A stretch of 64,000 nt of DNA, from contig OX387189.1 in NCBI GenBank assembly GCA_947561395.2, positions 27,342,329 to 27,406,328 on the forward strand. The letters are read 5' to 3'. The translations under genes were made by a program, and so were the position numbers. Of this stretch, positions 1-64,000 are shown one piece after another. Position 1 is the first letter of the stretch; each line of letters starts with the position of its first letter. This DNA comes from Buxus sempervirens (lineage: Eukaryota > Streptophyta > Magnoliopsida > Buxales > Buxaceae). Under the pieces are notes generated by a model. It was not told the origin of the DNA and did no database searches. It saw nothing but the letters and a program-made list of their open reading frames with translations.

Positions 1-748
1 AAGAGAAAATCAAAAGTTTTGTAACGTAAGGAAGTTGAAGTTGCTGATCGTCTCAACAGCTCTCTCTCCAAGCGTTTCTAACCGGTTTAACTTGGGAGAA
101 GGCCAAACGGATGAAAATCAAATCTGAGAATTGAGAAAGAGTGGAGAGTTTTGTTGGAGAAGAAAGAGGAAGTCGTCCATTGCTGTTGGAGCAAGAAAAC
201 ATCCAGTTCAGATTGGCTATTGGAGATTCTGGACGTGAGGATCATCCAAAGGAGTTGCTGTGTTGGTGAAGACGAAAACAAGAGGCAAGTAGCTCTTTTC
301 AAGTTTTCCCTGATTGCATGATTTGTGTTTACACGGATCCAGATTTGAAGAATCCAGAAAATTCCAGATTTATGTTCGTATGTTGACATTGATCTGTGAA
401 TCATCTTTGGCTTATTTAGATTAAATCAGAAATGGTGTATTTGTGTATTAGAAGAGATTTGTTGGGTTTAATTTAGTTCAGACATTTATAAATCTGAATT
501 GTCACAAGTTGGAAACAAGTTGAGTGAGGTAAAAAAAAATAAGTTGAGCGATTGATCTGGAGGCTTATAAATCTTGATTAGAATAACTCTACGGGTGTTC
601 AGATGTAATACTTGAAGGTTGTGTAAGGTATTAAAGGTGTTTAAGATGAAGGAATTCAGTTTTGGGTGATGAGGAATTGGAGTGGCAAAGGAGTGCGGCT
701 ATATTTTTTTGTAAGAGTTGTGCCTGGCGCCAAGGTGTGCTGAGTGCG

Positions 749-770
749 GCTGACCTCTTGGGAGGTCAGC
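749..770. repeat. Perfect short palindrome in family B LTR
   Basis: Arms GCTGACCTC and GAGGTCAGC are separated by four bases. It lies between two CTGGCGCCAAGG copies (about 724 and 799), so this is a small cassette of direct and inverted repeats. Other family B LTRs carry different GAGCG/CTCGAG-rich repeats in the comparable part (3200-3370, 16780-16830, 30155-30300). Confidence 0.7.
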
Positions 771-2039
771 ACTAGTTATTTCATTTGGGCGGGCTAACCT
801 GGCGCCAAGGGCTGCTAACATGCTGAGGTCAGCGCACAGTTCAATTTCTTTAGCAAAGTGCAGCAGAATTTTTACTTACATATAACTATAGTTATAGTTT
901 CCTAAACTTGTTCAAATAAGATTATTTAAGGTCAAATCAACATCTAAAATTATTAGATTCTTATGGAGGTTAAATTAAGAATACAGATTAGGAGATTTGT
1001 GATGAAGCAAGATACCAAAGGTATGATGAAAATTTTCTGCAGCATAGTGGGAAGACTCTTTAAAGCTATTTTTTTGTGTCAAGCTTATCTAATTACTTCA
1101 CATGAGTTATTCAAGAATTAAATGGGAGTTTCAGAACTGTTAGTAACCTATAGAAACTCTTTTTGACAATAAGGATGAGAGATTAAGTGGTCTTAGACTT
1201 AGTAAAGTATTAACAAAAATCTGAATTTTAAAGCTAAGATAAATGTTCTATGGTACTGGATTTTTAAACTCATTGAATTAGCTAAAAATATGGCATGACC
1301 TGAATTATCCAAAGTATAAATTGAAGATCAAGAGCTGTAGTACCCTGCAAGAATTAGGTTGACATTAAAGAATAAGGATAAATAGTTATTGAGAATAATT
1401 AGTAGAAGTTTAGAAAATCTGATTTTTTCAGCTCTCAGAAATTTGGTTAATTGGAGAAATTCTTGACCTGATTTTAATATTATTGAAATTTCTGTTTTAT
1501 GTTGTGTCTTGAATAGTAATTGATAATGTTTTCTTTGAAAGATTGCTGGATTTCATTTTTGGTTAAAGGGTAAAGTATTTTCACTGTTGGTACCTGTTGC
1601 TATAATATTTTATTGTGGGATGGCTTTAGTGATTAATTGAAACCGGATTTGATATGGTTAACTATAAATGACCTCACATACTTTGAGCATTATTTGATTT
1701 GACATGAGTTTAGTTTTTAGCAAATCTGGACAGTTTTGGATAAAATGGATTTTGTGTTTAAATTGTTAAGGCACTTTCGTTTATTCTTGAGTTTTACTTG
1801 AGAAAGTATTTTGAAACTCCATGAGGGAGTAGTTTGGTCTGGAGAGGCCCATGTTATGCTTGATCGCACATGATTATATGTCATTTTATGCAACGGAATA
1901 CTTTTTGACTTTAATCGAATCATTTGTCTCATTGGTTGGTTAATTTAAAGCTATTTAGGGCTTAGCTCATTATGGATCCATAATCTAGCTTATAAGTGAA
2001 GTCTGTCTAATTTTTTTGGTTTAAGTCTAGCCTCCTTTC

Positions 2040-2190
2040 ATGCGTTTCCTTTATATAAAGAGGCCTTCCATGAGGGATGTGCTGCAGCAGCTCCGTTTCC
2101 ACCCCATGAGGGGGTGAGGTCAGTTTTTGACAGTGGTTCTCAGACTTGATATCCGTTTCCACCCTTGGAGAGGGTGAGGTCTTGTGATTT
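2040..2190 (+). repeat. Short minisatellite in family B LTR
   Basis: Two diverged copies of a CCGTTTCCACCC...GAGGGGGTGAGGTC unit (about 2092 and 2151), with a related CCATGAGGGA piece upstream. It occupies the same 3' third of the LTR in which other family B copies carry unrelated minisatellites. Confidence 0.5.
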
Positions 2191-4317
2191 CCACCAAGAG
2201 ATAATATATTGGAATCAGTTTACAGAGGTATCAGATTTGGTAGAGGTTTTCAAACTGGACTGTTTTGGAGCTAGAACTTAACCTTACAAAGTGGTCAAAT
2301 TTCACGAGTCCCACCTTACTTTGTGGTTTGATATTGTTTTGTCGGATTAGTCGGATTAATCGATTTATCGTGGTTAATCGTTGGGTATGTTTTTAATCGT
2401 GCATGTTTTAAAATTTAAATTAAATATATTTGAGCATGCACATGCTACTTGTTGAGATAGTTGTATCTCATTCTTTTTGTTTTGTTTTCAGATTTCAGAG
2501 AGGACGATACTGGCGGGTTTTATGCTTGGTTCAGGTGAATTGGGGATTTTAGCTGACTTCGTATATATATTATTGTTTAATTCATGTTTTCCTTCACTCT
2601 GATAGCGATCCTGTGTGGAAAGCTAACACCTCGGGATACGAGTTACGGTTTATTTCACGTAACCCGGATTCGGGGCATTACACCTAAATATGCATGAAGC
2701 AACTCACGTCCAAACCCAAAGAAACAGCCGCACGTTCCCATTCTTCCTCTTATTCTTCTTTGGTTCCTTGTGACTAAACAAAACCCTAAACAACTTGTTG
2801 AAGCCGTCTTAGGGAAGGAAGGAGGAGTATTTTCGTGCACAAAAACCTAGGTAAGATCAAACCAAGATGAAAGCTCTGTTTTGGAAAGTTTAGACTTGTT
2901 GTAGGGTTCCTAAAGTTATGGTTTTCTTAACCCAGAAGTGATTGAGGCTTGTTGAGATCGTTCGGTATTCTTAGAAGTGATCTTGTACAAAAATAAATTC
3001 GTGTTTAGTCGATATTCATGGTTATTCGGTGATTTGATGAGTTGTATTCGTTATTCATGATGTTTTACTTGTTAGAAATAATTCTAACATGTTTATAAAG
3101 TGTTTTAGAATGATTTAGAATGGATTTGATGCATTGGATATTGAGTTGTGGAATTTTTATTGAATTTCGTAAACTTGCGGATTTTTAACGTATTGGGCTG
3201 CCTGAGCAGTCGCTTGAGCGCCCTATGTAATTATTCAAAACCCAAGAGCAATTTTCCCAGATTGAACTATCGCCTGAACAGTCGCTCGAGCAATCCATCG
3301 AGCGACCAGCCCTGAAACGACCAAAGTTTTAGGGTGTTCGAGCACCCGACTGCCGCTTGAGCGCCCTATCTATCAGATTTTTGAAAAATTGTCTTTCAAC
3401 CTAGTTTTTCACTATGGAAGTGCTTTTATTCAATTTTAACCTATGTACCATCAAGTTTAGGGTGTTTGGGGATTGTTTATGTAGCACTTTGAAACCAGGT
3501 CCACCCGCGTAGGGTTTATACTGGCTCCCGAGCGCTAATTTAGGCCCAAAGTGCGATGCGATACCTTAAGAAACTAACCAAGGCAATTATAATTTAATCC
3601 TAAAATTTTCAAAAAAAAAAATTGCTATATAATGCCTGTAAATACAAGGTTAGGCTATGCCCCTGATACCTGATAATCACAGATATGAATATAAGAAATA
3701 TACATCTATTCAAAAACTAAACCAACGAATATACAGATCCACCAATATTGTTTACTAAGTTTCACACCCTCTCTCTCTCTCTCTTCATTTACAACATATA
3801 CAATATCCAAAAATTAAATCTACAACTATAAAAAAGTTTGCCTTCTATGGGTCTAGTTGGGATGATAGTAGTCGTCTGGCTTATATTCCAGATAACCCTC
3901 AAACTCTGTTCCACTACGCATCTCACCCGCAGGATCTGAAAACAAAACCGGTAAAACAAAACTCGTATGAGACTAATGTCTCTGTAAGTAGCACCATGCA
4001 TATTATAAATAGTTTATGCAATTTCAGATAATAATATCATGCTCGAATACAATATGATCAAATCCCATCAATTTCGTGCTGAAAACAATTCAAACATAAA
4101 GAAGCAATTTATTTGCAATTAAACCAAAATTTCACTATTCAGGATTATACTAATAAACAAATAAAAATCAGGTTAATCCAAATTACAAGATCCGCATAAA
4201 ATCTATGTAAACCGAGATAGTCACCCTCTACCCTCTAACCAAGATTCAAGGTCTAGCGGAGTGCTTCTCTACGCTGCTTGATAAATCAAAGCCAAGCGTA
4301 GTGCCCCTCTATGTAGC

Positions 4318-6122
4318 TGTAGACACCCCAAATTGCACTACAAAATGAGAAAATGATGAAAACATTAATGGGAATTTAAAACAGGCCAAAATTGCATAAA
4401 AATCAATAATTCAAGCTTTGACCGTATTGTCACTACGGGCTAAGCATGCCCGAATTTTGAATACGGGCACGCAGCGCCCGTAGTAAATATACGGACATCG
4501 TTGGACCGTAAATCATTTACGGGCACTTTAGACTCGTGCGAGTTTTATTCTTCTCTCGATTTCTGAGCCTTATCTTTAGTCCAATATCTCTTTAAATGAG
4601 TGAATTATATATTTTATTCGTGCGAAATATCTTTATGGATAAAGGGTGGGCATGATCTTGTGTTTAACTCAAACTGAAACTCTATCTTGCCAAACCTTGG
4701 ACCAACCATACCCCTGTGTTTGCCTATAAATAGAGGGCCTTTCCTCAAGCAAAGGGCCACGAAAATTTGAAGTCCAAGGAGCTCCAAGAGAAGAGAGGAA
4801 TCCCTGCTGCTTTGCCTGCTCAATCCAGGTAAGTCTCTTTTCCCCTTTTATTTTCTGTCTTCAATTCTAGAAGTAATAAGATCTTCTCTATTGTTGTAGA
4901 ATAAGGCCATCTTTTATCTTATATTCCTAAACTTGTCTCTAAGTACCTCAAGAGTCTTTCTAGCCGTAAAACGTGAAGAGAGAGCTAGGGGAAAGGGGAA
5001 CAGGTGGATCCCTAGAATAGAACCCCATATCTGATTTTCTCCTTTTTTTTAGAATAAGGCATTTGATTGTGTTTGTATCACCAAACCTATCTCTAAGTAC
5101 CTCAAGAATCCTCTCTAGCCGTAAAACGTGAAGAGAGAGCTAGGGGAAAAGAGAACAGATGGATCCGTAGGGTAGACCCTCATGTGCTCTAATTTGTGAG
5201 ATGTGGCTGATTTGATATCCTGATCATGTTTTAAAGATTTTATTTTATATCTGGATGAATCATATGATGTCTATGATGTTTATAGCATGAGATCCGCTCT
5301 TTTTGCTAAAATTTGGATTTTCTCCACTTTTGCACCTACAGCACTGTTTCCGTGATTTTTGTGGTTTTAGGCTAAGATCCTGGATCTATCATGATCAATA
5401 TGATAGATCTGAATCCAGAAGCCTGAAAGTAACTTCTAGGGTTTCATGATGTGGTTTTTGAGTCCTTTTTCATCTTTGAGAGAAGACCCTACGGTCTGAG
5501 TTCTCCCCTTTTGATGTTCTTCATCAACGTGGGTGTTTTTGGTTTTGATTTCTTGATTTAATGTGAAATTTGGGCTATATCTATGTTCTGGACTATTCAA
5601 GTTCAATTTTGAAATATTTTATAAAAATCATATTTTTCTAGATTTCTAGAATTTAACTTGAAGCCAGATTTTGGATTTTTCACTTTAGATTGGCTTTACT
5701 GGATTTTATCTCAATTTTGTTTTAATCATGAAACCCTAGGAATGGTATGATCATATTTGAAAGTTCTGGATCAATCAGGATTTTCATATGAAAAAACCAT
5801 ACACTTTTGTTTTCTTTGTGATTTTTCGTGATTTTTGTAGCAAGCCCTTTTTCCTTTATTTTAAACATGAACAATACCTGGCAACCACCTTGTGTAGATG
5901 AATAGGGGTGCCTAACACCTTCCCCTGTTCATAACCTAATCCCCTTACCCATCTCTGGTTGTTTTTTTTAGAGGGTTATGTTTAACCTAAATTTGCCTTT
6001 TGTGCTTATTTGATATTTTGGTGTCCATTCACACCTAAATTGAATGGTGGCGACTCTGTGTTTTTTTTAACCAATTCTGCATGATGATTGAGGAAGTCAT
6101 TAGATTGATTTTCCATGTCTCA
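4318..6122 (+). mobile_element. Solo family A LTR (Tat/Ogre-type)
   Basis: It starts TGTAGACACCCCAAATTGCA and ends TTTTCCATGTCTCA, like the LTRs at 35748, 41704 (minus) and 62502. A TAGC duplication flanks it (4314-4317 and 6123-6126). The TATA box TATAAATAG is at 4725-4733 and a splice donor CCAGGTAAGTCTC near 4827. Two roughly 150-bp tandem units containing AGCCGTAAAACGTGAAGAG lie at about 4915-5170. At 1.8 kb it is shorter than the 2.9-kb copies, so it is a related subfamily or an older copy. It interrupts a tandem repeat of the surrounding family B LTR. Confidence 0.75.
4435..4522. promoter_or_regulatory. Palindrome cluster upstream of LTR TATA box
   Basis: At 4506-4522 arms CCGTAAAT and ATTTACGG surround a single C. 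At 4447-4469 TGCCCG and CGGGCA are inverted around 11 bases, and a third pair, ACGGGC with GCGCCCGT, follows. The cluster lies 200-290 bp before the TATA box at 4725. Palindromes occupy the comparable place in the other family A and C LTRs of the window. Confidence 0.65.
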
Positions 6123-6329
6123 TAGCAGCCTAACGAATCCAGGTCACCGGAGTGCCTCTCTACACTGCCCAATGAAGTAAGGCTAAGTGGAGTGCCCCTC
6201 AACGCTGCCTATTCATACCCAGTGGAATTCCCTTCCACTTCCCAAATCATACGAAGAAACAATTCTATACAACAACACAAATTTCCAGATAAACTCATAA
6301 AACCAACCATCGTTAAACAATTTCACAGT

Positions 6330-6600
6330 TCTAAGCTTATGGGGTGAATTTAGGTTCATGATCCACAATGCCTCAAAGCACGTGGTGAACTTAGGTCACG
6401 ATCCCCATAACTCATATTTGTGGTGGATGGTTCACGATCCCCCACTATGGTGAACAACAGTTCATGATCCCCAACCGAGGTGAACAACAATCCACGATCC
6501 ACAAATATTCATGTTTGTGGTGGATGCAGATTCACAAACCCCCGCTAGGGTGAACAACAGTTCACGATCCCCAACCGAAGTGAACCGCAATCCCAGTCCA
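6330..6600 (-). repeat. Minisatellite in family B LTR
   Basis: At least six diverged copies of a roughly 32-45-bp unit with the motif GTTCACGATCCCC(A/C)ACCGAGGTGAAC. It lies inside the minus-strand solo LTR, at the position where other family B LTRs carry unrelated tandem repeats. Confidence 0.65.
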
Positions 6601-8559
6601 CAGAACATCCAACCATAGGCCCTTAGCCCTTTTTAAACTAACAGGAAGCCTCAACTTAAATTTCGATTACATAAATCAAAACATGTTACCAAACCCAATC
6701 ATTAACGAATAAAGGTAAAGAATAATTTTATAAACCAATTTTTAACACAAGTTTGAATTAAACCAATTTTGTGCTTGAAAAATACCAACACAAAATATCC
6801 ACAGTTGGTTTGCAGTTGCAGTTTACTTTGCAGATCTGATCCTAACTAGTTAATTAAATGCTAAACCTGATCTAATAGATAAGGAATTGATATATGTGTC
6901 ATATATCATTGGAAAGGTCTATGAGTCTAGTTCACAACGCAACAAACGGTTTGTAATTCGGAGTTTTCTACAGGAAGTTATAGCTGTTTTACTACAGGTG
7001 GTTAAAACAGCTGCGAAAACCCAACTCGTTGATGGCTTCACTTTGATGATTTTTAATTTCCTAATTTGGGCTCCAAGTCACCTACCACCACTCATATTCA
7101 ACTACAAACACCCTAAACTAAATTTTAGACTACTAATATGAATTTTAACCCAAAGATTCCAAGCCCTCGCAAACCACCGAAATTTTAGACTACTAACCTC
7201 ATCTTAAGTTTCTCTAACAGAAAATAGCATAGACCAATTTCATTTTCTCAGCCTCATTTCCAAACCTAAAATCAGTATTTTTCTTATCCAAATCAAACCT
7301 AAAATAGAAATTCCCGTCACAAACAAAAAAAAAACATATTCGTACCAAGAATTCCTTCACATTCTGTCTACACCCATCAAGATTCAACTCAAAGACATCA
7401 TACGATCTACAGCACTCTAATCCAACCCAATCACTGCATATTCCTAATTAGATTACCACAACATGATCGCTAACAGATTCTACACTAATTGCCCAAACAC
7501 AAGCATGTTTCATTATCCACAACATTCAACAAGGTTAGTCACAAGATTCTTTGGCAAATTAGTTTCTTAAAACAATATACTAACCAAACATCAATTTGCA
7601 GCAACAGAAACAGAAACAACAGTAACCCAATAGGAATCGATCAAACAAAAATAGAAACAGAAATCAACAGAAACCCAACAGTAATCACTCAAAACAAACG
7701 AGAATCGATTGAACGAAGAAAACTATGCTACTTACCTAAATCACACAGCCCAATCGCCCAGAACATAACAGAACCCTTTCTCTTTTCTCCCTCTCTTCTT
7801 CTTCAGCTGAACGTCCACTCCCTTTCTCCTTCTTCTTTCTCCTTTCATATTCTCCTTCTCCTCCACGTTTCCCTCTCCTCTCTTTTCTTCCTCTCCTTTC
7901 TCCTCCACGTTTCCTTCTCCTTCCTGCGATTTTTTTCCTTCTCTGCGTTTTTCCTTTTTCTCAAACCCTTGACGCCCTCTCTTAAACCTTGACGAGTTGG
8001 ATGAAAGAACCTACGGGTTCTTTCTTCCCATATATTTTCTTTAAAAACTTGAACGAGTTCAATAAAATGAACCGACCAACAATCCAACCGAATAAACTTA
8101 ACCATTTAAATTTAACCTATTAAACCAATAACCCCTAAACCACTTTAATAAGCTAAACTCAAATGGGGTTTTTTTTTCTCACGTAAATAATCCAACTAAA
8201 CTGAACCAAAATTCCAGGGTTTTACAGTTTACACTGGCAGAAGTTTAAAATCCAATTTTATAAAGATTTTGGATAGATATTTCCAAAGAGGCACTTTTAC
8301 TTGATACCGTTGTTCCAAACGATTATATTCTTAAGTAAACTTGATTCTAAGAGTTCCTACACCTGTAATTGGTCCATCTGGACATGTTTTGAGTTCCGAA
8401 TAATTTTACATATACCTGGATTATTTTGCCCATTGAAACCAGGATCTTAAGGCATGTATTTGACTCCACTGATGTGGGTTTTTGGGTCACAGTTATGACA
8501 AGGCAGGCACTTAGTTTATTATTTCCGCAGGGCGGATTTGGTCATTGGTATTTGTTTAT

Positions 8560-8790
8560 CCTCAGTCCATGTACTCGGTGGGATACTTCATCAATCCATG
8601 TACTCGGTGGGAAGTTGGTTACTTTTGGTTATCCTCAGTCCGTGTACTCGGCGGGATACTTCCTCAATCCGTATTCTCGGTGGGAAGTATGTTATTGGTA
8701 TTTACTTCCTCAATCCGTATACTCGGTGGGAAGATGGTTATTTGGTGGCTGTTGCCTTTTATCCTCAGTCCGTGTACTTGGCGGGATACT
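8560..8790 (+). repeat. Minisatellite in family B LTR
   Basis: About seven copies of a roughly 30-bp unit with core CC(A/G)TGTACTCGG(T/C)GGGA followed by TACTTC or AGTTGG. It ends about 550 bp before the LTR terminus at 9336. Open frames across it are products of the repeat. Confidence 0.75.
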
Positions 8791-9336
8791 TCACTATGAT
8801 TGTGATTATATTTCACAGTGTTTGAGTTTATCATGTTTAGTCTGATTAAATGCTGCATATTTTTTATTGTTGTCAACTATTTGCATGACTACTTACTGAG
8901 ATGTTGTTTCTCACATTATCGTTTTATCGGTTTTGTTTTCAGATATTCTTGGTGAGGACGTTTTGGGGAATAGATACTTCGGGGGATTATACTGAGTACC
9001 AGGATGAAGATTACTTTATTCCTGTATAGGTTTAGGGATTTACATTAATAAAGTTGACTTGGTATTGGAAGAATTGTTCAGATTACTTTTATTTAGATGA
9101 CATGAGTGATGTACGTTTTTATTATAGTTAACCCTTTCCAGACTTAGTTGAGGAATTGGTATTGGATGTTTCCTTTTGTATCCCGCGCTTCTTGAAAGAA
9201 AATTTATCTATCATGTCCGCACTCTGATTATATTATATGAAATTGTTTAAGTCTGGATTAGTTATTTTGGGCTATTACCCTAACGTTCTAGGTTCGGGTT
9301 TATGTTCTTAAATAAACCTAGATCCAAGGCGTTACA

Positions 9337-11757
9337 CTTAGAGCTTTGCATTTAAGTCTATAACAAAAAGGCTTTCTATAATGGAATTTGAGAAGCTTGA
9401 TAGTTATACTACACTTTTGAATTAGACTGACATCATGAACCATCCCCATGCTTTTCTTTCCATAGGTAATTACCTTTTTCAAATAGGTAAGTCTTGCTTT
9501 GTAATGTGGACGAAAATGAGCAACAGTTGATATCATACAAATTAAATGAGAAATTAGTTATGGCTATTAGGTTGATAGCCTTGGTTGCTGAATGAGAAAT
9601 TTTTTTCAAGCATGCATGTGGGCCACTTTCATTATTTTGTATAGATGGAACTTTGTCTACTTGACTGGTGACTACACAAATTAGGGAAATTAAAACAAAT
9701 TCTACAACCATCTCTTCACTTAGCTTCTTTTGTATACATAGTTAATTAATGTTCAATTATTTCAAAATTAGTTAAACTAAATCATTCATCATGTTGACAT
9801 TATGCAGAGGAGGATGAATATTAAGGCTTCTGCTTTATCACTCTCAGAATATGTGATGTGTTGCAAGAGGAAGAGTATCCATCAACCATTCTTTTTATTC
9901 AACAAGTAGCACAAGGACAATGACACAATTTTCCAATGGTGCATGAGACAGTAAGTTCCAAGGCCTTTCTTTAAAAGCCTTTGGAATAGCTTTAATGGGG
10001 GAAGGAGTACCTTTTTTTTTTTATATTTCTTGTTTTCCTAAGTTCTTGCATGACCCTTACTGAATTTTGTTTTCATTCTCAGTACTCCTGTTGAATCTGT
10101 GATTCTTATCTTCTTTATTAGCAGCTATATACTTAGTTTTCCTTTAATTAATTTCTTTCTTTGTCGTTACGTACTCTAGTGATTATATATTTTAGAATAA
10201 TTATATGAGCAATTCTAAGGAAAACAAAATCCATAGGTTGAAGAGTTTAGCTGAAGTTCTGCTGTGAGTTACATGTGGATAAGATTAATGCATGGTGGTT
10301 AATTTTTTTTTTCCAATATTGTTCCTAACAAGTTACTACAAGTTGATAACTCCATTGTATCATCATAATTGAAACAGCCGTATCATGGTGACAGAATGAT
10401 ATAGAAGCAAAATTATATAATGAAATTGGAGCTAATAACGTCACGTGAGAAGTGTAATATATTTCAACTAAAACTTAAATATAATATTTTGCTTCATGAT
10501 TACGCAATTTATGTTTATATACATATTATTTATACCATACGCATGGAATGAGCATATCCATAGACTTCTAGGACTTATTTAGATTGTCTAAATCACTAAT
10601 ATAATTCTTGCAACGTCATTTTTAAAACGATATAAAAAAAATAGAGATTTATTTGAAAGCAAGAATATGTTTTTTAAATGATATAGAAATATCAAGGATT
10701 TATTTGAAGCAAGAATTTAATTGTCCAAAAACCATTAAAATATATAAAATTCCTCCGCACAATGAATAAATAATGTAGACTTTCCATGTCATGCCACTTT
10801 TGGAAAAAGAAATCACACTTGGGAGTCATACATAAGGTGTCAACCCACACAAATCTAATTAAGTAGCGGGGACTCTATAGAATTTAAAATTATCTAACTA
10901 AAAAATCAATGATCAATCAAAGTCTCCAGAAAAAACCTTAGATTTTTGAAAGAAAGGCTTGCTTCATTGGGTCCCACAATAATAATATGAGCAATTAGTA
11001 GAGACTAAGAGAATCTATGTATTATATGTATTGGAATGATATGAAATCATCTGTCTCTTTTCCCTAAATTGATCCCTGATGTGACTGTTAGATGCTGTCA
11101 TATGAAACATCTCAGGGCCAATTTTTTTTCATTGTTTTAAATGTTTTCAAGTGGGGCTCACACGACAAAATACTGGTCATGAGATGCTCCACATGACAGT
11201 ATCTCATGATCGCACCAGGGACCAATTCAGGGAAAGGCAACAGATGATTTCATCCCATATTATATATAGCAAAAGGTCTTTTCCACATGATTCACGCAAG
11301 AGCTCTAAACCCCAGACGCTGCATCCTCGTGACTCCATATCATCTTTGAAATGGCTGCCTATTTGGACGATACAGACAAAAGACAAAAACTCACAAAGCC
11401 TACCCACTGTAAACTAGTATGGCCGTAAGTCTTCCAAAATGTAGACCAATCAAGGGATGGAACATTAAACGAATATGTGCTGGCGATCAGTCTTCCATTT
11501 ACAAAATGCTTACTCCACATGGGCGTCTAAACGGACCTTTGCCGTAGGCGATACATTCACTGAGCAAAACGCAAGGAGTTAAACCTTTTATCTAATTGCA
11601 ATATGGGGACTGGAAATTTGATTTGGTGGGTTTCTTTTCCTTTGTATTGCAATGTTCAACTTCAATGCCGGAGTTCATGATGCAGCCAAAGTGACGAACA
11701 CAGTTTTGATATGTTGGTACACGTCACATTCTTTCACGTTTTTTTTTTCTGCATTTT
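9337..11757. other. AT-rich intergenic DNA, no recognised gene
   Basis: I see no coding similarity, LTR end or RNA gene here. The small open frames are short and of ordinary composition. A short exon-like piece at 9808-9950 and a CATGAGAT...ATCTCATG inverted repeat at 11178-11208 are the only structured items, and both are weak. This may be the only non-retroelement DNA of any size in the window. Confidence 0.5.
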
Positions 11758-12114
11758 TTAAAGCTTTATGGAAACCCGAATGTCGAGATGTAGGTGTGGA
11801 GTGTATCTGTTGCAAAATTCTTCATGGGACTCTTTGGACCTATTATAATCCCTCCCTTGTGAAAAGGAAACCCATTTTTGGCAAAAGGAAACCTCTTCCT
11901 TTTGCCATGTATCTTCCTTATAACTTCTCCTAACGTCATCAATCCATGAGGAAAATTCGGTTGTAATTGTATACATCACACCCTCATTCACATATTTCTT
12001 AGATAAGGCATCTGCAATAACATTTTCTTTTACCCTTTTATACTCAATCGTGAAATCATATCCAAGCAACTTTGTAATCCATATTGGCATCTCTATTGTG
12101 TGGGTGTTCCAATA

Positions 12115-13179
12115 TGTTGTTCCAATAATTGAGAACTTGTTGATTTTTATGTGTACAAGTTATTGGCGAAAATTGTGTGGATCAACAACCAAACCAAGCA
12201 CAAACCAATAATATGCGCGCAGTAGAAACCCCAAATATTAAACCACAAATGTGCAGAAATCCAAAGGGGCCTATGGTTGTAACCGCAATAATTCAGATCT
12301 CTAAGAAAACCAATAAAATCAACGATTAAAGAAGAGATTTAAGAAGACTCGTCGTGACCGAGATGAGATTCAAAAATCCCTGTACTTGAAACCTTTAATG
12401 CCCCCGTTTTGATGATTTCCTCAGCGCATAGGACTTCTAGTGTTAGGTTCCCTAGCATTCAATGGTTCCAGATCTTGCCAATAAATCACATAAATAATAA
12501 CGACGACAGTGAACCTTCTTGACTGCACTCAAATCAGACTTAGATTGAAGAAAAAATGGAGAAGATGAAGTGAGTTAGGGTTTTTCCTCAGCCATTCTCT
12601 CAAAAATAGGGTTTCAGAAGAAGTCTGAAAGAAAACCCCTTCAAATGGTATGCAAATGGACGCACCTGATTGCCCGAAATAGACTCAAGACGGTCATATT
12701 ATCACGCATGATCACTCCAGCGGAGGTCTAGCTTGAGTCGCGTGGAGCGATCGTTCGAGCACTCCCTCTAGAACTGTCAAGCACAACTCTCAAATTGCAG
12801 AAAAAATAAATAAATAAAAAATTCAAATAGTGGCTAGCAGTAGAGATTGCTTGAGGCATCATTCAAGCGACCATGGGCTTCCTCAAGCACCCATCTTACT
12901 GTGATCAGGCATGAGATAAAAATCCTATTTCAAGCAAACTCTAACCAGAAATTTGAAAGAAAAACAAAATAAAATAAATAATAATGACAATAAATAATAC
13001 ACCATACATGACCCATCGGACGGAAGGCGGCAGCACTGCGTGCGCATGATTTAAAAGCACCCTGAACACATCTACAATAGTCTATAGGCCCATGCCTATG
13101 AGGGGTTTCATCTTATGGAATCACACAATCTCATATACTCTTAAAAATTCCAATAAGTTTCCAATGTGGGATTGGTGCA
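12115..13179 (-). mobile_element. Solo LTR of unassigned family
   Basis: On the minus strand it starts TGCACCAATCCCACATTGGA and ends TTATTGGAACAACA, a typical plant LTR pattern. The flanks CAATA (12110-12114) and AAATA (13180-13184) resemble a 5-bp target duplication with one difference. It lies between RNase H-like pieces of the surrounding gypsy fossil, which resume on both sides. GC-richer tracts with TTCGAGC and CAAGCGACC-like motifs occur at 12715-12900. No internal region is present. Confidence 0.65.
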
Positions 13180-14235
13180 AAATACAAGAAGAAAGAACCT
13201 TAAAGTTTCAATTTTGAGGCTTCATTAAAACCAAAATACAACACAAGAAAGGTCCTTCCCAAAACATAAAGGCACCATTTTTGGATTTCCATCACCAAAT
13301 CAAGTAGCTAGTTTCCATCACTTGAAGCATCATATTCTATTATGAATTTTTCTAAAAAAATTTGGCATTGAAAGTATTGGCAGGGACATTGTTGCATTTT
13401 TCAATTGCACAGATGCCTTTCTACTCGTTGACATGAATGTGAAATTGTCCTTTTTCACCATATGAGTTAGAGGAGCAACAACCATTCCATAGTCTTTAAT
13501 AAACCTTCAATATTATCTTGTTAGACCAAGGAAACCTGGCAATTCCTTGATTGTCATTGGTTCAGGCCAATCTCTCATGGATGCAATTTTCCTAGGTTAG
13601 TAGCTACTCAATCATGAGACACAAAATGGAAAAGATACTCAATTTCCTTAATCTTGATTCAGTATTTAGATTTATTAGGGTAGAGTTGATAATCCTTCAA
13701 GATCTTTAGAGTCACTCGTAAATGTTCAAGATGATCATCGCATAATTTGCTATAGACCAAAATGTCATAATAAAAAAAAACAAGAATAAACTTTTTGCAT
13801 ATGGTCTAAATACCTCATTCATCAAGCTTTAAATGGTTAACAGTGTATTAGTGGGACCTAAAGGCATGACAAGGGACTGATAATGGCCTTATGGTTGCAT
13901 AATGCTGTCTTTGGGATGTCATCAAGATGCACGCATATTTGGTGATATTCAACCTTAGATCAAGTTTTGAGAAGATGGTTGCTCCATGTAGCTCATCTAG
14001 CAGTTCATCAACAACTAGAATTTGAGACTTATCTTTGATAGTCTCTTTATTGCGAGCTCTATAGTGAATTCACAATCATCAGCTTCTATCATTCTTTTTC
14101 ACCAATATGACTGGTGAAGAATGAGGGCTTGGCTAGGACGTATTATCCCTTCATGAAGCATTTCCTGTACTAATTTTTCGATTTTAGTCCTTTTGTAATA
14201 TGGGTAATGATAAGGCCTAACATTAATGAGTTTTG

Positions 14236-14933
14236 TGTTGGGTATCCCTCCTATTGGAGTGGCCCAACCTTTGTGGGCTAATTTATTGCTTTGGCCCAAG
14301 TTAGAGCCCAAAACTAGAGCTGCCCTAATTGTTACCAGGTTAAACAAAACAGCAGTTATGCTGCTATAATGTGTGTGTTAAGGTTAGAAGACAAGAAGCC
14401 AAAAAGAGGAGAAGTGAAAGGAAATTCAGCAAGTTTTTCTATTACAAAGCAATCTCCATCAAATTGAGATATAAAGAGATTGGATCATTGGATCTAGCTG
14501 ATTTTTGGATATGTATTTCGAAACTCATTGTTCTATAATCTGAACGATGGAGATCGGAAACAAAGGCCTCTAGCTTGGACCGATTTGAGCAAATCTGAGA
14601 CTACAGTTTTTGGGTGAGATTTTTTCTTCACTTGTTTCTCACTTTATTGTTACCAAGACTTTGCTCTTGAAGATGATTGTTAAAATGATGATGATATATA
14701 CCTCTAGATGTATCTAGAGAGAACTCTTTGATTGTACCCATTATTAACAATAGTGGAAGTGATTTGGGCGTGTTGCCTCGTGGGGTTTTTATCTTCACTT
14801 TGAAGAGGTTTTCCCCAAGTTAAAGTTGTTGTGTTGTGGGGTTTCTCTTTATTGTTTAATTGCTTTGTGACTTGCATTTGATTTTTTGGGAGAGCTCTTT
14901 TGTTTGATTTCCGTTGCAGCTGCTCTCCTAACA
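14236..14933 (+). repeat. Copia 5' LTR
   Basis: It starts TGTTGGGTATCCCTCC and ends CTCTCCTAACA, and matches 22288-22988 along its whole length (698 against 701 bp). It is preceded by the target duplication TTTTG. Confidence 0.95.
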
Positions 14934-14935
14934 AG

Positions 14936-14947
14936 TGGTATCAGAGC
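14936..14947 (+). other. Copia primer binding site
   Basis: TGGTATCAGAGC begins two bases after the 5' LTR. This is the usual plant copia site complementary to the 3' end of initiator methionine tRNA. Confidence 0.92.
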
Positions 14948-14973
14948 TCTAGGTTTTTTGATTTGGGTGCAAA

Positions 14974-15561
14974 TATGGAGACTAACACAGCTAGAATGAT
15001 GAATTTGAATAGTTTGAATTATCAAGTTTGGAGGGGTAAAATGGAGGACTTGCTTTATGTCAGAAGGTTTTCATTTACCAGTGTTCTCTACCGAAAAATC
15101 TGAGGGCAAAAGTGATGAAGAATGGACTTTGTTGCATAGGCAAGTATGTGGTTACATTCTTCAATGGGTGGATGACATTGTTTTGAACCATGTGAGCTCG
15201 GAGATTCATGCTCGAACCCTTTGTTCCAAACTTGAAGAATTGTATGCAAGGAAAACGGGAAACAATAAGTTGTTTCTAATCAAGCAAATGACTTCTTTGA
15301 GTTATCAAGATGGTTCGCCAATGACCGAACACTTGAATTCTTTTTAAGGAATCATAAATCAGTTGGCCATGATGAACCTTATAGCTTTGATGATGAGATA
15401 CAGGGGTTGTGGCTTCTTGGTACTTTGCTGAACACATCGGAGACGTTTAGAACGTCATTATCTAACTCTGCTCCAAATGGTATTATCTTGATGGATTTGA
15501 TCAACAGTAATGTGTTGAATGAAGAGATGAGGCGCAAGTCACAAGCTTCTTCTTCACATTC
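14974..15561 (+). pseudogene. Copia gag fossil
   Basis: It begins [19 protein letters not shown], the usual copia gag start (a short leader, then a hydrophobic N-Y-x-x-W motif and a KMEDLL-like stretch). The product is the capsid-type protein of the element. It continues as far as the insertion of a family B solo LTR at 15567. It is broken. Confidence 0.8.
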
Positions 15562-15566
15562 CGAGG

Positions 15567-18547
15567 TGTAAAACCCCTAATTTTCACCTAATAAATAAAT
15601 AAATAATAAATAAAAGAAAATATGAGTTGAGTTCTAGTTAAAATAAAAAGTGAAGATTTAGAGGATAAGTAATTCGAAGAAGTCATAAATTGTAAATAAA
15701 GAAAGAATTTTAATGAAATTAGCCTAAAAGAGTAAAAAGGGTATTTTGGTAATTTTCAGAAAAGGGTAATTAATAAATAGATCATTAAATAATCACTAGA
15801 ATTAGAAAATAGAAGAAAATAAATTATTTTGACAAGTTAGAAATTAAAAGGAATTAATAAAGGCCTAAAAGTGGGAAAAAGGGTAATTAGGAGATTTCAA
15901 GTCTTAATTTGGAGAAAATAAGGTTTTAGGTGATATTAAGGTTTAATTAATTATTATGCACGAAAATAGGTTGTAAGTAGGAGTTTAGATGATAAGAGAT
16001 TTAATTAATAATGTTTTAGTAGAAAAATAAAAGGTGGAGAAAAAGTAGGAATTAATTAGAATGGGTTAGACTTTAATTAGATCATGGTTGGGTTAGCCCA
16101 AATTAAAGTAGCCTATTAGGGTTGGTTTAGGACTTCTAAAGCCTAATATAAATAAGAGATTAAAGTTAGACAAGAGAGAATTTTCGTGGGTTTATTATTG
16201 AGAGAAAAGAGGGAGAGAAAGGAAGAAGGCTGCTAATGGAGATGGCTGATACACCATCATGAAATCATGATCGGGGAAAATCCGTACGGTGGATCGCCTT
16301 CAAATTTGGGGTTTTGTTCATGACTGATGGAAATAAAATATGTACGGTGGAGATGTGAATCAAAGAGCTCTAGATTGTTGCGTTTGGGAGAAAAAGTAAG
16401 GTCCATAATTAGAAGTTTCAATGGAAGAAGGATTTTAGCGTATAAGGCAAGTAGTAATCCTTGGAAAACGTGAGGAACTGCATGATTTCGTTTTCTGTGA
16501 TTTCATATGGATTGAATGGATTAGTTGGAACAGTATTTACATGGAATCAAATTGTTTATATGTTAGTGATTGGTATTCTTGAAGGATTTGTTGAAATAAA
16601 GAAAAAAACTTGGTTTGATCATGAAATTAATTATAGGATGGTATTTAATTGATGAAAATTAGTCTAGAAGGCTTTAGGAATGTTTTAGAATGTTATTAGA
16701 TTAATTTAGACCAAAGAAAAACATAGCAAAAGCATAAAAATCCAAACTTTGCAAATCTGGAAAATTCTGTTAAAAATTGCACGAGCGCTTAGGATCGCCT
16801 AGCCCTGTAGAGGTAGGCACTCTATGTAAAATTTGCAGATTTTGGGGATTTTGTAATATGAATAAATATCCAATAATTTTTCTGATTAATTAAGCATGTT
16901 AGCATCTTTATAAGGACCTAATTAAGGTATAAAAATTATAAAATTAAATTGAAAAGATTAACCAATAAATTGAAGGTTTCAATGAAAAGTTGTCCATAAA
17001 AGGGTTAAATGGTATGGATATTGATAGAAATAATACTACTGGTACTTATAGCTTATAAACATCTTCTAAACTTTATTTTAGGTCTGTAGGACATGCTGGA
17101 GAATAAAAATACAAAAAACCTAAATAGAAACTATCTTAGGTGTGAAGATAGGAAATTTGATTCTAACAAAGGGATTAATTAAAGGAAACTCTAAGTAAGA
17201 TTTGATTTACTCTATTTGAGCTTTCAATATGAATGTTGGTTTCTGGAATTGCATAAACTCTGATCTCTATCGAATTTATGATACATGAGCTTTATTTTGA
17301 ATATAATTAAGAAATTGCATATGTAATTCTAAAAGAGCCTTTAATTGGATTCTTTAGGATTGAATCATGGTTTACTCATGGAATTGAATATCTGGGTATG
17401 GATTGGTATGTGGTATGATGTTATTCACTTTACTTTTACGGTTGGGTGATACGGCTTCTGTGGTTGAGTTGATACTAACTTTTACAGCAGAGATGGGTAA
17501 TCCTCTTTGTAAAAATGTGTAATCCTTTATGGGTAAAAGTGTGTATGCCTCCTACATTAGCGTGTCCTCCCGTATGTGGTTTTATCGTGGTTTGTGTCAG
17601 TGGGCTTAGTTGTATATGGATCCATAGTTTTGGCTGGTTAGCTAAGTGGTATTTAGTTTGGGTTGAGTTACTTCTATATGCGAGCGCGTTTCCCTTGCAA
17701 GTTAGTTTGCTTTGGGAAGGTCTTATGTCTGGAGGGACACCCCGATGCATCGCTAGTGATTCCCTGTACATGTGGATAAGCGACCATCTCCATGTATTGA
17801 TTCTGGTGTTGCATGCTAGTAGTACATGCCAACTTTATTGAGTTCGTGCACAATAAGTCGGTGACTACGGCTCTTGTATATAGCTGCGCTGCATGGGGCT
17901 TGAGTATCATTAAGTAGCATTGCTCCTAAGCCACACGGTGGTATAGCAGTTAGTTGAGTGTCATCTCAAATACTTATCATCTTTGTGAGTCCTGCAATGG
18001 CACGTGTTTTATCGGTTTTTACCCCGTTAACATCCAATGACTGGTATTTGTACATGATCATCTGTTTTATCGCTTTATTTGGAATTGCCATGGATAACTT
18101 GGATTTCTCGTCTTATCGTTGATTAATCGCATACCTCATGACTATTTGCTTACATTAGACTGTTTCTAATTGCATGCACCTACTACTTGCTGAGATGTAA
18201 ATCTCACTCCGTTTTCCCCTATTTTTCAGGTTGCTTGGAGAGATCGCAAAGATGGGGTTTATTTGATGAGTAGAATTGTAATCGATATAAATGTTCACAA
18301 GTTGATTAGATAAATGTGATTGTAAAATGAATTGGATATATATTGATTAAAGAATTGTTTTTATTGGCCACCAGAACTCTAATGTAATTAATAAGTTTAA
18401 AATTATTGTGAATTTTAGTTTGTATCTGACCCCAGCTTCGTGGTAACACCTCGAGTTTGGTTGTTGAACCGGACTTGGGTTGTTACTGTAGCGAACCGGG
18501 TTCGGATTAGGTGCTGGTTTGCACTGACCCGGGTTTGGGGCGTTACA
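15567..18547 (+). mobile_element. Solo family B LTR nested in copia
   Basis: TGTAAAACCCC...GGGGCGTTACA with a perfect CGAGG target duplication (15562-15566, 18548-18552). At 2981 bp with no internal region it is a clean solo LTR. A TATA-like TATAAATAA is at 16147-16155. The family's 3' signature (CTTGCTGAGATG, ATTTTTCAGG, a TTGGAGAGATCG box) is at 18190-18245. It resembles Tekay/Del-type LTRs by ends (inference). It postdates the copia insertion. Confidence 0.9.
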
Positions 18548-18554
18548 CGAGGTA

Positions 18555-19916
18555 TTGGTTACTGAATCGAGAGGAAGAAGTCAAAGCCACAGTGGCATTG
18601 TTCGTATGGGCAATTGTGATCAAGCAAGAGTTGTTGGAATGGGAAATGTTTGTGTTGAGACTAGTAACAGCACTACACTAGTTCTCAAAGATATTAAACA
18701 CATTTCAGATCTTCACTTTAATCTTTTATCGGTTGGGAAGTTGGACGATGAAGGCTATTGTTATTCTTTTTTATGCGATGAGTGGAAGCTCAAAAAGGGA
18801 ACAATGGTTGTTGCAAAGGGAAAAAGACATTCAAACTTGTATATTGTTCCAACCGACATTTCTAAGTGTTACATCAACACTTGTGAAAATGATAGTTCCT
18901 CTGAGTTGTGGCACAAGCGTTTAGGTCACATGAGTAAGAAGGGTTTGGCTATCTTGGCTAAGAAGAATGACTTGTCTAGGGTTTCAAATGCACAATTGAA
19001 GAAGTGTCTGCATTGTTTGGCCGGCAAACAAAGGCGAGTATTTAGATCATATGCACCAACAAGGAAGCCACAAATGCTAGACTTAATACATTATGATGTA
19101 CGTGGGCCGAATAAGACAAGGTCACTTGGTGGTGCATATTATTTTGTGACTTTCATTGATGATCATTCTCGGAAAATTTGGGCTTATACTTTGAAGATGA
19201 AAGATCAAGTGCTTGATACCTTCAAGTTGTTTCAAGCATTTGTGGAGAAGGAAACCGGGAAAAAGTTAAATTGTATTCGAACGGATAATGGAGCAGAATA
19301 CATTGGGCCTTTCGATGAGTATTGTCGAGAGCAAGGTATTCATCACCAAAAATCACCTCCAAAAACACCGCAATTGAATGGGTTGGCTGAAAGAATGAAT
19401 AGGACTTTGGTGGAAAGGGTGAGGTGCTTACTTTTACAAGCAAAGTTACCAGGATACTTTTGGGATGAAGCATTGAGTACAATTGTACATATGCTAAATC
19501 TTACACCATGTATGCCTTTGAATTTTGATGTGCCAAACCATGTTTGGAGTGGTAATGATATCTCTTATGACCATCTTCGAGTATTTGGATGTATGGCTTA
19601 TTTGCATATTCCCAAAGACGAGAGGCCAAGATTGGATGACAAGATCAAGAAGTGTGTGTTTGTCAGATATGGGCTTGATGAGTTTGGATACCAATTTTTT
19701 GATCCGGTTATAGGAAGCTTATCCGTAGTTGAGATGCCATATTCATGTAGGATCATACCATTGAGGATATTGACAAGGCGGAGAAAGGTGTTCCTACTTC
19801 CGGAAATGAAGAGATGGTTGATGTGGATCCCGTTTCAATTGTTCCTACACCAATGGTTGCCAATGATGTTCCAATTGAAAATCAAGGTATGGATTTACAT
19901 ATTGATAATTCTTTAA
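18555..19916 (+). pseudogene. Copia protease tail and integrase fossil
   Basis: Protein order: a protease-like tail (LLSVGKLDDEGYCYSF), the pre-integrase zinc region (ELWHKRLGHMSKKG, then CLHCLAGKQRR), and the integrase core with its three acidic positions in FIDDHSRKIW, IRTDNGAEY and LNGLAERMNRTLVERV. The enzyme would insert element DNA into the host genome. The similarity to Tnt1 integrase is strong by eye. The remaining open stretch covers about 450 codons; the last part (after about 19700) drifts from the family. Confidence 0.88.
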
Positions 19917-20219
19917 ATTTTAATGATTTTATTGATGTTGATTCTAGTGTTGAAACTAATGTTGAAAATGATGTTGAGCATGAGAATGGAAATGTTGAAG
20001 AACCCATTGTTTCCAATGAGCCAAGATGATCTACTCGTGATAGACTTTCTTCCGTTTGATATCCACAGAATGAGTATTTGTTTCTCACAGACGGGGGAGA
20101 ACCCAAAAGTTTAAAGAAGCAATGGAAGATGGAAACAAAAAAGAATGGATGAATGCCAAGGAGGATGAAATGCAATCCCTTCGTGAGAATAATACCTACG
20201 AGCTAGTGAAGTTGCCTAA

Positions 20220-20824
20220 GGCTGTGTTTGGAACCTTGGATTTGGAGAGAAAAGAAAAGAAAGCTAAAAAAGAAAATAAAAATACTGATTTTCTTTTCTT
20301 TTCTGTTGTTTGGATGAGATAACAAATGAGAAGAAAAAAATATCTATTTTAGCAAAGATGATGGGTTGGGGTGGTAGACGGTGGTGCTGGGTGGCAGTGG
20401 GTGATGGTGGCGGCGGGTGGCAGTGGGTGGTGGTGGTGGCGGGCGGTGGTCGTGGCTAATGGTGGTGGCGGCTGGTGATTGGGCGGCGGCTAGTGGTGGT
20501 GGTTGGCGATGGTGGGTGGTGGTGGCAAATGGTGGTAGTGGTGAGTGGTGGTTAGCGGTAGTGGCGGGCATTGGTGGGTTGTGGTGGTGGTGGGTGATGG
20601 GTTATAGTAGTGGTGGATGGTGCTAGTGGTAGGATGGGTGGGTGGTGTGAATAATGATAAGTGATAGTGAATTTTCTTTTCTTTCAAAATCCCTACCTTT
20701 TTGGAGAGAATTTTTTACATTGGAGAGAAAATCTCATTTTCCTTCACCTAAACCAAACAAGAGAAAAGAATATTTTAGCATTTTCTTTTCTTTTCTCTCC
20801 AAATCCAGAGTTCCAAACACAGCC
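20220..20824. mobile_element. MITE, PIF/Harbinger (Tourist)-like
   Basis: It starts GGCTGTGTTTGGAAC and ends in the reverse complement. The terminal inverted repeats extend about 45 bp with few differences, through a GGAGAGAAAAGAAAAG stretch. The target duplication TAA (20217-20219, 20825-20827) fits the TWA preference of PIF/Harbinger. Further inverted GAAAAG-rich repeats lie inside the ends. The centre (about 20370-20650) is a (GGT)n-like, GGTGG-rich minisatellite on the + strand. It has no coding capacity, and the G/W-rich and H/P-rich frames across it are artefacts. Confidence 0.88.
20370..20650 (+). repeat. GGTGG-rich minisatellite inside the MITE
   Basis: The + strand is dominated by GGTGG, GGCGG and GGTAGTGG motifs and is strongly strand-asymmetric (G on +, C on -). 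Many GG runs at short spacing could allow two-tier quadruplexes (inference). Confidence 0.75.
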
Positions 20825-21501
20825 TAAGGGTAAGAAAGTGTTGAAAAATCGATGGGTGTATCGTGTGAAACAAAATGAACATAATTCACCACCTTGATAT
20901 AAGTCTCGGTTGGTAATAAAAGGCTTTACACAAAGAAAAGGAATTGACTTCGGAGAAATTTTTGCTTCCGTTGTGAATATGCAATTCATACCAGTTGTGC
21001 TCGGATTAGTTTATACTCTTGATCTAGAGGTTAAACAAATGGATGTGAAAATGGCTCTCCTTCATGAGGATCTACAAGAGGAGATTTACATGGAACAACT
21101 GGAGGATTTTCAAGAAAAGGGAAAAGAGTACTATATTTGCAAATTGGTAAAGAGTCTTTACGGTTTGAAACAAGCGCCATGAAAATGGTATCAGAAGTTT
21201 AATTCAGAGATGATTGAACATGGGTACAAGGTGACCAAGGCTGATCATTGTGTTTTTGTGCAAGAATTCTCCAATGATGATTTTATTATTCTTTTACTTT
21301 ATTTTGATGACATGCTACTTATTGGGAAGAACATTTCAAGAATTAAAGAGTTGAAAGAGACTTTGAGCAAGTCTTTTGCTATGAAGGATTTGGGACTGGC
21401 ACAGCAAATCCTTGGCATTCAAATCATTCGTGATCGAAGTACTAGGAAGTTGAATTTATCGCAAGAAAAGTACATTGAAAAAGTTTCTTGAGTAGTTTTG
21501 T

Positions 21502-22272
21502 ATGGACAAAGCTAAAGTGGTAAGTGTTCCTGTTGCTTTCCACTTTAAGCTTAATTATGAGCAATGCCCATCTACAAATGATGAAAATTTGAGTATGAAG
21601 AATGTTCCATACTCATCCGTAGTTGGTAGCTTGATGTACGCCATCATTTGTACTAGGCCCGACATTGTGCATGCAGTTGGTATGCTGAGTTGTTATCTTT
21701 CAAATCCGAGAAGACATCATTGGGAGGCCGTGAAGTGGGTGATGAGATATCTCCAGGGAACATCAAATCTTAGACTGACTTTGGGATGTGAAAAGCCTAT
21801 GTTTGTTGGATATACAGATTCAGATTTGGCCGGGAGTTTGGATGGTCGAAAATTTACTTCGAGGCATATGGTTACTTTTGCCGGGGGAGCCGTGGCTTGG
21901 CAATCTAAATTGCAAAATTGTGTTGCACGTTCTACTATAAAGGCTGAGTTTATAGCCGCCGTGGAGGCAACATAAGATTTGTTGTGGTTGGAGAATTTCA
22001 CAATGGAGCTTGGGCTGAAACAAGCAAGGTATATTTTATTTTGTGATAATCAAAGCGCCATTCATCTTGCAAAAAATTCTTCTTTTCACTTGATGTCGAA
22101 ACATATTGATGTTTGCTATCATTGGATTTGTGATGTATTGGATGCTAAGCTGTTGGAACTTGAGAAAATTCACAGCGATGATAATGGTTCAGATATGTTG
22201 ACAAAGGCGTTGTCGAGGGGAAAGTTTGAGTTTTGTTGCATGGTTGCTGGATTGGAAATGTCCTCCAACTAG
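21502..22272 (+). pseudogene. Copia RNase H fossil
   Basis: It contains YSSVVGSLMYAIICTRPDIV, MRYLQGTSNLRLTLG, YTDSDLAGSLDGRKFTS, FCDNQSAIHLAKN and DMLTKAL, the classical order of the copia RT tail and RNase H domain. RNase H removes the RNA template during reverse transcription. It ends shortly before the 3' LTR at 22288. It is broken. Confidence 0.88.
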
Positions 22273-22287
22273 TCAGTCAAGGAAGTT

Positions 22288-22988
22288 TGTTGGGTATCCC
22301 TCCTATTGGAGTGGCCCAAACTTTGTGGGCTGATTTATTGCTTTGGCCCAAGTTAGAGCCCAAAACTAGGGCTGCCATAATTGTTACTAGGTGAAACAAA
22401 AACATCAGTTATGCTGCTGTAATGTGTGTGTTAAGGTTAGAAGACAAAAAGCCAAAAAGAGGAGAAGTGAAAGGAAATTCGGCAGGATTTTCTGTCACAA
22501 AGTAGTCTTCATCAAATTGAGATATAGAGAGATTGGACCATTGGATCGAGTTGATTTTTGGATTTATGTTTCTAAACTCATTGTTCTATAATTTGAACGG
22601 TGAAGATCAGAAACAAAGGTCCCTATCTTGGACCGATTTGAGCAAATCTGAGACTGCATTTTTTGGGTGAGATTTTTTCTTCACCTGTTTCTCTCTTTAT
22701 TGTTACCAAGACTTTGCTCTTGAAGATGATTGTTAAAATGATGATGACATATACCTCTAGATGTATCTAGAGAGAACTCTTTTATTGTACCCATTATTAA
22801 CAATAGTGGAAGTGATTTGCGCATGTTGCCTCTTGGGGCTTTTACTCTTCACTTTGAAGAGGTTTTCCCCATGTTAAAATTGTTGTGTTGTGGGGTTTTC
22901 TCTTTATTGTTCAGTTGCTTTGTGATTTGCATTGGATTTTTTGGGAGAGCTCTTTATTTTGATTTCCATTGCAGCCACTCTCCTAACA
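22288..22988 (+). repeat. Copia 3' LTR
   Basis: TGTTGGGTATCCCTCC...CTCTCCTAACA, partner of 14236-14933, followed by the target duplication TTTTG at 22989-22993. The purine-rich stretch just before it (AAGGAAG) is a weak polypurine tract. Confidence 0.95.
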
Positions 22989-23815
22989 TTTTGCACCTTC
23001 AATCAACGATATCTGATGATCATAGGGGCATTATGGGGGTAATTCTCGTGGGGCCTAAAAAATATCTTTCAATTCAATTAAGAGAGCTTCTAGGCATGGG
23101 TCACATTGGGGGTTTTTTGAAGTCCCCGCAACACTAAGCAATTGTAACAATAATCCATGCTTTTTTTCCATTTTTCTGACATTATCCTCCGCAACCAACT
23201 CCAAATCTTTGATTAGCTCTCCTTTTACAACAACAACCCCCCCACCCAAACACACACAGTCCCAAAACCCAAATTCCCTGGTGAATTTGGATAAATCAAA
23301 TGTGATTTGCCCAAGTGTCCTTAAACATTCTATACCCTATACCTTGTCACAACCCCCAATTTATAGCAAATAAAAATTAGTGGTAACTGAAATTCTTTGC
23401 AGGACCAAGGTAACTTTACTCACCCTTCTTTCTCTAACCACCTTATTACCCGCAACCACCACTACTTCAACTTTTTCCTCCCTTGACACATGTAAGCCTA
23501 CCATTGAGATCAAAACTGGGTAAAAAATTTGTGGGTGCTGCCGAGTTGATCATCATTGTGGCTTTCTTTTTACCCAACATCCCGTCTAATCGTAAGTTTG
23601 TATCGTGACAGTACCTACCATGGCATGTAATGGAATTTCTGGTTGAATCTCTTCCAAATTTGGTATAGTTCCTTCTTCTTCCACCTCTTTTTCTCCTTCT
23701 TTTATATTATCTTCCTCCTAGACACTGGATCCCTCCATTGAATAGAGATGGACTTCATAGATATTATTTGGAGAGGAATTCTCAACACAGTAAAAGCATA
23801 GTGCTAGCAACCTAA

Positions 23816-24194
23816 TTTTGTGCTCCTAAAATGCCAAAAACCTACAAGCTCCAAAACCCTAAAATCGAGGGAAAAGAGGACTGAAAGAGCAATACATTTT
23901 CGAAGTCTCATTTCTTGCAAAATTTCAGTCCAAAGGATAGATCTCGGAAAATTTAACCAGACGGTGCAAATTTCGTTTAAATCAAACTTTAAAACATCAA
24001 GTTATGAGCAAGGTTTACCATTTCGATGCCGATGGACGTGCCGCCGAAATGGTGAAAAAATCAAAAAAGGCAAAAAACTGTACAAAATTGATTTTTTTTA
24101 TTTTCGGAAATTTCACCAGCACGCCACCACAAATCACCAATGGAAAGTAAATAAATTTTTATTTCCCTCCCTTATTTTGCCTTTTTCACCCTAT
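23816..24194. other. Unassigned repeat-flanking DNA
   Basis: It lies between the gypsy fossil and the family C LTR. It contains an open stretch of about 125 codons rich in basic residues with no recognisable domain, and a motif like those in the LTRs (ATCAAGTTATGAGCAAGG). It may be part of an unrecognised LTR. Confidence 0.35.
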
Positions 24195-24806
24195 TAGCAA
24201 TTGATTTTTGCACCCCAAAAAATGCAGAAAATGAAATTCTAATCTAAAAAGTCAAACCCTAAGGGGGCCAAAATTTGACTTTTTGATCTAGTGCAAATTG
24301 ACTACCATACTTTATTCCATTGAAAAGAGCATTCCGACACGGTTCCAACACAACTGAGTTTGCTGGAATCGGAGCCCGAATGAGGAAGTTATGAGCTGGT
24401 CAAACTTTTAGGGGAGAAAAAGTTGACTTTTTGCTTGATCCCAATTCAGATGCCCAATTTAATCCCGGTGGATAGTGGATTCTGAGCCAATTCCAATGAC
24501 ACTAAGTTTGCTCGAATCAGAGTCCGGACGGAAAAGTTATGGCCGGCCAAAGTTTCAAAAATAAACTGCCCACGTGGCGAAACAGCAGAAAAAGGCAGAA
24601 TAAATAAATATCAAAAAATAAAATAAGGGATTATTAAAAATATCTAATTATTTAAATAATGTTTTAATAAAAGAATGTAGATTTTTATATTAAAATAATG
24701 AAAAAATCGTAACATATCTTCACTCAAAATCAAATTGGATAATGGATTTCAAATCCAACATTTTTAAAACATGCTCGTCCGAATTTGAAATGAGGACAAG
24801 GCATGT

Positions 24807-24977
24807 CCGCATTTCAAATGCGGTTCAGAGCTTCTAGAAGATTGCCACGCATCACCAACGGCAACAGCTGGCAGATTCGCGTTGATTTTGGCACATGGGC
24901 GGCTCGTCTACATTTTAAATGCGGACAAGGCATGTCTGCATTTGAAATGCGGACACGGAAATTTTGCCTATAAATAG
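24807..24977 (+). promoter_or_regulatory. Palindromes and TATA box of family C LTR
   Basis: At 24807-24823 arms CCGCATTT and AAATGCGG surround one C. At 24934-24954 GTCTGCATTT and AAATGCGGAC surround one G with one mismatch. The TATA box TATAAATAG follows at 24969-24977. Confidence 0.7.
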
Positions 24978-25829
24978 GCCTCCACCCCCATTGTTTGTAA
25001 GGCTTTTTGACCCTGTCAATCCCCTGCCTCTCCAGCAACCTACCACTGTTCTGAAGCTCTACCCACTCATCCAAACACTTTTTCTATACCCAAAATACCC
25101 CTAGACCTTCTTCTTTCTCTCATTTTTCCTATTTCCACTCACAAAAAGAACCAACAGAGGTAATTTTTGAAACTAAAAGGAGGTTCTCAAGCTACTATTC
25201 ATCACTTAGAGTACCCTCACATATCTAGGAGAGAAGGTAATAACAAGCTAATAACATTTGTTGTAGTGTTCTCCAATATATTGAAATAAAGTTTTTATCT
25301 AGTTTTCTTTTCTGATTTTCTATGAATTAACTCTTTCTTGTTCTCCCTTGTCACCTGATATCCTTTTGCATGGTGTGGGAGTCCCCGTGGTAAAGGGGAA
25401 TCCCTATACGAAAGATGAGAGGAGAGGAAAGTTCCATGTAAAGTGGAAAAGTCTTCTTTTAATATTCTTGAACCAACTCCTTCTCTTTATGTTGATTATT
25501 CACAAGAGGGGTTTGTCCTCTTAGCACATCTGATGTACCCCTAACTTTCCTTCCCTCTTTCCCTTCACAGTGAGTGGTAGGTTTTCTTTATTATTTGCTA
25601 TCTTCTTTGTTATTATTTCCATGCACGCATGGCACGAGTTTTTCACACATCCACACAATCATCACCACATCTATCGTTCCTGTATACTTCCTGGTGGTTT
25701 CTTCATGCATAGCTACTAATTTCTCTTGTCTAGTTTAATTCGTTGATGTTAATCAGGCATGTGTATGAATGAATGGTGGAAAAGAGTGTGTATTGGGCCT
25801 CGAATGGTATTTGGAAGCCACCATGGGTC

Positions 25830-28025
25830 TGTGTGCACCCTATGTCGGCCGCACGCGAGGTGCATACAAAATGATGCGCGCCTCGGGACTATTTGGAGTC
25901 GCCACGGCCTGATGGGGTGCAAGCAGACACCTGGGGTTCCTAGATTTTCCTTCTGGTCTGCGGTTTGAGATTCTGGCTAAGTTCTCGGTTACGTCCGGGG
26001 AAGTCCGAAAACACCCCGGCCCACCCCCTCAGTCTGACGGGTCCAATGGATTTTCCTGGTTCGAGTCAACTTAGTCTCACCCTAGTCCTAACCCAGCATG
26101 CCTCAGATTAAGTCTTGTAGGGACCTTTGCAGGTGTAAGTCCCTTTTATTCATTTTTATCTTTTTAGCCATTTAAGTGAAGTGGGTCGGATGTGGGCCCC
26201 GTTGGAAGGCCCATTGGTTGCCAAGTTGGGTTTTAAGTCAAGCCCATGGCCCATTAGGGTTATTGGGTGACCCTTATTGGATTTGGTCATTTAATTTTGA
26301 AGTTAATTAAACATGCAATTTGATTGAGTGGGTTTAAGTTTTTAAGGCCCATTGGGCTTGGACTTGGTCCATGGGTTTTTAATCAAGTGACTCGAGACCC
26401 ATTTTTGAAACGGATCCTGGTGTGGGTCATTCTGGATATGAGTCCCATTGGAGGGCCCACAAGATCTGGATGGGCTCCCTTGAGCTTGAGTCACAAAGAT
26501 GAGCTTGGAATGATCCAAAAGCCCAACATGATTCAAGTAGATTAGGGTCGAGTCAAACCGGGTCGACCCGAGCCCACAAGAAATGATTTTTAAGGAATTA
26601 AAGCAACCGACGGCATTTACCCTGTGGTCAAATCATAACCTCAAACCTGGTGTGGTTCAAACCCAGAAATTAAGAAATGGCCAAAATGGCCACCTAGTTC
26701 GATTCGCCCGTTTCTCCAACTTCTATGCAAACTGCTGCAAGCTCCATAGTGGTTCCTCTGTAACCCGAACACTCATTTTTAGCTTAACTTCCCATTTTCA
26801 CGGAGCATTTCATACTAAGGATTTTCTTTGCTACGAATCATTCCCTTATATTACCTCCCTTTCGTGAATGGGTGATGGCCTTCAATGGATGAAGACAACA
26901 AGCTTTGAGACCTCTTTATCTACCAAGAATCACCCACTCTTAATCTTGTTGTGGATAAGAGTAAAAGAAGGTGATGAGAGAGTGAAAGAAGGGTATTTTG
27001 GGAAGTTTTAAGAGGTTTAGGATTAATGGGGAATGATGTGGGAAGTTACTGGCAGCAGGGGTCGGAGAGGAGGAAGAGGGTAGAAGAAGGAATGGAAAAA
27101 TCGGTGCTTCCAATGGGGGAAGGGAACCTTTATTTATAGAGGAAAAAGGTGACTAAATCTTAATTTTAATTTGATTTTTTCACTTGTTACCAAATAAATA
27201 TTGGGGACACGTGGGTTGCTTTATACCCACCCAACGAACTCAATTTCAAAACGACACTCAATTTCAAAGCATTCTCCACATGGGAGAATGCGTTGTCACA
27301 TTTGCATTTATTTTATTTTGATTTATTTTAATTACTTGATTTTTATTATTTTATTCTTTGATTTTTTTTATTTTAGACGCACATGCGTCTTTAATTTTCT
27401 TTTATTTTTTATTTAATTTAATTAATAGATTTTTAATATATAATATTTTTTATTGTTAGATTTTTTATTATTTTTTTTTCCTTTCTTCAATTATTGCCAC
27501 ATGTGCAGTTTTTACCCAAACTTTGACTACTTATAACTTGCTCATCTGATATCCGATTTTAACAAACTTAGTGACGTTGGAATCAGTGCAAGATTCTCTA
27601 TCCACTGAGCTAGAATTTAGCAGCAAACTCGGCTTTTTTAGCAGAAGTGCAGAGTTGCGTCTCGGAGCCAATTTTACTCATATCTCTCTATCCAGGACTC
27701 CGATTCCAGCAAACTCAGTTGCGTTGGAATCGTGTCGATGCACTCTTTCTGTTAATATCCAATTGAGCAGCTGATTTGGGATTTAGCAGAAAGTTGATTT
27801 CTGTTTTTCTCAGATTTGATCAGTCCATAACTTCTTCATCCGATCTCCTATTTCAGCGAACTCAGTGTCGTTAGAACCGTATCGGAATCCTCTTTTCAAT
27901 GGTATGAAGTTTGGTGGCCAACTTGTACCCGATCAAAAAGTCAACTTTTTGACCCCTTGGGTTTTGAATTTTTCAATTATGATTTTGTTCTTTGTTTTTC
28001 GGGGTGCAAAAATGAGGTGTTGACA
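25830..28025 (-). mobile_element. Solo family C LTR, minus strand
   Basis: On the + strand it runs TGTGTGCACC...GGTGTTGACA with a perfect GGGTC target duplication (25825-25829, 28026-28030). Reading on the minus strand it starts TGTCAACACCTCATTTTTGC, then three diverged 150-bp-type units (27960 down to 27540), palindromes (27269-27390), TATA box (27131-27138), GGCCCA-rich DNA and the GTCCGGGGAAGTCCG block near 26000. It has no internal region. It sits inside an LTR of the same broad family in the opposite orientation. Confidence 0.9.
27131..27390 (-). promoter_or_regulatory. TATA box and upstream palindromes of minus-strand family C LTR
   Basis: The TATA box, TATAAATA on the minus strand, is at 27131-27138. 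Upstream on that strand are a palindrome with 9-bp arms GCATTCTCC/GGAGAATGC (27269-27291) and one with 7-bp arms AGACGCA/TGCGTCT (27375-27390). Their sequences differ entirely from those in the other family C copies, but the place is the same. Confidence 0.7.
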
Positions 28026-28163
28026 GGGTCTGTTCAGAGACCCACAGCAAGTCGCAAAATCCCTTGGAGAGAGGTCGAGCATAACCCTTCGACAGATTTG
28101 GCATTTTCGGATTTTTGGGCTCAGACCGCATACACATTGCAGACCAGGCCCGACCACATTTAA

Positions 28164-31100
28164 TGTAACGCCCCGAATCCGGGTCATTTTTTTTCCCATT
28201 TTGACTTGGATCAAGGCATTAACTTGTGGTACATTACAATCAGTTCAAAGATAAAGAAATAAAGAACTAAGACTTATCAGAGTGCAAGGCAGCTTAAATT
28301 ATTCATTTGAACATGAATCATCCTATTACATCAATTAATCAAATGAAAGGCAACTACAAATTATCTAACTCTTTGTATCCTACCAAATCAACTATTAGGA
28401 TTCCAATAAAACAAATACAACTATATAAAAGGTCCTACACTTGTCTTTAGGATTTTCTAGACTTTAAGCCCACTATCAGTCTAACTCGTGGCGTCCTCTC
28501 CAAGATGACCTGAAAAATAGAATATAAAGTAGGGGTGAGATACTCAGTAGGTAACATATGCATGAGGAAAATCAGTTTTATATATATATGGAAAATAACA
28601 GTGGTTTTATGCTTGGTAAAATAGACGAGTAATTACGGTCAATAAGATATACGAATAGTCACGAAACAAAACCAACATTGAATCAGTGCCCGAATTAAAG
28701 AACGTTAATCATGTGCATTTCATTTCAATTTAAAGGACAATGTATTATAATTCACATCTCCATGGTTTCTGATTTATTTCAATTAGTATCTTCCTAAGAA
28801 CAATTCTACAATTTATTCATGATTCCATAATATTCTATTTTAACAGTTCACATTAAATCATAGCAGTTCTGTTCAATTATGACATTTCAATATTTCCTTT
28901 TAAATAAACAATCTTATCAGATACGTCTAAAACAATCCATCAATTGGAGAATCAATCATTATATCAGTAATAAAAGCCAACCTTCAGGTAATAGCCTATC
29001 TCTACCATATGACGTAAACACATAGTATCCACACATGCTCCGTAGGAGAATGCACATCTCTAAGACTACAGGTACCCCCTGCAGGAGACAGCATAACTCT
29101 ACCGCAGGATGTGAACACATAGCATCTACCTCTACTGTAGGAGATAGCTTCCTCACCTTTCAGTGGTAACTCACACACCCATCCTCCATGTGGGATGCAA
29201 TCACGTATGATTACATCTCCCCCACATGAGGTACCTCTCCTGTAGAATGCAATCCATCGAAAATACATCTGCCCCACAGGAGGTAATAAATCTCTCCCGC
29301 AGGAGGTAATGTCTCTGCCACCAAGCGAGTATCTCCGCCACCAAGCGGGTAATCTCTGCCACCAAGCAGGTTGGGTCTCCGCCACCAAGCGGGTTATAAT
29401 CTTTGCCACCAAGCAAGTTATTAATAAAAGTGGTCACCAAGCCATTGTACAAATCATTCACATTCCAATATTGTTTATAATCATAGTTCTTTCATGTTCA
29501 ATCGGTAATCCAAAGTCTTGTTCCATAATCAGTTCATTAGTGTGTACTCATATTGACGGGGTCTTGTTATGGGATTATCATAATAATGGAAGACTCAAGT
29601 GGTTAATGATAGTGGCGGGATCGATTAAGGTAATTTAAAGGTTATTTAAAGTTTAGATGTGGTCACTTAAAGTAATATGGTACTTGTCATTTAGTGGAGG
29701 GAAATTAGGGTAGACCAATTTAAATTAACTAATGAGGCCTAAAGGTATATAGGGTTCTTTCTCCAAATTCTATAAGGTGATTTCTGGTTTAAAGTCTTAC
29801 CAGTAAGGCTTAATAGTCCTGGTACTTAAGATTTATTAAAGGTAATTCAACAGGGTTGGGTTTCTGATATAAAGTCTCTATTTGTAGAAATCTGGTTGCT
29901 GATATATAAATTAATGTCTCTTAATTAATTAGTCTAACTTATAAAGGTTTATCTGCATTAAACTTAGAATTTCTTATTTAAATCAAATTTAGGCAACTAA
30001 TTACCTAAAATAATTCCCTATATTCTTTTTGTCCAAACAGGGTATTTGATAATTTATTTTGGTCTTAAAACATCTTAATTTATGATTAAAATTGATTAAA
30101 AATAGTTTAGAATTGAATCAGGGGTTAAAAATATGAAAATCTGCATTTTTTGCACAGAGCGCTCAGGATTGCCTAGGATCGCTCAGGTGGTCTAGGGTAG
30201 GCGGTAGTTAAAATTTGATCGCCGACGATAAGTCAGTAGGTGATCTACATATTTCAACGAGCGCCTGGGAGTGCCGAGGATCGCTGAGCACAGTAAGCTC
30301 GGCGGTCTCCCAAAAATGTCCAACAAGTGTTCTGAAATCCGATTTTTCCAAATCAATGTGATTCTAACATACATATAAAGTGATCAACAAACTAAAGATA
30401 TGTAGATACATCATAAAAACATGCAAACGATTCGATCAATCTCAAGAACACAAAATGAACGTTAAAACTTGGTGCTACCTACCTTTGCTTGCTCAAGATC
30501 ACCTTTTTCTCCTCTTTCTTCTTCGTGTGGCTTTGATCTCTTCTTTCATAGCAATCCAATCCTTTCCAAGATCTCCCCAGCTTCTCCTTTCGGTCTACCT
30601 TTCTCTCTCTCATTCTTCCTCTTCTCTTCTTGGTCTCTCTCTTTTTCTCTTTCGGCCGTCGCATACCCCCAAACAGATGAGTATAATAGCAAATACTAAA
30701 ACGTATTCTCTAGGGTATAAACCCTATTCTTTTATATCCCATGATCCTGCGCAACGCACATGCATCACCCATTAGACAACCATCCAATTAGAACACAATT
30801 TCGAGTTTAGTTAATTCTTACCTCGATCTACCACGATCCAACGGTCAGATTTTGCGCCACTCTCCTGATCTCCTCTATTAGTGCAATCATCTTTAATTAT
30901 AATTAATATCCTTCAATAAAATTCTCATCTCCTCGACTTAAGGCTACAAATCAAGTATATTTATAATTAGGCCCTTATTCCACTTATCAAGCTATAAATA
31001 TCATTATTAATAGGCAATCTAAACCCAACTTAAATCTATCATTATTTCTCAAGTTTAATAATCATTTACTTAATATATTTAATTATTTTCTGATGATTAA

Positions 31101-31267
31101 TATGAATTAACCAAAATACCCTTCTCTTGATAATTTACATCTACTCACTCGATTTCTTCCGAGATTTCTAAGTTTATTCTCTAATTTATTTTGACAAGTT
31201 TATTGACATTCCAAATATTCATATTTAATTATTAGTTATTTATTTACCAAAAATTTGGCGTTTTACA
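28164..31267 (-). mobile_element. Solo family B LTR, minus strand
   Basis: TGTAACGCCCCGAATCCGGG...GGCGTTTTACA on the + strand. The flanks TTTAA (28159-28163) and TCTAA (31268-31272) are a 5-bp duplication with one change. It is 3104 bp long with no internal region. The 3' signature in reverse (CGTCCTCTCC, then CTGAAAAATAG) is at 28491-28520. A minus TATA-like TATAAAAG is at 30729-30736, and a CT-rich leader follows (30480-30660). GAGCGCTCAGG-type repeats lie at 30155-30300. It is inserted in the 3' part of the family C LTR 24195-32103. Confidence 0.88.
29030..29425 (-). repeat. Minisatellite in family B LTR
   Basis: Two zones: irregular CTCC(A/C)...GTAGGAG units (29030-29300), then about five copies of a roughly 22-bp unit (CTGCCACCAAGCGGGTAATCT, 29310-29425). 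It is local to this LTR, and other family B copies have unrelated arrays here. Overlapping frames with WW/GGR repeats are artefacts. Confidence 0.75.
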
Positions 31268-32108
31268 TCTAATATGCAGAAGGGCCTTGTTCGCACAAGA
31301 TTTGTAGACAAGCTTGATTTGCATAGTAAATGCGGTCAGGCCCTGATAATTCAAAAAATTTGATTTTCTCGACTCGGGTCTGCCGGTTCAACCCATTTTT
31401 TATTAACTTGAACCAATTGGGTCTTTGGGTCAACCCAAGCCCATTTTGAGACTTTGGGCCCACCAAGGCTTTGTGGGCCCTCCAACAGGGCCCACATCCA
31501 ATCCGGCCCAGACAAGGCACGTTTTTTATAAATGGGCCAAAGGCCATCTGATTAATTGCCCGTGGACCAAGTCCAAGCCCATTGGGCCCTAAAAACCTTT
31601 AACCTACTTAACTTATATGTTTTAATTAACTTTTAAACCAAAACCACCAAATCCAGTAAAGGTTACCTAATAACCCTACTGGGCCATGGGCTCAAGCCCA
31701 ACTTAGCATCCAACGAGCCTTCCGTCGGGGCCCGTACCCAGACCCACTTCATTAAATGATAAAAAGATAAAATCAAATAAAAAGGGGATCCACACCTCCA
31801 ATGGTCCCCACTCAGACCCAAAAATGTGTACATGCTGGATTAGGAATTGTATGAGATTAAATTGACTCGAACTAGGGAGACCCGAGGGACCCGTCAGACT
31901 GACGGGGCGGGCCAAGGTGTCTTCGGACTTCCCTGGACGTAACCGAGAGCTTAGACAGAATCTCTAATAAGCTGTAGACTAAAAAAATTAGGCTCAAATA
32001 GGCACCCTTTGTGTTTGCCTGCACCTCTCCGGCAATGGCGACTCCGAAATGTCCCAATGCACGCACTCTCACGTGCGGCTCATCGTGCGAAAACAGGTGC
32101 GCATAGCT

Positions 32109-32126
32109 TGGTGCCTCCACTGGGGA
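32109..32126 (+). other. Primer binding site of Tat-type element (family C LTR)
   Basis: TGGTGCCTCCACTGGGGA lies five bases after the LTR end at 32103. It resembles the site next to family A LTRs (TGGTGACTCTGCTGGGGA at 38677). Tat/Ogre elements are reported to prime with tRNA-Arg; I could not check the match. Confidence 0.6.
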
Positions 32127-33942
32127 GTTCTCAACCCAGTCTAACCCTAGTTCAAAGAGTCAACTTAAAGGGATATAGATCAGTTTAGGTACTACTTGTT
32201 GTCTCACCTTAGTAAAATGCAGAATACACGTAATTGTGTAATTTGGGGAGTCCTGTCATAAAGGACGAGATAATTGCTTAAGGTTTGTGGGTTTTAAGCG
32301 GGACTGCTGTGACCCCTCCACTTACTTGGGGACTCTCCCGGACATCTTATTGCGTGCCAATTTTACACTTCACTATAAAGAGATAGCAGGTAACCCTTTA
32401 CCAATCAAATATCCAAAACTCACCCAATTAGACACAGCACTCTGCCCAACTACACACACGGGCACTCACCACACCGTGGATGAGCTTTACTGTTTTGAAT
32501 AATAACTGTGTGGGGTGACACGCACGAGTGGGTCTGCGTGAATGATCCGATCTGAATGTTTTTGTGAAATTGAATGAAATGCTGTTCTTCTTCACCAAAA
32601 CCTAGACCTCTTTAGTAGCCACCCTTCTGTTCCGATGAACTTATTTTTGGGATGGCATTAGCCCCACACTCCTATGGCTTGCTGGGGAAAGTAGGGTAAA
32701 CCCATCTCCCCAGGTTTCTGGATTCCTTAGCACCGCTGGTTTCTTGCCGTGGTACGCGAGGGTCTAGTATTTGGCTCAGACCCTTGTAGGCAAATGTCTC
32801 GGGCTGGGTATCCTTCCCCACCTATTATTTCTAATAAACCACAGCTTTGTTAATGCAGTATGGATGTGAATGTGAATGTGAATATTGAAAAATAAAATCA
32901 ACTTAAAACCAAAGAGTTCATTAGGGGCAACTACCCCCTATGTTGCATTAAATTGAGTGAACCCTAGATCATGGGCTGCCTTAGCCCTAATTTAGGAAAC
33001 CAACCAAATTCTGATCAGGGGAGCCACCCCAGATCCATGCATTGAGTTTCATGAGCCGTGGGCCTTAACTCATTGAGTCCGCTGCGAGTACTCTGAGTAA
33101 GGGTTGGCCTTTTGAGTAGATGAAAGCCAGCCAGATCAGACAAGCAGACGAAAGCAGGCCAAATCAGAACAGGGGCATGAAACCCTAGGTCTAGGCATTT
33201 GGCCTACCTGCCTTGAAGCAAATTTTTATCCTTCCTTTTGGCTCCCAACAGCCTTAAGGATGAACTCTTTGTAGATTTCTATGGATATTGTGTAATTTTT
33301 GCTCTCGCTGGCGAATTGTAAATTTTCTTTGATCTGACACCTGAATTCAAAAGCAGATGAAAGAAGGCCAATCTGGACTCAGATGTGCTTCCATAGACAA
33401 GTATGTCTAGGAGTTGTGCCTTGAGGGGCACCAACCTTTTTTTAGGACTGTGCACACACCTTTTAATTGTACAAATTTTTGTTTAAATGGTAATGGCATT
33501 TAACTTTTGCTTTAATTTTGTGTACACATTTTGCACGCATCAAGTGCACACACTTCAAGATCATTTGCATCAACATATCTGGTCAAATCATTTAAAAAAA
33601 AAAAGAAAAATTCACAAAAAATTCCAAATATCCAAATTGTCTTTGAGCTTACATCAAACTTACCTCGGGACAAGGAATGGCTCCAATTCCTTGTGCCTTA
33701 ATCAACTTACGCCTAATAAAAAAAATTATGAAATCAATTGGCTGTAACCCAGCCCAAAATAATAAATTAGGAAAATCAAGGTCTGTTCCTTGTTGATGGC
33801 CATCAGTTAAATTGAAAAAAAAGAAGAAAAAAGGAAAAGAGAAAAAAAAGAGAAGAGAAGAAGGGAAAAAGAAGAAAAGAAAAAGAAAAGAGATCTCAAA
33901 TCAAAAGAAATTCAAAATTTGATTCCAATTCTTAATTAATAA
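32127..33942 (+). other. Untranslated leader of Tat-type element, first part
   Basis: Non-coding DNA between the primer site and the hairpin array, as expected for the long 5' leaders of Tat/Ogre elements. It includes a purine-rich low-complexity run (about 33810-33900, GAAAAA/GAAGA repeats). No frame longer than about 90 codons is seen and none is recognisable. Confidence 0.55.
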
Positions 33943-34180
33943 GGAAATCAACTCGCATAGTTTTCCGGAAATCAACTTTCATAGTTTCCCGGAAATCAAC
34001 TCTCGTAGTTTCCTGGAAATCAACTCTCGTAGTTTCTCGGAAATCAAATCTCGTAGTTTCCTGGAAATCAACTCTCGTAGTTTCCTGGAAATCAACTCTT
34101 GTAGTTTCACAGAAATCAACTCTAGTAGTTTCCCAGAAATCAACTTGTAGTTTCCTGGAAATCTACTCTTGTAGTTTCCT
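33943..34180 (+). repeat. 24-bp tandem array, GGAAATCAAC...GTAGTTTCC units
   Basis: Ten nearly identical 24-bp units, each opening with GGAAATCAAC and closing with GTAGTTTCC, so each can pair GGAAA with TTTCC as a small hairpin. It lies in the leader of the Tat-type element, 700-950 bp before gag. Confidence 0.9.
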
Positions 34181-34438
34181 ATTCAGGGACTCTCCCCTTG
34201 CTTCCGAATGGCGGCTTAAAGAGATCATTTTCAGGGACTCTCCCCTTGCCGGCCTGCTAAAAATAGATCATTTCCAGGGACTCTCCCCTTACCTCCGAAT
34301 GACGTTTAAAAAGAGATCATTTTTAGGGACTCTCCCCTTGTCACAACTAAAAAGAGATCATTTTCCAGGAACTCTCCCCTTGCCTCCGAATGGTGGCTAA
34401 AAAGAGATCACTTTCCTTGCTTCCGAATGGCGGCCCCT
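34181..34438 (+). repeat. 40-50-bp tandem array, GGGACTCTCCCCTTG units
   Basis: Five units, each with (A)GGGACTCTCCCCTTG, a CCGAATGGCGG-like piece in most, and AAAGAGATCATTTT. It directly follows the 24-bp array in the element's leader. Confidence 0.85.
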
Positions 34439-34760
34439 AGTGGAAATCATTTCTCATTTCCGCTGCTCCCGGAAATCATTTCGTGTTTCCCAAAATCTTA
34501 GTGGAAATCATTTTGCGTTTCCACTACTCTGGGAAATCATTTCATGTTTCCCAAAATCCTAGTGGAAATCACTTTGCGTTTCCCAATCCCCTAAACCTTT
34601 TGGAAATCAACGCTCTGTGTTTCCACCACCCCCCTGCCCCCCAAATCTTTAATTAATTCTCCAAAATTCCTAAGCTAATTCTCTGGAAAACAATGCTTCG
34701 CGTTTCCAGAATTCAATCAAGTGGAAATCAACTCTTCGAGTTTCCACATCCCAATCAAAT
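34439..34760 (+). repeat. Diverged GGAAATCA...TTTCC hairpin units
   Basis: About eight units of 30-40 bp, each opening GGAAATCA and closing GTTTCC, with variable middles (CATTTCGTG, CATTTTGCG, CAACTCTTCGA). They appear related to the array at 33943, giving about 800 bp of leader made of small potential stem-loops. Confidence 0.8.
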
Positions 34761-34831
34761 ATAGAAATCAAAAAGATCATAAATAATCTACATTAACATG
34801 CATCATCTCTCAATATAATTCTTAGCACTGA

Positions 34832-34848
34832 CTTGTCTCTTTTCACAG
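34832..34848 (+). promoter_or_regulatory. Likely splice acceptor before gag
   Basis: A pyrimidine tract, TTGTCTCTTTTCACAG, precedes GTTTCAAGG about 60 bases before the gag-like start at 34906. With the donor in the family C LTR this would remove the long leader by splicing, which Ogre/Tat elements are known to use. Confidence 0.5.
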
Positions 34849-34905
34849 GTTTCAAGGTTTCGAAGCGAAGTCCATACCTTTTTACATTCCTAAAGAAGAC
34901 TTCAG

Positions 34906-35747
34906 ATGGAGCCTACCAAAGAATAAGCTCAACCTCTGCCTCCACCCCAGGAACGAGAAAAGCTGGAAGATCATCTGGTTATCATTAGTCTTAACTAGCA
35001 AATGGTCAACATATCAGCCATGATGGCCACCTTGATGCAGCAGATGGAAAGGCTACAAGCATCGCAACAGTTTGTACAACAGCAGCAACAGTTACCTCCG
35101 TCACAAAAGCCAGTACCTTTGTTGCAACAATCTGTTCCTCCATCATCACCAATCCCACCAGTATGGCCAAGGTGGTCCAAAGAAGAATTTCGAGCCAGAA
35201 TGAATAGGGTATTCACACCTCTCCTTGACCCGTTGGATAAGTTGCTTCCAGCCCTGTTGAAAAAAGGATACCTATAGAAGAAGTAGCCAGCCCACCAGCT
35301 GCTCAACAGTCGCTCCTATAATGCCAATGAGTATTGTGAGTACCTTATGGGAGCCCCTAGACACCACACCAATCGTTTCTGGGATTTAAAGCATGACATG
35401 CAAGACTTGATCGACAACAAGCGCATCACAGTCGATCCCCCAGTAACCCCTGCTCCAGCTACTTCCACCAATCCGCTCCTAGATAATTCCAAGGCATCCA
35501 CCAACAGCTCAGTTAATCAGGTGGATGACAGTAATTGTAACAAGGGGCAGTTTGATCCGTTGGTGCTGATTGGGCGACCAGGTCAAGTGGAAGGGTATAT
35601 CTCCAGGAGGAGACCAAACCACCGGCAATGGTTGTTATCGAGAAAGGAGACGAGGAAGACATACCACTTGCTTTCACTAAGGAATCCAAAAATAAAGAGG
35701 TCCTAGATATCTACATCTACGCAATTGAGGATGACTCCCAAAGCAGA
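34906..35747 (+). pseudogene. Tat/Ogre-type gag fossil
   Basis: Readable pieces include a Q/P-rich stretch (MATLMQQMERLQASQQFVQ), a P-S-x-P-P-V-W-P-R-W piece, and YLMGAPRHHTNRFWDLKHDM followed by QDLIDNKRITVDPP. The last two resemble the C-terminal part of Tat-lineage Gag (C/H-rich G-H-x-T-x-x-C-W-x-L-K followed by x-D-L-I-D-N). Gag forms the virus-like particle. The fossil is broken and is interrupted at 35748 by a family A LTR, after which this element is not seen again. Confidence 0.65.
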
Positions 35748-38672
35748 TGTAGACACTCCAAAATTGCACGATTTTTGATAAATCTTGAAGGAGAGATATT
35801 TTATTGGAATTTTCAATTCTTAACATTGGGTTTGAGATCCTTAGCCCATTTGAATCCAAAACCATAAAGGAAAAGGCCTGAATTCAATCTTTTGTGCAAA
35901 GTCAAACTTTTTCCGGTTGAATTTTGTTGACTTTTGACCCCAAAAAATGAAATATTTTTAAAGCAAGATTTCAAGATAATTTTTCCCGGTAATCAGGTTC
36001 TTAGCAATGTTATTGCATAAATGAATTTTTTGATATTTTAAATCTTGACGAATACCTTGGGATTAACATATTGAACCTTTTTACCAGACCTGAAAAATCG
36101 GAATTTTGCCTTGAACTGAAAAGTTGACTTTTTATTCACTTGGAATTTGGGTCTAGAGCTATTTTTAATGAATTCAAATGGGGGGGGGGGGTTTGCTTAT
36201 TTACATGTAATATTTTAAGTAAATGGAGATTAAAAAATACGAGGACATTTACTTAAATGATATTACATGTAAATAAATATTACCTATGCAAGCAAGGGTC
36301 AGTGCCATATAGAAGCTGTGCAGAGAAGCTATTTTTTTTGTATCCGACATTATATGTAGGATACAAGCCTTTTGCTTTGTATCCGAAATTTTATGTCAAA
36401 TACAAAGGATAATTACTTATATCCGACCTGAGTTGTCGAATACAAGTGTTTTGCTCAAAATTGAGGAATTCCGAAAGTTTTCACTTTTTACTGTCTTATC
36501 CCTATTTAAGAAGTGAGAATTCCCGGAAATAGCCTTAGGGTTTAAGTTGGTGGATTCTAGACATGATTTTGTGTCTACCATGACGAGTCCCCTTTACCCT
36601 AATTTTTGCCTATAAATAGGAGGCCTCTCCTCAAGCAAAGGGCCAAGAGTTGGAGATTGAAGAGCTCCAAGTGAAAGAAAGGAACCTCTACTCTATTGCT
36701 TCCAGAACCCAAGTAAGCCCTAATCCTCTTTTAATTTTCTGTTTTTAAATTCTAGGGTTATTTCTCTTCTTCTACCTTTCTGTAGAATAATGGACTACTA
36801 TTTGTGCTTGAAACCCCTCTCCCTACTCAAAGTACCTCGAGACTCTCTCTAGCCGTAAAACGTGAAGAGAGATCTAGGGGAAACGAGAATGGGAGTTGAC
36901 CCTTAGTCATAGAACCCTCTTGAATGGCCTATGGTTGTGTGAAACCCCATTCCCTACTCAAAGTACCCCAAGATTATTTCTAGCTGAAAAAGGCGAAAAG
37001 AGAACTAAGCGAAACGAGAATGGGAATGGAACCCTAGACATAGAACCCCATTTGATTAATGTACTTTTAATGCTATATGTTGTGATGTATTGATTTAAAG
37101 AGATGATTTTTACGCATGCACACATTGCACTTGTTTTGTCGAAATAGGCTTATATTTTGGGATCTATCGTATTCATTATGGTAGATCTGAAATAAATGGC
37201 CCCAAGTATTTTTGGGACATTTCTTAATGATTTTCAAAAGGATACAAGCAAGTTTATCTTTGAGTATTGAAGACCTCATGGTCTAACCTCTCAGTTTTGG
37301 GCATTTTTGCTCCATTTTGGGGGTTTTGGTATATTCTCTCCAATCAAAGAGAACGGTGAGCCAAATTCGTTCCCTATTTCCTTCTGGAGGTTTTTTTAAA
37401 TATTTTTTCAAATGATTTTGGTTTGATTGGCATGGATTACACACACTTGATCACTGTTTTCGATTGATTTTACTTAAAAATGTCAAAACTGGACAGAATC
37501 TGTACCCTAACTTCGGACACTCATAACTTCACCATCCAGATGAATTTTGGAGTGATTCTAAAGACATGTAAAAGGTAAGACTGTGTAGTTATTGTCTGTA
37601 AAATTTCAGCCATTTTTATGAAATGGAATTTTGACACTATTCGATCAAAGTCGACAGGTCAGTTCAGGCCAGATTGTTGAACCTGTCACTTTGAATGAGC
37701 ACCATCTGCTCGTTTTAAGTCCGATTTGAGTGGTTTTGGTTTTTGTGTGTTCTTTTGTGAGTCTGCTTTCAAATCCAGTTGGTTTCAAATTTTTTTGCTT
37801 TTATTTGTGTCATGGGTAACTGATTTATTCAAAACTGCTCAATAGCACAATTCTGGGCTAATCTGTGATCTTTGGGGCTTGTTCGGGAGGCCACGCAAGG
37901 CACATCCGGATGAAGTTTTGTATGGGGCTAGTTTCATTTGAAAGACGGCACTACATACTTCATTCATGAAAATTTTTAAGGATTTATATGGAGCCAATCT
38001 CCTCAAATGGATTTCCAAAGTTGACCACTTGTTCCTTTTATCGATTTACAACAGCAGATTTCAAATGAGCATAACTCTTAGGGTTTTAACCGGATTTACT
38101 TGAAAATTTTCCTGAGTCTTTATTTATCATAATCTTTCAAATGGATTTGGTTTGATTCAATTTGAATTTGATTTGAATGATTTATTGTCAAATGGCTTCA
38201 TCTTTTACCGAGTTTTCCGGATTTGCCTTCACTTGCTTGTATTCAAGTTTTATTTTGATTTGCAATTGATGGTGATGTCTTAGAAGTGATACTTCCATAA
38301 AAGAAAGTCTATGATTCATTGGACTTCTCATGTGGAGGGATCATACATGTTTTTAATCCTTTTCAAGCCTTTTTTATTGTTGCAATTAGCAAACTTTTTT
38401 TATTTTGAGCATGAACAACACTTGGCAACCACCTTGTGTGGGTGAATGGGGGTGCCTAACACCTTCCCCAAGTCATAATATAATCCCCTTACCCATCTCT
38501 GGAATTTTTTATTTTAAAGTGGAATTAATTTTGATCTAGATTTGCCCTTTTTTTTCTTATTTTGATGATTTTGGTGTCCATTCACACCTAAAAAGAATGG
38601 TGGCGACTCTTCCCTTTTTTGAATCCCGTGTGATGACCGGAAAGTCATGAGGTTGATTTTTTCCATGTCTCA
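35748..38672 (+). mobile_element. Family A LTR, left arm of fold-back
   Basis: TGTAGACACTCCAAAATTGC...CCATGTCTCA. Parts: a poly-G run (36180), palindromes (36338-36445), TATA box 36611-36619, a donor-like CCCAAGTAAGCCC near 36710, and two tandem units of about 130 bp (36810-37045). It cuts the Tat gag fossil. The left flank is gag, not a polypurine tract. The sequence after the LTR is primer-site-like, as for a 5' LTR. The open frame across 36896-37093 is an LTR repeat, not a gene. Confidence 0.88.
36338..36619 (+). promoter_or_regulatory. Palindromes and TATA box of family A LTR
   Basis: At 36338-36366 arms TTGTATCC and GGATACAA enclose GACATTATATGTA, nearly symmetric itself. Diverged copies of the same motif follow at 36377-36406 and 36418-36445. 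The TATA box TATAAATAG is at 36611-36619. Confidence 0.75.
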
Positions 38673-38676
38673 CAAC

Positions 38677-38736
38677 TGGTGACTCTGCTGGGGAAGATTT
38701 GCTAGTTGTGATTTAAATCCCTAGCGGAGTCGCCAG
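38677..38736. other. Two opposed primer-site-like sequences at the fold-back centre
   Basis: TGGTGACTCTGCTGGGGA (+ strand, from 38677) and, on the minus strand, TGGCGACTCCGCTAGGG (from 38736). Each follows the end of one LTR by four bases, as a primer site would. About 25 asymmetric bases separate them. Confidence 0.7.
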
Positions 38737-38739
38737 TTG

Positions 38740-41704
38740 TGATACATGGAAAAAATCAATCTCGTGACTTTCCGGTCATCACACGGGATTCAGAAAAAGG
38801 GAAGACTCGCCACAATTCAATTTTAGGTGTGAATGGACACCAAAATCATCAAAATAAGCACAAAGGGCAAATCTAGATCAATATTAATTCCACTTTAAAA
38901 TAAAAAATCCAGAGATGGGTAAGGAGATTAGATTATAAATGAGGGAAGGTGTTAGGCACCCCCATTCACCCACATAAGGTGGTTTCCAAGTGTTGTTCAT
39001 GCTCAAAATAAAGAAAGCTTGCTAACTAAAATAATCAAAAAGGCTTGAAAAAGGTTAAACACATGTATGATCCCTCCACATGAGAAATCCAATGAATCTT
39101 AGACTTTCTTTTATGGAAGTATCACTTCTGGGACATCACTATTAAATGGAAATCAAAGCAAAACTTGAACACAACCAAGTTAAGACAAACCCGGAAAATT
39201 CGGTAAAAGATGGAGCCATTTGTCTTGAAATCATCCAAATCAAATTTAAATTGAATCAAACCAAATCCATTTGAAAGATTATGATAAATAGAAGACTCAG
39301 GAAAATTTTCAAGTAGATCCGATTAAAATCCTAAGAGTTATGCTCATTTGAAATTCACTGTTATAAGTTTATAAAAGTGGCAAGTGGGCAACTTTGAAAA
39401 CCTATTTGTGAAGATTGGCTACATATAAATCTTTGAAAATTTGCAAGAATGAAGTATGAAGTGCCATCTTTCAAATGAAATAGGCCTCACACCAAACTCC
39501 ATTCGGATGTGACTTGTGTGACCTAACGAACATGCCCAGAGGATCATAGATCAATATAGAATTGTGTTATAGGGCAGTTCTGAGTAAATCAGACACACAA
39601 CACACAAATGAAATCAAAAAATTTTGAAACCAATTGGATTTGAAAGTATACTCATAAAGGAAAACACAGAATTCAAAATCACTCAAATCGGACTTAAATC
39701 GAGCAAGTGGTGCTCAGTCAAAGTGACAGGTTCAGCAATCTGGTCTGAACGGACCTGTCAACTTTGATCAAATGGTGTCAAAAATCCACCTCATAAAAAT
39801 GGCTAAAATTTTACAGACAAGAACTAGATAATATCACCTTTCACATGTCTTTAGAATCACTCCAAAATTCATCCGGATGATGAAGTTATGAGTGTCCGAA
39901 GTTAGGGTACAGATGCTGTCCAGTTTTGACATTTTTAAGTAAAATCAACCAAAAACAGTGATCAAGTGGGTGTAATCCGTGCAATCCAAACCAAAATCAT
40001 TTGAAAAAGTATTGAAAAACCTCTAGAAGGAAATAGGGTATGAATTTGGCTCACCATTCTCTTTGATTGGAGAGAATATACCAAAAACCCTAAAGTGGAG
40101 TAAAAAATGCTCAAAACAAAGAGGTTAGACCAAGAGGTCTCCTATATCCAAGGAAAACTTGCTTGTATTCATTTGAAAACCATTAAGAAATGTCCAGGAA
40201 TAAATTTAGGGCTATTTATCTTAGATCTATCGTAATGAATACAATAGATCCAAAATACGAGCCTTTTTCGACAAAACAAGTGCGATGTGTGCATGTGTAA
40301 AAATCATCTCTTTAAATCAATACATCACAAAATATAGCATTAAAAGTACATTAATCAAATGGGGTTCTATGTCTAGGGTTCCATTCCCATTCTCGTTTTC
40401 CTTAGTTCTCTCTTCGCCTTTTTCTACTAGAAATAATCTTGGGGTACTTTGAGTAGGGTATGCGGTTTCACACAACAATAGGCCATTCAAGAGGGTTCTA
40501 TGACTAAGGGTCAATTCCCATTCTCGTTTCCCATAGGTCTCTCTTCACGTTTTACAGCTAGAGAGAATCTCGAGATACTTTGAGTAGGGAAAGGGGTTTC
40601 AAGCACAAACAGTAGGCCATTATTCTACAGAAAGGTAGAAGAAGAGAACTAACCCTAGAATTTAAAAACAGAAAATTAAAAGAGGATTAGGGCTTAACTG
40701 GGTTTTGGAAGCAATGGGGCAGAGGTTTCCTTCTTCACTTGGAGCTCTTCAATCTCCAACTCTTGGCCTTTTGTTTGAGGAGAGGCCTCCTATTTATAGG
40801 CAAAGGCTAGGGCAAAGAGGTGCCCTAATGGTAGACACAAACACATGTCTAGAATCCTCCAATTGAAATCCTAAGGCTATTTTTGAGAATTCCCACTCAT
40901 AGAGATATGTAAAACAGTAAAAAAGTGAAAACTCTCGGAATTTTCCAATTTTGAGCAAAACCCTTATATCTGACAACTCAGGTCGGATATAAACAATAAT
41001 GTTTGTATCTGACATTATACATCAGATACAAGGAAAAAGGCTTGTGTCCGACATTATCCATCGGATATAAAGAAAAAGGCTTGTATCAGAAATATAATAT
41101 CGGATACAAAGAAAAATGCTTCTTTGCACAGCTTCTGCATGGCACTGACCCTTACCTATACAGGCAATACTTATTTACATGTAATAGCATTTAAGTAAAT
41201 GTCCTCGTATTTTTTAATCTCCATTTACTTAAGATATTACATGTAAATAAGCAAACACCCCCCCCCCCCATTTGAATCCATTAAAAATAGCTCCAGACCC
41301 CAAATTCCAAGTGAATAAAAAATCAACTTTCCAGTCCTAGGCTAAATTCTAGTTTTTCAGGTCCGATAAAAAGATTCAACATGTTAAAACCAAGGTATTC
41401 GTCAAGATTTAAAATCTCAAAAAATTCATTTATGCAATAACATGGCTAAAAACCTGATTACCGGGAAAAATTATCTTGAAATCTTGCCTTAAAAAATATT
41501 TCATTTTTTGGGGTCAAAAGTCAATAAAATTCAACTGGAAAAAATTTGACTTTGCACAAAAGATTGAATTTGGGCCCTTTCCTTTGTGGTTTTAGATTCA
41601 AATGGATTAAGGATCTCAAACCCAATGCCAAGAATTGAAAATTCCAATAAAATATTTATCTCCTTCAAGATTTATCAAAATCGTGCAATTTTGGGGGGTC
41701 TACA
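38740..41704 (-). mobile_element. Family A LTR, right arm of fold-back
   Basis: On the minus strand it starts TGTAGACCCCCCAAAATTGC and ends CCATGTATCA. It is flanked on its 5' side by a polypurine tract (41705-41719), so it is in the place of the 3' LTR of the minus-strand Tat element 41705-52085. Yet a primer-site-like sequence follows its 3' end, an arrangement expected for an LTR shared by tandem or rearranged copies. TATA box TATAAATA is at 40791-40798 (minus). Two tandem units lie near 40380-40620. Confidence 0.88.
40791..41111 (-). promoter_or_regulatory. TATA box and palindromes of family A LTR (minus)
   Basis: At 41004-41030 perfect 9-bp arms TGTATCTGA and TCAGATACA surround nine bases. 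Diverged copies follow at about 41042-41072 and 41079-41111. The TATA box is at 40791-40798, downstream on the minus strand. Confidence 0.75.
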
Positions 41705-41719
41705 ACTGCCCCTCTTTGC
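41705..41719 (-). other. Polypurine tract of minus-strand Tat element
   Basis: The minus strand reads GCAAAGAGGGGCAGT directly before the LTR start TGTAGACC. The same sequence stands before the LTR at 62502. It is the plus-strand DNA primer of LTR elements. Confidence 0.85.
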
Positions 41720-43006
41720 TAGAGTTGTAGCACAATGAACAGCAAAGAACAGACACAACTCAAAATTGCACGTTTGAAAGACACCTCATTAATTGAACTT
41801 GCTTTGGTCAAACAAATGAGTGATAAAAAACATGGATTTGAAGATAGCCAATGAAACCCTTGCTTAAAGTCTGACGGGGTGGCGTCTCTTCCTTATCTCA
41901 GATTTCTTTGAGCTCTCGTGGCTATGAAAAGAAATCTAAGACAAGCAAATTTTAAAAAAGTGTGGGTTAAAATTGACCTCTGCAAACTGAATTGCTTTTG
42001 ATGTTTTTCACTTTACAACTCAACAATAAGGAAAGAAATATTTTATTGAATTTTTCTGATTGATTTTCTTATTTGATTTATGTGGGTGCCATTTGATGCC
42101 CAAACCTGTGTTTGAATATTTCTCAGCTTGCTTTTGCTTCTTCATCTTCTTGCTCTCTCAATAATGATGTATGTGTCGTTGCTGCCCATAACCTGCCTTC
42201 ATTCTTTTCAACTGCCTAAGTGAATGTCTCTTCTTAATTGATTGATTTGAAAATCATGATCTATTGATCTAACCTCATGCCCTTACAACCCATGATCTCT
42301 CATTCATGCTTTCTTACTGCCCCAGTAAAATCCTTCTTCAGAATTGGAAACCTTTGTTTAAAGGAGAAAACATGCAACTGCTTCGAAGCTTCTTCTTTTT
42401 TTTTCAAACCCGAAAACTAAGGCCTAACTGCTTCTTCCAGATGCTGTAATTAATTTCAATGAAAAGCCAGAGGGAAAGACACTGAGCATGCCTCGGTTTT
42501 GATTGCTTGAAGAAGTATTTGCCCTTCAGCAGAGATGATCCTCTTTTTTCCTTTTTTTTCTTTTTTTTCTTCTTTTTCTCTTTCTTCTTTTTTTTCTTCT
42601 TTTTTTTCTTCTTTTTTTCTTTTTTTTTTTATCTCTTTTTCTTTCTTTTTTTTTCTTCTTTTCTTCTAAAATACATTGAAATATTTCCCCCTTTCTGCAA
42701 CTTTGGTTACTTGACCACCTGAATCAAATTGAGATGATTGATCGACGCTTCTCTCCAAGAATGAAAGTTCTTGTCTTGATGAGCAACTGAGGGTGTCTTA
42801 ACATCCAAGGATGCAAGCAGGGTTGGTTTACTTTCTTGGGTACTCTCCAGGATGATCAAGTGAGGGGGCCTGGCTCTTATCAGCCCAATGCAGAGACAGT
42901 AATTAGCTTCAGGGACAGGAACTTCATGGTCCTAGTAGGTTTGAGGTCTTCTGTCCTCTATCTTCCTTTGCGGGTTCTTTGGTAGTTTGGAGCGACCTAG
43001 GGGATT
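41720..43006 (-). other. 3' region of minus-strand Tat element
   Basis: Non-coding DNA between the LTR and the antisense ORF. It is partly similar to 62270-62500 in the + copy. It holds a T/C microsatellite at 42541-42665, whose counterpart in the + copy is the A/G run at 62077-62220. The poly-F frame over it is an artefact. Confidence 0.6.
42541..42665. repeat. T/C-rich microsatellite
   Basis: Runs of six to ten T broken by single C or CTTC over about 125 bp. It is purine-rich in the element's sense orientation. Confidence 0.9.
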
Positions 43007-43594
43007 GTGATCCCAAATGGATATAAGGACTTCCTTGGGCCACTTATACCAGCCACCATGGGGCTAAATGCCCGATTGATGAAGGAATGGTTCTATGCTC
43101 GTTTCATGCGGGGCTCTGTCTTTTCTGAAGCCCATATGAAGGACTACCTTTTCTGGATCAAAGAGCAGGTTCAGAATCATGCCCTAATACCAGAGGATCC
43201 TCCTGCTGTTCTTGCACCTACTTATGAGGATATATTGGTTTCTGAGAGAGCATCCCACAAGAGGCTTCAACAAATTTGGGTACGAGAAGCTCAAGAGCTT
43301 AGGATACGAGGCCTTGATCTAGAGAGGCAAATTGAAGAGCAAGTATCTCGCCGTACTACTTTGGAAAAGCAACTCGAGGAGCAAAGACAGGCTCGCCGCT
43401 TTGAAGTCCGAGTGCTGCGGCAGAAGCAGCAGGATGCTTTAGCCAACCTTAGAGGCATGAGGATCAGGCAGGCACTCTCAGATGAGGTCATCTTCTTTTT
43501 GAGTGATCCGGATGTAGAGGGAGCTTCTGAAATTATTGCGGCTCAGGCGGCCCGAATTCGCGAGCTTGAGGAACGACTAGGGGATAGGGACTAG
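43007..43594 (+). CDS. Antisense ORF of Tat element, coiled-coil protein
   Basis: It reads against the element, between its integrase and 3' LTR, which is where Tat elements are known to carry extra antisense ORFs. The open stretch is 195 codons, with an N-terminal part MIPNGYKDFLGPLIPATMG and LMKEWFYARF that reads as the middle of a larger protein. From about residue 85 it has a long charged heptad-rich coiled coil (LDLERQIEEQVSRRTTLEKQ and on), ending IRELEERLGDRD. The ending resembles the tail encoded antisense in the + copy near 55250 (IRELKALV). It may be the last exon of a PMD-type gene; the N-terminal domain is not found here. I cannot name a function. Treated as a fossil; this piece looks open. 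Confidence 0.6.
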   Translation: MIPNGYKDFLGPLIPATMGLNARLMKEWFYARFMRGSVFSEAHMKDYLFWIKEQVQNHALIPEDPPAVLAPTYEDILVSERASHKRLQQIWVREAQELRIRGLDLERQIEEQVSRRTTLEKQLEEQRQARRFEVRVLRQKQQDALANLRGMRIRQALSDEVIFFLSDPDVEGASEIIAAQAARIRELEERLGDRD

Positions 43595-44545
43595 CTCCTT
43601 TTACTGCATTTTTTCATACCTTTGTATCAAAGCAAACTCCAATAGTGGAAAGACAAAGGATTTTATTCAAAAATAAGTTTTTATACTATTGGCCTCAGAA
43701 TTCTTAGATGCTTGTAAAAACAAAGGTTTTATGAAAAGTATTTGATTTATCATCAATGGCCAGAATATATATATTTTTTTGTATTTTATTATTTTTTTTA
43801 ATTTTGGTCCAAAACACTTAATCATACACAATTAAAAGAGTTGACATCAAGTTGAATAATGAAATGGGTAATCCAAATAATAAGGAGAGATCAGATCTAT
43901 CTCCCCTAGGACCTTTAGAGTCATCCCCCAAATGCTTTCTCTTTCAGAATTGACCCCATTATTTCCAATCCGTTCCATCTTCAGTGCTCATATTGATTTC
44001 CCTTCAAGCTTGGACAACATGATCAGCACAAACCTTGATTTTTTTTTTCATTTTATTTTTTTTCTTTTTTCTTGCCAATATTGCCCCTAGCGCCAGTTAC
44101 GGTTTTCACTAGGGCCGGCTCTTGTATTCTGTCATCACCAATCTTTACTCTGATCATTGAAAGAATACACCAAGATCGTCGATGGCTTATAAATAGGACG
44201 AAATGAAGGCTATGCTTGATATATGAAAGAAAGGGTATTAAAAGCTTAAAATTTTACAACCATGAAAATAGGTCAACTGGACTTACAATCATGATGTATA
44301 TAATCTTGATTCCCCAAACTTTGCTCATTTCTTTTCCTTGGCTTTCATTTGCCATTTCTCTTTTTCTTTTTCCTTTATTTTTGCCCCAATTGGCCTTGCC
44401 CCAATTTGTTTTGCCCCAGTATAAGACTGTAAGTCCAGTTTAGGTTTATCAAAGAAACGAACAGGCTCGAATTGGTTAAACTAAGGATTAAAATTTTTGG
44501 AAAATAAAGAAAAATGGCCCCAGATCATTTCCTAGTAATATTCAT
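43595..44545. other. Non-coding stretch between antisense ORF and integrase
   Basis: AT-rich DNA with short T runs (43770-43800, 44040-44070) and no recognisable gene. It would hold the 3' end of the antisense transcript and the end of the sense pol reading frame. Confidence 0.5.
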
Positions 44546-45676
44546 TCAAGGAAAATACCTCTTTACTGCATCAGAGTTAATTGGCTCAGTAAAATCTTTT
44601 CCATCCATTTCTGTCAAGATGAGTGCACCCCCTGACAGGACCTTCTTGACGACATAAGGCCCTTCCCAATTTGGCTTGAACTTCCCGCGAGGATCTTCCA
44701 AAAATGGTAAGATTTTCTTTAGTACCAAGTTTCCTTCTTGAAAAGTTATGGGCTTCACCTTCTTATTGTAAGCCCTGGCCATTCTCTTCTGATACAATTG
44801 GCCATGACAAAGCGCCTTCAAGCACTTTTCCTCTATCAGATTGAGTTGATCATGTCTTGACTGTATCCATTCAGCTTCTTCCAATTCTACTTCCATTAGC
44901 ACTCTCAATGATGGGATTTCAACTTCCACAGGTAAAACTGCTTCCATTCCATAGATTAGGGAGTACGGGGTTGCTCTAGTAGAAGTTCGGATTGAGGTCC
45001 CGTAGGCATGTAGAGCAAGCAGTAGCATTTCATGCCAATCTTTGTAACTCACTACCATCTTCTGAATGATTTTCTTTATATTCTTATTTGCTGCTTCTAC
45101 TGCCCCATTCATCTTTGGTCTGTACGGAGCGGACTTGTGATGGGTAATCTGGAATTGCTCACACATCTTCTTCATATCCTTGTTCTTAATATTTGAAGCG
45201 TTGTCTGATACTATGGTATTTGGTAGGCCATAGCGGCAAATAATGTTGTGCCTCAAAAACTTAAGAACATGGCTACTTGTGATATTCGCATATGAAACCA
45301 CTTCTACCCATTTGGTGAAATAGTCGATTGCTACAAGTATGAATTTGTGCCCATTCGATGCCTTAGGAGAAATCATGCCAATGACATCTATGCCCCACAT
45401 AGAGAAGGGCCATGGTGATGTCATGTTATGAAGCTCACTTGGGGGTGCATGTTTGTTATCCGCATATATTTGGCATGGATGACATCTCTTGACATGTACA
45501 CAGCAATCGTGCTCCATCATCGACCAATAGTATCCCAACCTCAGAATCTTCTTTGCAAGCATATGTCCATTCATACGGGGTCCACAGACTCCTCCATATA
45601 TAGTTTCAATCAATCTTTCTGACTTAGCCTTAGCAACACATCGGAGTAGAATATCATTATGTGACCTCTTGTACAA
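44546..45676 (-). pseudogene. Tat/Ogre-type integrase
   Basis: Open over 376 codons. In order: a zinc-binding region with CHPCQIYADNKHAPPSELH, a core with acidic positions in WGIDVIGMISP, LPNTIVSDNASN and NGAVEAANKNI, and a C-terminal part with FKPNWEGPYVVKKVLSGGAL. Wording such as PWPFSMWGIDVIG and YFTKWVEV is typical of Tat-lineage integrase. The enzyme joins element DNA to host DNA. It lies downstream of the RNase H pieces on the minus strand. This stretch looks whole, within an element that is broken overall. Confidence 0.9.
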
Positions 45677-46165
45677 CTATCCACCACTTAGTAGGAACTG
45701 ACCGACTAATCTCTGTATTGTCCTTTTCTCAATAGAAGTAACATTGTCTGGTAGACTCCGATCGTTCAAGAAATTTTTGCTGTCTTGAAACCACAGTACT
45801 TCCTCTTCTGGTGCTCCCTCTAGAACAAGACAATAAGCTGGTTCATCTCTGACCTCAATTTCTAGTGGTTTAATATCTACACCTTTTGGCATGCTGACCA
45901 TCGAAGCCAATGTTGCTAGAGCATCCATGAACTGATTCTTGGCCCTTGGCATATAGTTGAAGGAAATTCAAGTAAATTTTGTGCTTATCTCTTTCAAATA
46001 ATGGTGATATGGGATTAGTTTATGATCTTTGGTTTTCCATTCACCAGTTGTTTGGAAGATGATAAGACTCGAATCTCCATATACGTCAAGTTCCTCCACT
46101 TCATGGTCTAGAGCAGCTTTCAACCCAATCATGCATGCTTCATACTCCGCAATATTATTTGTGCA
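45677..46165 (-). pseudogene. Second RNase H (aRH) and linker, Tat-type fossil
   Basis: The minus strand carries a piece with NQFMDALATLASM followed by KPLEIEVRDEPAYC, the usual end of the extra, archaeal-type RNase H domain and the linker to integrase in Tat elements. A second RNase H after the normal one is a hallmark of that lineage. Confidence 0.75.
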
Positions 46166-46833
46166 CTAGAATCTCAATTTTACTGCAATCGGGATGTGTG
46201 ACCCATCTGACTTGACCAATACTGCCCCTATTCCATTTCCATTCATGTTGGCGGCCCCATCGAAGAACATCTGCCAAGAGCTTTCATTTTCCTCTTCTTC
46301 AATAAACAGAATTGCCTCATCAGGAAAGTTGGTCTTCAAGGGTTGGTATTCTAGTGGAGGATGTGCAGCCAGGTGATCGGCAATTGCTTGACCTTTAATC
46401 GCCTTCTGAGTAATGTATGTGAGGTCAAACTCGGATAATAGCAACTGCCACTTTGCCGTTCTGCTAGTTAGTACTAGTTTCTCAAATAAGTACTTCAAAG
46501 GATCCATCCGGGATATCAATAATGTGGAATGACTAAGGAAGTAATGCCTTAGTCTTTGAGTAGCCCACACTATAGCGCAACAGGTCTTTTCCAATGGTGA
46601 GTACTTGGCTTCATATTCCGTGAACTTTTTACTCAAATAGTAAATGGCCCTTTTCTTTCTACCATTCTCATCATGCTGCCCCAAAACACATCCCATCGAT
46701 GTTTCCAACACTAATAAGTACAGAATCAGTGGTCTTCCTGGAGTTGGTGGCACTAGCACAGGTGGATTCAGTAAATACTCCTTTATTGTATCAAAGGCCT
46801 GCTGGCAATCCTCATTCCAAACTGTCGGGTTAT
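46166..46833 (-). pseudogene. RNase H and start of aRH, Tat-type fossil
   Basis: Motifs: VWNEDCQQAFDTIKEYL (RT connection), LVLETSMGCVLGQHDENG, RAIYYLSKKFTEYEAKYSPL (RNase H), then FFDGAANMNGNGIGAVLV opening the second RNase H. At 46834 a solo LTR C interrupts; RT continues at 50187. Confidence 0.88.
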
Positions 46834-47404
46834 AGGTAATCGCCCAAATTTTGATCAAACCAAAAAGAAAAAAGAAGAAGAAGAAGAAAACAAAAAAATG
46901 TGCTAAAAGACAGCAAAAAAGTCAAACCCTGAGGGGACAAAAGCTAACTTTTTGATCAATTGAAGATTGGCCACCTTGCTTTATCTCAATGGATAGAGAA
47001 TTCCGATACGGTTCCAATGCAACTGAGTTTGCTGGAATCAAAGTCCGGATGAAAGATCTATGGGCCGGTCAAACTTGAGGGGGAGCCGAAAGTTGACTTT
47101 CTGCTAAACCCCGAATCAGTTGCTTAATCCTATCCCAATGGATAGAGGACTCCGATAAGGTTCTAATGCAATTGAATTTGCCCAAATCGGAGTCCGGATA
47201 AAGAAGATATGAGCAGTTGAAGTTTCCGAGCAGCAAAACGCAGCAAAATATCTCGGGGGGCAATCTTTAAAAATCAAAAACTTGCTAAATATCTCAGGGA
47301 CTAAACCAAAATTCGTAGGGGGCAATCTGCAGACATCTAAAAGTGTCAAATCGGTCAAATCAGTCGAATCGGTCAAGTCGAGGGGCAATCTGTAATTTTT
47401 TGAT

Positions 47405-47672
47405 TTGTATTCGATCAAATATGTCGGATACACATACTTTTGTGTATATCCGACATTATTGGTCAAATACAAGAGATACGCCATGCGATTCGCGCCGATT
47501 CACTGACGGATTTGCACAGAAAAATTAAAATTTTCAAATAATTATGTTTGTATCCGACATTTTTTGTCGGATAAGAAGGAAGTGCAGTGTATCCGACATG
47601 AAATGCTGGATACAATGGAGGTATAGTATATCCGACATTAAATGCCGGATACAAAAAGTTTTCTATAAAAAG
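47405..47672 (+). promoter_or_regulatory. Palindromes and TATA box of family C LTR
   Basis: The cluster has about five TATCCGACA...TGTCGGATA motifs; 47551-47574 has perfect 9-bp arms around six bases. The last copy (47627-47656) ends only about 8 bases before the TATA box TATAAAAAG (47664-47672). Confidence 0.75.
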
Positions 47673-49012
47673 GCAACAGCAGCCCCATTTCGTGGGTTGG
47701 CTTGTCTTAGGTTGTTTCCACCCCTTCTCCCCCATTGTACCTGGTCCGAAACCTCCCACTTTAATCCCTCTTTGCTCCCCAAACCCAACCACTTCCCTGC
47801 TTGACCTATTTACCCCTCCTTACTCTCTTTTCTTCCTCACTCAAGAACAAGGAAAAGGAGAAGAAGCTGCTGTTGGTGGCCAAAGGAGGAGCTCCAGCCA
47901 CTTCATTTGTCTCAAGGAGGCTCGAATACACCTTTCTAGGATTCAAATCGCTCAAGGTAATGTTCCCTCATACATTTTGTATCATATATATGAAAATGGG
48001 TCCTTTTGCATGAAGTCTAGAAAAGTATTGTTTTTATTCCGTTTTAAGCTATTCCCCCACATGATCTTTATGCACTTGCTCTCCGTTTCGCCATGAGAAA
48101 GTCTCCAAGGGTGAGGGAGGTCTCATGTGCGACCCCATGAGAGCATGGATGATGTTTTCGCATACTTTAAGGGCTTCTTAAGCCACCATTTCGTAAGGAC
48201 TTCATGATTTCAGGAGGGAGCATGTTCCCTCCCATTTTATGCTATCTTTTGTACCCCATGAGTAACCCCCCTTGTTCCCTTCTTTAATTGTCTTTTTTAG
48301 AATAACTGAATAATCTGCATTTATAGGATGCTGAAAATAATACGCTACGCACATTGAGTTTATGCTCTAGTTTTCATTTGCATATGGCCTAGTTGATGCT
48401 GTATGCATGCATGGATTAATCAATGTTTAAGGTATGTGTTTTACCCTTTTTAGGGATCATGTCAACATCTACTTTTACCAGCTGTTTTGTGTGTTTACAC
48501 CATGATTCTACTTCTGTTTTAATCACTGTTTTGAGTCATAAAAACGTACATTCGGTCTTGTACATATTTCATAGATAGGTTTACTTTTGCATGCATTGAA
48601 GATATATCTAGGCGCTCCGCATATTCCACTATTTAATGTAATTCGCATGCACCTAAAACTTGTTTTGTAGCTCTTGATGATGTAACTCATTACTTAGTTT
48701 AGTTTTAGCTTGAAACATGCTTAGGGATGCCCTAGTTTTTTTGTTGTTTCATGCAAAGTTAATGATGTGTTTGTGTGGGAAAAAGAAGCTAGAATAGGGA
48801 TACTTGAATCCCTGTTTGTGCAGTGATTGGGGATAGAAAAAGGGAGGAGGCAAATCCCAGCCCCCATCTTTTCCCTTTGGTTCTCAAAAGCTCTTCAAGA
48901 GAAGCCAAGTAGCTCTCATCTGAACCACTATGGGCCCACACAACCCCTAGAACATCTCAAGAATTCCAGAAACCCAAGCCCATTGCCGAAACCCAAAAAT
49001 GGCATTTTCTAA

Positions 49013-49117
49013 CTGATCCGACAACTCAAGTCGGATCAGCCGTGTTGTTGTATGTAGCCAACAACTTAGGTCGACTACAAGTGCTTCTGTGTGTAGCTGA
49101 CATCTCAGGTCGGCTAC
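49013..49117. repeat. Three GACAACTCA-type hairpins inside family C LTR
   Basis: At 49013-49039 perfect 10-bp arms CTGATCCGAC and GTCGGATCAG enclose seven bases. Two diverged copies follow, at about 49050-49080 and 49091-49117 (arms GTGTAGCTGAC and GTCGGCTACAC, one mismatch). Similar ones lie at 59480-59590 in the sister LTR. The loops share the form A(A/T)CTCA. Confidence 0.75.
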
Positions 49118-49199
49118 ACCATTGAAATTTCATTTTTGCTTTTTTTTTGCTGTCATGTTATTCTTTGTGATCTTATAGCCAAACTAGATGAACCTGTAG

Positions 49200-49760
49200 G
49201 GTTTTCGGGTGATTCGAAAACCCAAGATGGGCCGTGGACCGACCCAATCCAGTTTGATTTCCAGTGGGCCTTCCAATGGGGCCCACCAAGCCCGACAAAC
49301 TACTTTTGCTAAATAGAGATAAACAAACCAATTGAGCGGGCCAAACCCGCTGGAGGCCCACTAAGGCCCGTTTTGAAGCATGTTGCTTAGATTTAGGCAT
49401 GGTGTGGCCAACACCACGGGTAGGGCCTATCGGGCCCACTAAAGCCCATTGAACCAAGCTAACTTAGGGTTTCAAAACCCTAATTCAGGAAGCCTTGGGC
49501 TTTCAAGCCCAAGCCCAGGCAAAGGGCTCCAAGCCCAAAGCCTGGCTCATTTTGGTAAAGTTAAATAAAAGATGAATTAAGTCATTTGGCAGCCAATTGT
49601 GGGGCCCGCTAAGGGGCGCACAAAGCAATCCTTGCCCACTTTGCATGAAAATCACTTAATTTCCAACTTGAACATCAAATAAGATCAAATTCACTTGAAC
49701 CAAAGCCCAAAGGGCCTCTCAGGCTATACTGAGGCCCACAATGAGCCATGTGGGCTTAAC
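49200..49760 (+). repeat. GGCCCA/TGGGCC-rich zone of family C LTR
   Basis: Well over a dozen GGGCC or GGCCC motifs, often TGGGCC, scattered in both orientations. The same zone recurs at 59690-60260, 31420-31740 and, in reverse, 26180-26580. TGGGCC/T is the core of plant site II elements bound by TCP factors (established); use here is inference. Confidence 0.7.
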
Positions 49761-50186
49761 CAGGCCCACCAAGGGAGCCGCAAGCGTTCCAACGGGGCTT
49801 GCCCGATCAGACTCAAATCACTCTAAGCTAAGAAGATAAAATCAAGTAAAGGGACCCACACCACTTTGGTGGTCCCGCCAGACTTAACCAAATTGAATGT
49901 TGGATTAGGAATCGGGTGAGTGAGAGACCAAAAGTTGACTCAAACCAAGAAAACCCATGGGACCCGTCATTCGACGGGGCGGATCGGGGTGTTTACGGAC
50001 TTCCCCGGACTGTAACCGGGACCCTACCTTAGAATCTCAATCCGCAGACCGCCTACTAAACAAACCTAGGCACCCCAGTGTCTTCCTACACCCCATCAGG
50101 CAGTGGCGACTCCAATTTCCCATTTTATCCTCCCGGAGGCATGCACAACTTGTGTGCGCCCCGCCGTGCGACCATGCGCACATTAT

Positions 50187-50886
50187 CCTTTATCAGAAGC
50201 TTGAAAATCGGTTCACAGATAGCAGTGAACTGTGCTATGAACCGGCTTATATATTGAATTCTTCCAAGAAAACCACGAACCACCTTCTCCGTTCTGGGTG
50301 ATCGCATCTCAATTATGGCCTTGGCTTTAGTTGGGTCGATCTCAATTCCTCTTCGGCTCACTATAAATCCCAGCAATTTCCCTGATGTAGCCCCAAAGAC
50401 GCATTTAGCCGGGTTAAGCCGTAGACTATACTTCCTGAGCTGATCAAACACTTTCTTCAGATTGATCAAGTGGTCCTCTTCTTTGCATGATTTGGCAATC
50501 ATATCATCCACATAGACCTTCATCTCCTTGTGGATCATATCATGGAATAGTACTGTCATGGCTCGCTGGTATGTTGCCCCAGCATTCTTAAGCCCGAACG
50601 GCATGACTGTGTAGAGGAAGGTACCCCAAAGTGTAATGAATGCTATTTTCTCTTGATCTTCCTTAGCCATCTTGATCTGATTGTACCCATAGAAGCCGTC
50701 CATAAATGAGAACAGGCTATGTACAGTAGTGTTGTCCACCAAGATGTCGATGTGTAGAAGTGGAAAATCATCCTTTGGGCTTGCCTTGTTCAGATCTCTA
50801 TAGTCCACGCACATTCTGACTTTCCCATCCTTCTTTGGTACTGGCACTATATTTGCGAGCCACTCGGGGTATATGGAGACCGCCAA
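50187..50886 (-). pseudogene. Tat-type reverse transcriptase fossil (minus copy)
   Basis: RT motifs: PVPKKDGKVRMCVDYRDLNK, SFMDGFYGYNQIKMAKEDQ, FGLKNAGATYQRAM, the catalytic YVDDMIAK, and LLGFIVSRRGIEIDP with RGFLGRIQYI. It is the mirror of 54056-55060, at roughly 90 percent identity by eye in the protein. RT copies element RNA into DNA. Confidence 0.92.
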
Positions 50887-52085
50887 AAATCCTGCTTATA
50901 ATATCTTGACCTTCAGGGTCCATTCAGGTTTCAATCTTCTCAACTTCTGCTTAATTGGCTTAACCCCTGGCAAAATTGGTAACTTGTGCGCCACCATGTC
51001 AGTGTCCAACCCCGACATGTCCCGATATGACCATGCAAATACATCTTTGTAGTCTGCCAAAAATCGTGACATTTTGTTATGTTGCACCTTAGATAGGCAT
51101 GCCCCAATCTTTACTATTTTTGGGTCATCTTCGGTCCCAAGATTTATTGAGATGGTCTCCTCAATATTAGGTTGGACCCCATTTTCATGACGTTCCAATT
51201 GATATTCAATTTCCTTTTGAAGGTCTTCTTCTTCGACCTCGGTCTCTTCTTCGATCCCCATGAGGTCAAAGTTGAGCTCAAGGTCGAAGTCATATTCAAC
51301 CAGGTCTAATTCCATTTGCTTATATGGTTCATAAGTGGTTTTGACCTTTTTGAAAAAATTAAATTTTCTAGAAAAAATAGGAAAATCTTTTTGGGTTTTT
51401 TGTGAGCCTTCTAAAAAAACTTCCCCTAAAGACAAAGGCTCATTAGGACCTTCAGGGAAATGGCATTCCACTAATGGAGTTTTTTTTTTTGAAGCCGCGT
51501 CAATTTGCCAAACAAACACTGCTTCAGAGGTAAGGTGAGTTTCCTTCCAATTGTTCAAAATAAATTTTTCAGGAGCAGGGGAAATGGTGCAAGCCTGCTC
51601 CTCAAGCTTTGAATCCGATGCCATCATCACCGGATGAGTTGTACTGCCCTTTTCTGCCACGGGGCTTAATCCAGATATGACCTCATCTAGAATTTTTACC
51701 GCTACTCAATCAATGAACTGCAGCTCCTTATCTTCTTCTATTCTTTCGCCTTCAGTCATGGCGAAGAAAGCCCCGATATCCTCGGAGAAGTTCGTCTGCT
51801 GCTCTGGCTGTGGCCCAGGCCCGCCCACTGTTTCAATTGGAGAAGATGGGTTATAGGGTTGGAACAGAAGGCTTTTGGAATGGGTTGATGTTGCAGTATG
51901 GAGGCTTGGACTGATCCATGGGAGGAGACAGTTGGATCGTATATGAGGGTTTAGGAAAATTTTCCCTTAAATGAGGGAATTTTCCTCTACTTCTCTTCTC
52001 TGAATTCTCTCATTCTTCTTGCTTTGTCTTTCTCCATCCTCTGGGTTTAAATCCCAACTTTACTTTAGGGACCAGCTTCTTTGTG
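50887..52085 (-). pseudogene. Protease-RT linker and gag-side fossil, Tat-type (minus copy)
   Basis: An acidic stretch (EEETEVEEEDLQKEIEYQLE), NLGTEDDPKIVKIGACLS and DYKDVFAWSYRDMSGLDTDM lead into RT, as in Tat/Ogre elements. Further up lies a match to the + copy at 52975-53440, including the AGGAAAATTCCCTCATT piece. The homology ends near 52085. Confidence 0.8.
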
Positions 52086-52165
52086 AAATATCGAATCCGG
52101 GCAGGAGGATGGTAGGATCAACAGGAGGTGGATGAATGGGAATGCGAGGGACGTCGACATGCTGA
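52086..52165 (-). pseudogene. Short duplicate of PMD-gene exon at the head-to-head centre
   Basis: These 80 bases (GAATCCGGGCAGGAGGATGG and on) match about 55635-55710 of the antisense PMD gene in the same orientation. They mark a rearrangement between the two Tat copies. Confidence 0.65.
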
Positions 52166-52317
52166 AAGTACATTTATAGGTGTATGACTAGGATAGCCAT
52201 GAGATTGATTTTTTACATGCTGAAAAAGCAAATAAATCCGGACTTGTGTTCACCTAACTCACTTATCTACATTTATAGGTGTGTGACTAGGATTAAATTG
52301 GAGCTGACATGCTTCTT

Positions 52318-52334
52318 TGTTTTTCCTTCTCCAG
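52318..52334 (+). promoter_or_regulatory. Likely splice acceptor before gag (+ Tat copy)
   Basis: A pyrimidine run, TTTGTTTTTCCTTCTCCAG, is followed by GTATAAAG, about 50 bases before an ATG at 52387. It matches the position of the acceptor at 34848 in the family C element. Confidence 0.5.
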
Positions 52335-52386
52335 GTATAAAGTACTTGCAACCATTGCTCCTGTAACCAGATCAAAAGCCCGCACA

Positions 52387-53604
52387 ATGAATCCGGAAGA
52401 GAATCAAGCCACCATCCCTGTTCAAGATTTTGTTCAACTATAAGAGCAAGTGGCCGGACTGGCCAAAATGTTAGGAGACTTACTGGCGGCTCAAGCCCAA
52501 AAAGCCCAAGCCCAAAACCAAGCCTCTACTTCCCATCAAGCACCGCCACCTGAAACCTACGTTCCACCTCCAGCTCAAACCATACCTAAACCCATTTCTG
52601 AACCGGTCTCTGAACCTATTCTGATTAGGGAAAATATCGTGGAATTTGAGAAAGAGATGGAAAAGGAAAGAGCAAGGGAGGAGATGGAAATGAAACTGCT
52701 ACACAAGATAGAGAGGATTCAAGAAGAACTCAAAGAGGTGAAGGGGGGAACAGTTATGGAGGATTCACCTGACGTACCCTTCATCAATGTGGATTTAACT
52801 GTTGACAAAATTTCATTCCACTCATTTCAGTTTGAAATGGTCAATTTCATACCTGGGGGGTGTGAGAAAAAGGAGAAGATGACTACTGCAGAGAGGATGG
52901 TAAAGAAAGTGATGGAAAAATATCACTTCCACCTAGGGAAAGGTCTGGGGATAAATTTGCAAGGAAGATTGGAGCCAATAAGGGCAAAGAAGCTGGTCCC
53001 TAAGGCAGGATTGGGGTTTAAATCAAGAGGATGGAGAAGGCTGAAGCAAGAAGAAGGGAAGAATGCAGAGAAGAAAAGTAGAGGAAAATTCCCTCATTTA
53101 AGGGAAAATTTTCCAAAACCCTCTTGCACCATCCAACTATCTTCCCCCATAGATCTGTCCAAACCTCTGTACCACAACATCAATACATTCCAAAAGCCTT
53201 CTGTTTCGACCCTGCAACCCTATAACCCATCTCCTACACTTGAAACAGTAGGCGGGCCTAGGCCACAACCAGAACAGCAGATGGACTTCTCCAAAGATTT
53301 CGGGGCTTTCTTCACCATGACTGAAGGCGAAAGAATAGAAGATAAGGAGCTGCCTTCCATTGCTTGGGCAGCGGTGAAAATTCCAGATGAGGTCATATCT
53401 GGATTGGGCCCTGTGGTAGAAAAGGGTTGTACAACTCATCCGGTGATGATGGCATCGGATTCAGAGCTTGAGGAACAGGATTACACCATTTCACCTGCTC
53501 CTGAAAAATTTATTTTGAATAATTGGGAGGAAACTCCCCTTACATTTGAAGCGGCGTTTGTTTGGCAAACAGACGCAGCTTCCAAAAAAAAAAAACTCCA
53601 TTAG
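52387..53604 (+). pseudogene. Gag-side fossil with G-patch-like motif (+ Tat copy)
   Basis: It starts MNPEENQATIPVQDFVQL, then an AQAQ/P-rich region, a charged coiled coil (EKEMEKERAREEMEMKLLHK), and a Gly-rich motif FHLGKGLGINLQG like the G-patch-type element found downstream of protease in Tat elements. A capsid-like core is not evident. The 3' half mirrors 51000-52085 of the minus copy. Broken overall. Confidence 0.75.
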
Positions 53605-55060
53605 TGGAATGTCATTTCCCTGAAGGTCCTAATGAGCCTTAGTCTTCAGGGAAAGTTTTTTTAGAAGGCTCACAAAAAACCCAAAAATATTTTTCTATTT
53701 TTTCTAGAAAATTTACTTCTTTCAAAAAAGTCCAAACCACTTATGAACCATATAGCAAACGGAATTAGACCTAGTTGAATATGACTTCGACCTTGAGCTC
53801 GACTTTGACCTCATGGGGATCGAAGAAGAGACTGAGGTCGAAGAAGAAGACCTTCAAAAGGAAATTGAATATCAATTGGAACGTCATGAAAAGGGGGTCC
53901 AACCTAATATTGAGGAGACCGTCTCAATAAATCTTGGGACTGAAGATGACCCAAAAATAGTGAAGATTGGGGCATACCTATCTGATGTGCAGCGTAGTGA
54001 AATGACACAGTTCTTGGCAGATTACAAGGATGTGTTCGCTTAGTCGTATTGGGACATGCCGGGATTGGACACTAACATGTTGGTGCACAAGTTGCCAATT
54101 TTGCCAGGGGTTAAGCCAATTAAGCAGAAGCTGAGAAGATTGAAACCTGAATGGACCTTGAAGGTCAAGGACGAAGTGGTCAAGCAATTCCAAGCAGGAT
54201 TTTTGGCTTTCTCCACGTACCCCAAGTGGCTTGCAAATATATTACCAGTGCCAAAGAAGGACGGAAAAGTCAGGATGTGCGTGGATTATAGAGATTTGAA
54301 CAAGGCAAGCCCAAGGGATGATTTTCCACTTCCACACATCGACATCTTGGTGGACAACACTGCTGTACATAGCCTGTTCTCATTTATGGACAGCTTCTAT
54401 GGGTACAATCAGATCAAGATGGCTAAGGAAGATCAAGAGAAAATAGCATTCATCACACCTTGGGGTACCTTCCACTACACAGTCATGCCGTTCGGGCTTA
54501 AGAATGCTGGGGCAACATACCAGCGAGCCATAACAACACTATTCCATGATATGATCCACAAGGAGATGGAGGTCTATGTGGATGATATGATTGCCAAATC
54601 ATGCAAATAAGAAGACCACTTGATCAATCTAAAGAAAGTGTTTAATTGACTAAGGAAGTATAGTCTATGGCTTAACCCGGCTAAATGCGTCTTTGGGGCT
54701 ACATCAAGGAAATTGTTGGGATTTATAGTGAACCGAAGAGGAATTGAGATTGACCCAGCTAAAGCCAAGGCCATAATTGAGATGCCATCACCCAGAACGG
54801 AGAAAGAGGTTCGTGGTTTTCTTGGAAGAATTCAATATATAAGCTGGTTCATAGCACAGCTCATTGCTATCTGTGAAGTGATTTTCAAGCTTTTGAGAAA
54901 GGATAACCCGACGGTTTGGAATGAGGATTGCCAGCAAGCCTTTGATACAATAAAGGAGTATTTACTGAATCCACCTGTGCTAGTGCCACTAACTCCAGGA
55001 AGACCACTAATTCTGTACTTGTCAGTGTTGGAAACATCGATGGGATGTGTCTCGGGGTCA
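53605..55060 (+). pseudogene. Protease-RT linker and reverse transcriptase fossil (+ Tat copy)
   Basis: The linker (EEETEVEEEDLQKEIEYQLE, DYKDVFA) is followed by RT motifs PVPKKDGKVRMCVDYRDL, FGLKNAGATYQRA, YVDDMIAK and LLGFIVNRRGIEIDP, then VWNEDCQQAFDTIKEYL at the start of RNase H. Sense coding similarity stops near 55060, where sequence of the antisense PMD gene begins. Broken in several places. Confidence 0.9.
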
Positions 55061-57879
55061 ACAGCCCGGACTGGAGACGGGCCAGGAACAGGAGGGTCTG
55101 GCTCAAATGCAATGCCATGATCTGGGGCCGAACCCTGCAAAAGTCAAGCAATTCATATCAGAACAACACAAAAATATAGAAATAGAAGAAATAGCATCAC
55201 AAAAGGCTATATACCTGCTGTGTCCCGAGCTCAACCTCCAAGTCTGAAATCCTGCTGTCCCTCTTTGCAACTAGAGCCTTTAGCTCTCTGATCCGAGCAT
55301 CTCTCTAGGCCACGGTCGCATCATGCTCAGCAATCATATCATCGACTGCGGTCACTGACTTTGAAACTAGTCCCGCAGAGCATTCAGCTCATCTACCTGC
55401 CAATAAGAATGGGATTAGAATCATAAATGCTGAACTGAAGGAAATGAGATGGGAGAGGGCAAGTCATAACTTATAGTATCGTCATGGACCCGGATAAAGA
55501 TCCCACCGATCTCTGTCACTCCAGCGCGAGTGGGTCGATCCATCAGGCACCCAATGGATACCCTCCTGATCCACTCATCATAGTCCCCAGCCACTGTGAG
55601 ACCCTCTACATCCTCCCATTGATCAAACTGGTCAATATCAAACCCGGGTAGGAGGGTGGTGGGACCAACAGGAGGAGGAGGAACTGGAATGCGAGGTACG
55701 CCAGTGTGCTGATAGTACAGGCGCTCTCCTAGGTACATAACCCTACCAAGCCTCCCAAGGAAGCACTGATAGGGCTGACGTCAGAGATCCTGATCAAAAG
55801 CATCGTGTACTATGAGCTCACGGGCCACCTTGTCATCCACATCCTCAAGCGGGCTGATAAGAGCTGCATAGAAGAAAGGGATGTCAGAAATAAACAAGGC
55901 ATGAAAGAAAGAGAAAAGAAATAAAGGTTTAAGGAAGTTTACATCGGATCGTCGGGCTTGGTCAAAATGAACCCGAGCGGTATGAGGCTGACTCCTGTTG
56001 GCGTCTCCTTCCAGCACGGACCACCGTATGGCAACAGGAAACTCAGCAACACCAGGCACAGGGGATGGACGGAAATAAGTCATATAGGTATACATAAATA
56101 CATCGCAAAAGAGAAATCGGTCAAGGATAAAGAAGATAAAATTTTGGGGGATAAGACAAAGCAAATGTATCCAGTACCTGCAGGATCTGCCAGAAGAACC
56201 GGCAACTAACACCATCACCCCTCGGAGTGGCCAAACCTCGAACCACTCGGCATAATCCAGCCAGCATGGTCCCATATATAAGCCGACCCCATGCTAACTA
56301 CCTGGTCTGGCTGAAATCTCTCAGGGCATCCAAAAAGAGAGGACTAACACCGGTCGTGTCCTCCTAGAAGAAGCAACTCCCAAGCATCAGCAAGAAAACA
56401 TGTCTGAAAATAGGTGCGAAAGCCGCGTCATCCCCGGTAATGGTCTCATGCCTCCTATGAAAGTGATCAGTAAGGCTCTGTAGTAGCCAACTGATAGAAA
56501 GACGGCCGCTCCTTCCATCCCAAGCATCATCAGGCAGGACCTCGTAACCCAGGAGAGAACTGATGTTTGCATCTGAAGGCCGGTCCATCGCTATAGTCCG
56601 CCCCGCTAGAGGGATGTCGGTGATCATGACAAAGTCCGAAGGACGAATCCCCAACTCAACATCTGGCAGATGGAAGGATTGTGTGTCGAGGAAGTATTGC
56701 TCCATCATGGCAAAGATGAGAGGGCGGTCAGCTCGAAATGACGGGATACAAAGAAAATAGTCAAAGCGGCACCTACTGAACTCACGCCTAAGTGCCGGAG
56801 AAAGCGCCTGAACTAACTCACTGAACCTCCCCACCTGCCTCGTAGATGGGAAGGAGGATATGAAAGAGGAACATTAGCACGGATGCACATAGAGGGGTGG
56901 CGGTCCAAGCCACTAGGAGCTCTGTATCATGAACAGACTCTCTCAACTCCTCTGAAACCTCCAAACGGAAGTCTGAGGCAATGCCCTCTTGACCTGAAGC
57001 TCTGGCCCGGCCTCGGCCCCTCTCTCTGGCTCGGCCTGAGCCCCTCTCTCCAACTCTACCTCGACCTCTCTCTCCACTCTACCCCGACCTCGAGCGGGAG
57101 CCACAACGGGCTAAAAGTCAAAAACATGAGGTGAGAAGGTTTGTGTAAGGAGAAAAAAGAGGAAGCGAAAGAAGAAAGAACAAGTGGTCTACCTCGGTAG
57201 AGCCCTCTACAGAGCTCTCTCTGGAATCATCTAATGGCTCGGATAAGGTGGAACTTTGATCAGAATTGATCCTAGCTCGAGAAGAAGAAGGCTGATCAGC
57301 TTTTAAGCACCTCATTTTTGCGCTCTCGGAAGAGCCGGAAATGCAAAACCCAGCTAAAAAGTCAAACCCTGAGGGGTCAAAAATTGACTTTATGATCAAG
57401 TGAAAATTGGCCACCTTGATTTATCTCAATGGATAGAAAATCCCGACACGATTCCAACGCAATTGAGTTTGCTGGAATCGGAGTCCGAATGAAGGATCTA
57501 TGGGCCGATCAAACTTGAAGGAGAGCCGAAAGTTGACTTTTTGTTGAACCCTGTACCTGGTGCTTAGCCCTATGTCATTGGATAGAGGACTCCGATAAGG
57601 TTCTAACGCAACTAAGTTTGCTCAAATCGGAGTTCGAATGAAGGAGATATAAGCTGTCGAAGTTTCCAAGCAGCAAAACTAGAAACTGCACATGTGGCAA
57701 AGAAACTGCACACGTGGCAACAAACGCAGCAAAATATCTCAAGGGGCAATCTTTAAATATCCAAAACTTGCCAAATATCTCAGGGACTAAACCAAAATTC
57801 ACAGGGGGCAATCCGCAGATATCCAAAAGTGTCAAATCGGTCAAATTCGTCAAGTCGAGGGGCAAATATGTAAATATCT

Positions 57880-58140
57880 TGCTTGTATCCGACCATATAT
57901 GTTAGATACACATGCTTTTCTTCATATCCGACATTTATTACCAGATACAAGAGATTTGCCTACGAGATTCGCTGACAGATACGCGCAGAAAATTAAATTT
58001 TGGAAATAATTGTGTTTGTATCCGACATAATATGCCGAATACAAAGGAAGTGCAGTGTATCCGACATAATATGCCGGATACAAAGGAAGTGTAGTGTATC
58101 CGGCATTAAATGCCGAATACAAAAATGTTTCTATAAAAAG
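57880..58140 (+). promoter_or_regulatory. Palindromes, 40-bp triplication and TATA box of family C LTR
   Basis: Two diverged TATCCGAC palindromes (57880-57955) are followed by three tandem 40-bp units (58015-58054, 58055-58095, 58096-58124). Each unit holds GTATCC(G)ACATAATATG and its inverse. The TATA box TATAAAAAG is at 58132-58140. Confidence 0.8.
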
Positions 58141-58194
58141 GCAACAGCAGCCCCATTTCAGGGGTTGGCTCTTCTTGGCTTGCTTCCACTTCTT

Positions 58195-58218
58195 CCCCCC
58201 CCCCCCCCCCCCCCCCCC
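58195..58218 (+). repeat. Poly-C run
   Basis: Twenty-four consecutive C, just downstream of the LTR TATA box. The length may be a sequencing or assembly approximation. Confidence 0.85.
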
Positions 58219-60669
58219 GCGCATTGTTCCAGGCATGAAAGCCCTTCCTTTTCCCCCACCTTGCTCCCCAAACCCTAAACACTTTTCTTTTGCCTATTCT
58301 ACCCCCACTTTCCTTTCTTCTTCTTCTTCATTTTTCACCCAAGCAAGAAGAGAGGAGCTGCTGTTGGTGGCTAAAGGAGGAGCTCCAGCCACTTCATTTG
58401 TCTCAAGGAGGCTCGAATACACCTTTCTAGGATTCAAATCCCTCAAGGTAATGTTCCCTCATACATTTTGTATCATATATATGAAAATGGGTCCTTTTGC
58501 ATGAAGTCTAGAAAAGTGTTGTTTTTATTCCGTTTTAAGCTATTCCTCCACATGATCTTCATGCACTTGCTCTCCGTTTTGCCATGAGAAAGTCTCCAAG
58601 GGTGAGGTAGGTCTCATGTGCGACCCCATGAGAGCATAGATGATGTTTGCACACACTTTAAGGGTTTCTCAAGCCACTATTTTGTAAAGCTTTGATGATT
58701 TCAGGAGGGAGCATGTTCCCTCCCATTTGTGCTATCTTTTTATACCCCTACATAACCCCCCTCTCTTCCCTTCTTAAAGTTTTTTTAGGTTGGGTGAGTA
58801 TGTCAAGTTAATGAGATCATGATAAAAGTTACATGTGATAAATGCTAGATTTTTATATAGCTTAGTTGTCCTTTTAAGCTTGCATGAACCCATTATCATG
58901 TTAAGTGCGTGTGCTATTGCTCCGAGGATCATGTGAAAAATCCTTTCTTGCTATTTCCTCCTGTTTTACTATGATTCTTATGCCACTCTAGCCACTGTTT
59001 TGACCTCCTAAGGTCACTCCTACTTGGCCTAGAATAGGTCTTACTTGCATGCTCATCCTTTGCTTACTAGAAACATGTCTTGGTATGTGTATACATCACC
59101 ATCTGGCATGAATCTACATGCGTGGAAATCGAATTTTGGTTCTTAGTTGTCCATTGTTTAGTTAGTTCAATCTTAGCCTGGAAGTGTGTTCTTCAGTTTG
59201 GTATCATCTCATGTATATGCATGCTTGTTTCTGTTGGGGGCAAAGGAACTAAGGTAAGGGATACACAAATCCCTACTCATCTTTGTCTTTGTTTTGGAAA
59301 GGGAGGATATGCTCTTGGTCTCCCTATATGCCCTTTAGTGTTGAAAACCCCTTCTAGAGAAGCCATGTGGCTTCATCTGAACCACCGTGGGCCCACACAG
59401 GGGCCCACGAAAATGCTAGAACACCCCAGAAGACCTAAGAACCCAAGTCCAATGCAAAAATCCGAAAAAACAGCTTCTGTGTGTTGATCTAACAACTCAG
59501 GTCGGATCAACAAGGCCTTATTCGTAACCGGCCAAAGATGCCGGATACACTGATCCTTATGTGTAACCGGCATCTCAGGCCAACTACACTGCCAGATTGC
59601 CTTTTTGCTATTTTGTGTTCTTGTGCTACTTCCTTGATTTGTTTGACCAACCAAGATGAACCAGAAGGGTTTCCGGGTGACCCGGAAACCCAAGATGGGC
59701 CATGGACCGACCCGGTCCAATTTGGTTTCCAGTGGGCCTTCCAACGGGGCCCACTAAGCCCAACCAACTTACTTTTAGTTAAGTAAAGATAATCAAACTG
59801 AACGAGTGGGCCATACCATTGGAGGCCCACCAAAGCCCATTTTTTAAGCATGTTGCTTAGATTTAGGCATGGTTTGGCCGAGACCACGGGTAGGGCCTAT
59901 CGGGCCTACTAAGCCCTTTGAACCCAACAAAGGTTAGGGTTTCCAAACCCTTGGGCTTTCAAGCCTAAGCCCAGGTAAAGGGTCTCAAGCCCAAAGCCTG
60001 GCCCATTTTGGCATAACTAAATAAGATAACTCAAGTCACTTGGCAACCAATTGTGTGGCCCACCCAGGGGCCCACAAAGCAATCCAGACTCACTTTTGCA
60101 TGAAATTGAACTTAATCTCAAAACTTGAACTGCAAATAAAATCAATTCATTGAGCCAAAGCCCAAAAGGCCTCTTAGGCTTAGTCTGAGGCCCACCAGAG
60201 GATACGTGGACCACACTTGGCCCACCAAGGAATCCACGGGCCTTCCAACAGGGCCCGCCCAATCTGACTCACATCACTTTAAGCTAAGAAGATAAAATCA
60301 AGTAAAGGGACCCACACCACTTTGGCGGTCTTGCCAGACTTAACCAAATCAAATGCTGGATTAGAAACCGGGTGAGAAACAAAATTGACTCAAACCAGGA
60401 TGGGACCCGTCATCCGACGGGGTGGACTGGGGTGTCTACGGACTTCCCCAGACCGCAACCGAGACCTTACTTAGAATCTCAAGCCGCAAACCAATCCTTA
60501 ATAGAAAAACTTAGGCACCCTGGTGTATGCTGCATCCCATTAGGCAGTGGCGACTCCAAACAATCCCGAGGCACGCATCATCTTGCTTGCGCCTCGTCGT
60601 ACGACCGAAATCAGGTACGCACATAGTTGGATCAACCTCCTCTTGTACACGGGAGCGACTCCTAGCCAT

Positions 60670-62485
60670 CTACAAGAAATAGGGAAGTGTTTTAACTAAC
60701 AAATTTGTGTTAAATTGTTTATCAGAAATTTTGGTTCTAAAACATTTTATCTTAATCCTAAAAGATCTCTACAATGTTTAATCTCTCCTAATGTGTTGTG
60801 GTTTCAGGATGTATTCCGAAAGGCAAAACAAATACGCAAACACAAAAACAAAACAAACAGACCAATATTGCAGTTTCAGGATATAAAGCCTACTTCAAAG
60901 ACCACCAAGATACCAAAGTATGGTAAATTTGGGTGGTCATGCAAACTGGAGAAGTAACCCGCAAGGCAAAGATTTCCCAAGGATAAGTCATGTAAAGGTC
61001 CTGGTAGTTGGAACACCGCATTGATCAAAAGTGTACTAAAATCAGATCAGGCAGGTTGCAAGAAAAGGAGAAGAATCATAGCATTTGGATCAAATTTGAA
61101 AATGGGCATGTTCCCATCAGAGCATACAATTCAATGTGAAATAAGCAATTCAGTTGAGGTTCACCACCGGCAGGCAATCAAATCTTAAGGAATTGCAGAA
61201 ATTCAGGTCAAGAATTGGCAAGGCAGATTGGGAAGTCATAGCAGAAAAGAAAAAAAAACAGCAACAACAGCGTGGTATTAATATGAAAATTCCATCACCG
61301 TAATCAGAAACATGTGGGGAAGTAAAGACAGATTGAGGCATAAAGTGCATTTGAAAATTTTCACCATCGGCAATCCAGTTCGAGGTGAGCAAAAGCATTG
61401 GAGAAAGACAAAATAAAAATCATACAATTCAGTGTTGTCAAGGCATCACCAAAGCAACAGGCCGCATGTGATCAATGAAATGGAACCATGGATATGCAGT
61501 CAACAATGATGGATTTTTCACAGCAAACAAAGAAGAAAAAAATGTATGCTCGTCCAATGTATGCAGGATTTAACATAGCAAGAGAAAAAATGTATGCTCG
61601 TCCAATGTGTGCAGGGATTTAACATAGCAAAGAAAAAAAAGAAGAAACATGTATGATCACTGACCCGGTTGGATTGACAAAAGCAATGGGGAGATGGAAG
61701 TCTAAGTATGAAGTCGGATTAGCGAAGAACAGGTCGCCGGAGCTCAGAAGAAATCGCTGGAGTAGGTGTGACAGTGTTGGGCAGTGAAATCACCGGAAAT
61801 CAGGAACTAGGGCTTGGCAATAGGCGAACACCGGAGTTGAGTCGAGTTGCCAGAATCAATGGAAGTAGCCGGAGGGAATAAAAGTCGCCGGAGAAGAAGG
61901 AAATCGAGCGTCGCAGTCAGAGGAGACGGAGTCAATATCCGGTGGATTCATTCGGCAAAGAAGAGAAATGGAGAAAGTTTGCAATCGTGCGCGCAGGTCT
62001 TATAACTAGGCGTATTCGACGATTTCTATCGAATACAAATAGATACTTGCATATCCGACCAAATGCATCGTATACAAACAGAAAAAAAAATAGAAAAAAA
62101 AATAGAAAAAAAATAGAAAAAAAAATAGAAAAAAAATAGAAAAAGAAAAGAAAGAGAAAATAGAAAAAAAATAAGAAAAAAAAAGAAGAAAGAAAAAAGA
62201 AGAAAAAAAGAGAGAAGGGATTTATTCATTCAGTTTTTATCTGACATGGTTTGCTGCAAAATCAATGTTTTCAAAAATCTTATTTTGGGCTTAAAATCCA
62301 CTTCATAGCCATGAGAGCTCAGTGGAATTTAAGACAGCTTGGAGATATGCCCCCTTAAAGTTAGGGATTTTTGGCAAATCTCCACCCAAAATTATTTTGC
62401 AAAATTGAACAACCAAGCAAATCAGGGTTAAAGGAAGCGCAATTTGAGTTTGTCTAATCTTTGCAGTTCATTACTTTGCAACTCC
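60670..62485 (+). other. 3' region of + Tat copy, with antisense 5' leader-like part
   Basis: No sense coding is seen. On the minus strand 61930-61690 is GC-richer with many CTCCGGCGA/TTCCGGTGA motifs, like a plant mRNA 5' leader, and lies upstream of the antisense PMD start at 60669 with room for an intron. It also has a short duplication of AAAATGTATGCTCGTCCAAT (61540-61620). The region 62270-62485 resembles 41720 onward in the minus copy. Confidence 0.5.
62077..62220 (+). repeat. A/G-rich microsatellite
   Basis: Units of GAAAAAAAATA (seven or more) pass into GAAAAGAAAGA and GAAGAAAGA runs. It is the counterpart of the T/C run at 42541-42665 in the opposite copy. Confidence 0.9.
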
Positions 62486-62486
62486 C

Positions 62487-62501
62487 GCAAAGAGGGGCAG
62501 T
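62487..62501 (+). other. Polypurine tract of + Tat copy
   Basis: GCAAAGAGGGGCAGT directly precedes the LTR start TGTAGACACC at 62502. It is the same as the tract at 41705-41719 (minus). Confidence 0.88.
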
Positions 62502-63318
62502 TGTAGACACCCCAAATTGCACCTAAAAAGATGAATAATTGGCCAAGATCATTAAAAAGGGTGTTTTTCTTTTGTATCCAATGTAAATTATCGGATAAAG
62601 GCTTTTTCCTGTGTATCCGACATTAATTGTCGGATACAAATTGATTTGTTTGTATTCGACATTTAATGTCGGATACAAGGGGTTTTATTAGTATCTGACT
62701 TGAGTTGCTGGATACTAATATTTTGCTGCAGAAATTGGAAAATTCCAAAAGTTTTTACTTTTTATTGTCTTATCCCTATTCTAAGAGTGGGAATTCCAAG
62801 AAATAGCCTTAAGGTTTAAGTTGGTGGATTCTAGACATCATTTTGTGTCTAGCATTAGGGCACCTCTTACCCTAGCCTTTGCCTATAAATAAGAGGCCCC
62901 TCCTCAAGCAAATGGCCAAGAGTTGGAGATTGAAGAGCTCCAAGCGAAGAAGGGAACCTCTGCCCCATTGCTTCCAGAACCCAGGTAAGTCTTAACCTTC
63001 TTTTACTTTTATGTTCTTAAATTCTAGAATTAGTCTCTTCTTCTTCCTTTCTGTAGAATAATGGCCTGAATGTGTTTGAAACCCCATTCCCTACTCAAAG
63101 TACCTCAAGACTATCTCTAGCTGTAAAACGTGAAGAGAAAGCTAGGGGAAACGAGAATGGGAATGGAACCTTAGTTCTAGAACCCTCTTAATAGCCTATT
63201 GTTGTGTGAAACCCCATTTCCTACTCAAAGTACCTCAAGATTATTTCTAGCCGTAAAAGGTGAAGAGAGAACTAGGGGAAACGAGAATGGGAATAGAACC
63301 TTAGTGATTAGAACCCCT
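62502..63318 (+). mobile_element. Family A LTR, 3' LTR of + Tat copy, 5' part
   Basis: TGTAGACACCCCAAATTGCA, then palindromes (62575-62720), TATA box 62884-62892, a splice donor CCAGGTAAGTC near 62982, and two tandem units (63070-63310). Homology to family A ends near 63318, where family C sequence begins. Confidence 0.85.
62612..62892 (+). promoter_or_regulatory. Palindromes and TATA box of family A LTR
   Basis: At 62612-62638 perfect 11-bp arms TGTATCCGACA and TGTCGGATACA enclose five bases. At 62649-62678 a second palindrome with inner arms CGACATT and AATGTCG surrounds one T. Diverged copies lie on either side (62575, 62690). The TATA box is at 62884-62892. Confidence 0.8.
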
Positions 63319-64000
63319 CTTGATCAAGTGAAATTTGGCCACCTCGCTTTATACCATTGGATAGAGAATCTCGACACGGTTCCAACGCAACTGAGTTTGC
63401 AGGAATCGGGGTTCGGATGAAGGTTCTGCGGGCGGTCAAACTTAAGGAAAAGCCAAGAGTTGACTTTTCCTCGAATTCCGTGCCAAGTACCTAGCTTTAT
63501 ACCATTGGATAGAGAATCTCGACACGGTTCCAACGGAACTGAGTTTGCAGGAATCGGGGTTCGGATGAAGGTTCTGCGGGCGGTCAAACCTAAGCAGAGC
63601 CAAAAGTTGACTTTCTGCTAAAATCCTATCCAGAGGCCTACCCTAGGTCATTGGATAGAGAATCTCGACACGGTTCCAACGCAACTGAGTTTGCAGGAAT
63701 CGGGGTCCGGATGAAGGTTCTGCGGGCGATCAAACCTGAGCAGAGCCAAAAGTTGACTTTCTGCTAAAATCCGATCCGGAGGCCTACCCCTAGGTCATGG
63801 GATGGAGGGCTCCGATACGATTCTAATGAAACTAAGTTTGCCCAGATCGGAGTCCGGATGAAGAAAATATGAGCTGATGAAATTTCCGAGCAGCAAAACC
63901 GGCAATCTGCGCACGTGGCAAAAAGCTGCACACGTGGCGAGTTGCGCAGGAAAATATCTCGGGGATCAAATCCGTAAATATCCAAATATACAAAATATCC
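63319..64000 (+). mobile_element. Family C LTR, 5' part, with four tandem units
   Basis: Four units of about 145-150 bp (starting near 63350, 63500, 63647 and 63790), each with a GGATAGAGAATCTCGACACGG-type opening, CAACTGAGTTTGC and a GGTCAAAC...AAAAGTTGACTTT end. The first three are almost identical and the fourth is diverged. It then runs into the GCACACGTGGC and AAAATATCTCGGGG block seen at 57690-57740. The usual family C start is absent, and the element runs off the right edge. Confidence 0.75.

Follow-up and report, generated by a model that had tools for sequence, protein, structure and literature searches.

Two antisense, intron-bearing plant mobile domain genes in a Tat retrotransposon family of Buxus sempervirens, seen from a dead copy

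Results

The window, that is, the whole 64,000-nucleotide stretch of B. sempervirens DNA analysed here, contains a multi-exon plant mobile domain (PMD) gene, gene A, on the minus strand from 61930 to 55061, inside a plus-strand Tat element and between its pol and 3' LTR (Table 1). The domains of this copy are of Gypsy type (RVT_1 2.8e-18, RT_RNaseH_2 7.2e-8), as are those of a neighbouring minus-strand copy (RVT_1 1.1e-28, RT_RNaseH_2 1.1e-27, rve 4e-14). The latter also carries an additional RNase H in the Ogre/Retand arrangement (RVT_3 1e-10, 42 bits, 45968-46162, minus), which is missing from the plus copy. By these domains (RT, RNase H, integrase and the additional RNase H), the family belongs to the Tat lineage of Ty3/Gypsy.

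Table 1. Features of the window; exon borders were mapped from aligned relatives.
Feature	Position	Strand	Remarks
Gene B exon 2 remnant	42597-43594	+	antisense to the neighbouring minus-strand Tat copy; L063 gene B-to-integrase matches 42597-44709
RNase H, additional RNase H (RVT_3), integrase	44546-46921	-	minus-strand Tat copy
Partial pol of the plus Tat copy	52444-55057	+	G-patch ORF, RT, start of RNase H; remainder missing
Gene A exon 6, cut	55061-55134	-	fused by a deletion with RNase H (55057)
Gene A exon 5, coiled-coil-like	55215-55396	-	frameshifted
Gene A exon 4	55475-55863	-	frameshift; donor AT, not GT
Gene A exon 3	55943-56101	-	acceptor AT, not AG
Gene A exon 2, carries PMD	56178-57110	-	five stops in aligned frame; PMD 20.6 bits, below cut-off
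Gene A exon 1, part 2	57193-57301	-	donor GT 57192-57191
LTR-like insert, 3.3 kb, splitting exon 1	57302-60624	+	a relative at about 46905-50125
Gene A exon 1, part 1	60625-60669	-	ATG 60669, AG immediately 5' of ATG
Gene A candidate leader	61664-62005	-	TATA-like TTATAAG (62005), CCGGCGA-rich stretch, candidate donor GTCAGT (about 61664)
Two palindromes upstream of gene A	62012-62036, 62051-62075		
3' LTR start	62504-63327	+	after purine tract aaagaggggcag; match to relatives stops about 63327
Four palindromes in 3' LTR	62574-62715		39-bp spacing; precede CTATAAATA at about 62883

In the window, acceptor 3 and donor 4 of gene A are broken, as are several frames, and the deletion at 55057/55061 takes away its 3' end; the relative L061 matches the window up to 55051, and the Tat inverted repeat stops at 55057. 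In 28 of 29 relatives, the sequence at 57301 runs straight on into that at about 60625 (the 29th, L016, had no upstream match), so the stretch between them is a later insert, for which no clear target-site duplications were seen by eye. As its sequence reads, the window copy is a dead member of a family of giant elements. The candidate leader intron would run from the donor near 61664 to the AG preceding the ATG.

The original prediction, made from the letters of the window, had proposed an intron-bearing PMD gene antisense in the interval from RT to 3' LTR, and minus-strand exons with GT/AG borders are indeed present there. The alignment of relatives bears out the proposed start codon and the junction 57192/57111, this being the donor and acceptor of intron 1, and the TATA-like stretch, the CCGGCGA-rich stretch and the AG directly before the ATG are consistent with a leader of the gene's own. 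The PMD itself is clear in a relative but not in the window: against the PF10536 cut-off of 34.9 bits, exons 1-5 of gene A in relative L063 score 66.5 when spliced and exon 2 alone 51.4, whereas the window ORF gives a weak match below the cut-off (E 2.7e-4, 20.6 bits) and the other three window ORFs gave no PMD match in the same search.

One relative carries two antisense genes behind pol: gene A, with seven coding exons, 735 aa and a PMD, and gene B, with two exons, 528 aa and a DUF7745/PMD region. Gene A is found in the relatives, and so is gene B where that region is intact, both antisense in the interval from integrase to 3' LTR. The survey of other copies that the original prediction had called for finds the gene in many of them, and the PMD profile matches; a host gene without Tat context is rejected, as gene B of L063 and L064 continues into sequence matching window 42597-44709 and 42642-44679, respectively, and reaching the integrase ORF. 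With 518 exact exon-3 starts in 676 Mb, the family is of high copy number; the best 150 of 2727 gene A candidates that were scored, the window among them, showed 73-100% identity, and the 134 scored of 5844 candidates for gene B exon 2 showed 96-100%. PF10536 also matches gene B (72.3 bits) and L069, a homologue with 47% amino-acid identity (83.4 bits), above the cut-off. BLASTP aligns A with B at 21% over 78 residues (E 0.008); the case for their kinship therefore lies in the PMD profile and a shared intron. No solved structure resembled gene B at E up to 1, and TRP28 (PF04195) had no match in seven L063 pieces at E up to 10, and none at E up to 0.1 in the pieces after splicing. A TATA-like GCTATAAA lies upstream of gene B in five of five relatives; that of gene A is variable (TTTATAAG, TTTATAAAG and, twice, TTATATTTAG, in four of five), with no clear stretch in L060.

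The introns are well preserved. GT/AG is kept in 25-30 of 30 aligned rows at each of ten sites (16 of 30 at donor 6), the AG immediately 5' of the ATG in 28 of 29, and introns 1-5 are present in 29 of 30 rows, L012 being without exon 3 and intron 3, unlike what a retrogene captured as mRNA would show; exons 1-5 are all open in only eight of the 30. The alignment leaves out L059, which has a 3.2-kb insert, and L010, L011, L018, L025 and L029, which are the same copies as L059-L063. L069 has five introns, the first four in the same alignment columns as those of gene A and in phase 0. A spliced exon 2-exon 3 junction was not found at 0-1 mismatches; the 26 matches with more (one at two, 25 at three) all read as intron 3' ends. 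The gene B exon junction pattern gave 972 matches, which say nothing on splicing because the 3' end of the intron looks like that of the exon. Gene A, gene B and L001 have the intron after ..LQ in common, in position and phase; L001 is a PMD gene that we call only apparently MULE-borne because its transposase-like ORF gave no more than a SWIM match of 18.4 bits, under the cut-off of 19.6. Such sharing is compatible with an old capture and also with the opposite course, in which host genes arose from the element.

Between subfamilies, gene A has dN 0.183 and dS 1.376, the latter near saturation, with a ratio of 0.13. Divergence at third positions (0.454) is close to that of the introns (0.427) and is lower at positions 1 and 2 (0.215 and 0.157). 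The copies were chosen by protein similarity to exon 2, the best candidates being scored, which biases the sample towards a conserved exon 2; exons 1, 3, 4 and 5, outside the query, gave dN/dS of 0.11, 0.07, 0.24 and 0.30. Pairs with undefined dS or fewer than 30 codons were excluded (85 of 176 pairs were left for exon 3), and the two-group values omit L012, L016 and L064. Comparisons inside each subfamily give ratios of 0.14 and 0.29, the window against its own subfamily 0.24, L064 against group 1 0.11, and gene B between subfamilies 0.07-0.12. Judged from these comparisons, genes A and B are an old, family-wide pair under purifying selection, which mostly keep frame and splice sites across copies; the high copy number, the kept splice sites and frames, the low dN/dS and the four introns shared with the 47% homologue argue for an old selected pair and against a fresh capture.

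A 25-bp palindrome, GTATCCG-N11-CGGATAC, mostly spaced by 39 bp, occurs in the LTR and upstream of genes A and B, such that short-motif arrays lie in non-coding parts of the element, as with VANC. The window has 27 palindromes with a gap of 11, or 28 with gaps of 10-12, some in a second LTR-like family (47407-47652 and 57885-58120) whose arms are mixed. Arm base 8 (CCGG/CCGA) differs between subfamilies and agrees among the LTR, A and B promoters within each: it is A in 49 of the 54 G2 arms and G in all 40 G1 arms, counted in the five elements with all three arrays (two vs three) and in promoter stretches set by hand. Within an array, the inner 11 bases vary from one palindrome to the next. 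The counts exclude two arrays that sit in other LTRs inserted at those places, one at L061 9672-9790 with mostly G and some A and one at L062 7821-7938 with G; among the 19 loci surveyed, L041 was without palindrome and L049 without array. The "DOWN" motif CATGCAGTTT of MAIN/MAIL1 targets, as given in PMC9899485, was considered as the palindrome and rejected, being a different sequence.

Discussion

As a whole, the locus is very probably a dead Tat copy from a family with two selected antisense genes, A and B. We strongly infer spliced antisense mRNAs from both genes, at present or in the past. The packaged sense RNA would hold their splice sites solely as complements, and the introns would persist because the element's sense RNA reads them backwards. 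The data suggest that the element family depends on both genes.

What the proteins do is a matter of more tentative proposals. It is quite possible, if somewhat short of an even chance, that they do no more than join the MAIN/MAIL1/PP7L silencing machinery, as decoys or partners, and that the palindromes are host-factor sites: MAIN and MAIL1 silence transposable elements (PMC5418596, PMC7156037), and the palindrome also occurs, with mixed arms, in the second LTR-like family. A single host factor, however, does not predict a subfamily-specific arm base 8 that is concordant at three promoters. With reservation, we also entertain PMD proteins that are nuclear trans-acting regulators for the element, which could counter MAIN/MAIL1-type silencing or act on the arrays at the three promoters; a trans-acting regulator may work through these arrays, perhaps like VANC. 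It is fairly unlikely that the CCGG/CCGA change reflects decay by deamination of methylated cytosine, or inheritance or gene conversion, rather than coevolution. Although the G-to-A change is of the transition type and falls on a CHG site, and only five elements with all three arrays were compared (two vs three), the arms (49/54 A; 40/40 G) are too uniform for random decay, and the variation of the inner 11 bases within one array speaks against wholesale conversion. Unlikely as a complete scheme is a backwards two-gene PMD module of which at least one protein recognises the arrays governing the LTR and both antisense promoters; this would be a self-encoded, subfamily-specific transcription or anti-silencing circuit, a retrotransposon counterpart of VANC, in which antisense orientation lets the introns survive reverse transcription.

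Antisense RNA has been discussed as a regulator for plant aORFs (PMC7264820), but it is very improbable that the transcript matters through dsRNA or by interfering with the sense promoter, and the protein not at all, given that both genes show selection at the protein level and that constraint is confined to the frame. Capture as DNA was one of two readings offered in the original prediction, the other being spliced expression from the gene's own promoter. Recent DNA capture of a host PMD gene by the window copy in particular is rejected as hardly credible. The introns, the cell-type leader and the ..LQ intron common to L001 would suit it, but many copies have the same gene in the same place and another family has it at 47% identity; the gene is old, selected and one of a pair, and the window copy is a dead member.

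If the reading of A and B as selected antisense genes is true, it would account for intron-bearing genes living in an element that multiplies through RNA, and the case suggests that screens based on ORF length overlook genes of this sort. The shared ..LQ intron bears on a question that PMC5418596 leaves open: did Gypsy elements capture host PMD genes, or do the host genes derive from Gypsy elements by domestication? The covarying arrays offer a direct test of an element-encoded regulator. In the literature searched, we found no description of introns in the antisense genes, of the A-B pair or of the palindrome arrays.

PMDs in Gypsy elements are already known. PMD-A1 and PMD-A2 are Gypsy-encoded plant mobile domains widespread in angiosperms (Ikeda et al., 2017, PMC5418596) and in this resemble A and B; the main text of that paper contains neither "intron" nor "antisense" and its relevant passages describe no gene pair, whereas A and B are an intron-bearing antisense pair. 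The PMD is the most frequent extra domain in LTR-element consensus sequences from many plants, in Gypsy type only, as here (PMC9289625); the relevant part of that source does not take up orientation, introns or a second gene. Ogre elements carry a PMD in 57% of cases and, like Retand, have a second RNase H placed after RH and before INT (Neumann et al., 2019, PMC6317226), so PMD and additional RNase H are common to Ogre and the present family; the eORFs described there are defined as single ORFs of at least 250 codons, which can miss multi-exon genes like A and B. In Grande, gene23 is driven by a promoter of its own and its product is nuclear, and the aORFs of Retand, Grande and RIRE2 are likewise antisense (Vicient, 2025, PMC11963269; Vicient and Casacuberta, 2020, PMC7264820). 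Those aORFs, as reported in these papers, encode TRP28 and were found as single frames, whereas A and B encode PMD/DUF7745, have introns and lack PF04195.

Introns are found in other plant LTR elements, but those of both Ogre and EVADE lie in sense, whereas those of A and B are antisense. According to a review covering Ogre and EVADE introns (PMC12786077), plant LTR elements are generally without introns; in Ogre, the intron is situated after gag-prot and before RT (PMC6317226). VANC of the VANDAL DNA transposons (Hosaka et al., 2017, PMC5735166) shares with the present family arrayed short non-coding motifs that diverge together; binding was shown for VANC, in a DNA transposon, whereas here the element is a retrotransposon and the motif a fixed-gap palindrome.

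Gene A in the window

The gene in pieces on the minus strand of the window is gene A, whose second exon gave a weak match to the PMD profile (E 2.7e-4, 20.6 bits, below the cut-off of 34.9); the other three window ORFs searched alongside it had no match to this profile. A six-frame search of the genome (676.5 Mb) with exon 2 returned 2727 candidates, of which the best 150, window included, were scored at 73-100% identity, with stops absent in most. The original prediction set a start codon at 60669, and the first exon of gene A does begin at that ATG. Of 29 other loci, 28 have the sequence at window position 57301 joined directly to that at about 60625, so that the 3.3 kb between them is an insert; it looks like a solo LTR and is similar to a second insert, which sits in the minus Tat copy. 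The ORF before the RT in the plus-strand Tat copy carries a G-patch domain (26 bits against a cut-off of 22). The two Tat copies lie head to head, with inverted arms 84-95% alike and a gap of about 0.9 kb. Two LTR-type sequences form an inverted pair in the window, with 86-93% complementarity, and there is also an array of a 24-base repeat.

Features of the window
Feature	Position	Strand
Plus-strand Tat copy: G-patch ORF, then RT, into RNase H	from 52444 to 55057	+
ORF with G-patch domain	52444-53601	+
Gene A, in pieces	from 55061 onwards	-
Insert in gene A	57302-60624	
Second, similar insert	about 46905-50125	
Tat copies, head to head	44546-52083 and 52985-55057	
Second LTR-like family	47407-47652 and 57885-58120	
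Large inverted pair, probably two LTRs head to head	35791-41660	
24-base repeat array, GGAAATCAACTCTCGTAGTTTCCT-like	33919-34158	

Architecture of the gene pair

In a 10-kb relative, L063, gene A has seven coding exons and six introns and encodes 735 aa, with a tail rich in glycine and arginine at the end; introns 1 to 5 are in phase 0 and the sixth is in phase 1. Gene B stands behind it in the same direction, with two exons and 528 aa. The PMD profile matched the frame of gene A exon 2 with 51.4 bits and the spliced exons 1-5 with 66.5 bits, while for gene B the exon 1 frame gave 64.2 bits with DUF7745 and 53.3 with PMD, rising to 90.2 and 72.3 after splicing. Past gene B, L063 and L064 align with a part of the window that leads from the gene B remnant to the minus Tat copy and into its integrase end, and therefore genes A and B are tail to tail with pol; at this place other LTR sequence interrupts in the relatives L061 and L062. 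An additional RNase H (RVT_3, 1e-10), which is a mark of the Tat lineage, lies between RNase H and integrase.

Substitution patterns in genes A and B

In a gene A alignment of thirty rows, window piece included, GT or AG is retained in 25-30 rows at each of ten splice sites and in 16 at donor 6. Exons mostly have frame-preserving lengths; introns measure 57-109 nt and vary freely, with one deleted in a single locus (L012). Exons 1-5 are fully open in 8 of the 30 rows. Between two subfamilies (11 and 16 rows, 176 pairs) dN was 0.183 and dS 1.376, the latter near saturation, giving a ratio of 0.13; the other two frames of the gene strand gave 1.14 and 1.59, and of the reverse-strand frames two gave 1.06 and 1.75, while the one in which the third position is shared gave 0.29. 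Ratios within the subfamilies were 0.14 and 0.29, and that of the window copy against its own subfamily was 0.24. Divergence reached 0.454 at third positions and 0.427 in introns, but only 0.215 and 0.157 at positions 1 and 2. The gene B comparison covered five copies (L060-L064): the frame is open in L063 and L064, carries a frameshift and stops in L060 and is truncated in L061 and L062, and all four copies having the intron keep GT/AG. Its ratio was 0.07-0.12 in six between-subfamily pairs and 0.09-0.26 in the other four pairs.

Palindrome arrays and promoters

The palindrome GTATCCG-N11-CGGATAC occurs 27 times in the window with up to 3 mismatches; with gaps of 10-12 there are 28 matches against a mean of 1.6 in five shuffles, and genome-wide 30,553 exact sites against 0 for the reversed control. 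Of 56 matches in five relatives (at most 2 mismatches, gaps 5-19 allowed), 53 have an inner gap of 11; intervals under 120 number 39, and 32 of these show a spacing of 39. Groups are located in the LTR, before gene A and before gene B. Among the places listed for contig C1, read by eye, four pairs of LTR groups are separated by 20.1-20.7 kb, and a gene A place lies within every one of these intervals (for example, 3409377 and 3429788 flanking 3426753), a spacing that we read as full elements of over 20 kb.

Arm base 8 is G in all 40 arms of two elements of subfamily G1, and for three elements of subfamily G2 it is A in 49 of 54 arms, in each case the same in all three promoters (two arrays lying in other LTRs were excluded). 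A further 19 loci, chosen for their likeness to the window and G2-like for that reason, have A in 171 of 180 arms. The same palindromes, 25 bp long and mostly spaced by 39 bp, recur in the window's second LTR-like family, where 13 arms have A and 7 have G, so the palindrome is not private to the element family that carries genes A and B. In that second family, the palindromes at 57885-58120 are followed by TTCTATAAAAAGG.

In 5/5 relatives GCTATAAA stands at a constant distance behind the last gene B palindrome; in L063 the ATG comes about 120 bases after it. Following the gene A palindromes we found TTTATAAG in L063, TTTATAAAG in L064 and TTATATTTAG in L061 and L062, L060 being unclear; the distance from there to the gene A ATG is 1032 bases for L063 and 1336 for the window copy. 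The ATG is directly preceded by AG in 28 of 29 rows and the leader ends in a candidate donor (GTAAGT in L063, GTCAGT in the window); a leader intron is predicted as likely.

Age of the pair and processed copies

L069, a locus of another repeat family, holds a gene A homologue that is identical at 334 of 709 aligned residues (47%); in the model of this homologue there are five introns, and the last exon is open. Its first four introns fall in the same alignment columns and phase as those of L063; the position of the fifth is shifted, within a region that aligns poorly, and no intron of L069 corresponds to the sixth of L063. One gene B pattern variant occurs 12 times among 100 listed of 972 matches, and nine of the 12 are preceded, 2.9-3.6 kb away on the same strand, by one of the best 150 (of 4332) gene A homologues, which suggests that the pair is old, with gene B represented there by its pattern. 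Gene A (ILQ/VFM), gene B (ILQ/LWL) and L001 (LLQ/CWA), an apparently MULE-borne PMD gene whose later exon continues the PMD, have in common an intron after ..LQ that agrees in both place and phase.

L001-L005, on five contigs, are a low-copy PMD gene with introns (L002-L005 96-99% like L001) adjoining a SWIM-like ORF (18.4 bits, below cut-off), perhaps part of a MULE. L006-L008 carry long PMD ORFs without interruption after ..LQ (PMD 2-346; open frames of 705-985 aa, L006 with one stop), which we take to be possibly genic, of PMD-B type.

For processed copies of gene A, the spliced exon 2/3 junction pattern had no match at 0-1 mismatches genome-wide; its 26 matches, 25 of them with 3 mismatches and the other with 2, have intron-like letters upstream, and exact exon-3 starts number 518.

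Discussion

As genes A and B run antisense, the packaged element RNA would hold only the complements of their splice sites, and the introns would survive reverse transcription, as expected from the way retrotransposition works. The encoded proteins may act in the nucleus, as we infer from what PMC5418596, PMC7156037 and PMC9899485 say of MAIN/MAIL1, which silence TEs.

An element size of over 20 kb lies within the range quoted for Ogre (PMC6431247). PMD in Gypsy elements is already known from the literature consulted in part; those parts, on such elements and on VANC, mention neither an intron-bearing antisense gene pair nor palindrome arrays of this sort, and Steinbauerova et al. (2011) may contain more. 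From the portion of PMC5735166 consulted, the closest working analogue for the palindrome arrays is the system of VANC, the anti-silencing protein of VANDAL DNA transposons.
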